DNA from: Aphrocallistes beatrix
Lineage: Eukaryota > Porifera > Hexactinellida > Sceptrulophora > Aphrocallistidae
Length of the DNA: 64,000 nt
Assembly: GCA_963281255.1 (NCBI GenBank)
Contig: OY725499.1
Coordinates: 496,001-560,000, forward strand
Reading direction: 5' to 3'
Shown one piece after another: positions 1 to 64,000 of the stretch. Below the pieces are notes generated by a model. The model was not told where the DNA came from. It saw nothing but the letters and a program-made list of their open reading frames with translations, and did not search any database. The translations under genes were made by a program, and so were the position numbers. Each line of letters begins with the position of its first letter. The stretch's first letter is position 1.

Positions 1-480
1 AATTGATTCTTTAAACGAACTATATGCGTCTTATATACTTTATAACCCCTCGAGTATGAAGATTTATTTCATAATTACATAAGACAATATAAAATCTCTA
101 CTGAAGTTTCCCATTAAAATGGATGACTAATTATTTTGGCTTGTCGCTTGTCATTTGTATACTATTTTTCATATGATCTAATACTATCATTCATTTCAAG
201 ACTAAATTATACAATTAAGTTATTTTAAACTGTAATTTATCCTTAAAATTACATAAATTCATTGACGTAATATTACATAATGTAATTAAGTAATATATGA
301 TGTCTCTTTACTATAATTTGCCCTTTTATTTAAGAGATATAGACAGTCTTTATCTAAATCCCAATCGGTAGAATTCCCCAATCACTAAAATATTAAGTTT
401 GGCTTACATACTACACACAGTAAGAATTTATATTCGATTTGATGGTTTATCACATGCGAACTAATGACTTAATAATATTA
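1..480. other. Intergenic DNA, no gene seen
   Basis: AT-rich sequence with only short open frames. I see no splice-framed exon, RNA gene or repeat here before the first pogo-like terminal repeat at 481. Confidence 0.5.
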
Positions 481-1118
481 CAGTACACCTTCGCGAATCC
501 GACCAGCTCTGTTCCAATGTTCGAAAAAATCGTTCGGATTAGTGAATATGTTCCGATTAGTCAATTAACACTAATTCAATAGGACATTAATTATAATAAA
601 TTTGTATTACAGTACACCCTCGCTAATCCGAACAGCTCTGTGCCAATGATCGAAAAAATCGTTCGGATTAGTGAATTTGTTCCGATTAGTGAAATAACAC
701 TAACTCAATGGAGTATTGACTATAAAAAATTTGAATTGTTAGAATATTAAGGATAATATTTGGTTATAATTGCTTCTTTAATGAGGTTTCTCATTAGGAT
801 TGAAGTGTATAATATTATAAACGTTGATTTAAAGCATAGATGCGAAAAAGATTATATTTCGGGTGTTCGGATTGTAAGAATGAAGTGTTCGGATTAGCGA
901 GGGTGCACTGTATTGTTAGAATATTAAGGATATTATTTCGCTATGATTGCTTATTTAACGAGGTTTCTCAATCTTAATGATATATATAAGTTTATAAATG
1001 TTTATTCAAAGCATAGAGGCGAATAAAATTTTATTTTGGGTGTTCGGATTTTAAGAATGAAGTGTTCGGATTAGCGAGGGTTCGGATTGGCGAGGTTCGG
1101 ACTATCGATGGTGGACTG
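481..1118. mobile_element. Outer pogo/Tigger-like miniature element, carrying a nested relative
   Basis: It begins with CAGTACACCTTCGCGAATCC after TA and ends with an inverted version (GGTGGACTG) before TA. CAGT followed by a run like CTCG-TAATCCGAAC is typical of pogo/Tigger elements. The right end has two or three repeats of GTTCGGATT-AGCGAGG. A second copy at 610-910 splits it. There is no coding capacity, so it depends on a transposase encoded elsewhere. Confidence 0.7.
610..910. mobile_element. Inner pogo/Tigger-like miniature element nested in the copy at 481-1118
   Basis: It runs from CAGTACACCCTCGCTAATCC to TTAGCGAGGGTGCACTG and is flanked by TA on both sides. Its internal sequence (TTGTTAGAATATTAAGGATA and onward) matches the outer element to its right, so one family member inserted into another. 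Confidence 0.75.
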
Positions 1119-1326
1119 TATTTGAGATGTATTGTCTACTCTTTGGCTCATTGATGAGGATTAATCAACGATGTATATTGGATTATATTAAAATTGAGGA
1201 TAGTTTTCTCAATGCCTTCACGGCAGAGGCGTAGCGGGGGTGCTGCCATGGGCCAAGATCGAAACCCAACAATATTGTGCTGCACCCCCTCCACCCTAAT
1301 GATATCCTCAGCATTACATCAATGTA

Positions 1327-1515
1327 CAGTCAGGGTCGCTTATTGTGAACCACCAGGGGACCAAAAATTTGTTCATAATAGAGATACTTCATATTAAGCG
1401 AACTTGATTCGATACAATCCGTATATTAAAATGAAATTAGGACCAGCTGCAGGAGGTTAGTTCATAATAAACGAATGTTCATATTAAACGGGTTGATATT
1501 AAGCGACCCTGATTG
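1327..1515. mobile_element. Miniature inverted-repeat element, CAGTCAGGGTCGCTTA family
   Basis: A 189-bp element flanked by TA, with ends CAGTCAGGGTCGCTTA and its complement (AAGCGACCCTGATTG). Both arms contain motifs like TTCATAATA and CATATTAAGCG. A sister copy lies at 17396-17569. A hAT-like CAGAGGCGTAGCG end lies just upstream at about 1222. Confidence 0.75.
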
Positions 1516-1969
1516 TATATAGATTCATGCAGAGGCAGCCTTAAATGGAGACGAGTAGGACGACTGCCCGGGGCTCAGCTCCATGGGGGGCGCTCAAAAC
1601 CTTTTTGTCGGCATCATAGCCGCCGAACCCGGAAGGTCTAAAGGTTGATTAAGGCCAAACAGGTTTGATTATTACAGCTAATACAATAATGCATATGAAC
1701 ACCCTCTCATTCAATGTACTAGCTACAGTTCCTGTATTTAAGGTTCTAACTTGTCAATTTGAAACTCTATAAGTCAACCGCTTGATTTATCAAACGCTAT
1801 ATTGAAATTCTCAAAGAAGGAAGAAATTAATGTAGCTGAGCTGAGACATAAACATATTAGCTTTGACATGGCTATCAGGATTCCATTCTTAAGGGGGCGC
1901 CGGAATTTTCGCGAGGTCCGGTCCTGGATCCATAAATAGAGTTTGGTTATTAATATTTGATTAACATTT

Positions 1970-2090
1970 ATCATTATTGGATTTATGTAAAGCCAATAAT
2001 CAAGTAATTTAAGTGCTGAGCTAATAACTAATTTAAAACTAACTTGATCATATCTCATATGCAATATTCTCAAAACAATCATAAATGTTT
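1970..2090. repeat. Dispersed repeat, copy A of three
   Basis: The segment containing AAGTAATTTAAGTGCTGAGC resembles those at 3651-3805 and 5930-6098. All three share order and orientation. Open frames here on the minus strand are not maintained in copy B, so I do not call a gene. Confidence 0.6.
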
Positions 2091-2305
2091 GATAGTAACT
2101 TGATACCCATCCGACTAAACTTAAAATATAATTACTGTTGTATGAGTTGAATTATTTGTTTTGAAAGTAATAAAAACACATCGTATAATATGAATTTATG
2201 TATTTCAATAATGTCCTGCTGATATGAATAACAAAATACTAAAAACTTATTTACAGTTTCTTAATGAAGCATTACAGGTAATGTATGTAGTAATAAATTG
2301 AATTA

Positions 2306-3451
2306 TCAGTTAAAGTAATTATTCCGCTGATATGCTGCGTTCTGACGTTGAATCAGTCGAGTAATCAGGCTTGGATTGGAATATAAATTATTTTTTCGGA
2401 AACGGTATTTTTCCTTCAATCGAATGTAGAGTTGTCCCAGACTGAATATAATGTATGGAAAAATGAAAAAAACTGATCCGATAGTGGCTGATATATTTGT
2501 AACGATCTTACAGCAATCTTCGAGATAGTTGATAACTATATGTAATATATACGGTGGATTTGGCAATAGAGATTCCAGGACATAGACTTGTGGTACGGTT
2601 GATAGGATGATAAATATAATAACATGACAGGAGATAAAAATCGCGATTGTAATAGAAGTCAATTTATAATTCCTGTGAACTTTCCTGTAGTAATTTCTCA
2701 CCCACTTCTCTCTGTATTCATGATGCTGTGAATCGAAATAACGTTTGTAGAGACAGCTGTTTAACTTGATTGAAGTTCTTATATACACAACATACTCTGT
2801 GATTAATAGAATTGGATAGAGAATTCTTTGTATTAAGATTGAATAACTGAAAATTCCTAATCCGAATATGACCGTACTTGCACTGCAAAAATATATTAGC
2901 TTATGTTTTAACTGAAAATATTCTTCAAAATAGCTATAATGACTGTGTAAGTATTGTGTTGTTATTCTTACTAAGATCAGTAAAGAGAGAAAACTAGTAA
3001 AAGTTGAAGAGTTAAGCACTCTGAATGTCAGATATTTATTTCCATGTACTTGGTTGTATCCAACATATTTCCAATTAAATATTGTAGATGTTGACTTTTG
3101 TCCAAATTTTAGGCTATTTCCAATCAGACTTTGTAATATAATATTGATAATAAGGACATTTTCACATATACAGATAGCCAACAGATGTAAATATTTATTT
3201 CTATTCATTTGATAATTTCTCTCTCGAGATTTTCCATAATCAGGTGTTGTTGATACTGTCAATTTGTGTATTTTAGACATGGAGATCAATTTAAGTAATA
3301 GGAATATTCCCCACAATGTAGACAATGTAATGATTATTGGTATCTCCAATGATATGACCCAACCTGTTATGTGGTCTAGATCAACCGAAATATTATGAAA
3401 TAATCGTAGAACAGAGTTTGAGTCAAGATGTGCAATGATAATAGGATACAT
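2306..3451 (-). CDS. Seven-transmembrane-like integral membrane protein, unknown family
   Basis: Single-exon frame of 381 residues from an ATG at 3451. I do not recognise the family. Hydrophobic helices are visible near residues 34-56, 86-108, 148-168, 184-225 (probably two), 266-291 and 318-343. They are separated by basic loops such as RYFDSQHHEYREKWVRNYYR, and the tail is basic. Six or seven helices with an extracellular N terminus containing an NIS glycosylation site would suit a divergent rhodopsin-like receptor. No DRY or NPxxY motif is evident, so that stays speculative. Related repeat segments lie on both sides (1970-2090 and 3651-3805), suggesting local duplication. AT-rich codon use matches its neighbours. 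Confidence 0.65.
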   Translation of the reverse strand: MYPIIIAHLDSNSVLRLFHNISVDLDHITGWVISLEIPIIITLSTLWGIFLLLKLISMSKIHKLTVSTTPDYGKSRERNYQMNRNKYLHLLAICICENVLIINIILQSLIGNSLKFGQKSTSTIFNWKYVGYNQVHGNKYLTFRVLNSSTFTSFLSLLILVRITTQYLHSHYSYFEEYFQLKHKLIYFCSASTVIFGLGIFSYSILIQRILYPILLITEYVVYIRTSIKLNSCLYKRYFDSQHHEYREKWVRNYYRKVHRNYKLTSITIAIFISCHVIIFIILSTVPQVYVLESLLPNPPYILHIVINYLEDCCKIVTNISATIGSVFFIFPYIIFSLGQLYIRLKEKYRFRKNNLYSNPSLITRLIQRQNAAYQRNNYFN

Positions 3452-3650
3452 TTTGCGATAAGATGCAAATTTGTGTATTATTGATTCTGTTCTACTTTTA
3501 TATGAATATTTTGTAATATGCTTATCGAGTGCCCCAATGATGATTACAATTGAGAATTTAGGGTTATTTCCATGAGATAATACCTATTAATGTATATGGA
3601 GCCTTATATAAATGTAGTTTGAATGTATTAAATATATAATTGATATTACG

Positions 3651-3805
3651 TATTTATCATTTAGGCTTTGTGTAATGCCATCTTCAAGTAATTTAAGTAC
3701 TGAGCTAGTACCTAATGTAAAACTGATCTTGTCTCACAAGCAGTATTCTCCTTCCAACCTTTAGACAAACAATCCTAAATGTTTGATCAATATTAATATG
3801 CATTT
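3651..3805. repeat. Dispersed repeat, copy B of three, upstream of the membrane-protein gene
   Basis: Shares TCAAGTAATTTAAGTACTGA and TAAATGTTTGATCAATATTA-type motifs with copies A and C. It lies about 200 bp upstream of the minus-strand start at 3451 and could be part of that gene's 5' region. Reading it as protein hits stops. Confidence 0.6.
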
Positions 3806-4481
3806 TAACGACACATTTTTATATGTAAATTTATTTATCAAACCTTAATATTTTCATGGTTCCAATGGATAAGCATTCCACACAACTTCAATATCCACCC
3901 TGTATTAAACACCTACTAACATAGGGCTACAAACAGGTGACATTTTAGCAGGCATCATTTTAAACAAATATTTATGACACTATTGCTATCTTTCTCCTGG
4001 GGGATTAATCTTATTCGTAAATTACGGAAAATTTTGAAATCATAGTTAAAGATATCAATGCTAGCGCCTCAAGATTAAAGTTCTACTGAGAAAAATAAAA
4101 AATCTTCGAAACAAAAATTACTCCTTTTACGTAGCTATCTACATATCTGAGTGTTTTTTTTTGTTTTCACTCAAAATACTATGGTTAATGGGTAATAGTT
4201 TAAAAAGAATACAATATGGCGAAACTTTCATTTAATTATATTTCTTTAAATAATTGGAATCATTCTGTGGCGAATACTTTTCTGACATTCAGAATAGTAA
4301 ATTCATTACTTATCACTTCTCTCTTTATTGATCTTATGCCATGATCGGCGTGCGACATCCTTCCATCTGCTCGCTCCTGGAAATTCGATTAAACCAAATT
4401 GGACTAAATTTGGACCTAATATTCCTTATATGGTGGTGATTTGAACCTGGGTATAAATTCCCAAAATTTTATTATATAACA
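3806..4481. other. Intergenic DNA, nothing recognised
   Basis: AT-rich DNA without a convincing exon, repeat unit or RNA gene on either strand. Confidence 0.4.
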
Positions 4482-4556
4482 AGCGCGCTTCGCTTACTTG
4501 CGCTGCGTTGCTTGCGGACATTTTATGTTTGCAGAGTCTCCCTGTGGGCGCCTGAA
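4482..4556. repeat. GC-richer dispersed repeat block
   Basis: CAAGCGCGCTTCGCTTACTT followed by GCGCTGCGTTGCTTGCGG. A related block with GCTTGCTTGCGCTGC, GGCGGAGACTTTTTATCCA and GCGCCCTTTGGGCGCTT lies at 51178-51275. Base composition stands out from the AT-rich surroundings. Function unknown. Confidence 0.6.
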
Positions 4557-4564
4557 GTTACTCA

Positions 4565-5143
4565 ATCTAGCCTATTTTGGGAGAATTTGTTTACTTATTA
4601 TAAATATTGTAAACAATATATAGTGAAAAAAATAATTTCTCAATAGATTCGAAAATAGGATATTCCAAATCTACACCCCTAAAACCCCCATGTCAACCGT
4701 TGGAAGCTAGTCTCTAGCATTTTTTAATAATTTGTTTACTTTATGTATCTATTGTAAACAAAAGTAAACAAATAAATTATCATATAGACCTGAAAATATG
4801 ATATTCGAAATTTATACCCCTAAAACCCCCATGTCAACCGTTGGAAGCTAGTCTCTAGCATTTTTTAATAATTTGTTTACTTTATGCATCTATTGTAAAC
4901 AAAAGTAAACAAATAATTTATCATATAGACCTGAAAATATGATATTCAAAATCTACACCCCTTAAACCCCCATGTCAACCGTTGGAAGCTAGTCTCTAGC
5001 ATTTTTTAATAATTTGTTTACTTTATGTATCTACTGTAAACAAAAGTAAACAAATAATTTATCATATAGACCTGAAAATATGATATTCGAAATCTACACC
5101 CCTAAAAAACCCATGTCAACCGTTGGAAGCTAGTCTCTAGGAT
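4565..5143. repeat. 141-bp tandem repeat, about four units
   Basis: The landmark GTTGGAAGCTAGTCTCTAG recurs at about 4700, 4841, 4982 and 5123, an exact spacing of 141 bp. Each unit contains TTGTTTACTTTATG, TGTAAACAAAAGTAAACAAA and ACCCCTAAAACCCCCATGTC. The first unit is the most diverged. TGTAAACA resembles a forkhead-type site, which may be coincidental. Confidence 0.9.
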
Positions 5144-5396
5144 AATTTTCGAAATTCGTCAACTTGTGTTAAAATATGTATATAAAGGTGTGAAAATACC
5201 ATCGTGTAGTACAATGAGTTCTATTGTGTGAGTGAAGCCGTACATAGTATTATATTGAAATGATTTAAAAATTTCGCTTAGATCTTTAAACTTAATCGTA
5301 GTCATCATTTGACACCTACATGCCAATTTTCATATCTCTATGACTTCCCAATTCTTCAATCAATTCGGACAAAAAAATCCTAGCGTTTTAATGTAT

Positions 5397-5710
5397 AAGA
5401 TTATTATATAATAATTAAATAATAATTAAATAATAATTATATAATAATTATATAATAATTATATAATAATTAAATAATAATTATATAATAATTATATAAT
5501 AATTATATAATTATTATATAATAATTAAATAATAATTAAATAATAATTATATAATAATTATATAATAATTATATAATAATTATATAATTATTATATAATA
5601 ATTATATAATTATTATATAATAATTATATAATTATTATATAATTATTATATAATTATTATATAATTATTATATAATTATTATATAATTATTATTTAATTA
5701 TTATATATTT
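5397..5710. repeat. AT-only low-complexity array
   Basis: About 310 bp built from ATAATTATATAATAATTA and its inverse, with very few G or C. Many units are self-complementary, so cruciform or slipped structures and assembly length error are both likely. Confidence 0.95.
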
Positions 5711-5929
5711 ATAAAATAAGCAAATTTGAAATTGATTAGTTGGAATAATCAATATTTGGCACCCGTAGAAACTTTACCGTTAGAAACTGAATCTTTTGAC
5801 ATTTCCAGGCACCCGCAGTGGTATCTGCGAACTTAAAGTGTTTGCTAGCCGTGCTATACAAGTCCGCAAAGCGCTTGTTCTTTATTAAAACGTAGCCTAC
5901 TCAATATATTGAGTAGGCAATAAATTAAC

Positions 5930-6098
5930 ATTATTTATCATTTCAGGCTTTGTGTAAAACCAATCATCAAATAACTTAAGTGCTGAACTAGTGCTTAATG
6001 TAGTAAAACTAATTTGATCTTGTCTCATATGCAATAGTCTCCTTCCAAACTTTATGCGAACAATCCAAAATGGTTGATCAATATTAACATGCATTTTC
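5930..6098. repeat. Dispersed repeat, copy C of three
   Basis: Contains TTATTTATCATTTCAGGCTT, TTAAGTGCTGAACTAGTGC and TTGATCAATATTAACATGCA, matching copies at 1970 and 3651. It is open on the minus strand for about 65 codons, but the related copies are not, so coding is unsupported. Confidence 0.6.
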
Positions 6099-6263
6099 CT
6101 GAATTAATGACATATATCAACTTTTTATGGACCACTGCTACGAATTGCTAAGAACCCTAAGAACCCTTGCAAAATTTCACTTTTACAAGTATAGGATCAT
6201 TTTATGTGTATTATTAGGAATAATTATAGGCATTATTGAGGTCGATATAGAATATTTTCTATA

Positions 6264-6415
6264 CATGTGGTTCGCTTAATCGGGACACTTTGGTCCCAGG
6301 TATTTTGTCCCGATAAAACAAAATCCCCAATTAACTGATGAAATTTAGTGTTAGCTTCTATGTATGGGAATAATTCCGTTCCTGGAGACTTCTCCTAATT
6401 AAGCGGAGTTAACTG
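6264..6415. mobile_element. Pogo-like miniature element (diverged)
   Basis: Runs from CATGTGGTTCGCTTAATCGG to TTAAGCGGAGTTAACTG between TA dinucleotides. The ends and the internal GTGTTAGCTTCTATGTATGG match the CAGTCGACTCCGCTTAAT family seen many times in this window. Confidence 0.7.
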
Positions 6416-6632
6416 TATATGATTAATTTTTTCTCACTTTTTTTTTAGTTAAACAAACGCACTTTATGCGATTCCGTTTACGCTTGGCGATAAAAATGTA
6501 TGATTACAATATTCCTAGTGCCATAAAAATATTTTACGGAAGATCCAAGGGCAATTTGCATTAAAATATATTAATAGTAAATTTTATATTTTATTTTTCA
6601 ACACATGAATGTTATTTGTTTATTTTTTTTAG

Positions 6633-7316
6633 TATCTAATATCTGACTGGACTGAAAAACGAAATGAAGTGATGCGACTTGCGTTGAATGTTCGTTTCGA
6701 TCAGCATTCACAACTAAAGGATCTGTTGATAAAGACTGGCGATAAAACGCTTGTGTTTAATAATCAGAAAGATTCCTACTGGGGTATCGGTGATGGAACA
6801 GGTCAGTTCACTATCAAAAGCGAATCATGAGGTCGTTAATAATTATAATTTGGTAACCTCTCTATAACAATACATCAAATTTTAGGTAAAAATCGCTTTG
6901 GGAAAATTTTAATGAATCTCAGAGAAAGCTACTCCACTTCAAAACTTCGAGTCAACCCCTCCTATTTCCAAGATACGATACCTGTTGATAATATCATGGT
7001 AAAGCCGAGCCATTACACAGTGGATAAAGACAAACAAATTATTCTCGCGAAGAACAAGAAAGATGAAGTGATTGGCCAAATTCGTGACTCCAGCATCAAG
7101 TACCCCATTAGTGTATGTGATGACGAAGAATGTTTGTATGTGTTGTGTGCACCAACTTTAGTTAAGTTTAATAAGCGTGATGGTAGAATTGTGAGCGATG
7201 TTTCTCTCACAATTGAACTAAATAAAGTTGAATTTTGTGAAGGTAGATTAAGGATATTGGATCTTAGTGATGGAGTCAAGAATATTTTCACGACTGACTT
7301 AAATTCCCAATTTTAA
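6633..7316 (+). CDS. NADAR-domain protein, last two exons (5' exons not found)
   Basis: Exon 6633-6801 follows a pyrimidine-rich tract and AG. It ends at a GTCAGT donor, and the next exon starts at 6886 after TTTTAG. The junction restores the reading frame exactly. Joined residues include DWTEKRNEVMRLALNVRF, LLIKTGDKTLV, KDSYWGIGDGTG and GKNRFGKILMNLRESY. This is the C-terminal half of the NADAR fold (YbiA/DUF1768), N-glycosidases acting on ADP-ribose or riboflavin intermediates. The D-x-x-W-G-x-G segment is kept, but the acidic residue usually just before it is replaced (VFNNQKD). The last ~115 residues look like one or two propeller-type strands (CLYVLCAPTLVKFNKRDGRI), an unusual tail. The N-terminal half was not found upstream; it may lie outside the window or be lost. 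Confidence 0.75.
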
Positions 7317-8204
7317 TAGCTTTGTATATCAGATTATTTGGTCCTTTAGTACCGTTTTTTTTGTTATTTGTAAACTCAATGACATAATTTATAATTTAAT
7401 GGCTTTATTAATTCACTAAAGTGAATTTTTTCTCTAGGGTTAGCATTTTAGCTAAATATTTTTGTTATATTTTGTACGTATAATTTACTAATACTACTAT
7501 TGTATATACTTGTAGATTAACTTTAAGTTCAACTTTGGAGGGAAATGGTGATTGAATAAAAATGTGTCCAAATTTATTTTGAAAATAGGTACATCGAAGT
7601 ATATTGCGCAATTGGCGCCTAGATTTTTCTGCTAAAAAACAAAAATCATTTCCGCTACAAATTTTTTTCACAAATACGTTCCAAAGCACCGACAAGCTTA
7701 TTCATTTCTCAAAACACATACAGTAGTGCATGTATATATACTTTCATCGTGAGGGATTAAAAGCATGGAAGTGGTTTTCTATATAATAAGGTTGCTTCGA
7801 ATATACGCCATTGTTATTCATAATTAACCTCAAAGTCCTTACATTAACATGATATAGAGACATTTCCAGTTACTATACTCAAATATTTCATCCAGCTTTT
7901 TTTGAGTATATTCTTATTATATACGTATATACCGTATTTACCGTGATAACTATTTTTTTCATGGACGTTAAACCCTGGCGTTTATTCAAAGAAAGATTAT
8001 TTATATCAAGGGATTATCTAGGAGCGCTCCTTTAGGCGTATGATTATAAGTCCGAAAATGTTTAGAAGCGTGAAAATTTAGAATATTCCTTAATTTACCA
8101 TTTATTATAATGTTATTTATCGATTTAGGCTATGAAAATTAATGGGTTTGAGACTAGGAGCGTATTTTTGGAGGGCTTATAATACTCTGGTTGATATATA
8201 TATA
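7317..8204. other. Intergenic DNA between convergent NADAR and MED8 genes
   Basis: No exon seen. Around 7970-8060 there is TAGGAGCGCTCCTTTAGGCG, resembling the CGCCTA-rich hAT-like element at 20353-20576, probably a decayed relative. Confidence 0.4.
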
Positions 8205-8658
8205 CAGTCGACTCCGCTTAATAGGGTCACATCGGTCAGAGAATATTTTGGCTCGATTAAGCGGAGAACCCTATAAACCGAAAATATTTTAAAGCTTTAT
8301 GTGTGACAACTATTCCGCTCTTGCCAAACGTGGTCCGATTATAACACGTGTTATAACATATGTTGTAACACGTGTTATAACTTGTGTTATAACACGTGTT
8401 ATAACTTGTGTTATAACTTGTGTTATAACACGTGTTATAACATATGTTATAACACATGTTATAACACATGTTATAACACGTGTTATAACACATGTTATAA
8501 CACATGTTATAACACAAGTTATAACACGTGTTATAACACATGTTATAACACAAGTTATAACACGTGTTATAACACATGTTATAACACAAGTTATAACACG
8601 TGTTATAACATAAGCGGTAGGGCCGATTAACCACTGTCCCTATTAAGCGGAGTCACTG
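8205..8658. mobile_element. Pogo-like miniature element with a minisatellite core
   Basis: Ends are CAGTCGACTCCGCTTAATAG and CTATTAAGCGGAGTCACTG, preceded and followed by TA. Internal landmarks of the family (GATTAAGCGGAGAACCCTA, CGAAAATATTTT) are present on the left. A 12-bp repeat array has expanded in its centre, making it 454 bp instead of 150-190 bp. Confidence 0.85.
8339..8612. repeat. 12-bp palindromic minisatellite (E-box-like)
   Basis: About 22 units of TTATAACACGTG and variants (CACATG, CATATG, ACTTGTG). The unit is its own reverse complement when phased, so frames open on both strands (repeated CYNT or VITR peptides) are artefacts. CACGTG, CATATG and CACATG are E-box cores, so the array could bind bHLH factors. 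That is inference. Confidence 0.9.
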
Positions 8659-8835
8659 TACATATGTATATCCGCAAATTTTCGCCCCCCAAGATATATG
8701 TTGACATAAATTCACTAATCCCATACACCTAGAGAACCCTTATTCTATACAATCATATGTAACACAAGGTTAAAAGTATTGCATGTAATAAAGGGACTTT
8801 TCACGATTCTAATCAATCGGATCTATTTATCAAAT

Positions 8836-11800
8836 CTATTTATGATATCCAATGATGCCATGTTCTGCCTTGCCTTTATTCTGTACCATCAGCAGCTTCC
8901 TCGTTACCTGGTTGGAGCTAGCAGCTTTGTCATCGGATTGAGTTCTCTGTTTAACGAACTCTTCATCCTCCATATTCTCCGTGTAGTTGTATGCGTATTT
9001 CGTTAGACCGTCTATGATGTCATTATGCACTGCTATCTGATTCTGAATGTCTTCGACTGATTTCTTATCTGCCAACTGTAAAGAAAGATTATAATTTGAG
9101 TTTATACATGGAAAAACATTCTAAAGCAAGATTTTTAAGCCATGATCCGTCATAGAAATTTCTACATTCTGTCTACCCCTCCCAATAATCGTAATACAAC
9201 ATTTCACACCCGTAGACAGTGGATCACATATGATACACGAATATACGTCCTGTATAATATAATTAAAGATATAAAACTGAACTTGTTGTAATAGCGCTAA
9301 TACATTTCCAGACATGCCTACCGTTTTTCACTCTTCTATTGTGCTAATTTTGACGAGTGTCCCGTTTTTAAATGAAATTTCCCCATTATGTCAACTTTTT
9401 TGGATCACGTGTATAATCTTTTTCCATTTCGTCCCGCCATTCCCGCGAAATTCAACACCGCGTCACGCTTTTATTATGGCTCGCTTTTATTCGCTGTTTG
9501 CGTGTATGCATTTCCTAATTTTTTTATTACGATACGCCATTGGTTCTATTAGCATATACCCACCCTCAGATCTTAAGCAAGTTTTTACAAATGTTAATTT
9601 ATTTCGTTAGCTTATTAGCAAGCAATTTTGTACTAAATACAGTCAATTTTTTTTAATGAAGTGACTCACTACTAATTTTCCTCCGTAGAGGATTAAATAT
9701 ACAGTCGACTCCGCTTAATAGGGTCACATCGATCAGTGGACATTTTGGCCCGATTAAGCGGAGAACCCTATTTACCGAAAATATTTTGTATTAGCTTCTA
9801 TGTATGAGAGTTATTCTGGTCCTGCCAAAAGTGACCCTATTAAGCGGAGTCGACTGTATATACATATTATCCGGAGTTTCTTATTAACGAGGTTCTATTG
9901 TATTTCCTATAAATTTTGCATTCGAGTCAATCACTTTATATTCAAATAAAACTAAAACTTACTTCCTGCAAACGCTTGTGCTCATTTTCAATCTCTAAAT
10001 CCAGCTTAGTTCTGAGATATTGAGGCACTTGCTCTGGATCCATAGACTTGAGTCTACCCTCAGTGATCGCTTCCAACTCTTTGTCATACTCTCCGGACAT
10101 CGCCGTGGGCTGTACTACACTGCTCTGGACGTCTTTACCTGTTGAAGATCGAATTAATACAGTCGACTCCGCTTAATAGGGTTACTATTTAATGGGTCAC
10201 TTTTGGCAGGACCGGAATAGCTCTCATACATAGAAGCTAATACAAAATATTTTCGGCTAATAGGGTTCTCATGTCCGACCGATGTGACCCTATTAAGCGG
10301 AGTCGACTGCATTAAAATGACAAAATTCGCTTAACCGTAGAATGCCCAGAGGGGACACAGTGTCCCCAATATCTCGGATGTCTCCCAGCCATTTACTACG
10401 CAATAGAATTACACAGTCAACTCCGCTTAATCGGGACAACCGCTTAATTGTGACAAGTCTCCAGACGGAATAGTTCCCAAACATAAAAGTTAATATTAAA
10501 TTTGAAACTCTGCTTAATCGGGACAAAATATCCGGGACCAAAGTGTCCCGTTTAAGCTGAGTCACCCGTATAAGGAGTGAAAAAAAGCTGGACATAATGG
10601 GGAAATTTCGTGTAAAACTCGTGAAAGTTAGTTCAATAGAAGAGTGAAAAAAAGCTTTTTTTTCTGGTGACTAATAGCTACCACGCTCAGGAATTTGGTG
10701 GCCTATCGTTTAAACTTTGGTGGCTATCAAACTACCAGATTTGTCGAGCACTGATGTCTACTTGCCTTTGAACCAAATCCTAGCTCCACTCCACCTATCA
10801 TGCACTAAAACAGCTTTCTTATTAATTTCAATTCTTATTTGTTTGATAACTAAATTAAATGTCCTGTGTCCTCAAACGAAATCTCGAATAATTCTGATGT
10901 CAACCTTTATTAAAAGCTTTTCATAGAATTCATTTGCGGCTTCATAAAATTAGATATTCAAATGAACTCATTCGTAATTATTAATCAAATTTAATCTTTT
11001 GTCTTGTGTGTTGAATTGGAAGTTCAACCGAATCCGTGTTAAATTTCGCTATATGCAGATTCCTAGTATAAATTCACTTATTGTAAGTTCATAGATTCGA
11101 TAAATTCCTCTGTTTGACATACTTTTATTCAAACCTTATTGTAGTAGTCATTCTTTATAAAAATTTACATCTACAATACACCTTAGTTAATCCTAACATG
11201 AAAATACAATATTATTCGCCTCTTCGTTTTCAATCGAAGTTAATAATCTTTTATTTTTCGAAGAGATTGATAAACCTCGTTAAAAAGCAATCATAACGAA
11301 ATAATAACCGTAATATTCTGACATTACAAATTTATTATATTTAAATCCTTATTGAATTAGTGTTAAATTCACTAATCCGAACGATTTTTTCAATCTTCGG
11401 TACAGAAATGTTCAGATTAACGAGAATGTACTGTAAGTTAATACTGTAACTTAATTAAGGTTTCGTAAATCAGAAGTTATGATTGCTAAAACTTCTATTC
11501 AAAATAAACAAGATTATTAATCGGAAATAAAACTTGTTTCGTTATTCATACATACGACGTAAACTATTAAAGAATTTAACATTTTTTCGATATTTAGTGT
11601 TAGTTTAGTAGCATTTAGAAATTGGAGAATGACTGAGGTGGAAGCACAACTCAATTTCGAGATGTCTTCAGAGAGTGAATACACAGAAGACGTTGCCAAG
11701 TATTATGAGGTAGTTAATTAACGAAATATTTAGAGTAAAGGCCTCTCGGTTTCGATTTTTTATTTTGGTTCACTAATTATTAAAATGCTCCGCTATTCAA

Positions 11801-14800
11801 TTTAGATTTTTTCTGCATAATATTTTCACTGAACAACAAGTCAAGAGATACAGTCGACTCCGCTTAATAGGGTCACATCGTTCAGAGGAGATTTTGGCCC
11901 GATTAAGCGGAGAGACCTATTAACCGAAAATATTTTTTATTAGCTTTTATGTGTGAGAGCTATTCCGGTCCTGCCAAAAGTGATTAAGCGGGGGACCCGG
12001 TTAAACAATGACCCTATTAAGCGGAGTCGACTGTAACTGTATGAGAATTGGACAGCGCTGGTCTAGGCTATGAAAATATTGGGACACAATTTTATCACAT
12101 AATCTGTAAAAAAAATTCTTAAAAATATCTATTTTTGCCACACATAATTGGATGTAATCTTATTCTGGCACAATTCAATTGTCTTTTTGGGTTGCATTAC
12201 TTTGGCAACTATTGGAATTAATTGAATTTATTTGCCAAAATAATGCGATTTCAGTTTTTTTTTCCAAAATTATAGTACATCCCACAATAATTTATGCAGT
12301 TTCTAGCAAAATTTCTCATCTGATAATCAGCTTTTTAATAAATTTCCCACTTAGTTATTGTCTGAGCTACAGCAGTACAAGCGTCTCGTATCAGAAAAGA
12401 GCAAGCAGAATCATTTCCTAAACAAATGGGTCCAGGAGCTTGATAACAAAATCGGTCTGTTAGTCAATCACAGAATTTCTCTTGAAGAATTGACTAACAT
12501 TTGCAGCAAGCAGAAAGAGATGCCAGAGTCAGTTCGAGCGGATCAACAGCATCAGCTGTTCAGTAATCTGTTCTATCTCCTGCAAACCTGTCCCAGGTAT
12601 ATATCAGTTTGAATTTTTAATTTCTTGAAATTGCAAGCCAACTACGGTTGCTATTATGAAGTTTCAGGGTGCAAAAAATGATACTATAAAACCATAGGCG
12701 CCAAATGTGGGTACCTGGGGGGGGGGGGGCGTGATGCCGGGCAGTGGAGCAGACTAAACCCCAAAATTATGTTAATTGAGTCTAGATATATATCCCAATC
12801 ACATTTTTATTCCACTACAGTCCGATATTTTCTTTTCCCTAGGTGACAACAATAGCTGTAGATCGATATTTGAGCGTCTAAGATAAAAACTTTTCAGGGG
12901 GGCAAGCCCCCAGACCTCCCTTACCGTCGCTCGCTCTTGGTCCCCCCCAGGTTTTATTTTATTTCGAAAAACTTGGCGCCTATGTATAAAACCGATGTAA
13001 AACTTTGATCAAAAATGTGGAATTTGTATTAGTTAGTATTGAAATTCCACATTTCTGATCAAAGTTCTACATTGGTTTTCTAATCAAAATATTTTCTGAT
13101 CAAAATATATAGTCTCGCAAAAAATATGCTCATAATAATTTTTATGGGTGATCTTGGTGTAAAAATTACACCACGATTTTGGGAGTTACAACGCCATTCA
13201 TATTTTTTCAGCGATAAAGTTCATAATTGTTTGGTGGTTAACACCACGGTTAAGCTGAGTTGGTCTCAATCTTAAAAACCCTTGCTCTTAAGGCTAAGTA
13301 CTTTTCATATATAGGAATCAATAATAAATACATTAGTTAATTGGGAACAATGATTGATCAATATAAAAATTAATTCCCTGTCTAGTCCAGATACTATATC
13401 TCAAATGCCTCCCATTCCCCCTATGTCTGTGACTATCATATATGATAGTAATTTCAATTACAGTAGAACTCGGATAAGACGTACCTCTTCGGGAAGGAAT
13501 TATTAGTACGTAATATCTGTAAGTACGTACTATCCGAGTTTGTACTACATACGTAGAAATCTATATCAGGGTTGGAATTTAACCCGGGTTAAATAGGTTT
13601 TGCCCAGCCCAGTGGGTTAAACCCGGGTAAAACCCGGGTTTAATTAGTTTAACCCGGGTTAAAACGGGTTTTATTCTCCAGAAACGGATTTTCCCAGTTA
13701 TTGTCCTTGTTTTCAAATTCAACGATATGATTAATTATATAAGCGTATTTATTGTAAGAGGTGCATATCAAAATCTAATACACTAATGAAAATCTAAAAC
13801 AAATGAAAAGCAAATCACCAGTCAAACTCCACTGAACCTCTCAATTCCCGATAACAGATTACCAATTTTGCTGGTTCTCTAAGTATAATCTATTTCGAAG
13901 TTTGTTCTGGACTATACTAAAGTTAGAAAATATCCGCTCAATTGAAGCATTTATGCGGCTCACCTTAGACCTTCTACTTTTAGAAAAAAGCTTTGAACAG
14001 GATCACTGGGCCACCAACAAAATTAGCATTATACATGTAGTAACCGCTATGATTAGAGTAGGTAAGATGAACAAACTGCTCTACATAAATAATAGTAGTA
14101 TCCTTTGATTGTTTACTTAATGCACCTCAGATTGTTGTAACTTTTAAGAAATTCCATTGTTCGTACATCAGGTCTTATTAAAAATATCATTACGGAATCT
14201 CAATATAATACTTGCAGAATAAGAATTTTCAATCCAAACAATTGATATCGCTAAAATTAACTTGATTTACAAATACATTAGAATAAAACCCACTTTAACC
14301 CAGTTTAACCCACAAAAGGGGGTTTTGCCCAGCCCGGGTTTAACCCGGGTTAAATCCGGGTTTAACCCGGGGGGTGGGTTAAATTAGCCAACCCTGATCT
14401 ATATTATAGATGGATTTTGGTTCAGAGAAATGAGTACGTACAAACGGAAGAACGTATTATCCGACTACGTACTAACCGTGTTCTACTACTGTAGATTGTT
14501 TTAAAAACCCAATAACAGCCCAATCTCTCTCTATTCTAAAATTTTAATTAACAACCAATTAAGAAGATGTACATATTGTTTGTTGGAGGAACTACATGTA
14601 ATAGACTACTTATTCTTACTAAAACTGGTACAAAATTAACATGCAAACCACCCAAACATGTAAACTTATTACAAAACTCCATTGAAAAGAGGCCTTTTAT
14701 GTTTCCTTCTTCTTTATTTTTCTTTCTTGATCTTATCGATTTCTTTGTACTGATCCTGGTAACGATAAGTGATGATAAAAATGCCCACCACCCAATGGTA

Positions 14801-17800
14801 TAACACGAAATTGAATATATTCCAGGATCTTAGCACGTCGTATACAAGGTGTTGGTAGTCAGAAGTCAGGTTGATAACGAAAATGAGAATTCCTGAGATA
14901 TTCGTTACCATGATATAGAAAACCGTCCATACGAAATCCAATTTAAGGTGGAGAAAAGTATGGAAATTTCCGACGATTTTGTCAAAAACCGCGATTTGCA
15001 CAAGAAACAATGCATAGGCGCTACCAATTGCTAATATGACGTCACTATCGAACCCAAAATCTTTAAATCTGAAGCAGTAATATTTCGGATTGTCTGTATT
15101 ACTCGAATTAGTTTGTTCAAGCAAGTCGGCGTAACTGTTATTACTCGGCTCGCAAGGAAAGTAAGAAAAACTAAATTTATTCAGAGCAATGAAGCAGTCG
15201 TAGCGTGGAAGGCATTCGGACGATTCCAATTCTTCAATCACAGTCTCATCGATAAATTGTGCAAATGAGAATAACGCTGCAATGCAAATACACACCCACA
15301 AGGCCCAAGTACTGTAGTGTGGCTCCAACCATTTTCTTGTTGAAAAACAAACATTTTTTTTGTCCTTGAGATCCCATTTAAATTGATTTTGAATCTTCCA
15401 GTATTGATACTCGACATTTAATTTCACATCTTCGTACACTTTATCATTCTCAGAGATTTCATGCGGGTAATCTGGTTCTATCCCAGCATCCGGGTTTGAT
15501 TCAACTAATATTTTATTATGCAATGACACAGAGTTGAATAATTTCGGTATGACATTTCGCAATGACAATCTTTCATTCGTATAAAACGCTGATACAACCA
15601 TTCCGATGGTAATGCTACAAAAGAGGAGAATAGGCGCTACGAATCCGCTGATAAAATCCACCGCGATATAAACGTAACCAAACCTGAATTGACGATTGCT
15701 ATGGAAGAGTGAGATGAACAAAGCCCATGCAAATGCAGTCAAACTGAGGAAAAAGAGAGTTAGGAATAAATAAGTCCCTATGACACTTCCAAAGGTGTAA
15801 TCCCTGAATTCATGAATATCGAATGTCTTCTCCAAACAAAACATCTCCTGCACAGTGATTTTTTTACGTTCACCCTTACTTACAATTTTACCTTTTTTTT
15901 TTAAATCGTCAGAAATTCCTTCGTTGCTTTCTTCATCCTTCTTTTTATCCACTTCATCTGCTACTTCTTTAAGCGCGTTTTTAGCCACATTCGAAACCAA
16001 AGATGCTAGCTTATTAGAATGGTTAGCATCAGCTTGGATCGATCGTAGCATAACCAAGGTTAAAACGGTCAGAAAAAGTGTCACAATGAACACGAATCCT
16101 GTTGCCCCGCACGCATAAGTAAAGTACAAGTCATCACCAGCTCTCGCACGTACGTAGGCGGTGACCAATAATCCCACGTACCCCAGGAGACAGAGTGCTG
16201 TGATTATTGATAAGACTAGCATAAAAGCGGTTCTTTTTCTTGCTTTTTCGTCATTTTTTTCTTGCTTATTTTTGTCTTCTGTATCTTTTTGCGCCATCTG
16301 TTCAGTATTGAGATTTGTTAGTTTTGTAGTATTAAGCTTTACTCTGGTATCGCTTATATATGAAATTTGTCCTGGGTGAATCTTGTGCAAATATCGTTAG
16401 CATATTTTATGCTCAAATATGCTAATGGAATAGTCTTGATTTGTTTGAAGAACTTTGTTGTTTGATAACCTTCATATGAAATCGCGATGTGAACATTTAA
16501 TTATGTATGTTGTACAGTTGACTCCGCTTAATAGGGTCACTGTTTAATTGGATCAACCGCTTAATCGGGCCACTTTTGGTAGGACCGGAATAGCTCTCAC
16601 ACATAGAAGCTAATACAAAATATTTCCGGTTAATAGGGTTCTCCGCTTTATCGAGGCAAAATGTCCTCTGACCGATGTGACCCTATTGAGCGTTGTCGAC
16701 TGTACTGAATAATCGCCCCCCATTGGGGTTCAGAATACTTTTGCAGGCCAGATATAGTGTAGTAGTGTCAGTGGAGTCTCATAATTACGACACATTGGGG
16801 ACATGGTTTTTGTCCGTTGTAGAGGGGTTGTCCTCTTTTCGGAGTATCAATTTTGGGAGACTCCACTACACTGTATATACAGAATGATGGCTTAACGTAT
16901 ATTTATCTTTGGTTTCGCACTATAAGTAATATCATGTAACGCGTAAGATACTAGTTTAACTAGAAGCAGTCTTAGCCATCTGGCGCACCGAAATTTAGCA
17001 AAGCGCGCCTGTATTTCAAGACTATTAAGAATAAAAAAAATGGTTTACGTATTAAAATCAAAATAGAATAGACCATCGTAGAGGTGTAACCAAGGTGGTG
17101 CGTATCACTTTAGAATGGGGCGGCGAAAGGTGAGACTAGGTGGGGCACAGACCCCAGGAGAATCCGAGTGTACCCCACCCACAGTGGGACACACTCAAAT
17201 TCCAAAACAACATAATTTATTGACAAATCTTCAAAAAATGTTCCGTCATCACATCCCCTCTTTGCTACAAGACGAAGACTATCCAAAATCCACGTAAAAA
17301 GACAACAGCTATCAAAAAAACAATATTTTCACGAAATGTGTGTCCCAGTGGTGCCGAGCTAGCACCGCTACTGGTGTGGGTTATTGCAAATCATACAGTC
17401 AGGGTCGCTTAATCTGAACATTCGTTTATTATGAACTAACCTCCTGGTCTCAATTTCATATTTAGATAGGATTTGTATTGAACCAAGTTCGCTTAATATG
17501 AACTGAAGTATGTCTATTATAAACAGATTTTCTGGTCCCCTGGTGGTTCACAATAAGCGACCCTGACTGTATTGCGATACAAATCATGAGAATTGGAGGG
17601 TAAGATACACCACCACAAGTTAAGTCTTAGCGAAGCCGCTCGTGAACCCCCAAACGACTTTAAAAGTCAAAGCAAAATTATTATGTATGAATCAACATAT
17701 GGAATTTGTGGACAGGATTCTCCCAGGATTCTTTGAAAGTGTATCGGCAGTGGTATAGCCAGGATTTTCTGACGGGGGCACAACATCCAGCTGGGGGTTT

Positions 17801-20800
17801 GGGGAGCACTGTAAGCCCCCAATGGGGTCCAGGGTGCAAATCTGGAACCTGACAACATTTAATTTATAATATACCCAGATTGTCCTGAATTCAAATATGC
17901 CCAGATGGGCCAATACTCCTTAAAGAAGGAAGTCGTATCGACTCGACATGTCTTAACGGGCTGAGGAGAATCCTGTCTGGGAGATTTGTGCAATGTTGAG
18001 GTCAAAATCAACGGACATATTTGGTTCGCATATTTTATGAATTTGCTAATTATCATGTAGATATGGTGTACCTTGTACAATTGCGATTCACAGCAGACTT
18101 TTGCTAATTCTGCTTGTTATCACACAATAGTGTAGTTTCCAGGTAAATGAGGAGACTTAATAATTTAGTAGTTAAGCATTCCTCTTTTAATTGGAAATAT
18201 CATTTTTGTCGATAACGTATGCGAACTATTTCCTAAAATCATTATCAAGTCGATATGGGACGCCTGTGCAATTATTAATCACAGACTTTTGCTAATTCTG
18301 TTTATTTTTACAATATAGTGTTATTTCATAGTAAGTGAATCAAAAATATGTCAATTTTCTATCTATTTACAGAGTTTGTATTCAATTGTCTGGAAATCAC
18401 GTATTTGTCCATTCTTTTAAACGGCTATTAATAATCCTATACATATACTACGTACTAACCGAGTTTGTACTACAGTAATCCCTCGATTATCCGAACACCT
18501 TAGGAAAATATTCCCGGATAAGTGTTCGGATAAGTGAAATAAAGATAGTACAACCTCGATTATCCGAATATTTACCTCCAAATAAAAGATAAATTAAGTG
18601 AAAATAATTGCTCATTAGAGAAAAAGTAAACAGCTGTAGATCCATATGTGAACATATAAGATATAAAAATGTTCCTGGGAGGGGGGGAGGGGGCAAACCC
18701 CCCTCAGATTCCCCCTTAAGGACGCTCGCTACGGTCGCTTTTTGTCAACCTAAAAAATATATTTTAAAAATCTGGCCCCCCTCCGAAGTCCATGGCCGCA
18801 TGTGCCACACCCACGCTACGCCTCTGTAAATCTCTGTTTTGAAAGCGATATATCTTCCAAATAATGGAATACATTGGGCATTCAAATCAATATGTTTAAT
18901 ATGGACTTGGACTTGTATTCTAAATTTTATGCTCCAATAGAATCTGCGAATAGATACATAATCCATCCACTCCAAATAATCACGTAAACCCCCCAATGGG
19001 GGTGCAAATCTCCTGGAACTTGACAACATTTAATTTATAATATACCCAGATTGTCCTGAATTCTAATATACCCAGATTGTCCTGAATTCTAATATACCCA
19101 GATTGTCCTGAATTCTAATATGCCCAGATGGGCCAATACTCCTTAAAAAAGGAAGTCGTATCGACTCGACATATCTTAACGGGCTGAGGAGAATCATGTG
19201 TGGAAGATCTGTGCAATGTTGAGGTCAAAATCAACGGAAACATATTTGGTTCGCATATTTTATGAATTTGCTAATTATCAAGTAGATATGGTGTACCTTG
19301 TACAATTGCGATTCACAGCAGACTTTTGCTAATTCTGCTTGTTATCACACAATAGTGTAGTTTCCAGGTAAATGAGGAGACTTAATAATTTAGTAGTTAA
19401 GCATTCCTCTTTTAATTGGAAATATCATTTGTTCGATAACGTATGCGAACTATTTCCTAAAATCATTATCAAGTCGATATGGGACGGCTGTGCAATTATG
19501 AATCACAGACTTTTGCTGATTCTGCTTAGTTTTACAATATAGTGTTATTTTCATAGTAAGTGGATCAAAAATATGTCTACTCTACATCAGTGTTGTCCAA
19601 AGAGCGCGAAATATCGCAATGAGGCTCGAATTTTTATCTATTTTACAGAGTTTATATTCAATTATCTGGAAATCACGTATTTGTCCAATTTTTTAAACGG
19701 ATATTAATCACCATCTGATACATTATTAATTTGAACACTGTGCCAGTAAAATGTTCCTGCGGGGGGCAAGACCCCAAACTCCTCCTTAAGGACGGTCGCT
19801 TTTTGTCAACCTAAAATATAATTTTTTAAAATATTTTCCCCCTCTTGAGAAATCTCTAGCTACGCCCCTGCGTATACAGAGGCGTAGCCAACTGAATTTT
19901 ATAGCAAGGTTGTGGCTAACGTGCGGAAGGGGGAGCACAAAATTATTGGGTTGAGGCCTTAGACGTATGTGCCGCATCCTCGCTACGCCTCTATACATAT
20001 ATGTTTTGAAAGCGATATACAGTCGATTCCGCTTAATAGGGTCACTGTTTAATCGGGTCAACCGCTTAATCGGGCCACTTTGGCAGGACCAGAATAACTC
20101 TTACACATAAAAGCTAATACAAAATATTTTCGGTTAATAGGGTTCTCCGCTTAATTGGGGCAAAATGTCCTCTGACCAATGTTACCCAATTAAGCGGAGT
20201 CGACTGTATCTTCCAAATTACATTGGACAATCAAATAAATATGTTTAATGTGTACTTGTATTTTTAAATTTTCTACACAGCCTAAAATTTTATGCTCCAA
20301 TAGAATCTGCGAATAGATACATAATCCATCCACTCCATATGATCACGTCAACCAGGGTTTCATCCAGCTTTCCAATGTTATACGCCTAAATGGACGCCAC
20401 CATTTTTCTACGCGCCTAGACTCACTTTTATATAGCATTTTTATATATGTTTTATGCTGCACGCCTAAGTAGGCGTATGCCCCGCGCCTAGCCTCAAAAA
20501 ATCATACGCCTAACTATGATCCATGGGATCAAATACTCGCCTCTAGGCGCGCTCAGTACGCCTAGATGAAAGCCTGACGTCAACCTAAACAACCATATTA
20601 TTGCAATCATTAGCATATTTGCATGCAATTATATGCTAATGTTAAGATCGCATCAAGAGTAGACTCAATCAACTTGCTTATAAATAAGAATTACAGTGAA
20701 ATACATTGTAATAATGATCCCAGTTATTAAAGCAAAGCTTGACCCAGTTAAGACAAGGGTGTATGACTTTCATTACGATGCGACCCACATTTTCATGTCA

Positions 20801-23800
20801 ATATTTTCGTGTCTCTGTCTCATGATTCACGCTGGGTTACTTATTGCTGCATACTTTCGCGCAAGATCAGGAGATGATCTGTACTTTACCTATGCAGTGG
20901 CTGGGACGCTTTTCGTACTAGTGATGGGGTTAGTTATGGCTACAACTGTTGAGGTGTTCCTACAAGCTATCAAGGTCAAGTACGATAAAAAAGGTGCCCA
21001 AGAATTAGGATTACTACCCAAAAAGCCCAAATTAATTCGCATTGAAGACAAGTTTGATGTTGAACATACGTTCAGAGACCTTGAAAAGTTTAGCTCCACC
21101 ACACCACTCTCCTTTTTCGGTATCTACCTGTTCATAACTCTGTTTTTCCTCAGTTTAAATGGATTTGTTTGGTCTTTATTCGTATCACTTTATCATCATA
21201 ATCGTGAATTCAGATTCGGATATGTGTACATTGTCGTGGATCTTTTGAGTGGATTCGTAGCTCCTGTACTTTTCCTTTCGAGCGTGACAATATCAATGAT
21301 ATTACTGTCATATTATACAGGAAATAAATTATCGATTCGGAATGTCTTACCACGATTCTTCTATTCCGTAAAACTTGAACACAGAATATTACAGCATAAA
21401 AACCCTGGTGTTCATTTCGAGAGAAGTTCCAGTTATGAAGTGCTTAGAAAAAATGATAACGATCCAGAAAAATTTATAACGATCCATGAAAATTTAGAAA
21501 TAAACGAAGCGGAGCCAGCAAAGGATATTCCAATGGAAAAACATCAAACATCACCCACAAAGAGAATCACAGACACATCTGATGAAATAGGGCTAGCTGA
21601 TCCTCCAGACCAAAGTAGTGAGAATCCAGATCTTAGTGGCATTACAGACCCTCCAGACCAAATTAATGGAGATTCAAATAGTATGAGTGAGGACGATTTG
21701 GTAGACGAAGATGCGCATTTGAAAGTGGAATACGCTTATTGGGAAGTGTTAGATAAGTTTAAGTGGGATTTAAAGGAGAAGAAGAATTGGTACAAATGGT
21801 TAGAGCCTCATTACAGTACTTGGGCCTTTTGGATCATTATTTGCATTTCCTCTTTGGTTGCATTCGCACAGTTCATTGATTCGACGATAGTAGAAGAAAT
21901 GGTCTCTTCTACCTGTCCCGATAACTTTGATTGTTTCATCACTAAGAACAGTTTCAATTTTGAATACTTCCCTTGCGATTCAGGCAATGTCACTGACGAA
22001 ATTTCCATAAATGACGAACTTCCGGTCGATTTTACACTCTACTGTTTCAGGTTCAAAAATTTCGGGTTCGATAGTGACGTCATATTAGCCGTAGGGAATG
22101 CTTATGCGTTGTATTTAATTCAAATCGCGATTTTCGACAAGATTGTAGGCAACTATTACACATCCGTTCACTTCAAAATAGACAGTTTCTGGACTGGAAG
22201 CTATCTGATCGGACCGGCTAGTGCCATTGTCTTAGTCTTCAGAAACGCTCTTTTTGGAAACTATCAAAACCTCTTCTATGACGTATTGCGCAACTGGAAT
22301 ATATTCAATCTCCTCTTCTACCATGTGATAGTGGGGATATTCATTGTTACATATCGCTGGCAGGAACAATGGTTGGAACTGGACAAGGCATCAAAAAAGA
22401 AACAATAGTAACTGTGTACCATTTATTTAATAGAGTGGGTATTTGTAGATAAGTATTTTGTATTATATGTTGTGGGGATTAATAGGTGTGTTATTAACTG
22501 TTTTCAATGTTTCTGTTCATTAAATCAAATTAGAGTAGAAGTCTTCCTAACTCATTTTGAGCGGGGGCCAATAAACTATAAATAGAATGGATCCCAATAT
22601 TATTTTTTTGGACAAAGTTTGTTGGAAATCAAATAGAGAATTTCTAAAATATTTATGTCCAAAAATACATTTAGGAATAGCAGACAATCGAAAATAAACG
22701 CATATAATTACGACTAAATATGGTCAATGAAAAAATCTGACTTTTTGAGAGAAGTTTTTGCAAAAATAACAAATTTTATAATTAAGAGATGTGTAATAAA
22801 ATATAAAGGAGCGGGTTGGTAACCGATTTAAGGGATCAGTTATTTTTTTATTTCCAACCGGTTAACAAGTTAGAATGTATCCGCTACGTCCATTCTCCCG
22901 TTTTTTATCTATTAACATTTTCAAGGTATTTAGCGACCCTAACACGAGCTGCTTCACTTGAAGAGATAGATGCACTGCTAGAGACAGTGATGTTCTCCCT
23001 GTACGGGAATCAGTATGAAGAGAGGGAGGAACACCTCCTCTTAGCTATGTTCCATCTTGCTCTCACCAGAGAGATACAGAATTCACAGGATTTAGGTATA
23101 CTAAGAATCTCAATTAAAACGAACTCTTGCAAATTTCAGAAATTGAAAATGTCATACTTTCGTGGATTTTAAGAATTTTGAAAGATGGAATATATCGTAT
23201 AATGTTCGAATAATCGCCTCCGTCAAAGCTTAGTTGACTAATTCATTGAAAGATGAAGGAATTATGAATTATTCAAAATCTCAAACTTTAGGCCATTTCT
23301 TGATTCACTCGTTCGGTAATAATATTCATTGAAAACTCTTAAAGCTGAAATATTTATTTTCTTCAGGTGGTAAATTGTGCTAAAATTAATGATCGTCCCC
23401 AGGCTACTATTCGAGTATATACGATATTAAGTTTTAATACAACATTTCCCGTCTGTGAGGTCTTTTTTTATTATCGAAATTTCGAGGAAAATACAACTTT
23501 CTATTAAGGAACTGTACAATATTATAATTCTAGACTTTAAAACTATATCAAAACCAAAGAGTGCCGGGTTTTTTATGACGTAAATTTAAAGAATAAACTC
23601 CATTTAAGATGTAAATGAAGCGTATTTTCTCAGAATTTTGCAATAATTTGACCTGAAAAAAAGTTGTTCCAATGATTTGAAACAACTGTTTCATTTTGGC
23701 AATCTTCAAATCTATAATATTAAAAATGAAATAAGGTTTTTCAAAAATTCAAAATACCTTTATGAGTTTTGGTACATATACTTTATATGATCATTAATAG

Positions 23801-26800
23801 GGACACTTATGCGTAACAACTCTGCTATGACTCGCATGATGACAACCTACACAAGGAGACCTCCTGGAAAGAACTATGTGAAAACTTTTTTCTCTGCTCA
23901 GTTGGAAAAACTTGCATTTATGGAAGACTCCATTGAAATAAACTCAATCAAAGTTAGTATACAATTATGCTATAGATCCTCGTACATCAAGGAAACTATC
24001 ACTGGAAAATTTTCCATCGAATTTTGGTCCGCTGAGCCAATCTTTTCAATTTTTTTAAATTTAAATGTTTCTTCCATAGCTCATACTAATTTTTTTCTAT
24101 GACTATTTATGAGTATTTTCCAGGGTTGCCGTGGGAATGGGAATCTGTGGGTATTCCCATATGGGATGGGAATGGGAATGACTTTAAGCCTATGGGTATT
24201 CCCACATGTGGGTTCTGTGGGTTTTTGTGGGTTTTCTGTGGGTTTCTGTGGGTTTTCTTGGGGCATGCCTAATTTCCGGGACGGGACGGAACCATCAGGT
24301 ACCTAATTTCCGGAACGGGACGAGTCAAGATGCTTAATCTCCGGGACGGGACAGAAAAGGTATCTAATTTCCGAGACGGGACGGGTTAAGATGCCTAATT
24401 TCTTGTGGGTTTCTGTGGTTTTTTTGTGAGGTTTCCTGTGGGTTCTGTGGGTTTCTGTGGGTATTCCCACAGAAATCCTGTGGGAATGGGATGGGATTGG
24501 GTATTGAAATTCCATTCCCACGGCAACCCTAGTATTTTCAGTTCAAATAAATAATATTTACTCTGTCAACAATAATAGGTGTTAGAAGAACTTCGAAACA
24601 AGAGAGGCGATAAACAGATGCGAAGAGGAACACAAACAGAAGCAGATGCTGATCCAGAAGTTCAAGAAATCGTGAAAAAACGAATGAAAACACTCGAAAA
24701 TCACATCACTCACTTTCTCTCATCAATGTATTCAGCTCTAAACAAAGTCCCTTACGGAATACGCTTTCTATGCAAAGCTATTAAAAACTTAGTTGGTGAA
24801 CGTTTTCCAGGCGTATCTCCCGATACAACTGCAATCATGGTGGGTGGGTTTTTCTACCTCCGTTTTATTAACCCCATTATCACAGCACCACATGTACCGA
24901 GCATAAACATCTTAAGCAAAGCCCCCACTCCTAATGGTAGACGTGCGTTGACTTTGTTAGCTAAAACACTTCAGACAATGTCCAATTTAGCCACAACTCG
25001 TGAGGCTTATATGAAACCTTTGGAGCCATTTCTATTCCGCAATCATGAAGCGTTGAAAACGTTTTTGAATAACCTGTGTGATGTGCCTGACTTCCATCAA
25101 CAATTGGAGATGGAAGCTTTTTTGGCTTTGTCAAAACGGCAAATTAGTTTGGAATTGAGGTGGAAAGAGATTTGCAACATACACAAACTCCTCATTACAT
25201 ATCGTGAGCAATTAATAGTGGAGGAATCAGATAGTCTAGCTCTCATTCTGGACGAATTAAAAAGCAGAATAATTCCAGAAGAACTCAATTTGAATCCAGA
25301 ATCATTAATGCATCTGCCTTTAGAAAGTTATTGGCCGGATGCCCCCGAGAACTCAATATTCTCATTAGATAATGCTGAAAATGCATACAAATTCAATATT
25401 CTGCTTCTATTGAAAATATTCAAGGCAGTACCACATTGTTTAAACGAAGAGGACTTGCATTCAGCTCTGATGAAAGCGAGAAAATGTAATGATGACGAAG
25501 TTGCAACGCTCACAGAATTGGTTATTAAGAAAATTAGACCACTGCTTGATAGTGAAGAAAATCCAGAAGAGTTAAAAGCGAAAATTTTCAACGAAGTCAA
25601 ATCGGAAATTCCTACTTTAGTCGACCTCATTAACCAAAATGCCGAAGAGTTGACTGATTTAAAATTTATTTTCGAAGATTTATCCAATATTGAACAGTCG
25701 CTGATAGAAAAGATGGAAGCATACGAACAGTATTTGATTCAGGTTCGAAGAGCAGCGACACCAAATAATCCACTCGAAAACTCACAGACAGAGTTGAACT
25801 CAAGCAAAAAGCATAAATTCTCATTTTCACAGTTATACCGAGAAGGTGTTATATCGGATGCCAGTAACGTTCCTGAGAAAAGACGTAATAACCTATATTT
25901 CCTCTTGTCAATAGAGGATGCAGGTGTTTTTAAAATAGCCGTGCATTACGAGGGTCGAGATAATGAAATTATTAGCTATAATTTCGGGTTAGAAGAATTG
26001 CTAGAGCATCAGTACCTGCAAAATCCTGTACTGACTGAATTGGAATTCGTGAATTTAAATGCCAAAAAATTCCTACTACTCATATACCGTACATTTTCTA
26101 TAAGGTAATTTTGCCTTGGGGCATCCCCCTACAATGTCTGCAGCTTTTATTTGTATTTCAACCTCTCATGTACATTTTGGGACAATTTCTCATTTATGCA
26201 AAAATTTGTGTGAGATTTGATAATAAGTTTTGCTGTTTTTGTTGGAACTCTATGCTTGTTTTTCTTGAAAATTTTGACTAGAAGTGATCATATATAATTT
26301 TGTTCATTTTGTATAAACATTTAGTCTAATATTTGCATCATGCCAACTGGAGCCATGATAAAAGCGGGACCAAACAAAAAAAGTATTATACATTGAATCC
26401 CAAAAAAACGGGACATAATAGATAAATTTCAGGTAAAAACAGGACACTCGTCGAAAGTAACTCAACAGAAACATCGGGACGTCCCGCCAAAATGGGACGG
26501 TTGGCATGTATGTATTTGATAACTTTTTTACTGGTAACTAATCTAATTATTATTGATAGTTGGTTCATTGATAACACACAGACATAGGATCTTTATGACT
26601 TTCCTTTGCACGAAATTTGAATTGATTGGCACATGTTTTATACTCCGTTTCGTTTTCGAAACTTATCAAATAGAATTCCTATCCAACCAAATTTCAGAAC
26701 TTTTCACATTAGTTCCATGTCAATAAGTGAATACGAAAAAATGTCTATCAACAGACCGGTACACTAAGTCCTCTCTAATTGTCCACCATTGGGTAATGGG

Positions 26801-27254
26801 ATCCTAAATGGACAATTTGAGAAAGTGTGTGTGTACATAATGCTCTTATTCTGTCAAGTGGACAATTTGAGAACCCTGGACAATTAGAGAGGACCCACTG
26901 TAGTGTAGTTCCATTTGGTTGAATAGATTTTCCAGGAACAAACAGTACTACATACGTACGTTACACGCCAATCATACTATATAAGGCATCTCCTCTACTT
27001 GGAGCTGCACAAAAATGTCAATCAAAAGGAAAAAAGGAGAACTAACCTTTCTCATTTGCCACTGTTTTTGACAATGTATTCAGCTGACCAGTAAGAACAC
27101 TGAATCCATCCAGCAGCTCAGAGTAAGTAGATAATCCCGTCTGCACCTTGCCTAGCATATCTGTCACAGTACCCTTCACTTCTTTTGTGTGGTTGAGAAT
27201 CACATTAAAAGCAGGGCCTTTTGACAGCTTTTTATCAGATTCAGCTCCTGCCAT
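8836..27254 (-). CDS. MED8: Mediator complex subunit 8
   Basis: Three exons: 27254-27047, 10138-9963 and 9075-8836, each with GT-AG borders (donors GTTAGT and GTAAGT) and matching phases. The joined protein is about 207 residues, somewhat shorter than animal MED8 as I recall it. Exon 1 has LLDGFSVLTGQLNTLSK and exon 2 has EAITEGRLKSMDPEQVPQYL followed by RTKLDLEIE. These correspond to the conserved SVLDSF-LLSGQLNTLNK and VVPDYLRTKPDPEVE regions of MED8, a head-module subunit linking Mediator to RNA polymerase II. Exon 3 is a helical tail ending GIIGYHK. Intron 1 is 16.9 kb and contains a whole RasGAP gene on the other strand. Exon 1 was copied to 38117-38292 as a pseudogene. Confidence 0.85.
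9702..9856. mobile_element. Pogo-like miniature element in MED8 intron 2
   Basis: 155 bp between TA dinucleotides, ends CAGTCGACTCCGCTTAATAG and CTATTAAGCGGAGTCGACTG, almost perfectly inverted. A well-preserved reference copy of the family. The 9314-9430 part of the same intron holds a decayed CATGCC...CCCCATTATG repeat related to 26339-26508. Confidence 0.9.
10160..10309. mobile_element. Pogo-like miniature element just upstream of MED8 exon 2
   Basis: About 150 bp, starting CAGTCGACTCCGCTTAATAG and ending TATTAAGCGGAGTCGACTG, in inverse internal orientation to the copy at 9702. It ends about 21 bp from the MED8 exon 2 acceptor at 10139, so it may supply branch-point sequence. Confidence 0.85.
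10413..10567. mobile_element. Diverged pogo-like miniature element
   Basis: Begins CAGTCAACTCCGCTTAATCG and ends near AAGCTGAGTCACCCGTATA, with TAATCGGGACAAAATATCC inside. It is followed at 10570-10660 by a fragment of the GGACATAATGGGGAAATTTC repeat. Confidence 0.7.
10661..11173. other. MED8 intron 1 DNA upstream of the RasGAP gene, nothing recognised
   Basis: No exon or repeat border seen. This stretch and the element that follows probably contain the RasGAP promoter, but I cannot point to a motif. Confidence 0.4.
11174..11433. mobile_element. Pogo-like miniature element (CAGTACACCCTCG family)
   Basis: Same family as 481-1118 but reversed. It starts CAATACACCTTAGTTAATCC and ends AGATTAACGAGAATGTACTG between TA dinucleotides. 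Internally it has ACTAATCCGAACGATTTTTT, the complement of the left arm of the 610 copy. Confidence 0.8.
11629..26108 (+). CDS. IQGAP-related RasGAP, short form without CH or IQ region
   Basis: Five exons: 11629-11709, 12355-12596, 22926-23095, 23801-23952 and 24579-26108. Every junction is GT-AG and restores frame, giving about 724 residues. Order: short coiled coil, then LDNKIGLLVNHRISLEEL and LFYLLQTCPRYLATLTR (the IQGAP signature before the GAP domain), then RasGAP with LYGNQYEEREEHLLLAMF, TLMRNN, YTRRPPGKNY, IPYGIRF-type VPYGIRFLCK and FFYLRFINPIITAP. A RasGAP C-terminal domain ends LNAKKFLLLIYRTF. Calponin-homology, WW and IQ regions are absent upstream, as in Dictyostelium DGAP1-type proteins. 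The arginine in TLMRNN (about residue 169) sits where RasGAPs carry the catalytic finger. The family organises actin and cytokinesis with Rac or Cdc42. The gene lies inside MED8 intron 1, and its own intron 2 holds two further genes. Confidence 0.85.
11851..12033. mobile_element. Pogo-like miniature element in RasGAP intron 1
   Basis: 183 bp between TA dinucleotides, ends CAGTCGACTCCGCTTAATAG and CTATTAAGCGGAGTCGACTG. It includes an internal duplication of the GATTAAGCGG region on the right. Confidence 0.9.
12693..12984. mobile_element. hAT-like miniature element, CATAGGCGCC family
   Basis: Ends CATAGGCGCCAA and TTGGCGCCTATG, flanked on both sides by the identical 8-bp TATAAAAC (12685-12692 and 12985-12992). 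8-bp duplications are characteristic of hAT and a few other superfamilies. It contains a G10 run and a GGGGGCAAGCCCCCAGACC segment shared with other elements here. A smaller relative is at 27743-27877. Confidence 0.9.
12985..13460. other. RasGAP intron 2, no gene seen
   Basis: AT-rich with a local inverted pair around ATCAAAAATGTGGAATTTG and AAATTCCACATTTCTGATC (about 13006-13062), suggesting a small hairpin or decayed element. No coding signal. Confidence 0.4.
13461..14491. mobile_element. Pogo-like element split by a hAT-like insertion
   Basis: Left end CAGTAGAACTCGGATAAGAC after TA; right end TACTAACCGTGTTCTACTACTG before TA. Without the 830-bp insertion at 13567-14396 plus its 8-bp duplication it would be about 190 bp. 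Both arms contain AGTACGTAC and TATCCGA motifs. Confidence 0.7.
13567..14396. mobile_element. hAT-like non-autonomous element rich in AACCCGGGTT
   Basis: Ends CAGGGTTGGAATTTAACCC and GGGTTAAATTAGCCAACCCTG, with exact 8-bp duplication ATCTATAT (13559-13566 and 14397-14404). Clusters of TTTAACCCGGGTTAAA near both ends probably act as subterminal transposase sites. The AT-rich middle (13730-14270) has a short open frame with no recognisable domain. Confidence 0.9.
14714..16297 (-). CDS. Polytopic membrane protein, paralogue of the 20714-22408 protein
   Basis: Intronless, 527 residues from the ATG at 16297 (MAQKDTEDKNKQEKN). The frame stays open upstream, but only non-ATG codons are available. 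About eight hydrophobic segments are visible: residues ~25-47, 60-86, 168-195, 202-235, 320-345, 413-435, 448-475 and 490-512. Landmarks shared with its paralogue are RAR-GDDLYFTYA, FRFGYVYI, WLEPHYSTWA, FAQFID, YYCFRFKDFGFDSDVILA and WNIF-F-YH. Between helices 5 and 6 is a loop with four conserved cysteines and NNS/NSS glycosylation sites, probably extracellular. I do not know the family or function. The gene lies in RasGAP intron 2 on the opposite strand and has its own TATA box and palindrome upstream. Confidence 0.85.
   Translation of the reverse strand: MAQKDTEDKNKQEKNDEKARKRTAFMLVLSIITALCLLGYVGLLVTAYVRARAGDDLYFTYACGATGFVFIVTLFLTVLTLVMLRSIQADANHSNKLASLVSNVAKNALKEVADEVDKKKDEESNEGISDDLKKKGKIVSKGERKKITVQEMFCLEKTFDIHEFRDYTFGSVIGTYLFLTLFFLSLTAFAWALFISLFHSNRQFRFGYVYIAVDFISGFVAPILLFCSITIGMVVSAFYTNERLSLRNVIPKLFNSVSLHNKILVESNPDAGIEPDYPHEISENDKVYEDVKLNVEYQYWKIQNQFKWDLKDKKNVCFSTRKWLEPHYSTWALWVCICIAALFSFAQFIDETVIEELESSECLPRYDCFIALNKFSFSYFPCEPSNNSYADLLEQTNSSNTDNPKYYCFRFKDFGFDSDVILAIGSAYALFLVQIAVFDKIVGNFHTFLHLKLDFVWTVFYIMVTNISGILIFVINLTSDYQHLVYDVLRSWNIFNFVLYHWVVGIFIITYRYQDQYKEIDKIKKEK
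16353..16362 (-). promoter_or_regulatory. TATA box of the 14714-16297 gene
   Basis: Minus strand CATATATAAG, 56 bp upstream of the ATG at 16297 and 34 bp from the palindrome at 16397-16427. Position and spacing match the paralogous gene. Confidence 0.55.
16397..16427 (-). promoter_or_regulatory. Palindromic ATGCTAA promoter element, copy 1
   Basis: Perfect 11-bp arms TTAGCATATTT and AAATATGCTAA around a 9-bp centre. A matching palindrome lies at 20609-20640 before the paralogous gene. The arms resemble octamer (POU-type) sites. Retention of position and sequence in both paralogues argues for function. Confidence 0.65.
16515..16702. mobile_element. Pogo-like miniature element
   Basis: 188 bp with ends CAGTTGACTCCGCTTAATAG and CTATTGAGCGTTGTCGACTG, TA on both sides. 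Mutations in the right arm indicate an older insertion than 9702 or 20020. Confidence 0.85.
16703..17395. other. Intronic DNA between nested genes, no gene seen
   Basis: Contains short fragments with repeated CTCCACTACACTGTATA-like ends (about 16743 and 16860) that may be a decayed element of ~125 bp. No exon. Confidence 0.4.
17396..17569. mobile_element. Miniature element, CAGTCAGGGTCGCTTA family
   Basis: 174 bp flanked by TA. Ends CAGTCAGGGTCGCTTAATCT and CAATAAGCGACCCTGACTG are better preserved than in the sister copy at 1327-1515. Confidence 0.85.
17850..18440. repeat. Local duplication, unit 1
   Basis: From AACATTTAATTTATAATATA through ACGGGCTGAGGAGAATC and GGTTCGCATATTTTATGAAT to the region after ATCACGTATTTGTCC, this is nearly identical to 19022-19700. 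The downstream piece 18838-18985 (TCTGCGAATAGATACATAAT) is likewise repeated at 20004-20345, so a block of about 1.2 kb is duplicated in tandem. Confidence 0.85.
18478..18840. mobile_element. Decayed transposon fragments inside duplication unit 1
   Basis: Starts near CAGTAATCCCTCGATTATCC, a pogo-like end. It then carries GGGGGCAAACCCCCCTCAGA and TTAAGGACGCTCGCTACGG, ending at ACGCTACGCCTCTG, a hAT-like CAGAGGCGTAGC end in reverse. Borders of the individual pieces are not resolved. Confidence 0.45.
19022..19700. repeat. Local duplication, unit 2
   Basis: Second copy of 17850-18440. It has three tandem copies of ATACCCAGATTGTCCTGAATTC where unit 1 has one, plus a short insertion near TCTACATCAGTGTTGTCC (about 19580). 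It is otherwise nearly identical. Confidence 0.85.
19877..19993. mobile_element. Short hAT-like miniature element, CAGAGGCGTAGC family
   Basis: 117 bp with ends CAGAGGCGTAGCC and CGCTACGCCTCTA. Flanks TGCGTATA and TACATATA are a poor 8-bp match, so the duplication has decayed or the border is off. CAGAGGCG starts are typical of some hAT families. Confidence 0.6.
20020..20206. mobile_element. Pogo-like miniature element with an empty site in window
   Basis: 187 bp, CAGTCGATTCCGCTTAATAG to ATTAAGCGGAGTCGACTG, flanked by TA at 20018-20019 and 20207-20208. Unit 1 of the local duplication has the uninterrupted AAAGCGATATATCTTCCAAA at about 18843-18862. This gives the exact empty site and proves a TA target duplication. 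Confidence 0.95.
20353..20576. mobile_element. hAT-like miniature element with CGCCTA repeats
   Basis: Ends CAGGGTTTCATCCAGC and CTAGATGAAAGCCTG, flanked by identical 8-bp ACGTCAAC (20345-20352 and 20577-20584). Inside are many CGCCTA/TAGGCG hexamers, likely transposase-binding repeats. It sits only 33 bp upstream of the promoter palindrome of the next gene. Confidence 0.9.
20609..20640 (+). promoter_or_regulatory. Palindromic ATGCTAAT promoter element, copy 2
   Basis: Perfect arms ATTAGCATAT and ATATGCTAAT flank ATTTGCATGCAAT-like sequence, which contains ATTTGCAT, the complement of the POU octamer. It lies 37 bp upstream of the TATA box, matching the 34 bp spacing at the paralogous gene. 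Confidence 0.65.
20678..20688 (+). promoter_or_regulatory. TATA box of the 20714-22408 gene
   Basis: TTATAAATAAG about 26-36 bp upstream of the first ATG, implying a very short 5' leader. Confidence 0.55.
20714..22408 (+). CDS. Polytopic membrane protein, paralogue of the 14714-16297 protein
   Basis: Intronless, 564 residues from the ATG at 20714 (MIPVIKAK); the frame extends upstream only through a GTG. Same helix layout as its paralogue, with RARSGDDLYFTYA, NREFRFGYVYIVVDLLSGFV, KWLEPHYSTWAFW, FAQFIDSTI and YCFRFKNFGFDSDVILAVG. The loop after helix 5 keeps the four cysteines (STCPDNFDCF, YFPCDSG, LYCFRF) and an NVT site. The cytoplasmic linker at about residues 225-345 is longer and acidic, with two DPPDQ repeats, and is the main difference between the two. 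Family and function unknown. The shared promoter design suggests co-expression with the divergent copy. Confidence 0.85.
   Translation: MIPVIKAKLDPVKTRVYDFHYDATHIFMSIFSCLCLMIHAGLLIAAYFRARSGDDLYFTYAVAGTLFVLVMGLVMATTVEVFLQAIKVKYDKKGAQELGLLPKKPKLIRIEDKFDVEHTFRDLEKFSSTTPLSFFGIYLFITLFFLSLNGFVWSLFVSLYHHNREFRFGYVYIVVDLLSGFVAPVLFLSSVTISMILLSYYTGNKLSIRNVLPRFFYSVKLEHRILQHKNPGVHFERSSSYEVLRKNDNDPEKFITIHENLEINEAEPAKDIPMEKHQTSPTKRITDTSDEIGLADPPDQSSENPDLSGITDPPDQINGDSNSMSEDDLVDEDAHLKVEYAYWEVLDKFKWDLKEKKNWYKWLEPHYSTWAFWIIICISSLVAFAQFIDSTIVEEMVSSTCPDNFDCFITKNSFNFEYFPCDSGNVTDEISINDELPVDFTLYCFRFKNFGFDSDVILAVGNAYALYLIQIAIFDKIVGNYYTSVHFKIDSFWTGSYLIGPASAIVLVFRNALFGNYQNLFYDVLRNWNIFNLLFYHVIVGIFIVTYRWQEQWLELDKASKKKQ
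22409..22925. other. RasGAP intron 2, 3' part
   Basis: Follows the nested gene's stop. No repeat border or second exon found. The acceptor for RasGAP exon 3 (TTTTCAAG) ends it. Confidence 0.5.
23096..23800. other. RasGAP intron 3
   Basis: A 705-bp AT-rich intron starting GTATAC and ending TTAATAG. Nothing else recognised. Confidence 0.7.
24121..24531. mobile_element. hAT-like miniature element in RasGAP intron 4
   Basis: Ends CAGGGTTGCCGTGGGAATGG and CCATTCCCACGGCAACCCTA, with 8-bp duplication GTATTTTC (24113-24120 and 24532-24539). The interior carries GTGGGTTTCTGTGGG repeats near the ends and a central array of CTAATTTCCGGGACGGGACG-like units. It stops 47 bp before exon 5. Confidence 0.9.
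26109..26338. other. RasGAP 3' flank within MED8 intron 1
   Basis: AT-rich, no gene; presumably contains the RasGAP 3' UTR. No clear AATAAA. Confidence 0.4.
26339..26508. mobile_element. Miniature inverted-repeat element, CATGCCAAC family
   Basis: About 170 bp from CATGCCAACTGGAGCCATGA to GGGACGGTTGGCATG. It contains CGGGACATAATAGATAAATT and CGGGACGTCCCGCC. A sister is at 55524-55671 and fragments at 9314 and 10575. The target duplication is not clear, so the superfamily is unassigned. Confidence 0.7.
26762..26900. mobile_element. Pogo-like miniature element with an empty site
   Basis: 139 bp, CACTAAGTCCTCTCTAATTG to CAATTAGAGAGGACCCACTG, between TA dinucleotides. The duplicated flank at about 37959-37980 reads straight through (CAACAGACCGATAGTGTAG). 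This shows the site before insertion and dates the element after that duplication. Confidence 0.9.
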
Positions 27255-27742
27255 GCTCAGTTAGGATTATATGGCTAGGATCTGGAGTTATGAGAAGGCA
27301 AACGAAATGAATAAATATTTTTTGGAACGACATTTCGAAGTATAAAATGAATTGAATGCCGATACTTAAAGTGTAATATACAAACCTCCATGGAATTTCC
27401 ATGGATTCATCAATGCTTGGACTTTAAATAAAACTAAAAGCAAGCTTAAAACCCAATCAAATGTTTTAATTGTGTTTTAAGCTTGTTTTAGTTGGATTTT
27501 AACTCCACAATACAATATATATCTTCCGGCTGTCTACGTAGGCCAGGGTATTATAATGGTACATATTTTAGGCAGACGGGAGAAAGTATATACAAATCCT
27601 CTTTCCCGCTCACCTACCCGAGTAGGAGATCCAAACATTTGTATGAGATTGGTCTTTGACCTTTTCCTTAGTACCCAGTGGTCGGCAATTCGGTTTGACT
27701 AATACTTCATGACAAAACTCGACGCATCATCGTTACCCGGTC

Positions 27743-27877
27743 CATAGGCGCCGAACTTTTCGAAATCTAAGTACAATTTCAGAATTCCAGGGGGGCTCAG
27801 CCCTAAATTTCTATTGTGTCTATGGGCCATCTTCGAATCCAGGGGGGGCTTGAGCCCCCCCGGGCTCGGCGCCTATG
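27743..27877. mobile_element. hAT-like miniature element, CATAGGCGCC family
   Basis: 135 bp, ends CATAGGCGCCGA and TCGGCGCCTATG, with exact 8-bp duplication ACCCGGTC (27735-27742 and 27878-27885). The related flank before TPR-SET copy 2 (about 33070-33095) lacks it. Confidence 0.9.
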
Positions 27878-28062
27878 ACCCGGTCCACAGGAATGGATGT
27901 CTGGCTACTCCCTGGAAAACCCGAGATTACTCCCGCTGGGATATTTTCAGGATTTCTGGGGGGTAACCAGACCATCAACTAATTGCTGACCCTTGCCTTA
28001 CCTTAACAAGTTCTGAGATACAGACTTAAAAGTTCAAATCTAAAAATATGTACATAAATTAG

Positions 28063-28155
28063 AACCTCGTTAATACGAACTCCAGACTCCAGATATTACG
28101 AACAAATTTCGACCTTCCCCTGGTGTTCATATTAATTAGGTTCTCGACCGTACAT
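28063..28155. mobile_element. Remnant of a pogo-like element, AGAACCTCGTTAAT family
   Basis: AGAACCTCGTTAATACGAAC on the left and TTAATTAGGTTCTCGACCGTA on the right. Fuller versions stand at the equivalent place before copies 2 (33590-33750) and 3 (39357-39515), so the element predates the gene triplication. Confidence 0.65.
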
Positions 28156-28389
28156 TGTTGTTTATCATGTATTACATGTTAAATTAAACTGTTAAGTTAT
28201 TTATATTAAAGCCTTAATTCAACTCTTAACTATCTTAAATATGGGAAGTTTTTAAATGTAACTTATACAATCACATAGGTACGTAGATGTCTGCATTTCT
28301 TTTTAAAATGTTTATTTTTAAAAATTGAATGCAAAGTGTTTTAATTGAGAGACTATTCTACTTTAGAAAATATACATTTTGCTTCTACA

Positions 28390-30588
28390 ATGGAAAAGTT
28401 ATTAGTAGTACCTCATGAAAGAGAATTGAATGAAATTTTTGAAGAATATTGCCAGCATTTGCCTCCAGGTGATCAGGAACTTCTCAAAAAATATTTCCAT
28501 CCAGTTCTAGATGCATACCATCAAATAAAAGGAACGCTTTTCGGTATTTCAGAAGCTTATGATGAAATCTTGGGTAAAATTGTTAGAGAGAAGTGTGAAG
28601 GAGTGCCAGAGAAACGAATCAAAAAGATTACTTCCATTCTAGATAAGGCTTTTAAGTTCATTGAACCCAAACTATTCGAACGCGTTAAAGGCACCAAACT
28701 TGGTTCTCTGCGAACTGACATCTTAACTCCTGATAGCAAATGCCATTATACAAAGCGATATTTGTTGCAGAAAATATCTGAAATACCTCGTAATCTTTCC
28801 CTTATTCGAAACACTGTCTATGACCCTCTTAGTGCCTCTAAAGTAATTAGTCCGATAAACCTTGAGTTATTGGAACGAATTAACATCATTCAACTTGTCC
28901 CAGGAAAAATATACACTAACAAAGTTATTTACGCTACACTGATAGATACTGGATTCAAAATGACAGCCTATCATTCTATCATTGAGGATGAAACTGGGCA
29001 ATGTGCCAAATTGTGCATATACAACATATCCCCTCATCTTGAACAATATTTGGCTCCCGGTGTTAAATTAGCGATCGCTAGTCCCTATTACAAATCTGTA
29101 GGAGGAGATGGATGTAATTATATGAGAGTGGAAACGCCTGAAGAAGTAATAATCCTTCCAGATTGTGTGAGCAAAAATAATTCGAATATTTCCAACGAAG
29201 AATACAAATTGGAAGGAAATGATTTCTTCACTTCTGTAAAGTATTTTGAGGCCATTGTTTGTTATACGAAAGCCATCAATGGAGATCCTTCCAACCCCAT
29301 TTACAGGAGCAACCGTGCTCTATGCTATCTCAAAACGGAATATTTCGAAGAAGCACTTTTGGATTCAGAGAAAGCTATAGAATTGGATCCTAATTCTTCA
29401 AAGTTTAAGCATAGATTGGCTATGTCTTGGTCTGGCTTAGGAAATTATGAAAAAAGTGTCCAAATACTAGAGGAGATCCGTAATGATATCGAAGAGTCTA
29501 TTTTGAAAATCGAACGAACACTACTCGCGAACAGCAGAGGAAAAATCAACATGGAAGATTTTGCTAGAAGAGCACGGGCAGGGGGAAATCTGAAGATAGG
29601 GGACTACATCGGACCTATAACCATTGATATCTCACCCAACCATGGACATGGTGTTTTCGCTACCAGAAATATCAAAAAGGGAGAAGTTATTTTAGTAATG
29701 AAAGCAGTCGCATATATAGGGAAGACAACCACTGAAGAAATGAAATTACTTCGCGAGACAAATCCTTATGGGAAATCTTGTAAAATGAATAATGCATTGT
29801 TGATTCAGAGGTTAATTGGGTATATAGTTAAGTCCAAACTCACAGCTTTTCGTGTATTCAACTTGTTCAATAAGAAATTCCATCAGGAACCTATCCCGAT
29901 AGAATTCTACAAATCTCAAGGCTTTGAACTAATTCGTGACAAGCAAAAGCCTCCTTATCAAATGGACCAATTACGTAAAATTGTTTTGGATAATACTTTT
30001 ACTTACGACAAAGATAAAATAATAGAAGATGGTTATATTATGCCAAGTGGAATCTGGCCCGTCTTTTCATATTTCAACCATGCTTGCGTAGGAAATGTCT
30101 GGCAGCAATACTTCCATGATTATCTCATCATAAAAGCATGTACACATATCCCAAAAGGTGCAGAATTAACTGCATGTTTCTTTGACACAACAACTCTTTT
30201 TTCTCTAGAAGATCGTAGAGATAAGCTCGCCAAAGATTGGAGTTATGAATGCAGTTGTGATTTATGCACATTTGAGTTTAACCCGGAGAATGAGCATGCG
30301 TTAGTTCGTGCTATTTCCCTTTGCAATCGAGTGAAAAAGCAATTTTCCTCATTATTCTCATTGAATGTTCTTCAGTGTGATGATTATACATTATTAAATC
30401 AAGCATTGAGTTTGGCTGAAGAGTTGGAACTAGGTCCAAATCGGCCTAATGCTGCAATTTGGGAAGTTATTATCACTTTAACTAGGTCGAAAGTTTCACC
30501 AAAAGATGAAAAGAAGTTTTTTACTATACTCAATCGTGCAGAAAAGTTTCTCTGTGACGGAGACCTAAAACATCAGTGGTTTTTCTAG
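28390..30588 (+). CDS. TPR-SET domain protein, tandem copy 1
   Basis: Intronless, 732 residues from ATG 28390. The N-terminal ~90-residue helical region precedes a beta-rich domain (LVPGKIYTNKVIYATLID, ISPHLEQYL, VKLAIASPYYKSVGG). Three TPRs follow (KLEGNDFFTSVKYFEAIVCY, NRALCYLKTEYFEEALLD, RLAMSWSGLGNYEKSVQILE). The SET domain has GHGVFATRNIKKGEVIL, NHACVGN and a post-SET CSCDLC. This order resembles fungal and protist TPR-SET proteins. The residue that is normally the catalytic tyrosine after KGAELT is phenylalanine (CFFD), so methyltransferase activity is doubtful. A TAG ends the frame at HQWFF, while the next 36 codons (30589-30699) still match the C terminus of copy 3. Confidence 0.85.
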   Translation: MEKLLVVPHERELNEIFEEYCQHLPPGDQELLKKYFHPVLDAYHQIKGTLFGISEAYDEILGKIVREKCEGVPEKRIKKITSILDKAFKFIEPKLFERVKGTKLGSLRTDILTPDSKCHYTKRYLLQKISEIPRNLSLIRNTVYDPLSASKVISPINLELLERINIIQLVPGKIYTNKVIYATLIDTGFKMTAYHSIIEDETGQCAKLCIYNISPHLEQYLAPGVKLAIASPYYKSVGGDGCNYMRVETPEEVIILPDCVSKNNSNISNEEYKLEGNDFFTSVKYFEAIVCYTKAINGDPSNPIYRSNRALCYLKTEYFEEALLDSEKAIELDPNSSKFKHRLAMSWSGLGNYEKSVQILEEIRNDIEESILKIERTLLANSRGKINMEDFARRARAGGNLKIGDYIGPITIDISPNHGHGVFATRNIKKGEVILVMKAVAYIGKTTTEEMKLLRETNPYGKSCKMNNALLIQRLIGYIVKSKLTAFRVFNLFNKKFHQEPIPIEFYKSQGFELIRDKQKPPYQMDQLRKIVLDNTFTYDKDKIIEDGYIMPSGIWPVFSYFNHACVGNVWQQYFHDYLIIKACTHIPKGAELTACFFDTTTLFSLEDRRDKLAKDWSYECSCDLCTFEFNPENEHALVRAISLCNRVKKQFSSLFSLNVLQCDDYTLLNQALSLAEELELGPNRPNAAIWEVIITLTRSKVSPKDEKKFFTILNRAEKFLCDGDLKHQWFF

Positions 30589-30699
30589 ACGAATTGCATG
30601 GCGTTTGCCTCTCTAGCAACTGGTAATTACAGGGCATTTAAATTGTATGCTAAACAAAAGTTTGACGAAGTGGATTCATACGTGAACGATATCTCTTGA
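30589..30699 (+). pseudogene. Untranslated former C terminus of TPR-SET copy 1
   Basis: After the TAG the same frame continues 36 codons to a TGA, encoding residues like FKLYAKQKFDEVDSYVND. These match the intact end of copy 3. The stop is a TGG-to-TAG change. Confidence 0.8.
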
Positions 30700-32142
30700 T
30701 GATGCATCATTGACTTTCTATCCCTCTTGGATATTTTTGGTTAGCGTGTTTTATAACGAATTTATTTTACATATATGTGATACCATATTGTAGTACTAAC
30801 TTTTTGGTGCGCTCCTATTGGGAGATGCCCTTACGGTGCTGACGGAGTATCTCATCCGTCCGTATGTACATTTTATGTATGTATACATGTATGTATATAT
30901 GTATTTATGCATGTATGTATGTACTACTATGTATGCATATCTAACAGTCCGATTTCTAACAAATTTCGCATGTATGTAGGATCTCTTTATAGTGTAGATG
31001 TGCACCATTTTTTCGCAAAATCTCATAAATTACTGTTTTTATATAGCTATATTCATATTTTAACACCACCACTGCAAAGCTTTGTTTAATGATATAATTA
31101 AGATCTCAACAACTAATGCAGGCTATTTCACCATGTAAGATCCTATTTTTAAAAGTGATGATGTGAATATTTTATGAGTTAGTTTTGAGCTCTCAACGGC
31201 TATTATAGGGTATTTTAATATGTATGTCCTAAAGTGAGTATTTTTCGATGTAATCCGATAGTCACATTTCATGTTCCTTCGAGTCACTTCAGCTGCACTA
31301 TCGGTTTGTCGACCGACATTTTTAGTGCAGCTCCTATAGGGAGATGCCCTTATGGCTGTATGTATGTATGTATGTATGTATGCATGTATGTATGTATGTA
31401 TGTATGTATGTATGTATGCATGTATGTATGTATGTATGTATGTATGTATGTATGTATGTATGTATGTATGTATGTATGTATGTATGTATGTATGTATGTA
31501 TGTCCGTACGCCCGCTACTGCGAAATCTAACAGTCCGAATTTTACCAAATTTCGCATGTAGGATCTCTTTTTGGTGTAGATGTGCACCGTCAACATTTTT
31601 TCGCAAAATCTCATCACTTCCGGTTTTTATGAGTATATATTCATATTTTAACACCACTGCAAAACTTTGTTTAAAGATATAAGTAAGATCTCAACGACTA
31701 ATGTAGGGTATTTCACCACGTAGGATCCGATTTTCGCACTTTGAAAGTAGTCATCTAAGTATTTTATGAGTTTCTAACATATGTATATATACATATTTTC
31801 ACACCTTTTTTTAAAAAACCTGTTTTGAGCTAAAAGCGAGTTTTCAATGGCTATTATAGGATATTTTAATACGTAGATTCCGATTTTAACACTTTGAAAG
31901 TGGTCATCTAAGTATTTTATGAGTTTCTAACATATGTATATATACCTAATTTCACACCTTTTAAAAAAAAACTTAAATTCAAAAGCTAGCTGTATTTTAA
32001 TATGTAGATTCCAAATTTCACACTTAGAATACCGTAAGATTAGTAATTCACGATGCAATCCGATATTTATATTACATGTTCCTTCGAATCACTTCCTGGA
32101 GCTGCACTATCGGTCTGTCGACCGACATTTTTTATTTTATAT
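30700..32142. repeat. Duplicated tetranucleotide-satellite region
   Basis: Two related blocks, about 30810-31130 and 31320-31710, share CTCCTATTGGGAGATGCCCT-type starts. Both also share a TGTA microsatellite, AAATTTCGCATGTAGGATCTC and TAACACCACTGCAAA. The first has 31 or so TGTA-like units with interruptions; the second has a long pure run. Further partial repeats (GAGTTTCTAACATATGTATA) lie at 31770 and 31925. No gene. Confidence 0.8.
31352..31502. repeat. (TGTA)n microsatellite
   Basis: About 150 bp of TGTA units with three TGCA interruptions. All six frames are open, which produces the CMYV and HTYI peptide frames seen here. They are not genes. Confidence 0.97.
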
Positions 32143-32300
32143 CTACAAATAAAACGTGGTCCAAAATTTTCCATTCTTAAACACGACTGGGCTTAAAATC
32201 ATACGCCTGAAGGATGCACATATACAGAACGTTTTGTAGAGGAGCGGGGGTATAGCCACCATCTGGGGTGCTGGGGGAGCTGTAAGCCCTCCAATGCGGT
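32143..32300. repeat. Tandem-unit flank following TPR-SET copy 1
   Basis: AAACACGACTGGGCTTAAAA, CAGAACGTTTTGTAGAG and GGGGTGCTGGGGGAGCTGTA recur at 37565-37720 (after copy 2) and partly at 42350-42530 (after copy 3). These mark the 3' part of the duplicated unit. Confidence 0.75.
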
Positions 32301-32431
32301 TAAAACTATTAAATGGATTCTCCTTCACAATTATGCCCATTTTATTATTATTACACTTGTATTTTGAGAAATTCGGGGTGTTCCAATACTTTTGGCCAGA
32401 TAGTATATATATATGTATATATATATACAAA

Positions 32432-32782
32432 CAGGGTAGTCCACGGATAATCTACTGATTAAAAAAAGAGTACAGTCAGAACACAAAGGATGGTTATTGT
32501 ATTGAAAACTGAGCCTGGTGCTGGTTTATCGACAACTGAACCATTCTCCTCGAATATAACAAGATTCCTGATTGTTTGTCAACATGGAGCTGTTTTACAC
32601 TTGTAAATTCTCTAGACTTTCATTTCACTCTCTAAACGCAATGACATAATATAACGTTATTTTTGCTAGTAAATATCAAAGTGTATAAGTTTGGGCAATA
32701 AAACGAGTGGTCATTCCAAAATTCTGAGATGAAATTCCTGAAATATTACATTTTAAAATCAGATTATCCGTGGACCACCCTG
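32432..32782. mobile_element. Miniature element, CAGGGT-GTCCACGGATAATC ends
   Basis: 351 bp with inverted ends CAGGGTAGTCCACGGATAAT and ATTATCCGTGGACCACCCTG. The interior is unique and non-coding. The target duplication is unclear; the end style is pogo-like. Confidence 0.75.
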
Positions 32783-33120
32783 TATTAGATAGACTGGAGA
32801 AAGTGTCTACAAATTCTCTTTCCCGCTTCCAAATATTTTTCTGATCAGGGGAACCATACTTTGAGAATCATTAGCCAATTCATGGAACTTCGAGGAGGAC
32901 TCGCATCTAAATTTTGTATCACGTTTATGGACAATTTCGATTCCAGGGAGTGAGAGGCTCGATCCCTCTAGCCCCCCCCGGATTTCTCGTCTTGTATCTG
33001 ATTGGTATTTGACCTTTTTCACTCATGGTCAGCAATTCGGTTTTATTAATACCTCATGACAAAGTTCGGCGCATCACCGTTGCCCAGATCCAGGAATTGA
33101 TCATCTCGTTACCCCCAGAC

Positions 33121-33448
33121 CAGAGTTGCACTCGGGCCGAATATAATAGTTTGCGGGCTCCGCGGGCCGGAAATCTTGGCAGGCTCCCCGCGATGGCAAC
33201 CGAGACGATGTTTTTAACTGTCACGAGGTACCAATTAAGGAATACTTACGTAAATGGAACTTTGTTAGTTTCCACTTATTTGTGTTTGCAGAAACTCACT
33301 CCATAAAAGGATTCCCTAAGTGGCTTTCTATAGTTAGTAACTTACAAAGTGGGCCAAAAATATTTATGCGGGCTTCTTGCGGGCCGCAGGCCGGGTTAAC
33401 TTAAAATTTCGGGCCGTGGTTACAAATTTCGGGCCGCGTGCAACTCTG
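33121..33448. mobile_element. hAT-like miniature element, CAGAGTTGCAC family
   Basis: 328 bp, ends CAGAGTTGCACTCGGGCC and GGGCCGCGTGCAACTCTG, with exact 8-bp duplication CCCCAGAC (33113-33120 and 33449-33456). The related flanks before copies 1 and 3 (near GTTACCCCCCAGAAAACC, 39214) lack it. A sister is at 63615-63940. The small open frame inside both is GGGCCGG-repeat and promoterless. Confidence 0.95.
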
Positions 33449-33589
33449 CCCCAGACAACCTGAAATTGCACCCATCGGGGTACTTTCTAGATTTCCTGGG
33501 GGGTAAAACCATTACCCTTGCCTTACCTTTTACAAGTTTGGAGATACAGACTTAAAATGTTCGAATATAAAAAATGTACTTGCGGTAGA

Positions 33590-33750
33590 ACCTCGTTAAT
33601 CTCAACACGAATATACTAAACTCTAGAATATAAAAACTGATATTTTATCCCTTACGGAAGGAAATGCGTGTAAATCACTCCGGTCAATACGAATTCCGGA
33701 AAATACGAACTAATTTCGACTGCTCGTATTAATAACAGGTCCCACTGTAC
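33590..33750. mobile_element. Pogo-like miniature element, AGAACCTCGTTAAT family
   Basis: GGTAGAACCTCGTTAATCTC on the left, ATTAATAACAGGTCCCACTG on the right, with ACTCCGGTCAATACGAATTC inside. Orthologous within the tandem unit to 39357-39515. Confidence 0.75.
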
Positions 33751-33832
33751 ATTGCTGTTCCTCTTATTACATGTAAAATGTTTAAATCATAGTGTCAAGT
33801 TATTAATATTTTAACCTATATATAACCTTAAT

Positions 33833-34901
33833 CATAGCCTACTATATATAAGGCCTAAGAGTAACTTTACCAGGGATGCGGTAGAAGATGGATGAAGAAA
33901 TACATGAGCTGCCTTAAATCATTAACAAAGCACAATAGAGCTTAGGAATGTATTACCAGCATATATAAATATAGTGTCAAAGCACCCATATCCGTTGTGA
34001 AAATTTAGATTAGTCATCAAATGATTGCGCAACATGCTATATTTGGGTCAAATTTAGTGATTTTCAGAGGCCGTTTAAGGGCACTTCTAAGTGTTTCTAT
34101 TGTAAAGTTTTTCGCATCGAACTGAGAAGTGAATGTGTTAATACTAAAAATTTGCAATTTTTCCAAAGAATGTTCTTACATTCCAGTGTTGCTATGGAAA
34201 CGTGTTTTGGTCAGTTAGGGCTATATCTTGAAAATAGCGATAGCTAGACATTCAAATTTAATCCCATTTGATAGCAAATAGGCTACTTCCTATTAAGCTA
34301 TAATAGAATTTCTGTGTCTAAATTCAATGGTTTACGAGATATTCGACAAATTACTAAATGTGACCAAGATGAGAAATTGTCTAATAACTCGTAAATTATT
34401 GAATTAAGACATAGAAATTGTATTATAGCTTAATAGGAAGTAGCCTATTTGCTATCAAATGGGATTAAATTTGATTGTCTAGCTATCGCTGTTTTCAAGA
34501 TATAGCCCCAACTGACCAAAACACGTTTCCATAGCAACACTGGAATGTAAGAACATTCTATGAAAAAATTCCAAATTTTTCGTATTAACATATTCACTTC
34601 TCAGTCCTATGCGAAAAACCTTAGAATAAAAACACTTAGAAGTGCCCTTAAACGACCTCTGAAAATCACTAAATTTGACCCAAATATAGCCTGTTGCGCA
34701 ATCATTTGATGACTAATCTAAATTTTAACAACGGATATGGGTGCTTTACACCATATTTATATATGCTGGTAATACATTCCTAAGCTCTATTGTGCTTTGT
34801 TAATGATTTAAGGCAGTTCATGTATTTCTTCAACCATCTTCTACTGCATCCCTAGTGCCAAATTCTCAAGTTACTCTGAGGCCTTATTATAGTAGGCTAT
34901 G
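33833..34901. mobile_element. 1.07-kb near-perfect palindromic transposon, copy 1
   Basis: Ends CATAGCCTACTATA and TATTATAGTAGGCTATG. The two ~500-bp arms are inverted copies of each other over nearly their whole length (for example CAAAGCACAATAGAGCTTAG and CTAAGCTCTATTGTGCTTTG), meeting near 34366. It is flanked by the 7-bp repeat CCTTAAT (33826-33832 and 34902-34908). The paralogous sequence before TPR-SET copy 3 (39600-39625) is uninterrupted at this point. Superfamily unassigned: 7-bp duplications and a CATAG start would suit P-like or Dada-like elements. Confidence 0.9.
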
Positions 34902-35104
34902 CCTTAATTAATTCACTCTATATATTCTAAATATGGGAAGTTTTTAATATTACTATACGTACTACTATCACATTGCATAGGTAGAAACGGTAAGTGTCTG
35001 CATTTCCAATTTAAATGTTTAGTTTGAAAAATTCTTGAGTGCAAGAGTAAGTGTTTTATCTTTGAAAGACTATCTACTTTAGAAATATACTTTTTGCTTC
35101 TACA

Positions 35105-37306
35105 ATGGAAAAGTTATTAGTAGTACCTCATGAGAGAGAATTGAATGAAATTTTTGAAGAATATTGCCAGCATTTGCCTGAAGGTGATCAGGAACTTCTC
35201 AAAAAATATTTCCATCCAGTTCTAAATGCATACCATCAAATAAAAGGAACGCTTTTCGGCATTTCAGAATCTGATGATGAAATCTTGAATAAAATTGTGA
35301 GGGAGAAGTGTGAAGGAGTGCCAGAGAAACGAATCAAAAAGATTTACTCCATTCTAGATAAGGCTTTTAAGTACATTGAACCCAGACTTTTCGAACGCGT
35401 TAAAGGCACTAAACCTGGTTCTCTGCGAACTGACATCCTAACTCCCGGTAGCAAATGCCATTATACAAAGCGATATTTGTTGCAGAGAATATCTGAAATA
35501 CCTCATAATCTTTCCCTTATTCGAAACACTGTCTATGACCCTCTTAGTGCATCTAAAGTAATTTGTCCGATAAACCTTGAGTTATTGGAACGAATTAACA
35601 TCATTCAACTTGTCCCAGGAAAAGTATACACTAACAAAATTATTTACGCTACACTGATAGATACTGGAGTCAAAATGATAGCCTATCATTCTATCATTGA
35701 GGATGAAACTGGGCAATGTGCCGAATTTTGCATATACAACATATCCCCTCATCTTGAACAGTATTTAATTCCCGGTGTTAAAATAGCGATCGCTAGCCCC
35801 TATTACAAATCTGTAGGAGGAGATGAATGCAATCATATAAGAGTGGACACGCCCGAAGAAGTGATAATCCTTCCAGATTGTGTGAGCAAACAAAATTCGA
35901 ATATTTCCAACGAAGAATACAAGTTGAGAGGAAATGATTTCTTTAGTTCTGGAAAGTATTTTGAGGCCATTGTTTGTTATTCAAAAGCCATCAATGGAGA
36001 TCCTTCCAACCCAATTTACAGGAGTAACCGTGCTCTATGCTATCTGAAAACGGAATATTTCGAGGAAGCACTTTTAGATGCAGAGAAAGCTATAGAATTA
36101 GATCTTAATTCTCCAAAGTTTAAGTATAGATTGGCCATGTCTTGGTCTGGCTTAGGAAATCATGAAAAAAGTGTCCAAATACTAGAGGAGATCCGTAATG
36201 ATATCGACGTCAAGTATATCTTGAAAATAGAACAAGCACTACTCGCGAACAGCAGAGGAAAAATCGACTTGGATGATCTTGCTAGAAGAGCACGGGCAGG
36301 GGAAAATCTGAAGATAGGGGACTACATCGGACCTATAACCATTGAAATCTCATCTAAACACGGACATGGCGTTTTCGCTACCAGAAATATCAAAAAGGGA
36401 GAAGTTGTTTTAGTAATGAAAGCAGTCGCGTATGTGGCGAAGACAACCACTGAAGAAATGAAATTACTTCGCGAGACAACTCCTTTTGGGAAATCTTGTA
36501 AAATGAACAATGCACTGTTGATTCAGAGGTTAATTGGGTATATAGTTAAGTCCAAGCTCACAGCTTTTCGTGTATTCAACTTGTTCAATAAGAATCTCCA
36601 TCAGGAACCTATCCCAATAGAATTCTACAAATCTCAAGGCTTTGAACTAATTCGTGACAAGCAAAAGCCTCCTTACCAAATGGACCAAATACGTAAAATT
36701 GTTTTAGATAATACTTTTACTTATGACGAAGATAAAATAGTGGCAGATAGTTCTGTTATGCCAAGTGGAATCTGGCCCATCTTTTCGCATTTCAACCATA
36801 CTTGCGTAGGAAATATCTGGCAGCAATACGTCCATGATTATCTCATCATAAGAGCATGTACACATATTCCAAAAGGTGCAGAATTAACCGCATGTTTCTT
36901 TGACACATCCACTCTTTTTTCTCTAGAAGATCGTAGAGATAAGCTCACCAAAGATTGGAGTTATGAATGCAGTTGTGATTTATGCACATTCGAGTCTAAC
37001 CCGGATAATAAGCATGCGTTAGTTCGTGCCGTTGACCTTTACAAGCGAATGAATAAGCAATGTCCCTCATTAATCTCATTGAATGTTCTTCAGTGTGATG
37101 ATTATACATTATTAAATCAAGCATTGAGTTTGGCTGAAGAGTTGGAACTAGGTCCAAATCGGTCTAATGCTGCAATTTGGCAAGTTATTATCACTTTAAC
37201 TAGGTCGAAAGTTTCACCAAAAGATGAAAATAAGTTTTTTACTATACTCAATCGTGCAGAAAAGTTTCTCTGTGACGGAGACCTAAAACATCAGTGGTTT
37301 TTCTAG
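35105..37306 (+). CDS. TPR-SET domain protein, tandem copy 2
   Basis: Intronless, 733 residues from ATG 35105, nearly identical to copies 1 and 3 along its length. The helical N terminus, beta domain, three TPRs (KLRGNDFFSSGKYFEAIVCY onward), SET core (GHGVFATRNIKKGEVVL) and CSCDLC cluster are all present. The NH-x-C motif is NHTCVGN, and the residue expected to be the catalytic tyrosine is again phenylalanine (ACFFD). It shares the exact TAG stop after HQWFF with copy 1, so these two derive from one truncated ancestor. The lost C terminus remains readable in frame to a TGA at 37415. A palindromic transposon lies about 200 bp upstream of the start. Confidence 0.85.
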   Translation: MEKLLVVPHERELNEIFEEYCQHLPEGDQELLKKYFHPVLNAYHQIKGTLFGISESDDEILNKIVREKCEGVPEKRIKKIYSILDKAFKYIEPRLFERVKGTKPGSLRTDILTPGSKCHYTKRYLLQRISEIPHNLSLIRNTVYDPLSASKVICPINLELLERINIIQLVPGKVYTNKIIYATLIDTGVKMIAYHSIIEDETGQCAEFCIYNISPHLEQYLIPGVKIAIASPYYKSVGGDECNHIRVDTPEEVIILPDCVSKQNSNISNEEYKLRGNDFFSSGKYFEAIVCYSKAINGDPSNPIYRSNRALCYLKTEYFEEALLDAEKAIELDLNSPKFKYRLAMSWSGLGNHEKSVQILEEIRNDIDVKYILKIEQALLANSRGKIDLDDLARRARAGENLKIGDYIGPITIEISSKHGHGVFATRNIKKGEVVLVMKAVAYVAKTTTEEMKLLRETTPFGKSCKMNNALLIQRLIGYIVKSKLTAFRVFNLFNKNLHQEPIPIEFYKSQGFELIRDKQKPPYQMDQIRKIVLDNTFTYDEDKIVADSSVMPSGIWPIFSHFNHTCVGNIWQQYVHDYLIIRACTHIPKGAELTACFFDTSTLFSLEDRRDKLTKDWSYECSCDLCTFESNPDNKHALVRAVDLYKRMNKQCPSLISLNVLQCDDYTLLNQALSLAEELELGPNRSNAAIWQVIITLTRSKVSPKDENKFFTILNRAEKFLCDGDLKHQWFF

Positions 37307-37417
37307 ACGAATTGCATTATGTTTGCCTCTCTAGCAACTGGTAATTACGGGGCACTTAAATCGTATGCTGCACAAAGGTTTAACGAAGTGAATATATACG
37401 TGAACGATATCTCTTGA
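37307..37417 (+). pseudogene. Untranslated former C terminus of TPR-SET copy 2
   Basis: 36 in-frame codons after the TAG up to TGA, matching copy 3 and the equivalent stretch after copy 1, with extra substitutions expected of relaxed sequence. Confidence 0.8.
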
Positions 37418-37744
37418 TGGTGCATCATTGACTTTCTATCCCTCTTGGATATCTTTGGTTAGCGTATTTTATAATTAATTTATTTAACAATACATGTGAT
37501 ATCACTTTGTAGGACTAACTTTTTTATTTATTTATTTTCATTTATTCATTTTATATCTTCAAGTAAAACGTATAGTCCAAAATTTCGCATTCTTAAACAC
37601 GACTGGGCTTAAAATTGACTTAAAAAGGATGCACGTATCCAGAACGTTTTGTAGAGAAGCGCATATCTGCCATCTGGAGTGCTGGGGCGCTGTAAGCTCT
37701 CTCAATAGGGTCCAGGGGCTTTGCTCCTGGAAGTTAACAACATT

Positions 37745-37890
37745 TGTATCATTTTCACAGTTATACCGAGATGTCATATCGGATGCCTGTAATGTTCCTG
37801 AGAAAAGACCTATATTTCCTGTTATCAATAGAGATCCTGTACTGACTGAATTGGAATTCATGAATTTAAATACCAAAAAATTATCATATA
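37745..37890 (+). pseudogene. Decayed fragment of the RasGAP last exon
   Basis: TTTTCACAGTTATACCGAGA, ATCGGATGCC, GTTCCTGAGAAAAGACC and CTGTACTGACTGAATTGGAA match 25824-26070 of the RasGAP gene, with internal deletions and lost frame. It sits in the same order relative to the MED8 exon 1 copy as in the parent region. Confidence 0.85.
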
Positions 37891-38116
37891 GTAGAATCCC
37901 TATCCATTCAAATTTCAGAACTTTCAAATTAGCTCCATATCAATAAGTGAATACAAAAAAATATCTATCAACAGACCGATAGTGTAGTTCTATTTGGTTT
38001 AATAGATTTTCCAGTAACAAGCAGTAGTACGTACGGACAACCATGCCATATAAGGCATCTCCTCTACTTGGAGTTGCACAAAAATGTCAATCAATGGAAA
38101 AGAAAAGAGAACTAAC

Positions 38117-38292
38117 CTTTCTCATTTGCTACTGTTTTTGACAATGTATTCAGCTGACCAGTAAGAACACTGAATCCATCCAGCAGCTCAGACTAAATAC
38201 ATAATCCCGTCTGCACCTTGCCTAGCATATCTGTCACAGTACCCTTCACTTATTTTGTGTGGTTGAGAATTACATTGAAAGCCGGGCCTTTG
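38117..38292 (-). pseudogene. MED8: Pseudogene copy of MED8 exon 1
   Basis: Nearly identical to 27047-27230, including the GTTAGT donor, but the start codon region is gone. Two in-frame stops replace codons (HTK-TAA and a TAG after the GKVQTG segment). It came with the segmental duplication that made the TPR-SET cluster. Confidence 0.85.
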
Positions 38293-38521
38293 GCATTTCG
38301 AATTACAAAATGGATTGCATCGCTGATACGTATTAAGTAATATACAAACCTCGATGGGATCTCAATGGGTTTATTAATGCTTAGACTTAAAACCTAGCTA
38401 AAGCAAGCTTAAAACCCAAGGTTCCAAGACATTTACTATTAGGGCTTCGAATCATACAATAGCTTCCTGCTGCCTACATAGGCAACGGTATTATAATAGT
38501 ATATATATATATATATATATA

Positions 38522-39096
38522 TTAGGGTGCTCTAAAAAATCGAAAAAAGTTTGAATTTTGGGAAGCACGCTCTTCAAATAGTTTGCCTTAATTCACCATA
38601 AAATTTACAAGCAATTTGGAGATTATTTAGAGGTCACGCAAAGTAGGCTCCGCCTCATGAGATATTTGAAGGTGGCTTTATATCAGCTAATAATATATTA
38701 TAATGACTTAAAATCTACCAGTTCGTAGATATTGGTGAAAACAGTTGAGACCAGCCTTCGTAGTTGAAATGATAAATGGTTCCAACTGTTTTCACCAGTA
38801 TCTCTGTACTGGTATATTTTAGGTCATTAAAATGTATTATTAGCTGATATAAAACCACCCTCAAATATCTCAAAAATGAAGTTACTAATTTATTTGAATA
38901 TCAGAAATACGCCTTTTACAACTAGCCTCAACCCGGACATATCCCATTATAAATCTGCACGAGGGGAGCCTACCTGGCGAGACCACTAAATCATCTCTAA
39001 ATTGCTCGAAACTTTTAAATATTTGCTGATCAAAGTAAACTATTTGAATAGTGTGCATCAAAAGATCCAAAGTTTCGATTTTTAGGAGCACCCTAA
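38522..39096. mobile_element. Palindromic miniature element, TTAGGGTGCTC ends
   Basis: About 575 bp between TA-rich microsatellites, with ends TTAGGGTGCTCTAAAAAATC and GATTTTTAGGAGCACCCTAA. Large parts of the arms are inverted copies (TATCAGCTAATAATATATTA versus ATTATTAGCTGATATAAAA). A stray terminal fragment of the same family follows at 39108-39135. Confidence 0.8.
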
Positions 39097-39356
39097 TATA
39101 TATATATATTAGGGTGCTCCTAAAAATCGAAACTATATATAGATATAGGTAGACTGGAGAAAGTGTTTACAAATTCTCTTTCCCGCTCACATATTTTTAG
39201 GAATGGATGATCTCGTTACCCCCCAGAAAACCTGAGATCACCCCCACTGGGATACTTTCTGGGTTTCCTGGGGGTAAGACCATTACCCTTGCCTTACATT
39301 TTACAAGTTTGGAGATACATACTTAAAATGTTTAAATATAAAAAAGTGTACATACC

Positions 39357-39515
39357 GTAGAACCTCGTTAATCCGAACACAAATATACTAAACTGAAAAT
39401 AAAAATAGATATTTTATCCTTTACATAAGGAAATACGTGTAAATCACTCCGGTTAATACGAATTCCTGAAAATACGAACAAATTTCGACCGCTCGTATTA
39501 ATAACATGTCCCACT
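39357..39515. mobile_element. Pogo-like miniature element, AGAACCTCGTTAAT family
   Basis: CGTAGAACCTCGTTAATCCG to ATAACATGTCCCACTGTAC, the best-preserved of the three copies located upstream of each TPR-SET gene. Confidence 0.75.
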
Positions 39516-39799
39516 GTACAAGTACATTGTTGTTCCTCTTATTACATGTAAAATTTTCAAATCATAGTGTCAAGTTATTAATATTAATAGCCTATATATA
39601 ACCTTAATTAATTCACTCTAACTATCTTAAATATGGGAAGTTTTTAAATGTTACGATACGTACTACTATCACATAGGTAGAAACGGTAAGTGTCTGCATT
39701 TCCAATTTAAAATGTTTAGTTTGAAAAATTTGAGTGCAATAGTAAGTGTTTTATCATTGAAAGACTATCTACTTTAGAAATATACTTTTTGCTTCTACA

Positions 39800-42112
39800 A
39801 TGGAAAAGTTATTAGTAATACCCCATGAGAGAGAATTGAATGAAATTTTTCAAGAATATTGCCAGCATTTGCCTCAAGGTGATCAGGAACTTCTCAAAAA
39901 ATATTTCCATCCAGTTCTAGATGCATATCATCAAATAAAAGGAACGCTTTTCGGCATTTCTGAATCTGATGATGAAATTTTGGATAAAATTGTGAGGGAG
40001 AAGTGTGAAGAAGTGCCAGAGAAACGAATCAAAAAGATTTATTCCATTCTAGATAAGGCTTTTAAGTTCATTGAACCCAAACTATTCGAACGCGTTAAAG
40101 GCACTAAACCTGGTTCTCTGCGAACTGATATCCTAACTCCCGGTAGCAAATGCCATTATACAAAGGAATATTTGTTGCAGAAAATATCTAAGATACCTCA
40201 TAATCTTTCCCTTATTCGAAACACTGTCTATGACCCTCTTAGTGCATCTAAAGTAATTTATCCGATAAATCTTGAGTTATTGGAACGAATGAACATCATT
40301 CAACTTGTTCCAGGAAAAATATACACTAACAAAGTTATTTATGCTACACTGATAGATACTGGATTCAAAATGATAGCCTATCATTCTATCATTGAGGATG
40401 AAACTGGGCAATGTGCCGAATTTTGCATTTACAACATATCCCCTCATCTTGAACAGTATTTAATTCCCGGTGTTAAAATAGCGATCGCTAGCCCCTATTA
40501 CAAATCTGTAGGAGGAGATGAATGCAATCATATAAGAGTGGACACGCCTGAAGAAGTGATAATCCTTCCAGATTGTGTGAGCAAACATAATTCGAATATT
40601 TCCAACGAAGAATACAAGTTGAGAGGAAATGATTTCTTCAGTTCTGGAAAGTATTTTGAGGCCATTGTTTGTTATACGAAAGCCATCAATGGCAATCCAT
40701 CCAACCCAATTTACAGGAGCAACCGTGCTCTATGCTATCTGAAAACGGAATATTTCGAGGAAGCACTTTTAGATGCAGAGAAAGCTATAGAATTAGATCT
40801 TAATTCTTCAAAGTTTAAGCATAGATTGGCCATGTCTTGGTCTGGCTTAGGAAATCATGAAAAAAGTGTTCAAATACTAGAGGAGATACGTAATGATATC
40901 GACATTGAGTCTCTCTTGAAAATCGAACGAACACTACTCGCGAACAGCAACGGAAAGATCGACATGGAAGATTTTGCTAGAAGTGCACGGGCAGGGGAAA
41001 ATCTGAAGATTGGGGACTACATCGGACCTATAACCATTGAAATCTCACCCAAATACGGACATGGTGTTTTCGCTACCAGAAATATCAAAAAGGGAGAAGT
41101 TATTTTAGTAATTAAAGCAGTCGCGTTTGTAGCGAAAACGACCACTGAAGAACTGACTGCACTTCGCGAGACAACTCCTTATGGGATATCTTGTAAAATG
41201 AACAATGCACTGTTGATTCAGAGGTTAATTGGGTATATAGTTAAGTCCAAACTCACAGCCTTTCGTGTATTCAACTTGTTCAATAAGAATTTCCATCAGG
41301 AACCTATCCCCATAGAATTCTACAAATCTCAAGGCTTTGAACTAATTCGTGACAAGCAAAAACCTCCTTACCAAATGGACCAAATACGTAAAATTGTTTT
41401 AGATAGTACACATACCTACAACCAAGATGAAGTACTAGAAGATGAGTCTATTATTTCAAGTGGAATCTGGCCCATATTTTCGTATTTGAACCATGCTTGC
41501 ATAGGAAATGTCTGGCAGCAATACTTTCATGATTATCTCATCATAAAAGCATGTACACAAATTCTAAAAGGTGCAGAATTAACGAAAAGTTTCTTTGACA
41601 CATGCACTTTTCTTTCTCTAGAAGATCGTAGAGATTTGCTCGCCAATAATTGGAATTATGAATGCAATTGTGATTTATGTACATTCGAATCTTACCCGGA
41701 GAATAAGCATGCGTTAGCTCGTGCTATTTACCTTTGCAATCGAGTGAAAAAGCAATTTCCTTCAATAATCTCATTTTATGTTCTTCAGTATAATGATTAT
41801 AAATTATTAAATCAAGCATTGAGTTTGGCCGACGAGTTAGAACTAGGTCCAAATCGGTCTAATGCGGCAATTTGGCAAGTTATTAATACTCTTACTGAGC
41901 TTCGAGTTTCACCAAAAGATGAAAAGAAGTTTTTCGCTATAATCAATCGTGCAGAAAAGTTTCTCTGTGAAAGGAATCTAAAACATCAATGGTTTTTCTG
42001 GAAGAATTGCATTATGTTTGCCGCCCAAGCAAACGATGATTACGGGGCATTTAAATTGTATGCTAAACAAAGGTTCGATGAAGTGGATTCATACGTAAAC
42101 GATATTCCTTGA
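39800..42112 (+). CDS. TPR-SET domain protein, tandem copy 3 (full length)
   Basis: Intronless, 770 residues, the only copy that reads past HQWFF into WKNCIMFAAQANDDYGAFKL and ends DSYVNDIP. Domains as in copies 1 and 2: helical N terminus, beta domain, three TPRs (residues ~280-375), SET from about residue 425 (YGHGVFATRNIKKGEVILV), NHACIGN and CNCDLC. The expected catalytic tyrosine position reads KSFFD, so phenylalanine here too; the surrounding ELTKS also differs. The SET half has more private changes than copy 1 versus 2 (for example ELTALRETTPYG). This fits it being the outgroup. Function is unknown: a protein methyltransferase fold, possibly inactive or binding only. Confidence 0.85.
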   Translation: MEKLLVIPHERELNEIFQEYCQHLPQGDQELLKKYFHPVLDAYHQIKGTLFGISESDDEILDKIVREKCEEVPEKRIKKIYSILDKAFKFIEPKLFERVKGTKPGSLRTDILTPGSKCHYTKEYLLQKISKIPHNLSLIRNTVYDPLSASKVIYPINLELLERMNIIQLVPGKIYTNKVIYATLIDTGFKMIAYHSIIEDETGQCAEFCIYNISPHLEQYLIPGVKIAIASPYYKSVGGDECNHIRVDTPEEVIILPDCVSKHNSNISNEEYKLRGNDFFSSGKYFEAIVCYTKAINGNPSNPIYRSNRALCYLKTEYFEEALLDAEKAIELDLNSSKFKHRLAMSWSGLGNHEKSVQILEEIRNDIDIESLLKIERTLLANSNGKIDMEDFARSARAGENLKIGDYIGPITIEISPKYGHGVFATRNIKKGEVILVIKAVAFVAKTTTEELTALRETTPYGISCKMNNALLIQRLIGYIVKSKLTAFRVFNLFNKNFHQEPIPIEFYKSQGFELIRDKQKPPYQMDQIRKIVLDSTHTYNQDEVLEDESIISSGIWPIFSYLNHACIGNVWQQYFHDYLIIKACTQILKGAELTKSFFDTCTFLSLEDRRDLLANNWNYECNCDLCTFESYPENKHALARAIYLCNRVKKQFPSIISFYVLQYNDYKLLNQALSLADELELGPNRSNAAIWQVINTLTELRVSPKDEKKFFAIINRAEKFLCERNLKHQWFFWKNCIMFAAQANDDYGAFKLYAKQRFDEVDSYVNDIP

Positions 42113-42598
42113 TAGTGTATCACTTATTTTCTATTCCCCTTAGATATTTAGTTAGCTTATTTTATACCGAATTTATTTTTACAATACTCCTGATACATTG
42201 TAGGACCAACTTATTTATTTTATATTTTAAGCTTGTCAACTTTATGCTATTACTCTAAGCGGGCAAGTCAATTTACATAAATATATATCCCACATTTCCA
42301 ATGTAACATACCCACCACATCAGAGATATCAAGTCTCAACATACCACTTGAACAATCTAAAATGTATATTCCAAAATAAAGAGCAAAACATGATTGGGCT
42401 TAAAATCATATGCCCAAAGAAGCTTCTCGCTCTAGATAATTCCCTGATCGCAATATCCAGCTGGGGTTCTGAGAGCTTACCCCTCCAAGGGGGCATTACG
42501 AAATATTATAAAACAAATGTTGCAGCTTCCAGGGGCTTTGGCTACTGGAACCTGTACTATTGTTTTATAATATTTCTAGATTCATGAGTATCCAGCAA
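42113..42598. repeat. Flank of TPR-SET copy 3 with tandem-unit remnants
   Basis: The piece around ATGATTGGGCTTAAAATCAT and CCAGCTGGGGTTCTGAGAGC corresponds to the segments after copies 1 and 2. No gene. Confidence 0.6.
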
Positions 42599-44496
42599 CA
42601 TAGCCCTCTGTATATAAGGCCTGCCATCTAAATCAGAAAATTGGACCAGGGATGCGGTCGAAGATGGTTGAACCAATACATGATCTGCCTAAAATAGTTA
42701 ACGACGCAAAATAGATTTTCGGAATCTATTACCAGCATGTATATAGTATCATAGCCTACTATACATAAGGCCTCACAACTGATTGTGGATTTTGGACCAG
42801 GGATGCGGAAGAAGACCGTTGAACTAATGCATGAGCTGCCTTAAATCATTTACAAAGCACAATAGAGCTTAGGAATATATTATCAGCATATATAAATATG
42901 GTGTCAAAGCACCCATATCCATTGTTAAAAATTTGATTAGTCACCATATGGTTGCGCAATAGGTTATATTTGTGACGAATTTGGTGATTTTCAGAGGCCG
43001 TTTAGGGGCACTTCTAAGTGTTTTACTGTAAAATTTTTCGCATAGAACTGAGATATGAATGGGTTAATACGAAAATTTTGGAATTTTTTCATGGAATGTT
43101 GGTACATTCCAGTGTTGCTATGGAAACGTGTTTTAGTCAGTTTGGGTCATATCTTGAAAACCACAAGAGCTAGACATTTAAATGTAATTCCATTTGATTG
43201 AAAACATACTACTTCTTATTAAGTGATAATATAATTTAACCTCTAAATTCAAAGGTTTATGAGATAATCGACAAATTATCAAATGTGACCAATATGGTAC
43301 ATTGTCGAATATCTCATAAACTATTGAATTTAGAGGTCGAAATTATATTATCACTTAATAGGAAGTAGTATATTCGCTATCAAATGGAATTACATTTGAA
43401 TGCGTAGCCATTGCAGTTTTCAAGATATAACACCAACTGACCAAAACACGTTTCCATAGCAACACTGGAATGTACCAACATTCCATGAAAAAATTCCAAA
43501 ATTTTCGTATTATCCCATTCATATCTCAGTTCTATGCGAAAAATTTTACAGTAAAACACTTAGAAGTGCCCCTAAACGGCCTCTGAAAATCACCAAATTT
43601 GTCACAAACATAACCTATTGCGCAACCATATGGTGACTAATCAAATTTTTAACAATGGATATGGGTACTTTGACACCATATTTAAATATGCTGATAATAT
43701 ATTCCTAAGCTCTATTGTGCTTTGTAAATGATTTAAGGCAGCTCATGCATTAGTTCAATGGTCTTCTTCCGCATCCCTGGTCCAAAATCCACAATCAGTT
43801 GTGAGGCCTTATGTATAGTAGGCTATGATCGTATATACATAAATATGGTTTCAAAATACCCATAGCCATTGTTAAAATTTATTTTTCAGAGGCCATTTAA
43901 GGGCACTTCTAAGTGTTTTTATTATAAAGTTTTTCGCATAGAACTGAGCTGTGAATGAGTTGATGCGAAAAATTTGAATTTTTTCGAGGAATGTTGCTAC
44001 ATTCCAGCGTTGCTATAGAAATGCATTTTGCTCAGTCGCGGTCATATCTTGAAACCGCTATAACTATGCATTCAATTTTAATTTTATTTGATAGCGTTAT
44101 TAGACGAATTACAAAATGTGACCAAATTGATAATTTGTCTAATAACTCGTAAATCATTGAATCTAGACGTGGAAATAATATTATCTCTTTATCAAATAAA
44201 ATATCGAAAAACTTTATAATAAAAACACATAGAACTCCCCTTAAATGACCTCTGAAAATCATTAAATTTGCCCAAAATATATCCTATTGCGCAATCATAT
44301 GATGACTATTATAAACTTTAACAACGGATATGGGTATTTTGACACCATATTTATATATGCTGGTAATAGATACCGAAGCTCTATTTTGCGTCGTTAACGA
44401 TTTTAGACAGATCATGTATTAGTTCAACCATCTTCGACCGCATCCCTGGTCCATTTTTCTGATTTAGCTGGCAGGCCTTATGTACAGAGGGCTACG
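42599..44496. mobile_element. Palindromic transposon, outer copy carrying an inner copy
   Basis: Ends CATAGCCCTCTGTATATAAG and TTATGTACAGAGGGCTACG, flanked by the exact 7-bp repeat CCAGCAA (42592-42598 and 44497-44503). Both arms keep GGACCAGGGATGCGGTCGAAG or its complement. A second element is inserted 151 bp from its left end; without it the outer copy is about 813 bp. Confidence 0.9.
42750..43827. mobile_element. 1.08-kb palindromic transposon, inner copy
   Basis: Ends CATAGCCTACTATACATAAG and CTTATGTATAGTAGGCTATG, arms inverted along their length. Flanks ATAGTAT and ATCGTAT form a 7-bp duplication with one mismatch. Highly similar arms imply a recent insertion. Transcribed, it would fold into a ~500-bp hairpin. 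Confidence 0.9.
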
Positions 44497-44590
44497 CCAG
44501 CAATTAATAGAATAAAAGCAATATTTATCATAAACTTTTATTGGTACCGCCAAACATACTAAAGTCATAGTAGCATTCTCCATATTATTC

Positions 44591-44893
44591 CAGTGGCAGT
44601 TCTAGCAGCTCACCACTGGTGAGGCACAGCATAATTAAGTTGCGGCCTGTGTCCCACCCAGAGGCGGTCACAGGAATTTCCAAGGCGCCAAAGAAAGAAA
44701 TCCGGGGCTCTTACTATGATTTAGCTTAGATGATCGATGAGATCTCAAGCCGAAGAATTAAAATCGGGGACAAATGCCCCGGATTACCCCCCATGGGACC
44801 CCTGGCCCCACTTGAGCTGAGGCCTGCGAGTGCCACATCTGAGGCACAAATAAATTCTCCTGAGGCCTGTGCCTCATCTTCGAGCCGCCACTG
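44591..44893. mobile_element. hAT-like miniature element, CAGTGGC ends
   Basis: Left CAGTGGCAGTTCTAGCAGC, right CTTCGAGCCGCCACTG. Flanks TATTATTC and TATTGTTT match in six of eight positions. The ends resemble the CAGTGGCGG group of hAT elements. Confidence 0.7.
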
Positions 44894-45100
44894 TATTGTT
44901 TCATAATTAACCTAAAATGCTTACTCATCATAGGTGTGAATAGCCTTGCAGAGTAGTATATTTGTATTTTTACATATTAAAGTAGATATAGTACGTTGAA
45001 CTTCAAAATTCTTTTTTCCCGTTTTTGCCCTGACAGCTAACTACTTTTAATTATATCGCTGTTTAATATTTAACAATTCGAGATACTTATTATCACTTAT

Positions 45101-45844
45101 ATGGCAACATCAGAAATAAATCTTGAAGAATATCAGGAATATATAGAACGCAGAGATAATCTAGCTCTTGGCTTCGCTAAAGCTAGACAAATGCTGGATG
45201 AAAAAGAGGCCGCACTGAAAATCGAAATGGATGAAATGTTTATGGAAAATATTAAATATAATAAATTTCGAAATTCAGAAATACAGCAACTGAACAATAC
45301 AATAGAATAGATTCGATCTACTCTTTCTTCTAACACTCTGACCGATGCCAGGAACGAATCTATTAGGATAATTGAGAATAAGATCAGAAATCTAGAAGCA
45401 GCCGAGAAGAAAGTAATTTTTAACTGGTCAACTGATCAACTTTATCCAAGCATAAAACAGGTTGGAAACTTCCAATTGGTCCAAGCAGCTAATTTTCCAT
45501 CACATGAGTCTCAAAAGACTGAGATAAACGATATACTCAATCGCAACGTTGAGACTGGACAGAGTTGGTATGCAATTGATATTAAATGGTTTAACCATTG
45601 GGAAAACTATGTTCGCTGTGAGTTCACACCACGACAATTTGGATATTATCCTTTTCCAAAAAGTAGTACAATACCTGGTCCCATTGACAACAGAGCTCTT
45701 GTAAAGGATGGAAAGTTTAAGTTAAGCGATCTTACAGAAGGAAAACACTATACGTTGCTACCAGGAGAAGCGTGGAACAAACTACGAGGATGGTATGGCT
45801 TAACCACTGGATCAGTTGAAATCAAAGTTTATGTAGTTACATAA
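45101..45844 (+). pseudogene. Coiled-coil/DUSP-domain gene with an in-frame TAG
   Basis: One continuous frame of 247 codons broken only by TAG at 45308-45310. The neighbouring paralogue has CAG at this position, so one C-to-T change explains it. The N terminus (LEEYQEYIERRDNLALGF, ARQMLDEKEAALKIEMDEMF) is a coiled-coil module like that of the NHL protein at 49496-50713. The C-terminal ~120 residues form a DUSP domain: WFNHWENYV, PGPIDNRALV, LLPGEAWNKLRGWYGLT and VEIKVYV match the fold found in ubiquitin-specific proteases. No protease domain follows. A polymorphic or recent null allele, or read-through, are possible. Confidence 0.75.
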
Positions 45845-46411
45845 TGATTTTGGTTTCTACTATAATAACCAATTTTCTTAATACTATCATTCCATAGACT
45901 TATTAAATATTTAGGTCTGTTATAATCCAATGCTTCTCTACCTTTTTCACTCTGCGACCCTTATTTAATTTTTCTCCAATCACGCGAATCCTTTTCTTTT
46001 CTTCATGGAAGAGTATGGAAGTTTTTTAAAAGGTGTGATAATTACACTTAAAAATTCGGATTCGTTTTTGTATATTAATTTTAACATTTTTAAGTCAATT
46101 TTCATATTCGTAAGACTTACAATTTAAACAATCAAGATAAAAAATCTTAGAGTTTTGATTCATTTTAAAATTGTTTTAAGATATATCATAGGCATTACTA
46201 TATGGCAACATCATATATAGATCTTGAAAATTATCCAGAGTACACTGAGCATAGAAATAATCTATCTCGTCGCTTTGCTGATGCAAGGAAAAAGATGATC
46301 GAGAGAGAAGTGACGCTTAAATTCCAATTAGATGAAATGTTTATAGAGAACATAAGACGTGATAAAATTCGAAATTCAGAAATAGAGCAACTGAACAATA
46401 CAATAGAACAG

Positions 46412-48295
46412 CAGCCGTATTCACTAAGATCTTAAGCACTAAGATCGATCTTAAGTCTTAAGATCGATCTTAAGTCTTAAGATCGATCTTAGTTAAGATC
46501 GATCTTAAGATCGAACTTAGAGCTATTCACTAAGAATTAAGATCGATCTTAAGATCGATCTTAGTTAAGATCGATCTTAAGATAGAACTTAGAAATAACG
46601 TTAGGGTTAATATGATTAGAATATAGCATTATACTAATCAAATACAAAACTGAACTATAATATTTGTAATGGTAAGTGGTCATTTATTATTGATCTAGTG
46701 AAAATAAACTATATTTCTTCTTTTTGTTCAAAATTGGGGCAATTAATGTCAATATTAGGAGCAAAGAAGATTGATTAACCCACTCCTGTAAGACATAGCT
46801 TCTATCTATGTAGTTGTACCGCCTGAAATGCCTGCTAGTGAGTCTCTTACATATCTGTGGTGAAATCTTTGTTTTAACTTTGAATTCTATTATGAAAATT
46901 CAATGTTTTATGCATGTAATCTATAATTATTCTACACTAGTCAATATCAAAGGAAGAGCTATCAAAGAGCACAAGTTATACCTCATGGATTCATAATATT
47001 ATATTAAACAAAACATATAAACGACGTGTCTTTATATATTGTAACATGAAAACCTCTCTAAAACAAAGTATAAACACTGGATATGAGAAGTACAATAGAT
47101 TGAACTCTATCGACGGTAAAATTTCTGCGTCATTTGGTGTTAAGAAAATAATTGGTGTCATTAGTGGTTATGGTAAGTCGGCGTCCTCCCGTGTATATAA
47201 ATTGCTGCTGAGTACTTGCATTAACAATACCAGACCAAATGGACAAATCATGCAAAGCAAATTGGACCAGAGAAGTCTCATTAATGAAATTGAATCAGCA
47301 GGTGAGATTTTGAGAGGCTCAGGAATTCTGCTGACAAAAACAGGAAGCCAGAAAGACTGGTGTGGGGTACAAACACTGCTGGACAGGTAGAAGACGAGGA
47401 CATGTAATTATATCAGCAGATAGAAGTATTTCTGACTCTGCAGATCGGGTAACAGAGATGTTTCAAAACACCCTTGCTTTTAGCGGAATTACAGGTGCTG
47501 CTGATCTTTTTCAAAGCACCAGCTGAGAACAATGAAATTCCAATAGCATCAACAGTATCAGCTGCAGGTCCTGTTGAATTTGAAGATACTCCAATTTTAG
47601 AGTCTCCAGAAGTTGAAATCCCGACAATATATACTCGTAAGCCATCAAAGAAAAGTCGGAAGAGAAGGCGAACTGTTGATGAGCAAGATGATTCGGTCAA
47701 ACTCTTGAAGGCTGCAGACTTACTTCCATTACAGCAGGTTGATGAAGAGCAGAGGGACTATTATAGATTGAAACGTCAGAGACTGCTGAAAAAATCATTG
47801 TGAATAGGAAAATAGGATCAAAGTGATTATTATCAGTCATGTGAATCAATATATAAAGCCTCTCTCTATAATTGTGCATATTGGAATGATTATATGATCA
47901 AAGAATGTATGTTTGTTTATTCATACAAATCCAAAAAGAATTTGCCACGAATATAGCATGTGATACATGTTGCGATGTTACACACAATAAGGAGAAATGT
48001 TTTTAAAATATTTAAATTTTATTTGAAGTCTAATATCAATCAAGTTAGATTAAATGTTCGATAGAAGTAAGTTTGAACAACATTTATGGAGTAATTAGTG
48101 AAAATCGAATCAATTACAATACTTAAGACACCTCCCTAGGTTGCTTAAAGTTCGGTCTTAAGTTCGGTCTTAAGATCGAACTTAAATCTTAGTGAATACC
48201 ATTCTTAGTGAATACGACTTAAGATCGAACTTAAGACTTAAGCACTAAGATCGATCTTAAGATCGGTCTTAAGTTCTTAGTGAATACGGCCGCTG
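46412..48295. mobile_element. PIF/Harbinger-like element inserted in the DUSP paralogue
   Basis: 1.88 kb with inverted ends CAGCCGTATTCACTAAGATC and GAACTTAGTGAATACGG-type sequence, and a probable 3-bp duplication CAG (46409-46411, 48296-48298) judged against the uninterrupted paralogue. Both ends carry arrays of TTAAGATCGATCTTAAG palindromes. The ATTCACTAAG end style and 3-bp target suit Harbinger, but no DDE transposase is seen, so it is probably non-autonomous. Confidence 0.65.
47046..47390 (+). CDS. Open frame inside the Harbinger-like element, unknown
   Basis: 114 residues from an ATG (MKTSLKQSINTGYEKYN), with no motif I recognise. It is followed in another frame at 47474-47815 by a basic region (RKPSKKSRKRRRTVDEQ) and an amphipathic helix (EEQRDYYRLKRQRLLKKS). 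That layout recalls C termini of Myb/SANT-type accessory proteins of Harbinger transposons. The two may be exons of one gene or remnants. Confidence 0.4.
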   Translation: MKTSLKQSINTGYEKYNRLNSIDGKISASFGVKKIIGVISGYGKSASSRVYKLLLSTCINNTRPNGQIMQSKLDQRSLINEIESAGEILRGSGILLTKTGSQKDWCGVQTLLDR

Positions 48296-48697
48296 CAGAT
48301 TCGATATACTCTAACTTCTAACACTCTGACTGATACAGGAAATGAATCTATTAGGCTAATCGAAAATAAGATTAGGAATCTCGAAGCAGAGGCGAAGAAG
48401 ATAAGTTTTAACTGGTTAACTTATCCACTTTATTCAAACATTGAACAGGTTGGAAATTTCTAATTGATCCAAGCAGCTAAATTCCCATCATCTGAGTCTC
48501 AAAAAGCTGAGATAACCGATATACTCAGTCGCAATGTTAAGACTGGACAGAGTTGGTATGCAATTGATATTAATTGGTTTGAACTTTGGGAAAAGTATGT
48601 TGCATCTAAGTCAACAAATACAGGATCGATATTTGGAGTAAATCGTCTATCAAGTGACCTTAAAAAAATTAATATTAGAGGTTTAATAATCAGATAG

Positions 48698-49495
48698 AAA
48701 GATCTTAAGGATATCCATATTGTGAGTTAAAGGGGGTGGTTGAGAACATTAATTTATTTTTGGAAATGGATAAGTTTTATATAAGAGTTCACAGATGTGT
48801 GCTTGATGCGTGATCCTGAGAATAGTGCTTCAGTTGGAGACTTGGAACATTTTATACACGACATAATTTAAAGTGGAAATGGGAACTTGGATGGTACGAG
48901 TGTCACAGTTGGGACAAGATTGAGTGATTGCTAAATAATGCTCTGGAATGTTTGCGTGATGTGTTACTATATTACTACTATATTAGACTATATTTGTGTG
49001 AATTGTGTCTAGTGTGATGAAAAGAAATTTACATCAAAATGGAACTAGCGATTATGTTCAAAGAAATTTATTGATAGTGATGCTTTTAGAAAATTATTTT
49101 GTGATTTAGCTAATACAATATGACACTAAAAGATGTCGATGTTTGCAAAAGTTGCACCCAGGTTTACGCATTCTTTCCTCTTCTAGTCTGTACTATATAC
49201 GCAAATAGAACTGCAATGTCTGACCGTCAGGCCGGTACAGTCGAAAAATTTGATTGGCTGATCGTGTCTACTTTGGGTAATGGAATGCTGGTGGACTGAC
49301 TTATTTATCCTATATTGATTACAGGGGAATTTATTTTCAGTAATTATAGCGCTAATAAAATCCATTTTTTGAGCATCTGTATTCATTAATATATATAAAT
49401 CAACAACTGAGGATATTATAGAATACAGGATATTAGGAACAATACAGCGTACACATGGTCATAAACTAATAACTAGAGTAGGAGCAGAATGAGAG
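48698..49495. other. Intergenic DNA, no gene seen
   Basis: Flank between the DUSP pseudogene and the 3' end of the NHL gene. No repeats or exons recognised. Confidence 0.4.
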
Positions 49496-50713
49496 TTAGA
49501 ATATCTGAAGACTGTAGTTAGGATATTTAGAAGCTACTATAATACTATATTCAGAATCGACAGCTATTCCTCTAGGGGTGGAGAATTCTCCTCTTCCTGT
49601 TCCTACCCTACCGAACTCGTGCATCAGTTCCCCTTTGGTTGTAAATATTAGGACGCAATGAGCTTTCGAATCAGTCATTAAAATGTTCTGTTCAGCATCA
49701 ATACAGAAACGGCATGGATTAGTCACTCCTCGTAGAATTATCTTCCTAATCAGCTGATGAGTATAATTATAGTATCGAATCCAATGTTCTCCTCCTGTCA
49801 GCACTACTATCTCCTCAGCTATTATCTTGATGTCGAGAGGATAAGGAATATCTGAAATAACTGAATTGTATGTAAGATTCAAATTTAAACATTGAATTCT
49901 ATTATTACCACTATCACATACGTAAATTCTATTTTTATCGTTGGAAGCAGCAACACCACGAGGGATGACAAATTTCATATTTCCCCACTTCCCGACTGAC
50001 TTCAGGAATTTCCCTTCAGCAGTGTACTCATTCAGACAATTATCCGTATACTGTGTAACATACACCGAATTGTTACTGATACACATAGCAAATGGAGAGG
50101 TCATCCTTTCACTGAAATCGAATAAGAAATCCAAAGATTTGGTAAAGACTTGAACACGAAGATTTCCTTTATCACATACATAAACATTGCTTGTTTCAGG
50201 ATGAATAGCGATTGAATGAGGATTGCGAAACATTCCAGTTGGCTTAGATACGCCATCACTGCGGTTACCAGCTACGATTACTGCGTTTTCTATATCCTTA
50301 TAGTCCCGAATTGCACTTATCCTAATCGCTCCCAACTCACTCAATCTAGCTTCCAACTCTGCATCCCACTCCAACTCTACTCTCCTCATGCTAGCTCTCT
50401 CCTTCTCCCATTCTTCCCTTAGCTCCCTCACACGGTCATCCAACTCTGAAACGTGTTGCATTACGAAATCTTTGTTTTTGCTTACCTTTGTTGTAGCTAA
50501 CTCGACCTCTTTCAGATTATTCAAGTCCTCAATCTGTTCAATAGTACTATTCCCCCTGTATCGCTCCTCTAGCTGATCCAACTCTGATAGCAGTTTGGTC
50601 TCTCTCTCTCCTAGCACCCGATGAGCTCTAGCGAAATTCCTTCCTATTTCCTCTCTCACCCTATCTACCTTCGACCGAAACCTATCTTCGCTTAATACAC
50701 TAACACAAGCCAT
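49496..50713 (-). CDS. Coiled-coil and NHL-repeat protein
   Basis: Intronless, 405 residues from ATG 50713. Residues ~1-140 are a charged coiled coil (ARAHRVLGERETKLLSELDQ, VRELREEWEKERASMRRVEL). From about 160 a six-bladed NHL-type propeller follows: FRNPHSIAIHPETSNVYVCD, MTSPFAMCISNNSVYVT, PRGVAASNDKNRIYVCDSG, NPCRFCIDAEQNILMTDSKA and GEFSTPRGIAVDSEYSIIV. The arrangement resembles the back half of TRIM-NHL proteins, but RING and B-box fingers are absent, so ubiquitin ligase activity is not supported. NHL propellers bind RNA or protein. The N-terminal module recurs in the DUSP genes at 45101 and 46202. Confidence 0.85.
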   Translation of the reverse strand: MACVSVLSEDRFRSKVDRVREEIGRNFARAHRVLGERETKLLSELDQLEERYRGNSTIEQIEDLNNLKEVELATTKVSKNKDFVMQHVSELDDRVRELREEWEKERASMRRVELEWDAELEARLSELGAIRISAIRDYKDIENAVIVAGNRSDGVSKPTGMFRNPHSIAIHPETSNVYVCDKGNLRVQVFTKSLDFLFDFSERMTSPFAMCISNNSVYVTQYTDNCLNEYTAEGKFLKSVGKWGNMKFVIPRGVAASNDKNRIYVCDSGNNRIQCLNLNLTYNSVISDIPYPLDIKIIAEEIVVLTGGEHWIRYYNYTHQLIRKIILRGVTNPCRFCIDAEQNILMTDSKAHCVLIFTTKGELMHEFGRVGTGRGEFSTPRGIAVDSEYSIIVASKYPNYSLQIF

Positions 50714-51563
50714 TTTTTTCAGTCAAACTCACTCAGTTCTTCCAAATAGCAATTCATATATATTCAATAATTATTCTATAAGCTTTATATATCTGTCTAT
50801 TCTACACTGAAACATGTTCTATCAGTGTTAGTACCAATTGGAACAAATCAAATGGGCAAATCATTCCTTGAATGATTCTGTGGTTTATTATGAATAATTC
50901 TAAATTTAATAATAGATCTTTCTTTGAATATAAAGTCATGTTTCTTGTTTTGTGCATAGTTTCGTCTACATTCGTAACCACCTACAGCAGTTGTCCTATC
51001 AGCAACTTATCAGTAACAGAGTTCATACTTGTACTTCCATGCAAGGTTGATTAGTGGAAGTGGTTACACGACATGAAACACTCTCATTTTTGTTCATTAA
51101 AGTTCAACTGATTGTTTAGAGAATGTTCCTCAAGCAAGAATTTGAAGTCTTTGAGATGCTTGAGATTTTGTTTCTATTGTCACAAGCACGCTTTGCTTGC
51201 TTGCGCTGCACAGCTGGCGGAGACTTTTTATCCACCAGAAGCGCCCTTTGGGCGCTTGGTCTGGACAAAAAGTTTTTGATACATTATTATGGCGTCATAA
51301 CAGAGTGGTGAATCATCATTTTTTTATAGTTGTATCACATGTGAAGAATATTAATACACACATTCTATAACTTCAACCTTTTATAATCTAAAATGGCTTA
51401 GTTATAGTGAAAAACTGATATTTCTATTTCTAAAAATGGTAAAAATGACGTCATAATTCCATGATGAGTCGACATTTTTGTATTAGGTCAGAACTTATGC
51501 AACTGCAGACAAATGGCAATTCAGCATGCTTAGTAGAGAACACGAAAATTATGTATTGTTTCT
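50714..51563. other. Intergenic DNA between two minus-strand genes
   Basis: Contains a GC-richer repeat at 51178-51275 (CTTGCTTGCGCTGCACAGC, GCGCCCTTTGGGCGCTT), related to 4482-4556. Otherwise nothing recognised. Confidence 0.5.
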
Positions 51564-53720
51564 CTAACATCCCCAAGCGCCCACTAGGTGACTCCGGACA
51601 CACAATGGCCGCAAAAACAAACTCATGATCAGATATCCTGGCATAAAAAACAGAGTAAATATTATGATGAGAGAAGCGTATAAGCGAGAAAATGTACACG
51701 TGAAATTGATAATACAAGACTCTCGTTGGATCAAACGGACATAAGAATCATCACGTACGATAACATCATATTTTTCCCAATCAAAATCACTCTTACTCGT
51801 AGAGATCTGGTCGACTGGTATCACATTTAACAAACTAGAAATAGTATACTTCTTTTTGATAAGATGAGATGTTACAGGTGATCTGTTAGAGGTGTAAGTT
51901 AAATCAATCATACTTGGATTAGGAATAGTGTATTGGAAAGATTTACAAAGAATATCGGTAGAACAATTGGATAAGAGTTTCCTTACACGGTTGTTAGATA
52001 TATCACAATCGAAGTTTACTGCTGTGTATAAAGTTCCTATAAAATTTTCAAACGAAGAAAAACAAGGAAAATTGGATTCTGTAATAAATGGCACTTTCAA
52101 CGATGAAAAATTATCTAAACCCGCGATGATAGTATTTTTTGGAGTCCATAATGTATGACTTCCAAAAATTTTATGAACATTGAATTCCATAGAATAATTA
52201 TGGTACGTGTAAGTGGCGTTTTCACCCAGTGAGGCAAAAAATACATTGGTACAATTGAAAGATATACTATTTTGAAGTTGAGTATCAACTGTAACTTTGG
52301 AGCATGAAGACATTGCTTTATATAGGTTAGTTTGGCTTAACATGTAGAAATCTCCACTTGGTACAACCACTATAGAATTCCATCCAGTAATGAAAAGTGG
52401 AGTAATAAACGCTATAGTCACAATAGTAATGCCAGTTATAACAGGGCTGTAGTATCGCATTAATATTTTCTGCATTTTAGACCCAGTAAAATGCAACGCA
52501 GTCAGTAAAGGAATGGTCTCATCAGTACGATCTTGAATATTAATAAATTCCTTTTCTTGATTAAAATGACTGTAACCGGAATATTTTACATTTTTCGTAC
52601 TGAACATTTTCCAGAGAATGAAAAGGAATGCTGAATACAAAATCCCCGATAAAAGATGGACAATCTCTGAAACGAGAATATTCGAGAAGTAAGGGTATAC
52701 ATTTTGATATAATTTTAAAACTATATATGAGTGAATGTCAGACAAAGAAGGATAGAGAATAGAAGGATCAATTAACCCAAAAAAATTGAGGAAGTCTAGC
52801 GTCGAAGGGATTAAAGCTAAGAATACTATTATGAAGTCTCCCCATGACAAAGATCTGAATAAAACGGTAGCTCGATATATATTCTCCACTCTTTCATGCC
52901 CCATAACCTGCCGTAAATTATTATCTCCTAAAATTCCACCAATTAACCTTTTCGCTAAATCATTTGCTTCTTTCGCGAAACGAAATACCAAAAATACCTT
53001 CAAAATATGAGCAAGTTCGGCGAAAAAAGTTGCGTAACTTCCAAAATCCTGATAAAAAATCGCACTACTTGAAATATACATAATGAGTAAAATAAACAAA
53101 CTTGATTCAACAAAAAACACCCAAAAAAACCTCAAGATTGCGAGTAGGAGGTAGGAACCAAAGTTGAACGTCTTTTCTTGAAAAAAATAAATTATTTGTA
53201 GCATGACGATAAGCCCAAATGACAAAATTGCATCTTGTAATGATATCCAAAGGTTGAGTACGATATTCAAACTAATTGGTTCAACGGTTATCAAAAATAT
53301 CGCTTTGAGAAGATGCAACGCTTTGATGAGATTGAATACTGCGAACAACATTAGAGCGAAGAAGAGACAGAATATAATACGATAATGTTCATAGTAAGGA
53401 ACATACTGATCTGCATTAACATAATTCTGAATAGTTATGCGATATTTCAAAGTTTGAACTAATAATTGGCCTGAAAGCCTTAGTATAAATGGCAAGCAAA
53501 TGAGTGTGAAGACAATCTCAATAATGAATATGCTTGAAAATGTATATTTGAAAGCGTCGATTGAAGTAAAAATATAATTATTGCTTGTAAAAGGTAGAAA
53601 TATGAAAACATGTAGAATACTAATCAGAAAAAAAGATAGAATACTTATAAATAGAGTTAAAACTGATATGATGACAAAATTTTCAATGTAGGCACATATA
53701 AAGCTGTCGAGAACAAACAT
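51564..53720 (-). CDS. Large polytopic membrane protein, unknown family
   Basis: Intronless, 718 residues from ATG 53720. Hydrophobic helices are evident near residues 12-42, 58-82, 112-140, 145-175, 185-220, 228-250, 300-320, 358-378 and 425-450. They are followed by a ~230-residue hydrophilic region rich in N-x-S/T sites (NCTN, NATY, NYS, NFSS, NCST, NFT) with several cysteines, then a last helix near 680-702. This predicts an N-terminal multi-pass bundle, a glycosylated extracellular loop and a short tail. HERVENIYRATVLFRS is a hydrophilic loop before helix 7. I recognise no family: the layout would fit a receptor or transporter, but nothing visible decides it. Confidence 0.75.
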   Translation of the reverse strand: MFVLDSFICAYIENFVIISVLTLFISILSFFLISILHVFIFLPFTSNNYIFTSIDAFKYTFSSIFIIEIVFTLICLPFILRLSGQLLVQTLKYRITIQNYVNADQYVPYYEHYRIIFCLFFALMLFAVFNLIKALHLLKAIFLITVEPISLNIVLNLWISLQDAILSFGLIVMLQIIYFFQEKTFNFGSYLLLAILRFFWVFFVESSLFILLIMYISSSAIFYQDFGSYATFFAELAHILKVFLVFRFAKEANDLAKRLIGGILGDNNLRQVMGHERVENIYRATVLFRSLSWGDFIIVFLALIPSTLDFLNFFGLIDPSILYPSLSDIHSYIVLKLYQNVYPYFSNILVSEIVHLLSGILYSAFLFILWKMFSTKNVKYSGYSHFNQEKEFINIQDRTDETIPLLTALHFTGSKMQKILMRYYSPVITGITIVTIAFITPLFITGWNSIVVVPSGDFYMLSQTNLYKAMSSCSKVTVDTQLQNSISFNCTNVFFASLGENATYTYHNYSMEFNVHKIFGSHTLWTPKNTIIAGLDNFSSLKVPFITESNFPCFSSFENFIGTLYTAVNFDCDISNNRVRKLLSNCSTDILCKSFQYTIPNPSMIDLTYTSNRSPVTSHLIKKKYTISSLLNVIPVDQISTSKSDFDWEKYDVIVRDDSYVRLIQRESCIINFTCTFSRLYASLIIIFTLFFMPGYLIMSLFLRPLCVRSHLVGAWGC

Positions 53721-54563
53721 AGTAGCGACTTTTTACACTAAGCGGACAACATAATTTGACACTATATTATTTCTCGTGCAAAAAGTACTAAATTGGATAT
53801 TTTCATGAATGGAGATGTATCCAAACTCTAGAGATGCTAAGAGTCTCATTTAAGATTCGAAATAGTAGTTGAGAAGATTCCTAACAAATTGCTCAACCTA
53901 CTAAGTAAATTATCAACCTATGACAAGCTGTAATTCATCAAACCTTTAGGTGGGGGTTATTCGATGACCGTCACAAGTCACGGTCATCATTATTATGGCG
54001 ATTAGTGACACAAAATGAAAGAGGGTAATAATTTTCTTCATTAGAATAAGTAATTGAGTTGACTTTCAATTATGAGTCATTATAATGTGTAGAATGCGAA
54101 TTTCAAATAAAAAATATAGTATTTTCTACTGTTTTTGTGCATATTCCTTTTTTGAATAGATCTAATTTAATACTATTTGTATGGCAGTTTTCGTAGTGGT
54201 CGAATACTTTCGTCAGGGTAGTGGTATATCGAGTTTTAGAGGTAAAGATACAAAAATCGATTAACTATGCAGAATTTCTCAACATACGCATATGCAATAC
54301 CAACAACCCACTAATTTAACCAAGAAATATCATATCCATTGATATTTTACCTGGAAAATGATATAGTAGATCTGCTGCTAATATAGCTGAACTCTATCCG
54401 TTGTCATATAACATCAGCATATGTATATAAAAAGTAACAATAAAAATTACCTTACTTTCCAGAGTTTAAACAACAGAATGAGAATGCAATATAGCCTCTC
54501 GTATTACCATTATTAAAGTACTATAAAATATATAAATTTTATTATTCAGATAAATATTAGCTA
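53721..54563. other. Intergenic DNA, no gene seen
   Basis: AT-rich flank upstream of the 718-residue membrane protein. It includes TGACCGTCACAAGTCACGGTCA (about 53963-53985), a small palindrome. No exon found. Confidence 0.4.
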
Positions 54564-55343
54564 TACCGAGTGTTCAATAAGAAAATGATATTTCCTGAAT
54601 TAAGATCAAGTTCAAATTAAGTATATGTGATAACCTACCCCTATCAAGCAGGGGTGTAGTGCTCAAATTTCTTTTGGGGGAGCGCTTATGAAAGAATATA
54701 TTAAGCAAAAATTGGTAAAACGAAGTTACTTTCCCGCTAAAAGTACTACTTATGAGGTTGGCATGTATGCTTTCAGTACATTATAAAACAGTCGACTCCG
54801 CAATCCATTCTTGCCAAACGATTCTGTAATAACAAGCGTCAAGTTAAAGTGAGGGAGCGCCGCTCCCCCCTGCTCCCCCTACACTACACCCCTGCTATCA
54901 AGATGTTTGTGGATTTTTATTTAAGTGGTGTAAGCGTCAATTGATTCGTAGCACGATTTATATCCGTTATATCCAAGACATTTTATTAGTAACTTCTATG
55001 GCAATACAACCACAATAATTAGAAATGAGCGATAGATTTTTTATATTTTGTTTATTTATGTAAGTTTTTTATATGATTATGGAAACAAACCTCCCCGATG
55101 GTTAGTATGAGTCATTATTTGTGTAATATTCCCAAGAAATCAGATTGATTTCTTTTATTTGTGAAGTAGCATGAAATTCAAATTTTCCATAGGAAATGGC
55201 TTGAAATGTGGCGTATAATTCATGAAACAAGGACTTTTGTCTCAAAATCCACAAAAAATAGGGTAGTTTATCATATATACTTAATTTGACTTTGATACTA
55301 ATTCAGGAAATGTCCTTTTTTTTACTCATTGAACACTCGGTAT
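54564..55343. mobile_element. 780-bp inverted-repeat element with a nested hAT-like insertion
   Basis: The ~80-bp ends are inverted copies: TACCGAGTGTTCAATAAG, TTTCCTGAATTAAGATCAAG and TTAAGTATATGTGATA on the left. The right has TATCATATATACTTAATTTG, AATTCAGGAAATGTCC and CATTGAACACTCGGTA. A hAT-like element (54649-54894) lies just inside the left arm. Superfamily unknown. Confidence 0.75.
54649..54894. mobile_element. hAT-like miniature element, CAGGGGTGTAGTG family
   Basis: 246 bp, ends CAGGGGTGTAGTG and CACTACACCCCTG (perfect 13 bp), with exact 8-bp duplication CTATCAAG (54641-54648 and 54895-54902). A decayed CAGTCGACTCCGC fragment of the pogo-like family sits inside at about 54788. Confidence 0.95.
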
Positions 55344-55523
55344 CTATTCTACTGTAATCAATAACACAATTAAGTTTTTTGACCCGATTTACCAAATTTG
55401 CACAAAATAGTTCGATTGGGTTTGCAATTTTCTCAAAAACAGCAAAATGGGAAGTTTTGTCCACAAATCTCACAAAAATAATACAATAATAAAAAGTTTC
55501 TTCGCCCTGCTGAAAATATTTAG

Positions 55524-55671
55524 CATACCAACTTGAGTCATGATAAAAGTGGGACATAATAGAAATATACAAGGAGTCCAAAAAAGCGGGGCATAATGGG
55601 GAAATTTCATGTAAAAACGGGGCAATCGTGAAAATTAACTCGTCCCGCCAAAAAACGGGACGGTTGGCATG
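55524..55671. mobile_element. Miniature inverted-repeat element, CATGCCAAC family
   Basis: About 148 bp from CATACCAACTTGAGTCATGA to GGGACGGTTGGCATG, with GGGCATAATGGGGAAATTTC inside. Sister of 26339-26508. Confidence 0.7.
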
Positions 55672-55716
55672 TATGGATTGGAAATATGACTAAATTAGCG
55701 AAGTTTCATATATTTT

Positions 55717-55826
55717 CGAAGCAAACAAGTTTAAAAAGCTATGAAAAATTAAGAGCATAGGTGCAAATATCAATTCACGTCTATGCTCCTAATTTTGATA
55801 GCTTTTTAAACATGTTTGCCTCGAAA
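55717..55826. repeat. Short inverted repeat (hairpin)
   Basis: TTCGAAGCAAACAAGTTTAA and AAAAGCTATGAAAAATTA pair with TAATTTTGATAGCTTTTTAA and ATGTTTGCCTCGAA. The loop centres on GCATAGGTGCAAATATCA. It directly abuts the next pogo-like element. Confidence 0.75.
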
Positions 55827-55828
55827 TA

Positions 55829-56018
55829 CAGTCGACTCCGCTTAATAGGGTGACATCGGTTAGAGAACATTTTGTCCCGATTAAGCGGAGAACCTTATTA
55901 ACCGAAAAAATTAAATATGTAATAGCTTCTATGTGTGAGAACTATTCCGGTCCTGCCAAAAGTGTCCCGATTAAGTGGTTGATCTGATTAAACAGGCCCT
56001 ATTAAGCGGAGTCGACTG
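55829..56018. mobile_element. Pogo-like miniature element
   Basis: 190 bp, CAGTCGACTCCGCTTAATAG to CTATTAAGCGGAGTCGACTG. TA precedes it; the 3' flank is AA rather than TA, a later change. Confidence 0.85.
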
Positions 56019-56248
56019 AATAAGAAACTGCCCTGATTTTTTAACTAATTAACTCGAATACAACAAAAAATGAACATTTAAATTTTTTACAGCCTTTTTC
56101 ATAGGATTTTCATCCGATTTACACCACTTGTGATTGAAATAATTGAATATTAAGGTATGGAGGATAATTTTCTCGTACAGAGAGAGAATAGTTCCTCACA
56201 CCTATTTAAAATAATCTTAATGGCTGGCTATGATTAGCATTCCAACTT

Positions 56249-56409
56249 CAGTAGAACCTTGTTAATGCCAACAGCAGGGGACGGTTGAATTTTTTTTGTA
56301 TTATCTGGAATTCGTATTCACCGGAGTGATTTACATATATTTTATTATGTACAGTAAGAGATAAATTATCTGTTCGTTTTATCCGTGTTGGTATTACGAG
56401 ATTCTACTG
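56249..56409. mobile_element. Pogo-like miniature element, AGAACCTCGTTAAT family
   Basis: 161 bp, CAGTAGAACCTTGTTAATGC to TTACGAGATTCTACTG, with CACCGGAGTGATTTACATA inside. It lies 68 bp upstream of the GTPase-vWA start codon and so within its promoter region. Confidence 0.8.
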
Positions 56410-56476
56410 TAAATATCACTTGTCCATGGTAAGGAATTTTAGCTATTGATTATTGACGTACACATATTCGCGATAA

Positions 56477-59400
56477 ATGGATCCACTGGATAAATTTCTA
56501 GAAGAAAAGGATCTAACTCGATTGAAGAAAAGATTGGCTAAACTAGGAGTAAAAAAACTAGACGATATGAAATATTTGGACAAGGATGTTATTCCAAAAC
56601 TTGACCCTAATTTCATTGAAAGAAAAAAGTTGGAAGAACTAGTCGATAATGTGCAAACCAGCAAAGACAAGATTGCTATGGTGAGTTCATTCAAAAATTA
56701 AAATTTTTAAAATGTTGATATCATAAGAATATATAAATGAATCTACAAATTATGACTGACTTTTCTGCCATGAAAAAATGAATTGCATAGTCTATTTTAA
56801 AGTACAAAATGGGGTTAAAATCGAGGCTTTTGAATTAATAGTAGGTGAGAGCGAAAGGGTCATTCAGGCGACAAAAATTCAAGGGATGAAAATTCTGCCA
56901 TTCGTTGATGAAATGTTTAGTATGATGGCTACAATATTATGCTAATTTCATTATGATTACGTCATGCTGAGTTAGCATTAAAATCTGAAATCAGGGTACA
57001 GTGACTCAATTACATAACTTTTTACATGTGTATTTATTATCACAGCAAGTTAGAAGTACACTATCTCGTCTGTGGTGATTTTGTTTGTATTTTAATAATT
57101 ATAATATTTTTCCAAAATCTAAAATTAATTTTAGGGAAGTGTCCCAGGTTTAGCTCCGACAGAATTTACTCAAACCGTACAAAGTCCAATTTTTGACAAT
57201 TTTCCATTCAACCCCATTCAGCCCCCTCCTGCTCCACCTGTTGCAGCACCGAGGAGGAAAAAAACTCTTAATTTTCAGAGTGAAAATGGAAGAATAATTC
57301 ATGAAATTATCAATGGCCAATGTCGAGAGATGACAGAACAAGTTTTAGTTGGGCGAATTATGTTTAAAGATCTTAAGCTTGTTAGTCAAGCCTATGAGTT
57401 ACGAAAAAATGATCCAGAAGCCTTTGAGAAAGTGAAGGAATATTTATCGAATTTCACAGAATCAAAAGACTTCCTTGATGTTCAAGTTGAATTAACACTT
57501 CTTGAAAGAGAAAGAATTCGAGGACATGACCCAAGTGATGCTTCCATGCTCAGCAACGAGTTACAAGTTATCGAATCTGTTATTAGAGACTATATTCTAC
57601 AATATAAATTGGACGCTGAAGAGAAGTCGTATTATTCGGGGAAGCAAGTCAAAGCAATATCACAACTTTCTCATATTACGAATAACCGCCATATCATAAC
57701 AATAAATGATTACAAAAGGATATATACACATTCGTATAGTTTCTATTTAGCTGAACTAAAAAGGAATTCAGAAAGATTAGGCTTTTACGAACTTTTTGAG
57801 ACAATAATACACATTGTATTTTACTGCATCAAATGCAATCTTTCTCTAGATGATATAACTCGCCATTTAATGCCATTGACTGAAAACGGAGTTCCAAAGA
57901 CAAACCACGAGTTATTCCATCTAATATTCCAACAATCTGATTCACTAGTTAGGGCACTTTGCATTGAAAACTATTGCTTCAGTTTTCCTGTTCCATTCTA
58001 TTATCCGTTATTATTACCATATATAAATGATGTTTCCCCACATTTCAAGATCTCTGAAGAATTGTGGTTTACATTCCCTAAATGTTTGGCTATTGTCTCG
58101 TTTGGGGTTGGAAGTGCTGGATGTAACCCAGTCGGGAAGTCCCACCTACTCGACCAAATATTTGGTACAGATTTTTCAAAAACAAATGACCAAAAAAGTG
58201 CATTCCATTTCCAATCGATTGATGTGCAATTTACTAATAATATGTTCACAGATGGTTCAAGTAATTCTGATGACGACAAATTTGCATTTTTTGATTGTCA
58301 TAGTTGTGCACCATTATGGGCGATTCAAAGGCTTTGTGAATATGTTAATGTTATCATCATTCATGTCTTAGAAAAAGATTTTCTTCATAACAAGGAACAA
58401 TTCTTTAAAGATTTGGATAACTTCTATGATTCATCGAAATTGATTGTAATTTTCATTCGTGATTGCAATACTGATTCTTCTGAATTTGAAAATGTACCTG
58501 ATGTAATCCATTTCCATGTATTAACTAAAAATTCTCCCCCTGAAGAGATCTGGCATCTAAAAAGGTTTTTCAGGGACATTCTTCATCGAGAAGATGATAG
58601 GTTTGCCCAAGTTGACCAAAGTCTTGTAGAAAATATTTTACGAGATTTAGACGACAATGACTATCACGTCATTTTGGACTCAAGGCTAAAAGTCGAAGAT
58701 TTAGTTAAATTTGTTGAAAAATCACGTATTGAAGGAAATGATGATTTTCTCTCTTTATACCCAATTTTTTCCGATTACATGAAATATTTCCACAAAGCTA
58801 GTCTTGAAACAGATCAAGATGAAATTGATCGACTTAATGCTGAATGTGCAAGTCTGTTTCAACAACTTAAAGAGACGTCAAAAAGTCCAATAGTACATCT
58901 TTTTCTCGACATAATGGAAGATAAATACTCAAGTCTTCTACTGTTAAAATTGTCTAAATATCTGACGAAATTGAATGCAAATTCCTCCATTGAATATTAT
59001 CCTAGAAAAGAACCACAATATCAACTTTCAATTGATATAATATGGCGAGAAGTTTTATTGTCTTTCAAATACTATAATAGGGATTCAAGAGGTTTCGAAC
59101 TGTCAAACCGCAGAGTGAACCAGTGCTACAGCAAGCAAGTCCTTGAAGGGGAACCATTCGAACTAATTGACGGAGATAATCTTGTGTTTTACAGCAAAGA
59201 TGTTGATGTTCTATTAAGAGATTATTACGAAAAACAATCAGCATTTAATTTTCGATATGACATGGGCAGAAGACTAAAACTAAATGGAGCCCCTACTGTC
59301 GTCAGTATATTCGGACCTCAAAGCTCTGGGAAATCTACTTTACTCAACTATTGTTTCGGTTGTAAATTTGTAACGAGTGCTGGCCGTTGTACTAAAGGCG

Positions 59401-62400
59401 TTTACGGGTCATTATTCCAAATGAAACATATTGTTAATAATTCTAAAGTCTTGTTAATCCTTGACACTGAAGGATCTGATTCTATGGAGCGAGGAAGTTC
59501 CGAGAAATCTACGATAAAATTTGATCGAATTTTGGCACTGTTTTGTCTTGCCGTTTCTCAATTAGTAATTATCAACGTTAAAGGTGATATTGGGGCTGAA
59601 TTGAAAAGACTTTTGCAAGCATGTGCTTACTCACTTAATCGCCTCAGAGTTAACAGAGTGAATTTACCCATAATATTTCTAGTTTTGAACCAACAAACAG
59701 ACCCTGATGTAGGCAGGCACATTCATTCCCTGAATCTGTTGATAGAAAGCTTAGATGCCACATTCTATACTGCTGAATTAGAGAAAATTCGAGTATCAGA
59801 TCTGATCAAAATTACACTCGATAACCTGTTCGTTCTCCCTTCTGCATTCCATTCAGAGTTGATAGACGATTCTCCGTTATCTATAGGATCCTCTCAAATA
59901 ATAAAATTAAGTCCAACGAAACAATTCATAGCTAAAGCTTCAAACCTCAGAACTAAGATTTTTAATACACTAACTGAGAATATTTTTGCAGAAACTCAAA
60001 TCTTTATTAATGTCAGCGATTGGATTCAGATGGCTGGGCTAATTTGGGAAACATGTGTCAAATATCAAGACATTGTCCGGTTTAGTGATTTTGAAGAAAT
60101 GGCTTTTTCTGAAATAATTTATGGACAGATTCACAAGTTCATTGAAGAAGAGTTATACCAAAATGAAAAATTTTTCCAGGAAAAATTGAAGGAAATCTTG
60201 ACGGAAATTGCTGCAGTCGAAAATTACTGTGATCCCTCTATTCTCATTTTTCAAAAAATGGAGACATTCGATGAAAGTTTCTCACCACGAAAAGAGAAAT
60301 GTGAGAATCTTTTCTCTGCTCATTTTGAAAAACATCCTCAAAGTGCCAAATTCAATATTGTCTTTGAAGAAGCAAAAACGAACTTACATCGTCTGATCTT
60401 TATCTATCGAAAAAGCTTTGAAGATAAAATAAAATTTCGCATTAATCATGTCCTACTTGAATTAAAAATCTCAGACGGTATGAGGACATTTCGAGATAAA
60501 TTGAATACCGAATTGATGACTATATAAACTTCTCTCCAGATGAGAAACTGGAAGAATTCGAAAGGATCTGGAGTGAGTGTTACGAAACCCAATCTTTTGA
60601 AGACGATTGTAAGGTTAGAAATGAGCATGTCGAAATACTCTATACAAACTTTCAAATTGAGTGCAATTTTATTGAGAAACGTCAGGCGTTATTTCGATTA
60701 TTAAGGAATAACAACTTCAACATGCATCGAGTCATTAGTTCCATGGAGGAACACATTCTGTCTAGGTTAAAAAACTCAGATGACAATAACACAGAAAGAT
60801 GCTTTTTCTGCGTCTTAAATCAATCTTATGGTGACATAACCAATATGATACCGTATGGTTTTTATTCTTTTTCATACTTATCACCAGAATCAGTTATTGA
60901 ACCTGAGGGGACCTATTTATACTTCTTCAGAACAAGGAGAAGTATACGACAATGGGTGCCTAAAGAATGCCACCCGTTTGTTGAGAGTTGTCTGGGGGAT
61001 TTAAACAATTACGAAATAATTTGGGGGCCATGTCCTGAGAAAATACAAATATTGCGTCTATCTTCTAAACTAAATGATCCTAATTGCCCTGAACGCAGTT
61101 GCTGGTGCACATTAATAGAACAAGTGAAGCAAGAGACTCAGGCATGCTTAGATGAAGATCCAAAACTATCTCAAACCACAATAAAATTATTGATTACTAA
61201 ATTAGTATACACCATTAAAATCGTTAATCATGAGATTAAATATATCCGCACAATGCTTTCAAACAAAGCAGAGAGATATCTCTCAACTTTAGTATTTTCT
61301 TACGCCTTTCAGACATATTGGCAGTATCAGATGGAGCAAAGAAAAGTGGATAAAACACAACGTGAAGGAAAGAAGAATGGACTTAAAGAATACTTTTTCC
61401 AAACTATTGCGAATCGTAAAATGATAAAGGGAGATTGGGACACGAAAAATATGCTTGCAAATGACTTAAACATATCCAACAAATTCGCTATGGACTATCT
61501 AGATTCCATTAGGAGGTATGTGTTAAATATTATTGAGACAAAAATAAGGAACACTTTAGAAACTCGAAAGGAAACTCTAACAGTGGAACACCTGCTAATG
61601 AAAGTTAATTACTGGGTTGATGAAGCAATCAATGAAGACCCTAATGCAGAAATTACTGACCCCAATCATTTTGTCGTGCGATTTATCTGCGATAGAAATA
61701 ACTTTTTAGAAGAAATATTCCATCGAGATTGGAGTGATATTGAGGCAGAATTAATGATGGAAATTGAGAAAGAAGCGAAAGAATGTTTTGAAGAATTTGT
61801 GAATCAGTTAATGGAACAGTTTAGATTGTTGTTACGTCACTTTGATGATCTACCAGAAGATATGAAGAGGAAGAATTGCTTTTATTCCGACTATAACTTC
61901 ACAATTGTCAACATTGACGATTTGAAATCTTTCAGAGCAAAGGAAACCCCATTCAAAGCAATGGCAACTTATCTCAGGAATTATCTAGATCCTGCTATTA
62001 CAAATGAAGGAATAAAAAGATTTTTTGATGATTTCGAAATTTCTGGCGTTCGAATGGTAAAAAGCGAAATATCTATTCTACCAACTGAAAAGATTGGACC
62101 TAAACTAAATGCAGAAAATTTTAAAATGTTAATCAACACAAGTCTTTTTAACTCTGAATTGATATTCAATATTCAATCGTTCATTTCTAACTTTCAAAAG
62201 GTTTTGATGAGTCAGCTTTCTACTCCTTCTCATGACCCCAACAAGGTTGTAGAATTTTTTAACCAACAACGAAGTGAATATCTCAAAGATGCATTAGGCT
62301 GCAAAAACCAGTGTCCTAGTTGTGGAAAATTTTGCGAAAGAGGCATTCATAACGATGGTTCAAAATGTCAAATAAAAACTGGTCACCAACTTTCCTCAAT

Positions 62401-63369
62401 GGGGGGCAAAGTGTGGCGAAATGACAGAGAACGAACAGCAATTCTGTTCATGTGCGATGATTATCAAGATTATATGTCAGTTAGATTGCCTGGAAAGTCG
62501 ATGAAATGGGATGAATTTAAGGTGAAGTGCGGAAAAGAATGGAAATGGGCTTTGCCAAATGATCCGAATTTAAAAGTCTTACAAAAAAGCAATCGAGAAA
62601 AGATGCGTAAGATTTGGACTAAATTTGGAAGAGGGATACTGAATTACTATTCTCGCCTTGGGACGAAAATTAGCTTCATTCCATTCTCTCTAAAAGATTT
62701 GGAATACTGCTTCGATGATTACTTCATATGTTTCGTTATTGATGGCACAGGTTCCATGAGTGTTGACATTGATAAAGCTCGTCAATCAGTCGCAAAAATC
62801 GTCAAACTCTACGAAATGAAAAATAAAAACTCTCATTTCAAGATTGTGATCTATCGTGATCATTGTGATGAAGATATTATTGAAACATTTCCTCCTGACT
62901 CAAGCTTTGCAGAGTATTCAGATGGAGTCGTGGACTTTTTAAGTAAGGTTGAAACGGACGGTGGAGGTGATGGTCCAGAGGCTATTTTGGATGGTTTAGC
63001 GACTGCTGTTCTTAAAACAAACTGGCCTGATCAACTGGATAAAAAGAACTTAATTGTGCATATATTTGATGCTCCACCGCATGGAGATTTTCCCAATTAC
63101 GAAAGACACAGTGAACTTAGCTGGAGCGAACATTGTTGCTGTTGCAACAAATCTACACTTTGTTATTATGACTGGGTTCCACACGTGTTTGGGATCCTAT
63201 GAAAGAAAAGAAAATTCATTACCATGGAATTAGCACGGGCCGTAGCTATCCTGGGTTTGAGAATACAATGAAAACTCAACTTGGTGAGCTGTGTAGAGAA
63301 TTCAATCTTTGTGGGAAAGAACAAGTTGACACGGCAGTAATGGAAGTATTCATTAACTTTGATAAATGA
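56477..63369 (+). CDS. Very large GTPase with C-terminal vWA domain (two apparent frameshifts)
   Basis: Exon 1 is 56477-56680; exon 2 is 57135-63369 after TTTTAG, with phase 0 preserved. The total is about 2,140 residues. Order: a helical SAM or death-fold-like start (LDKFLEEKDLTRLKKRLAKL), a proline-rich linker, then a first P-loop-like region (GCNPVGKS, ~397) without a clear G3. A full G domain follows, with GPQSSGKSTLLNYCFG (~795), DTEGSD (~845) and LNQQTD (~918), as in VLIG/URGCP interferon-inducible GTPases. After a long helical region comes a C/H cluster (CPSCGKFCERGIH, KTGHQLSSMGG) and a vWA domain with a MIDAS-like DGTGSMS and DGGGDGPEA. The frame shifts near 60515 and 63188; each is explained by one missing base in a short homopolymer, and coding resumes immediately. 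Either assembly error or an early pseudogene. Likely cytosolic, perhaps immune-related. Confidence 0.8.
56681..57134. other. Intron of the GTPase-vWA gene
   Basis: 454-bp intron, donor GTGAGT, acceptor TTTTAG. No repeats or exons inside. Confidence 0.8.
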
Positions 63370-63614
63370 TTAATATTTTTGTGTCCTTTGAACTACTCTA
63401 GACTACATAAGTATCATAAGAAATTATTCTATGATTAGGCCAGTAACTTAGATAAGGTATTGTACTGTAAATTCCGTTTTGACTTTTTAGGGATGATAGG
63501 CTTGTATTTTGTTTGCGTTTTTATATGATTTTTAGTGAGTATATTTGTGTGAACTATTTATGCTTTATTTTAATCGCAAGTGTATAGAGGGATGGGAAAG
63601 TAATACGTATATTC
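63370..63614. other. 3' flank of the GTPase-vWA gene
   Basis: Non-coding AT-rich DNA. No additional exon seen. Confidence 0.5.
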
Positions 63615-63940
63615 CAAAGTTGCACGCGGGCCGTGCGGGCCGAATATAATAGTTGCGGGATCTGCGGGCCGGAAATCTTGGCAGGACTCCCCGCGATGAC
63701 AATCGAGACGATGTTTTTAACTGTCTCGATGTACCAATTAAGGAATACTTACGTAAATGGAACTTTGTTAGTTTCCACTTATTTGTCTTCACAAACTCAC
63801 TCCCATAAAAGGATTCCCTAAGTGTCTCTCTATAGTTAGAAACTAACAAAGTGGGCCAAAAATATTTATGCGGGATTCTTGCGGGCCGAATAATTTAGTG
63901 CGGGCCGCGGGTTACAAATTTCGGCCCGCGTGCAACTCTG
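63615..63940. mobile_element. hAT-like miniature element, CAGAGTTGCAC family
   Basis: 326 bp, ends CAAAGTTGCACGCGGGCC and GGCCCGCGTGCAACTCTG, with exact 8-bp duplication GTATATTC (63607-63614 and 63941-63948). It is very similar to 33121-33448, including the GCGGGCC-rich subterminal runs. Confidence 0.95.
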
Positions 63941-64000
63941 GTATATTCATATTAAAAGATTATAAATGTGAAATTTTTTAAAGTTTACCAAGGGAATATG

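Follow-up and report, generated by a model that had tools for sequence, protein, structure and literature searches.

A predicted two-level nest of protein-coding genes in the glass sponge Aphrocallistes beatrix: two intronless paralogues within a RasGAP intron within a MED8 intron

Results

Organization of the locus

The window, i.e. the whole stretch of 64,000 nt that was analyzed, corresponds to positions 496001–560000 of contig C13 in a genome of 100.5 Mb comprising 28 contigs. It has a G+C content of 35% and contains no N. As shown in Table 1, this region carries the predicted coding exons of MED8, of a RasGAP gene and of two intronless genes, termed A and B. GT-AG borders were found at all six introns of MED8 and RasGAP, and the reading frames are open throughout. 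The RasGAP coding exons are placed within MED8 intron 1 (this refers to the coding part of the gene, exclusive of untranslated ends), and both A and B are placed within RasGAP intron 2. A is encoded on the MED8 strand, opposite to RasGAP, and B on the RasGAP strand, opposite to MED8, so that each inner gene runs antisense to one of its hosts and in parallel with the second. Sense/antisense overlap of four putative transcription units follows from this geometry.

Polyadenylation-type signals (AATAAA or ATTAAA) were identified within 400 nt past the stop codons of A (one) and B (four), and none was found within the same distance past the stop codons of MED8 and RasGAP.

Table 1. Predicted genes, promoter-like elements and repeats of the nested locus (positions within the window).
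Feature	Position	Strand	Description
MED8 exon 1	27047..27254	-	coding, ATG start, ends in phase 1; Pfam Med8 14.5 bits alone, profile 15-67
MED8 exon 2	9963..10138	-	Pfam Med8 37.7 bits alone, profile 72-124
MED8 exon 3 and stop	8836..9075	-	frame and splice sites; no Pfam match alone
MED8 intron 1, host of RasGAP	10139..27046	-	16,908 bases, GT-AG, matching phases
RasGAP gene	11629..26108	+	exons 11629-11709, 12355-12596, 22926-23095, 23801-23952, 24579-26108; 724 aa
RasGAP intron 2, host of A and B	12597..22925	+	10,329 bases
Gene A	14714..16297	-	one uninterrupted frame of 527 aa; strongly hydrophobic segments in seven clusters
Gene B	20714..22408	+	one uninterrupted frame of 564 aa, paralogous to A
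Inverted promoter-like element of A	16397..16425	-	TTAGCATATTTG-N8-ATATGCTAA, starts 128 nt before ATG
Inverted promoter-like element of B	20610..20639	+	TTAGCATATTTG-N9-ATATGCTAA, starts 104 nt before ATG
Miniature inverted-repeat element	9696..9861		MED8 intron 2
Miniature inverted-repeat element, family of 9696..9861	10155..10315		MED8 intron 1, 16 nt upstream of exon 2 splice acceptor
Miniature inverted-repeat element, family of 9696..9861	11846..12038		RasGAP intron 1
Miniature inverted-repeat element, family of 9696..9861	16511..16706		between A and B
Miniature inverted-repeat element, family of 9696..9861	20015..20213		between A and B
Tandem duplication	17842..20353		between A and B, spacing 1.06-1.36 kb (~1.2 kb), pieces 82-99% identical

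Other genes of the window include three tandem single-frame genes on the plus strand (28345–30588, 35066–37306 and 39761–42112) with TPR and SET domains, which we take to be SMYD4-like; MED8 exon 1 and the start of the first of them are about 1.1 kb apart. Two overlapping long frames, also on the plus strand, were observed at 57135–60527 (URGCP-like and RHD3-type GTPase domains) and 60500–63202 (von Willebrand A domain). Pfam analysis of 20 further open frames, out of 69 listed, revealed no clear case of another nest in the window.

MED8, the outer host gene

When joined, the three MED8 exons form an open frame of 624 nt encoding 207 aa; the second intron has 887 bases. The joined product belongs to the Med8 family according to Pfam, with a score of 80.6 bits (profile positions 18–181 of 231) against a curated cut-off of 28.3. 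This score is higher than the sum of those obtained for the single exons (Table 1), and exon 1 taken alone falls under the cut-off. MED8 chains of solved Mediator complexes were matched at 6.9e-17, and the alignment, from residue 15 or 16 to residue 153, reaches exon 3 and has no gap at the 16.9-kb join. In the original prediction, the minus-strand exons of MED8 were joined in phase over 16.9 kb; both the outer limits and the junction 27047/10138 proved right.

MED8 intron 1 is a strong outlier, being about 33–50 times longer than the published mean intron lengths of glass sponges, which the available text of the sources gives as 341 bases for Oopsacas and, for one Aphrocallistes vastus scaffold, as 516 bases (PMC10282587). 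Such a length, as well as the presence in each layer of repeats able to mislead assembly, would fit an assembly misjoin or a recent rearrangement, in which case exon 1 and exons 2–3 of MED8 would not constitute one gene, or would lie together elsewhere. A break of this kind would, however, have to leave the two MED8 halves in matching phase, in a window free of N. Moreover, a single database contig of 620,872 bases, which may come from the same assembly, carries RasGAP exon 5 together with A and B, and homologues of MED8 exon 1 and RasGAP exon 5 are both reported with a contig of 3996 bases (see below). Since the only Med8 match in the genome at E≤1 was exon 2, no second Med8 gene was found at this threshold; exon 1 is too weak for such a search, so a diverged copy could be missed. 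Taken together, we consider a misjoin or rearrangement very unlikely.

The two parts of MED8 might also be brought together by trans-splicing of separate transcripts, with no cis-splicing over 16.9 kb. A trans-spliced leader is indeed reported in A. vastus, but according to the available text it is short (about 37 bases; PMC10282587). Exon 1 of MED8 has 208 bases of coding sequence and the usual GT-AG borders, and it lies upstream of exons 2–3 on their own strand, the position required for cis-splicing. We regard trans-splicing as the least probable of the explanations considered, with hardly any weight.

RasGAP, the middle gene

The five exons of the plus-strand gene give 2175 nt of open frame, separated by introns of 645, 10,329, 705 and 626 bases. 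A five-exon gene within the MED8 intron had been anticipated, and its junction 12596/22926 was correct. The nearest named relative of the encoded protein is LOD99_60 of Oopsacas minuta (78% identity over 99% of the length; the comparison with this species is of proteins only, P0001), and the best-scoring named match outside glass sponges comes from the sponge Corticium (38% over 95%). The product was aligned with 11 of the 120 homologues listed (of 166 found), giving a set of 12 proteins: those of the window and Oopsacas, two from other sponges, three from cnidarians and five from fungi. The join of exons 2 and 3, which spans the 10.3-kb intron, falls within a gap-free region in all 12 aligned sequences.

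Pfam analysis identified the RasGAP (152.1 bits) and RasGAP_C (34 bits) domains, as well as two unrelated matches below the cut-off (E≤1); at the same threshold, no CH, IQ or WW domains were detected. The IQGAP scaffold proteins possess a CH domain, IQ motifs and a WW domain beside RasGAP and RasGAP_C, and their GAP domain lacks the arginine of the catalytic finger. The residue R169, whose position we take to be that of the catalytic arginine finger, is invariant in 12 of the 12 aligned homologues, and the alignments printed for IQGAP1 and IQGAP2 show a threonine here. The identity of an IQGAP scaffold was therefore rejected on both counts, i.e. the lack of CH, IQ and WW domains in a protein of 724 aa and the retained R169. 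Of the earlier designations, “RasGAP” stands, and “IQGAP-related” is better replaced by a more precise term.

The combination of RasGAP and RasGAP_C, a length of about 700–850 aa and the conserved arginine is that of the short Sar1/Gap1-type proteins, and several of the fungal matches are named sar1. Since RasGAP and RasGAP_C occur without CH, IQ and WW domains, and R169 is invariant (threonine in IQGAP1 and IQGAP2), the predicted product of the middle gene is assigned to the short Sar1/Gap1-type RasGAPs rather than to the IQGAP scaffolds, and it is probably catalytically active.

Linkage of MED8 and RasGAP in a relative

A word-based protein search with the MED8 query (81 candidates) yielded one partial frame, P0121, and no whole MED8. 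P0121 is a reading frame from a contig of a sequencing run, in which 48 of 75 residues are identical to MED8 exon 1. Its last strong run of identity (VANEKG) stops at the exon 1 border, past which the sequence is unlike MED8, as expected of unspliced genomic DNA. A second database fragment, P0004, is a relative of RasGAP exon 5, 77% identical to that of the window and 87% identical to the Oopsacas protein; the latter value indicates that P0004 is not the same sequence as Oopsacas.

For P0121 and P0004 alike, the longest contig given has exactly 3996 bases. In the window, the distance from the start of RasGAP exon 5 to the MED8 start codon is about 2.7 kb, which would fit a contig of this size. 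It is thus likely, though not proven, that MED8 exon 1 stands beside RasGAP in another glass sponge. This common contig is deduced from equal size, and it would cover one side of the nest.

The inner genes A and B

The 10.3-kb RasGAP intron had been predicted to hold two complete intronless genes, one on each strand and each with its own TATA box, and both genes were found as described. A and B share 52% identity in alignment. At 35% G+C, 527 sense codons in a row would arise by chance with a probability of about 1e-17 for each starting point. Judged by hydropathy alone, A and B are putative multi-pass membrane proteins.

Analysis of the genome revealed at least five places occupied by this family: A, B, C13:726499-727920, C1:7429853-7431373 and C18:3140821-3141800. 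Single open frames of 522–574 codons are present at four of the five. The C18 copy (L027, 4758–5860) is broken: it is split over two frames and its middle is missing. The C1 member stands between other single-open-frame genes, which implies that location in an intron does not characterize the family as such. A sixth family sequence (P0125) comes from the protein database and is not placed in this genome. A recent retrocopy origin of A and B from a parent gene with introns was rejected, as no copy with introns was seen at the five family places and four of these have single open frames.

A search of the protein database yielded four homologues of A and B, all on the 620,872-base contig that also carries RasGAP exon 5 of the window. 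Among the 7998 candidates that shared most words and were scored, none was found beyond this contig, and the family thus rests on paralogues. A family profile matched nothing among solved structures at E≤1, and searches of Pfam (A and B) and NCBIfam (four members) gave matches below the cut-off only. The AlphaFold2 model of A, based on a four-sequence alignment, has a mean pLDDT of 44.5, too low for a fold search.

The broken C18 copy (one of five family places) and the confinement of all database homologues to one contig would be consistent with A and B being silent copies or pseudogenes, in which case the functional nest would have one level only (RasGAP in MED8). On the other hand, both frames remain open, over 527 and 564 codons, despite an identity of 52%, which points to long-lasting selection, and a TATA box and a common upstream element are kept in both genes. 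We therefore judge it unlikely that A and B are silent.

Promoter-like elements of A and B

Sequences resembling TATA boxes start 63 nt before the ATG of A (TATATAA) and 35 nt before that of B (TATAAAT); the latter distance would leave almost no 5′ leader. Further upstream, both genes have an inverted element of the form TTAGCATATTTG-N(8 or 9)-ATATGCTAA (Table 1), which may be a candidate site for an octamer/POU-type factor. This pattern occurs twice in the window and in none of 100 shuffles. In the whole genome (100.5 Mb) it was found at three places, compared with none for a reversed control pattern; looser inverted patterns gave three places versus one for the reversed control. When as many as two mismatches were allowed, the half-element CATTAGCATATTTG had three matches, a number reached in 11 of 100 shuffles and so not exceptional.

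The third place (C4:5844740-5844770; L030, 4740–4770) is located upstream of a TATA box and a receptor-like gene, whose frames, inspected by eye, look like those of a multi-pass receptor. Two bases beyond this element is TTATAAGCGATTCC, much like TATATAAGCGATACC of A, where the gap is about 35 bases. The inverted element is absent upstream of the C13:726499-727920 and C1 paralogues (about 180 bases inspected for each).

Repeats within the introns

The introns contain five members of one repeat family (Table 1). With perfect inverted repeats of 31 nt at the termini (I16) and numerous short copies dispersed in the genome, it has the features of a miniature inverted-repeat transposable element. 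A genome-wide search gave 1812 first-look candidates, and all 40 that were scored (the query included) matched at 92–100%. The element at 10155–10315 probably supplies part of the branch-point region of MED8, since it starts 16 nt upstream of the exon 2 acceptor. The tandem duplication between A and B comprises families D2, D3, D6, D10–D12 and D14–D16, with register-shifted D3 members at 69–73%.

Two further repeats were noted. A related inverted-repeat element, seemingly with a minisatellite of TTATAACACGTG-like units (by eye), lies just downstream of the MED8 stop codon (8200–8665), and RasGAP intron 4 contains repeats of TGTGGGTTTC-like units (24130–24540).

Discussion

Interpretation of the nested arrangement

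As judged from reading frames, splice borders and homology, we consider the two-level nest of predicted coding exons, with A and B in RasGAP intron 2 and RasGAP in MED8 intron 1, to be real. The probability that the 18.4 kb of glass-sponge chromosome contain four separate protein-coding genes in this arrangement is estimated at roughly 0.87. This value refers to gene structure only, with which silent copies of A and B would be compatible, so that the likelihoods assigned to the different readings need not sum to one.

According to the model that we propose, each of the four genes would have a promoter of its own and be transcribed by RNA polymerase II, and the host introns of 16.9 and 10.3 kb would be removed by ordinary cis-splicing. 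A and B may be driven by a TATA box with an inverted element upstream of it, an arrangement derived by duplication from a single ancestral gene. The nest presumably grew from the outside in, the RasGAP gene entering the MED8 intron first and A and B entering the RasGAP intron later, and the introns may have been lengthened by miniature inverted-repeat elements and by the tandem duplication.

The default expectation for the overlapping units would be tolerated co-existence with some transcriptional interference. In the available text of the respective reports, transcription of a host gene in Caenorhabditis elegans is induced by a gene nested in it in the opposite orientation (PMC12274878), and mammalian nested genes are described as showing transcriptional interference (PMC13309782, PMC8467205). 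By analogy, host induction of the former type or interference of the latter could apply at this locus.

The element common to A and B provides a simple entry point to the activation of genes located in an intron within an intron. It may be speculated that A and B form a co-regulated unit with a private promoter, in which the nearly genome-unique inverted element, about 100–130 nt before the start codon, would drive both genes in opposite directions inside an intron of an intron and would also set when both host genes are disturbed, and that the outer MED8–RasGAP nest has been kept across glass sponges for a regulatory role. We regard this extended proposal as unlikely.

Comparison with known nested genes

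The first gene within a gene was reportedly described by Henikoff in 1986 in Drosophila, in an intron and on the opposite strand. The present locus is similar in having intronic genes on the strand opposite to a host; the Drosophila case has one level and the present locus has two.

The original prediction considered nesting inside a nested gene to be rare, and this view has to be abandoned: in Hormiphora californensis, the available text reports 2357 nested genes in 1654 hosts, of which 484 are doubly nested (PMC8527503). According to its legend, Figure 4 of that report includes a single host harbouring four nested genes, of which two are doubly nested. A transposable element adjoins 1109 of the nested genes on one or both sides (PMC8527503). 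As in A. beatrix, the doubly nested genes of Hormiphora, according to this text, occur in a small non-bilaterian animal genome (110 Mb; PMC8527503); the phylum and the genes are different, and the gene models are derived from Iso-Seq, compared with homology and reading frame in our case. A literature search on doubly nested genes gave nothing beyond Hormiphora among the matches listed. The “Russian doll” genes of a ciliate concern, as far as the available text goes, germline rearrangement.

The closest comparison is with A. vastus, for which the available text gives 2432 nested genes (12.4% of all genes), many of them called conserved (PMC10282587). One passage describes this share as higher than in other published genomes, and the methods describe such values as normal in animals. 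For Oopsacas, 83 annotated nested genes are given, a gap that the authors attribute largely to the annotation method (PMC10282587). In the available part of this paper nesting depth is not counted and the present locus is not mentioned. The same text reports many single-exon genes in A. vastus, and glassin as a single-exon gene nested inside another gene in two glass sponges (PMC10282587). A. vastus thus resembles the species analyzed here in belonging to the glass sponge class and, according to this source, in having nested genes that include single-exon ones (PMC10282587).

Nested genes had already been counted in glass sponges, and the locus described here adds one clean, gap-free second-level nest. 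It is a new example of an already known kind and overturns nothing known. The arrangement is ordinary for such a genome; what it has in addition is the possibly conserved outer linkage and a promoter-like element that A and B have almost to themselves.
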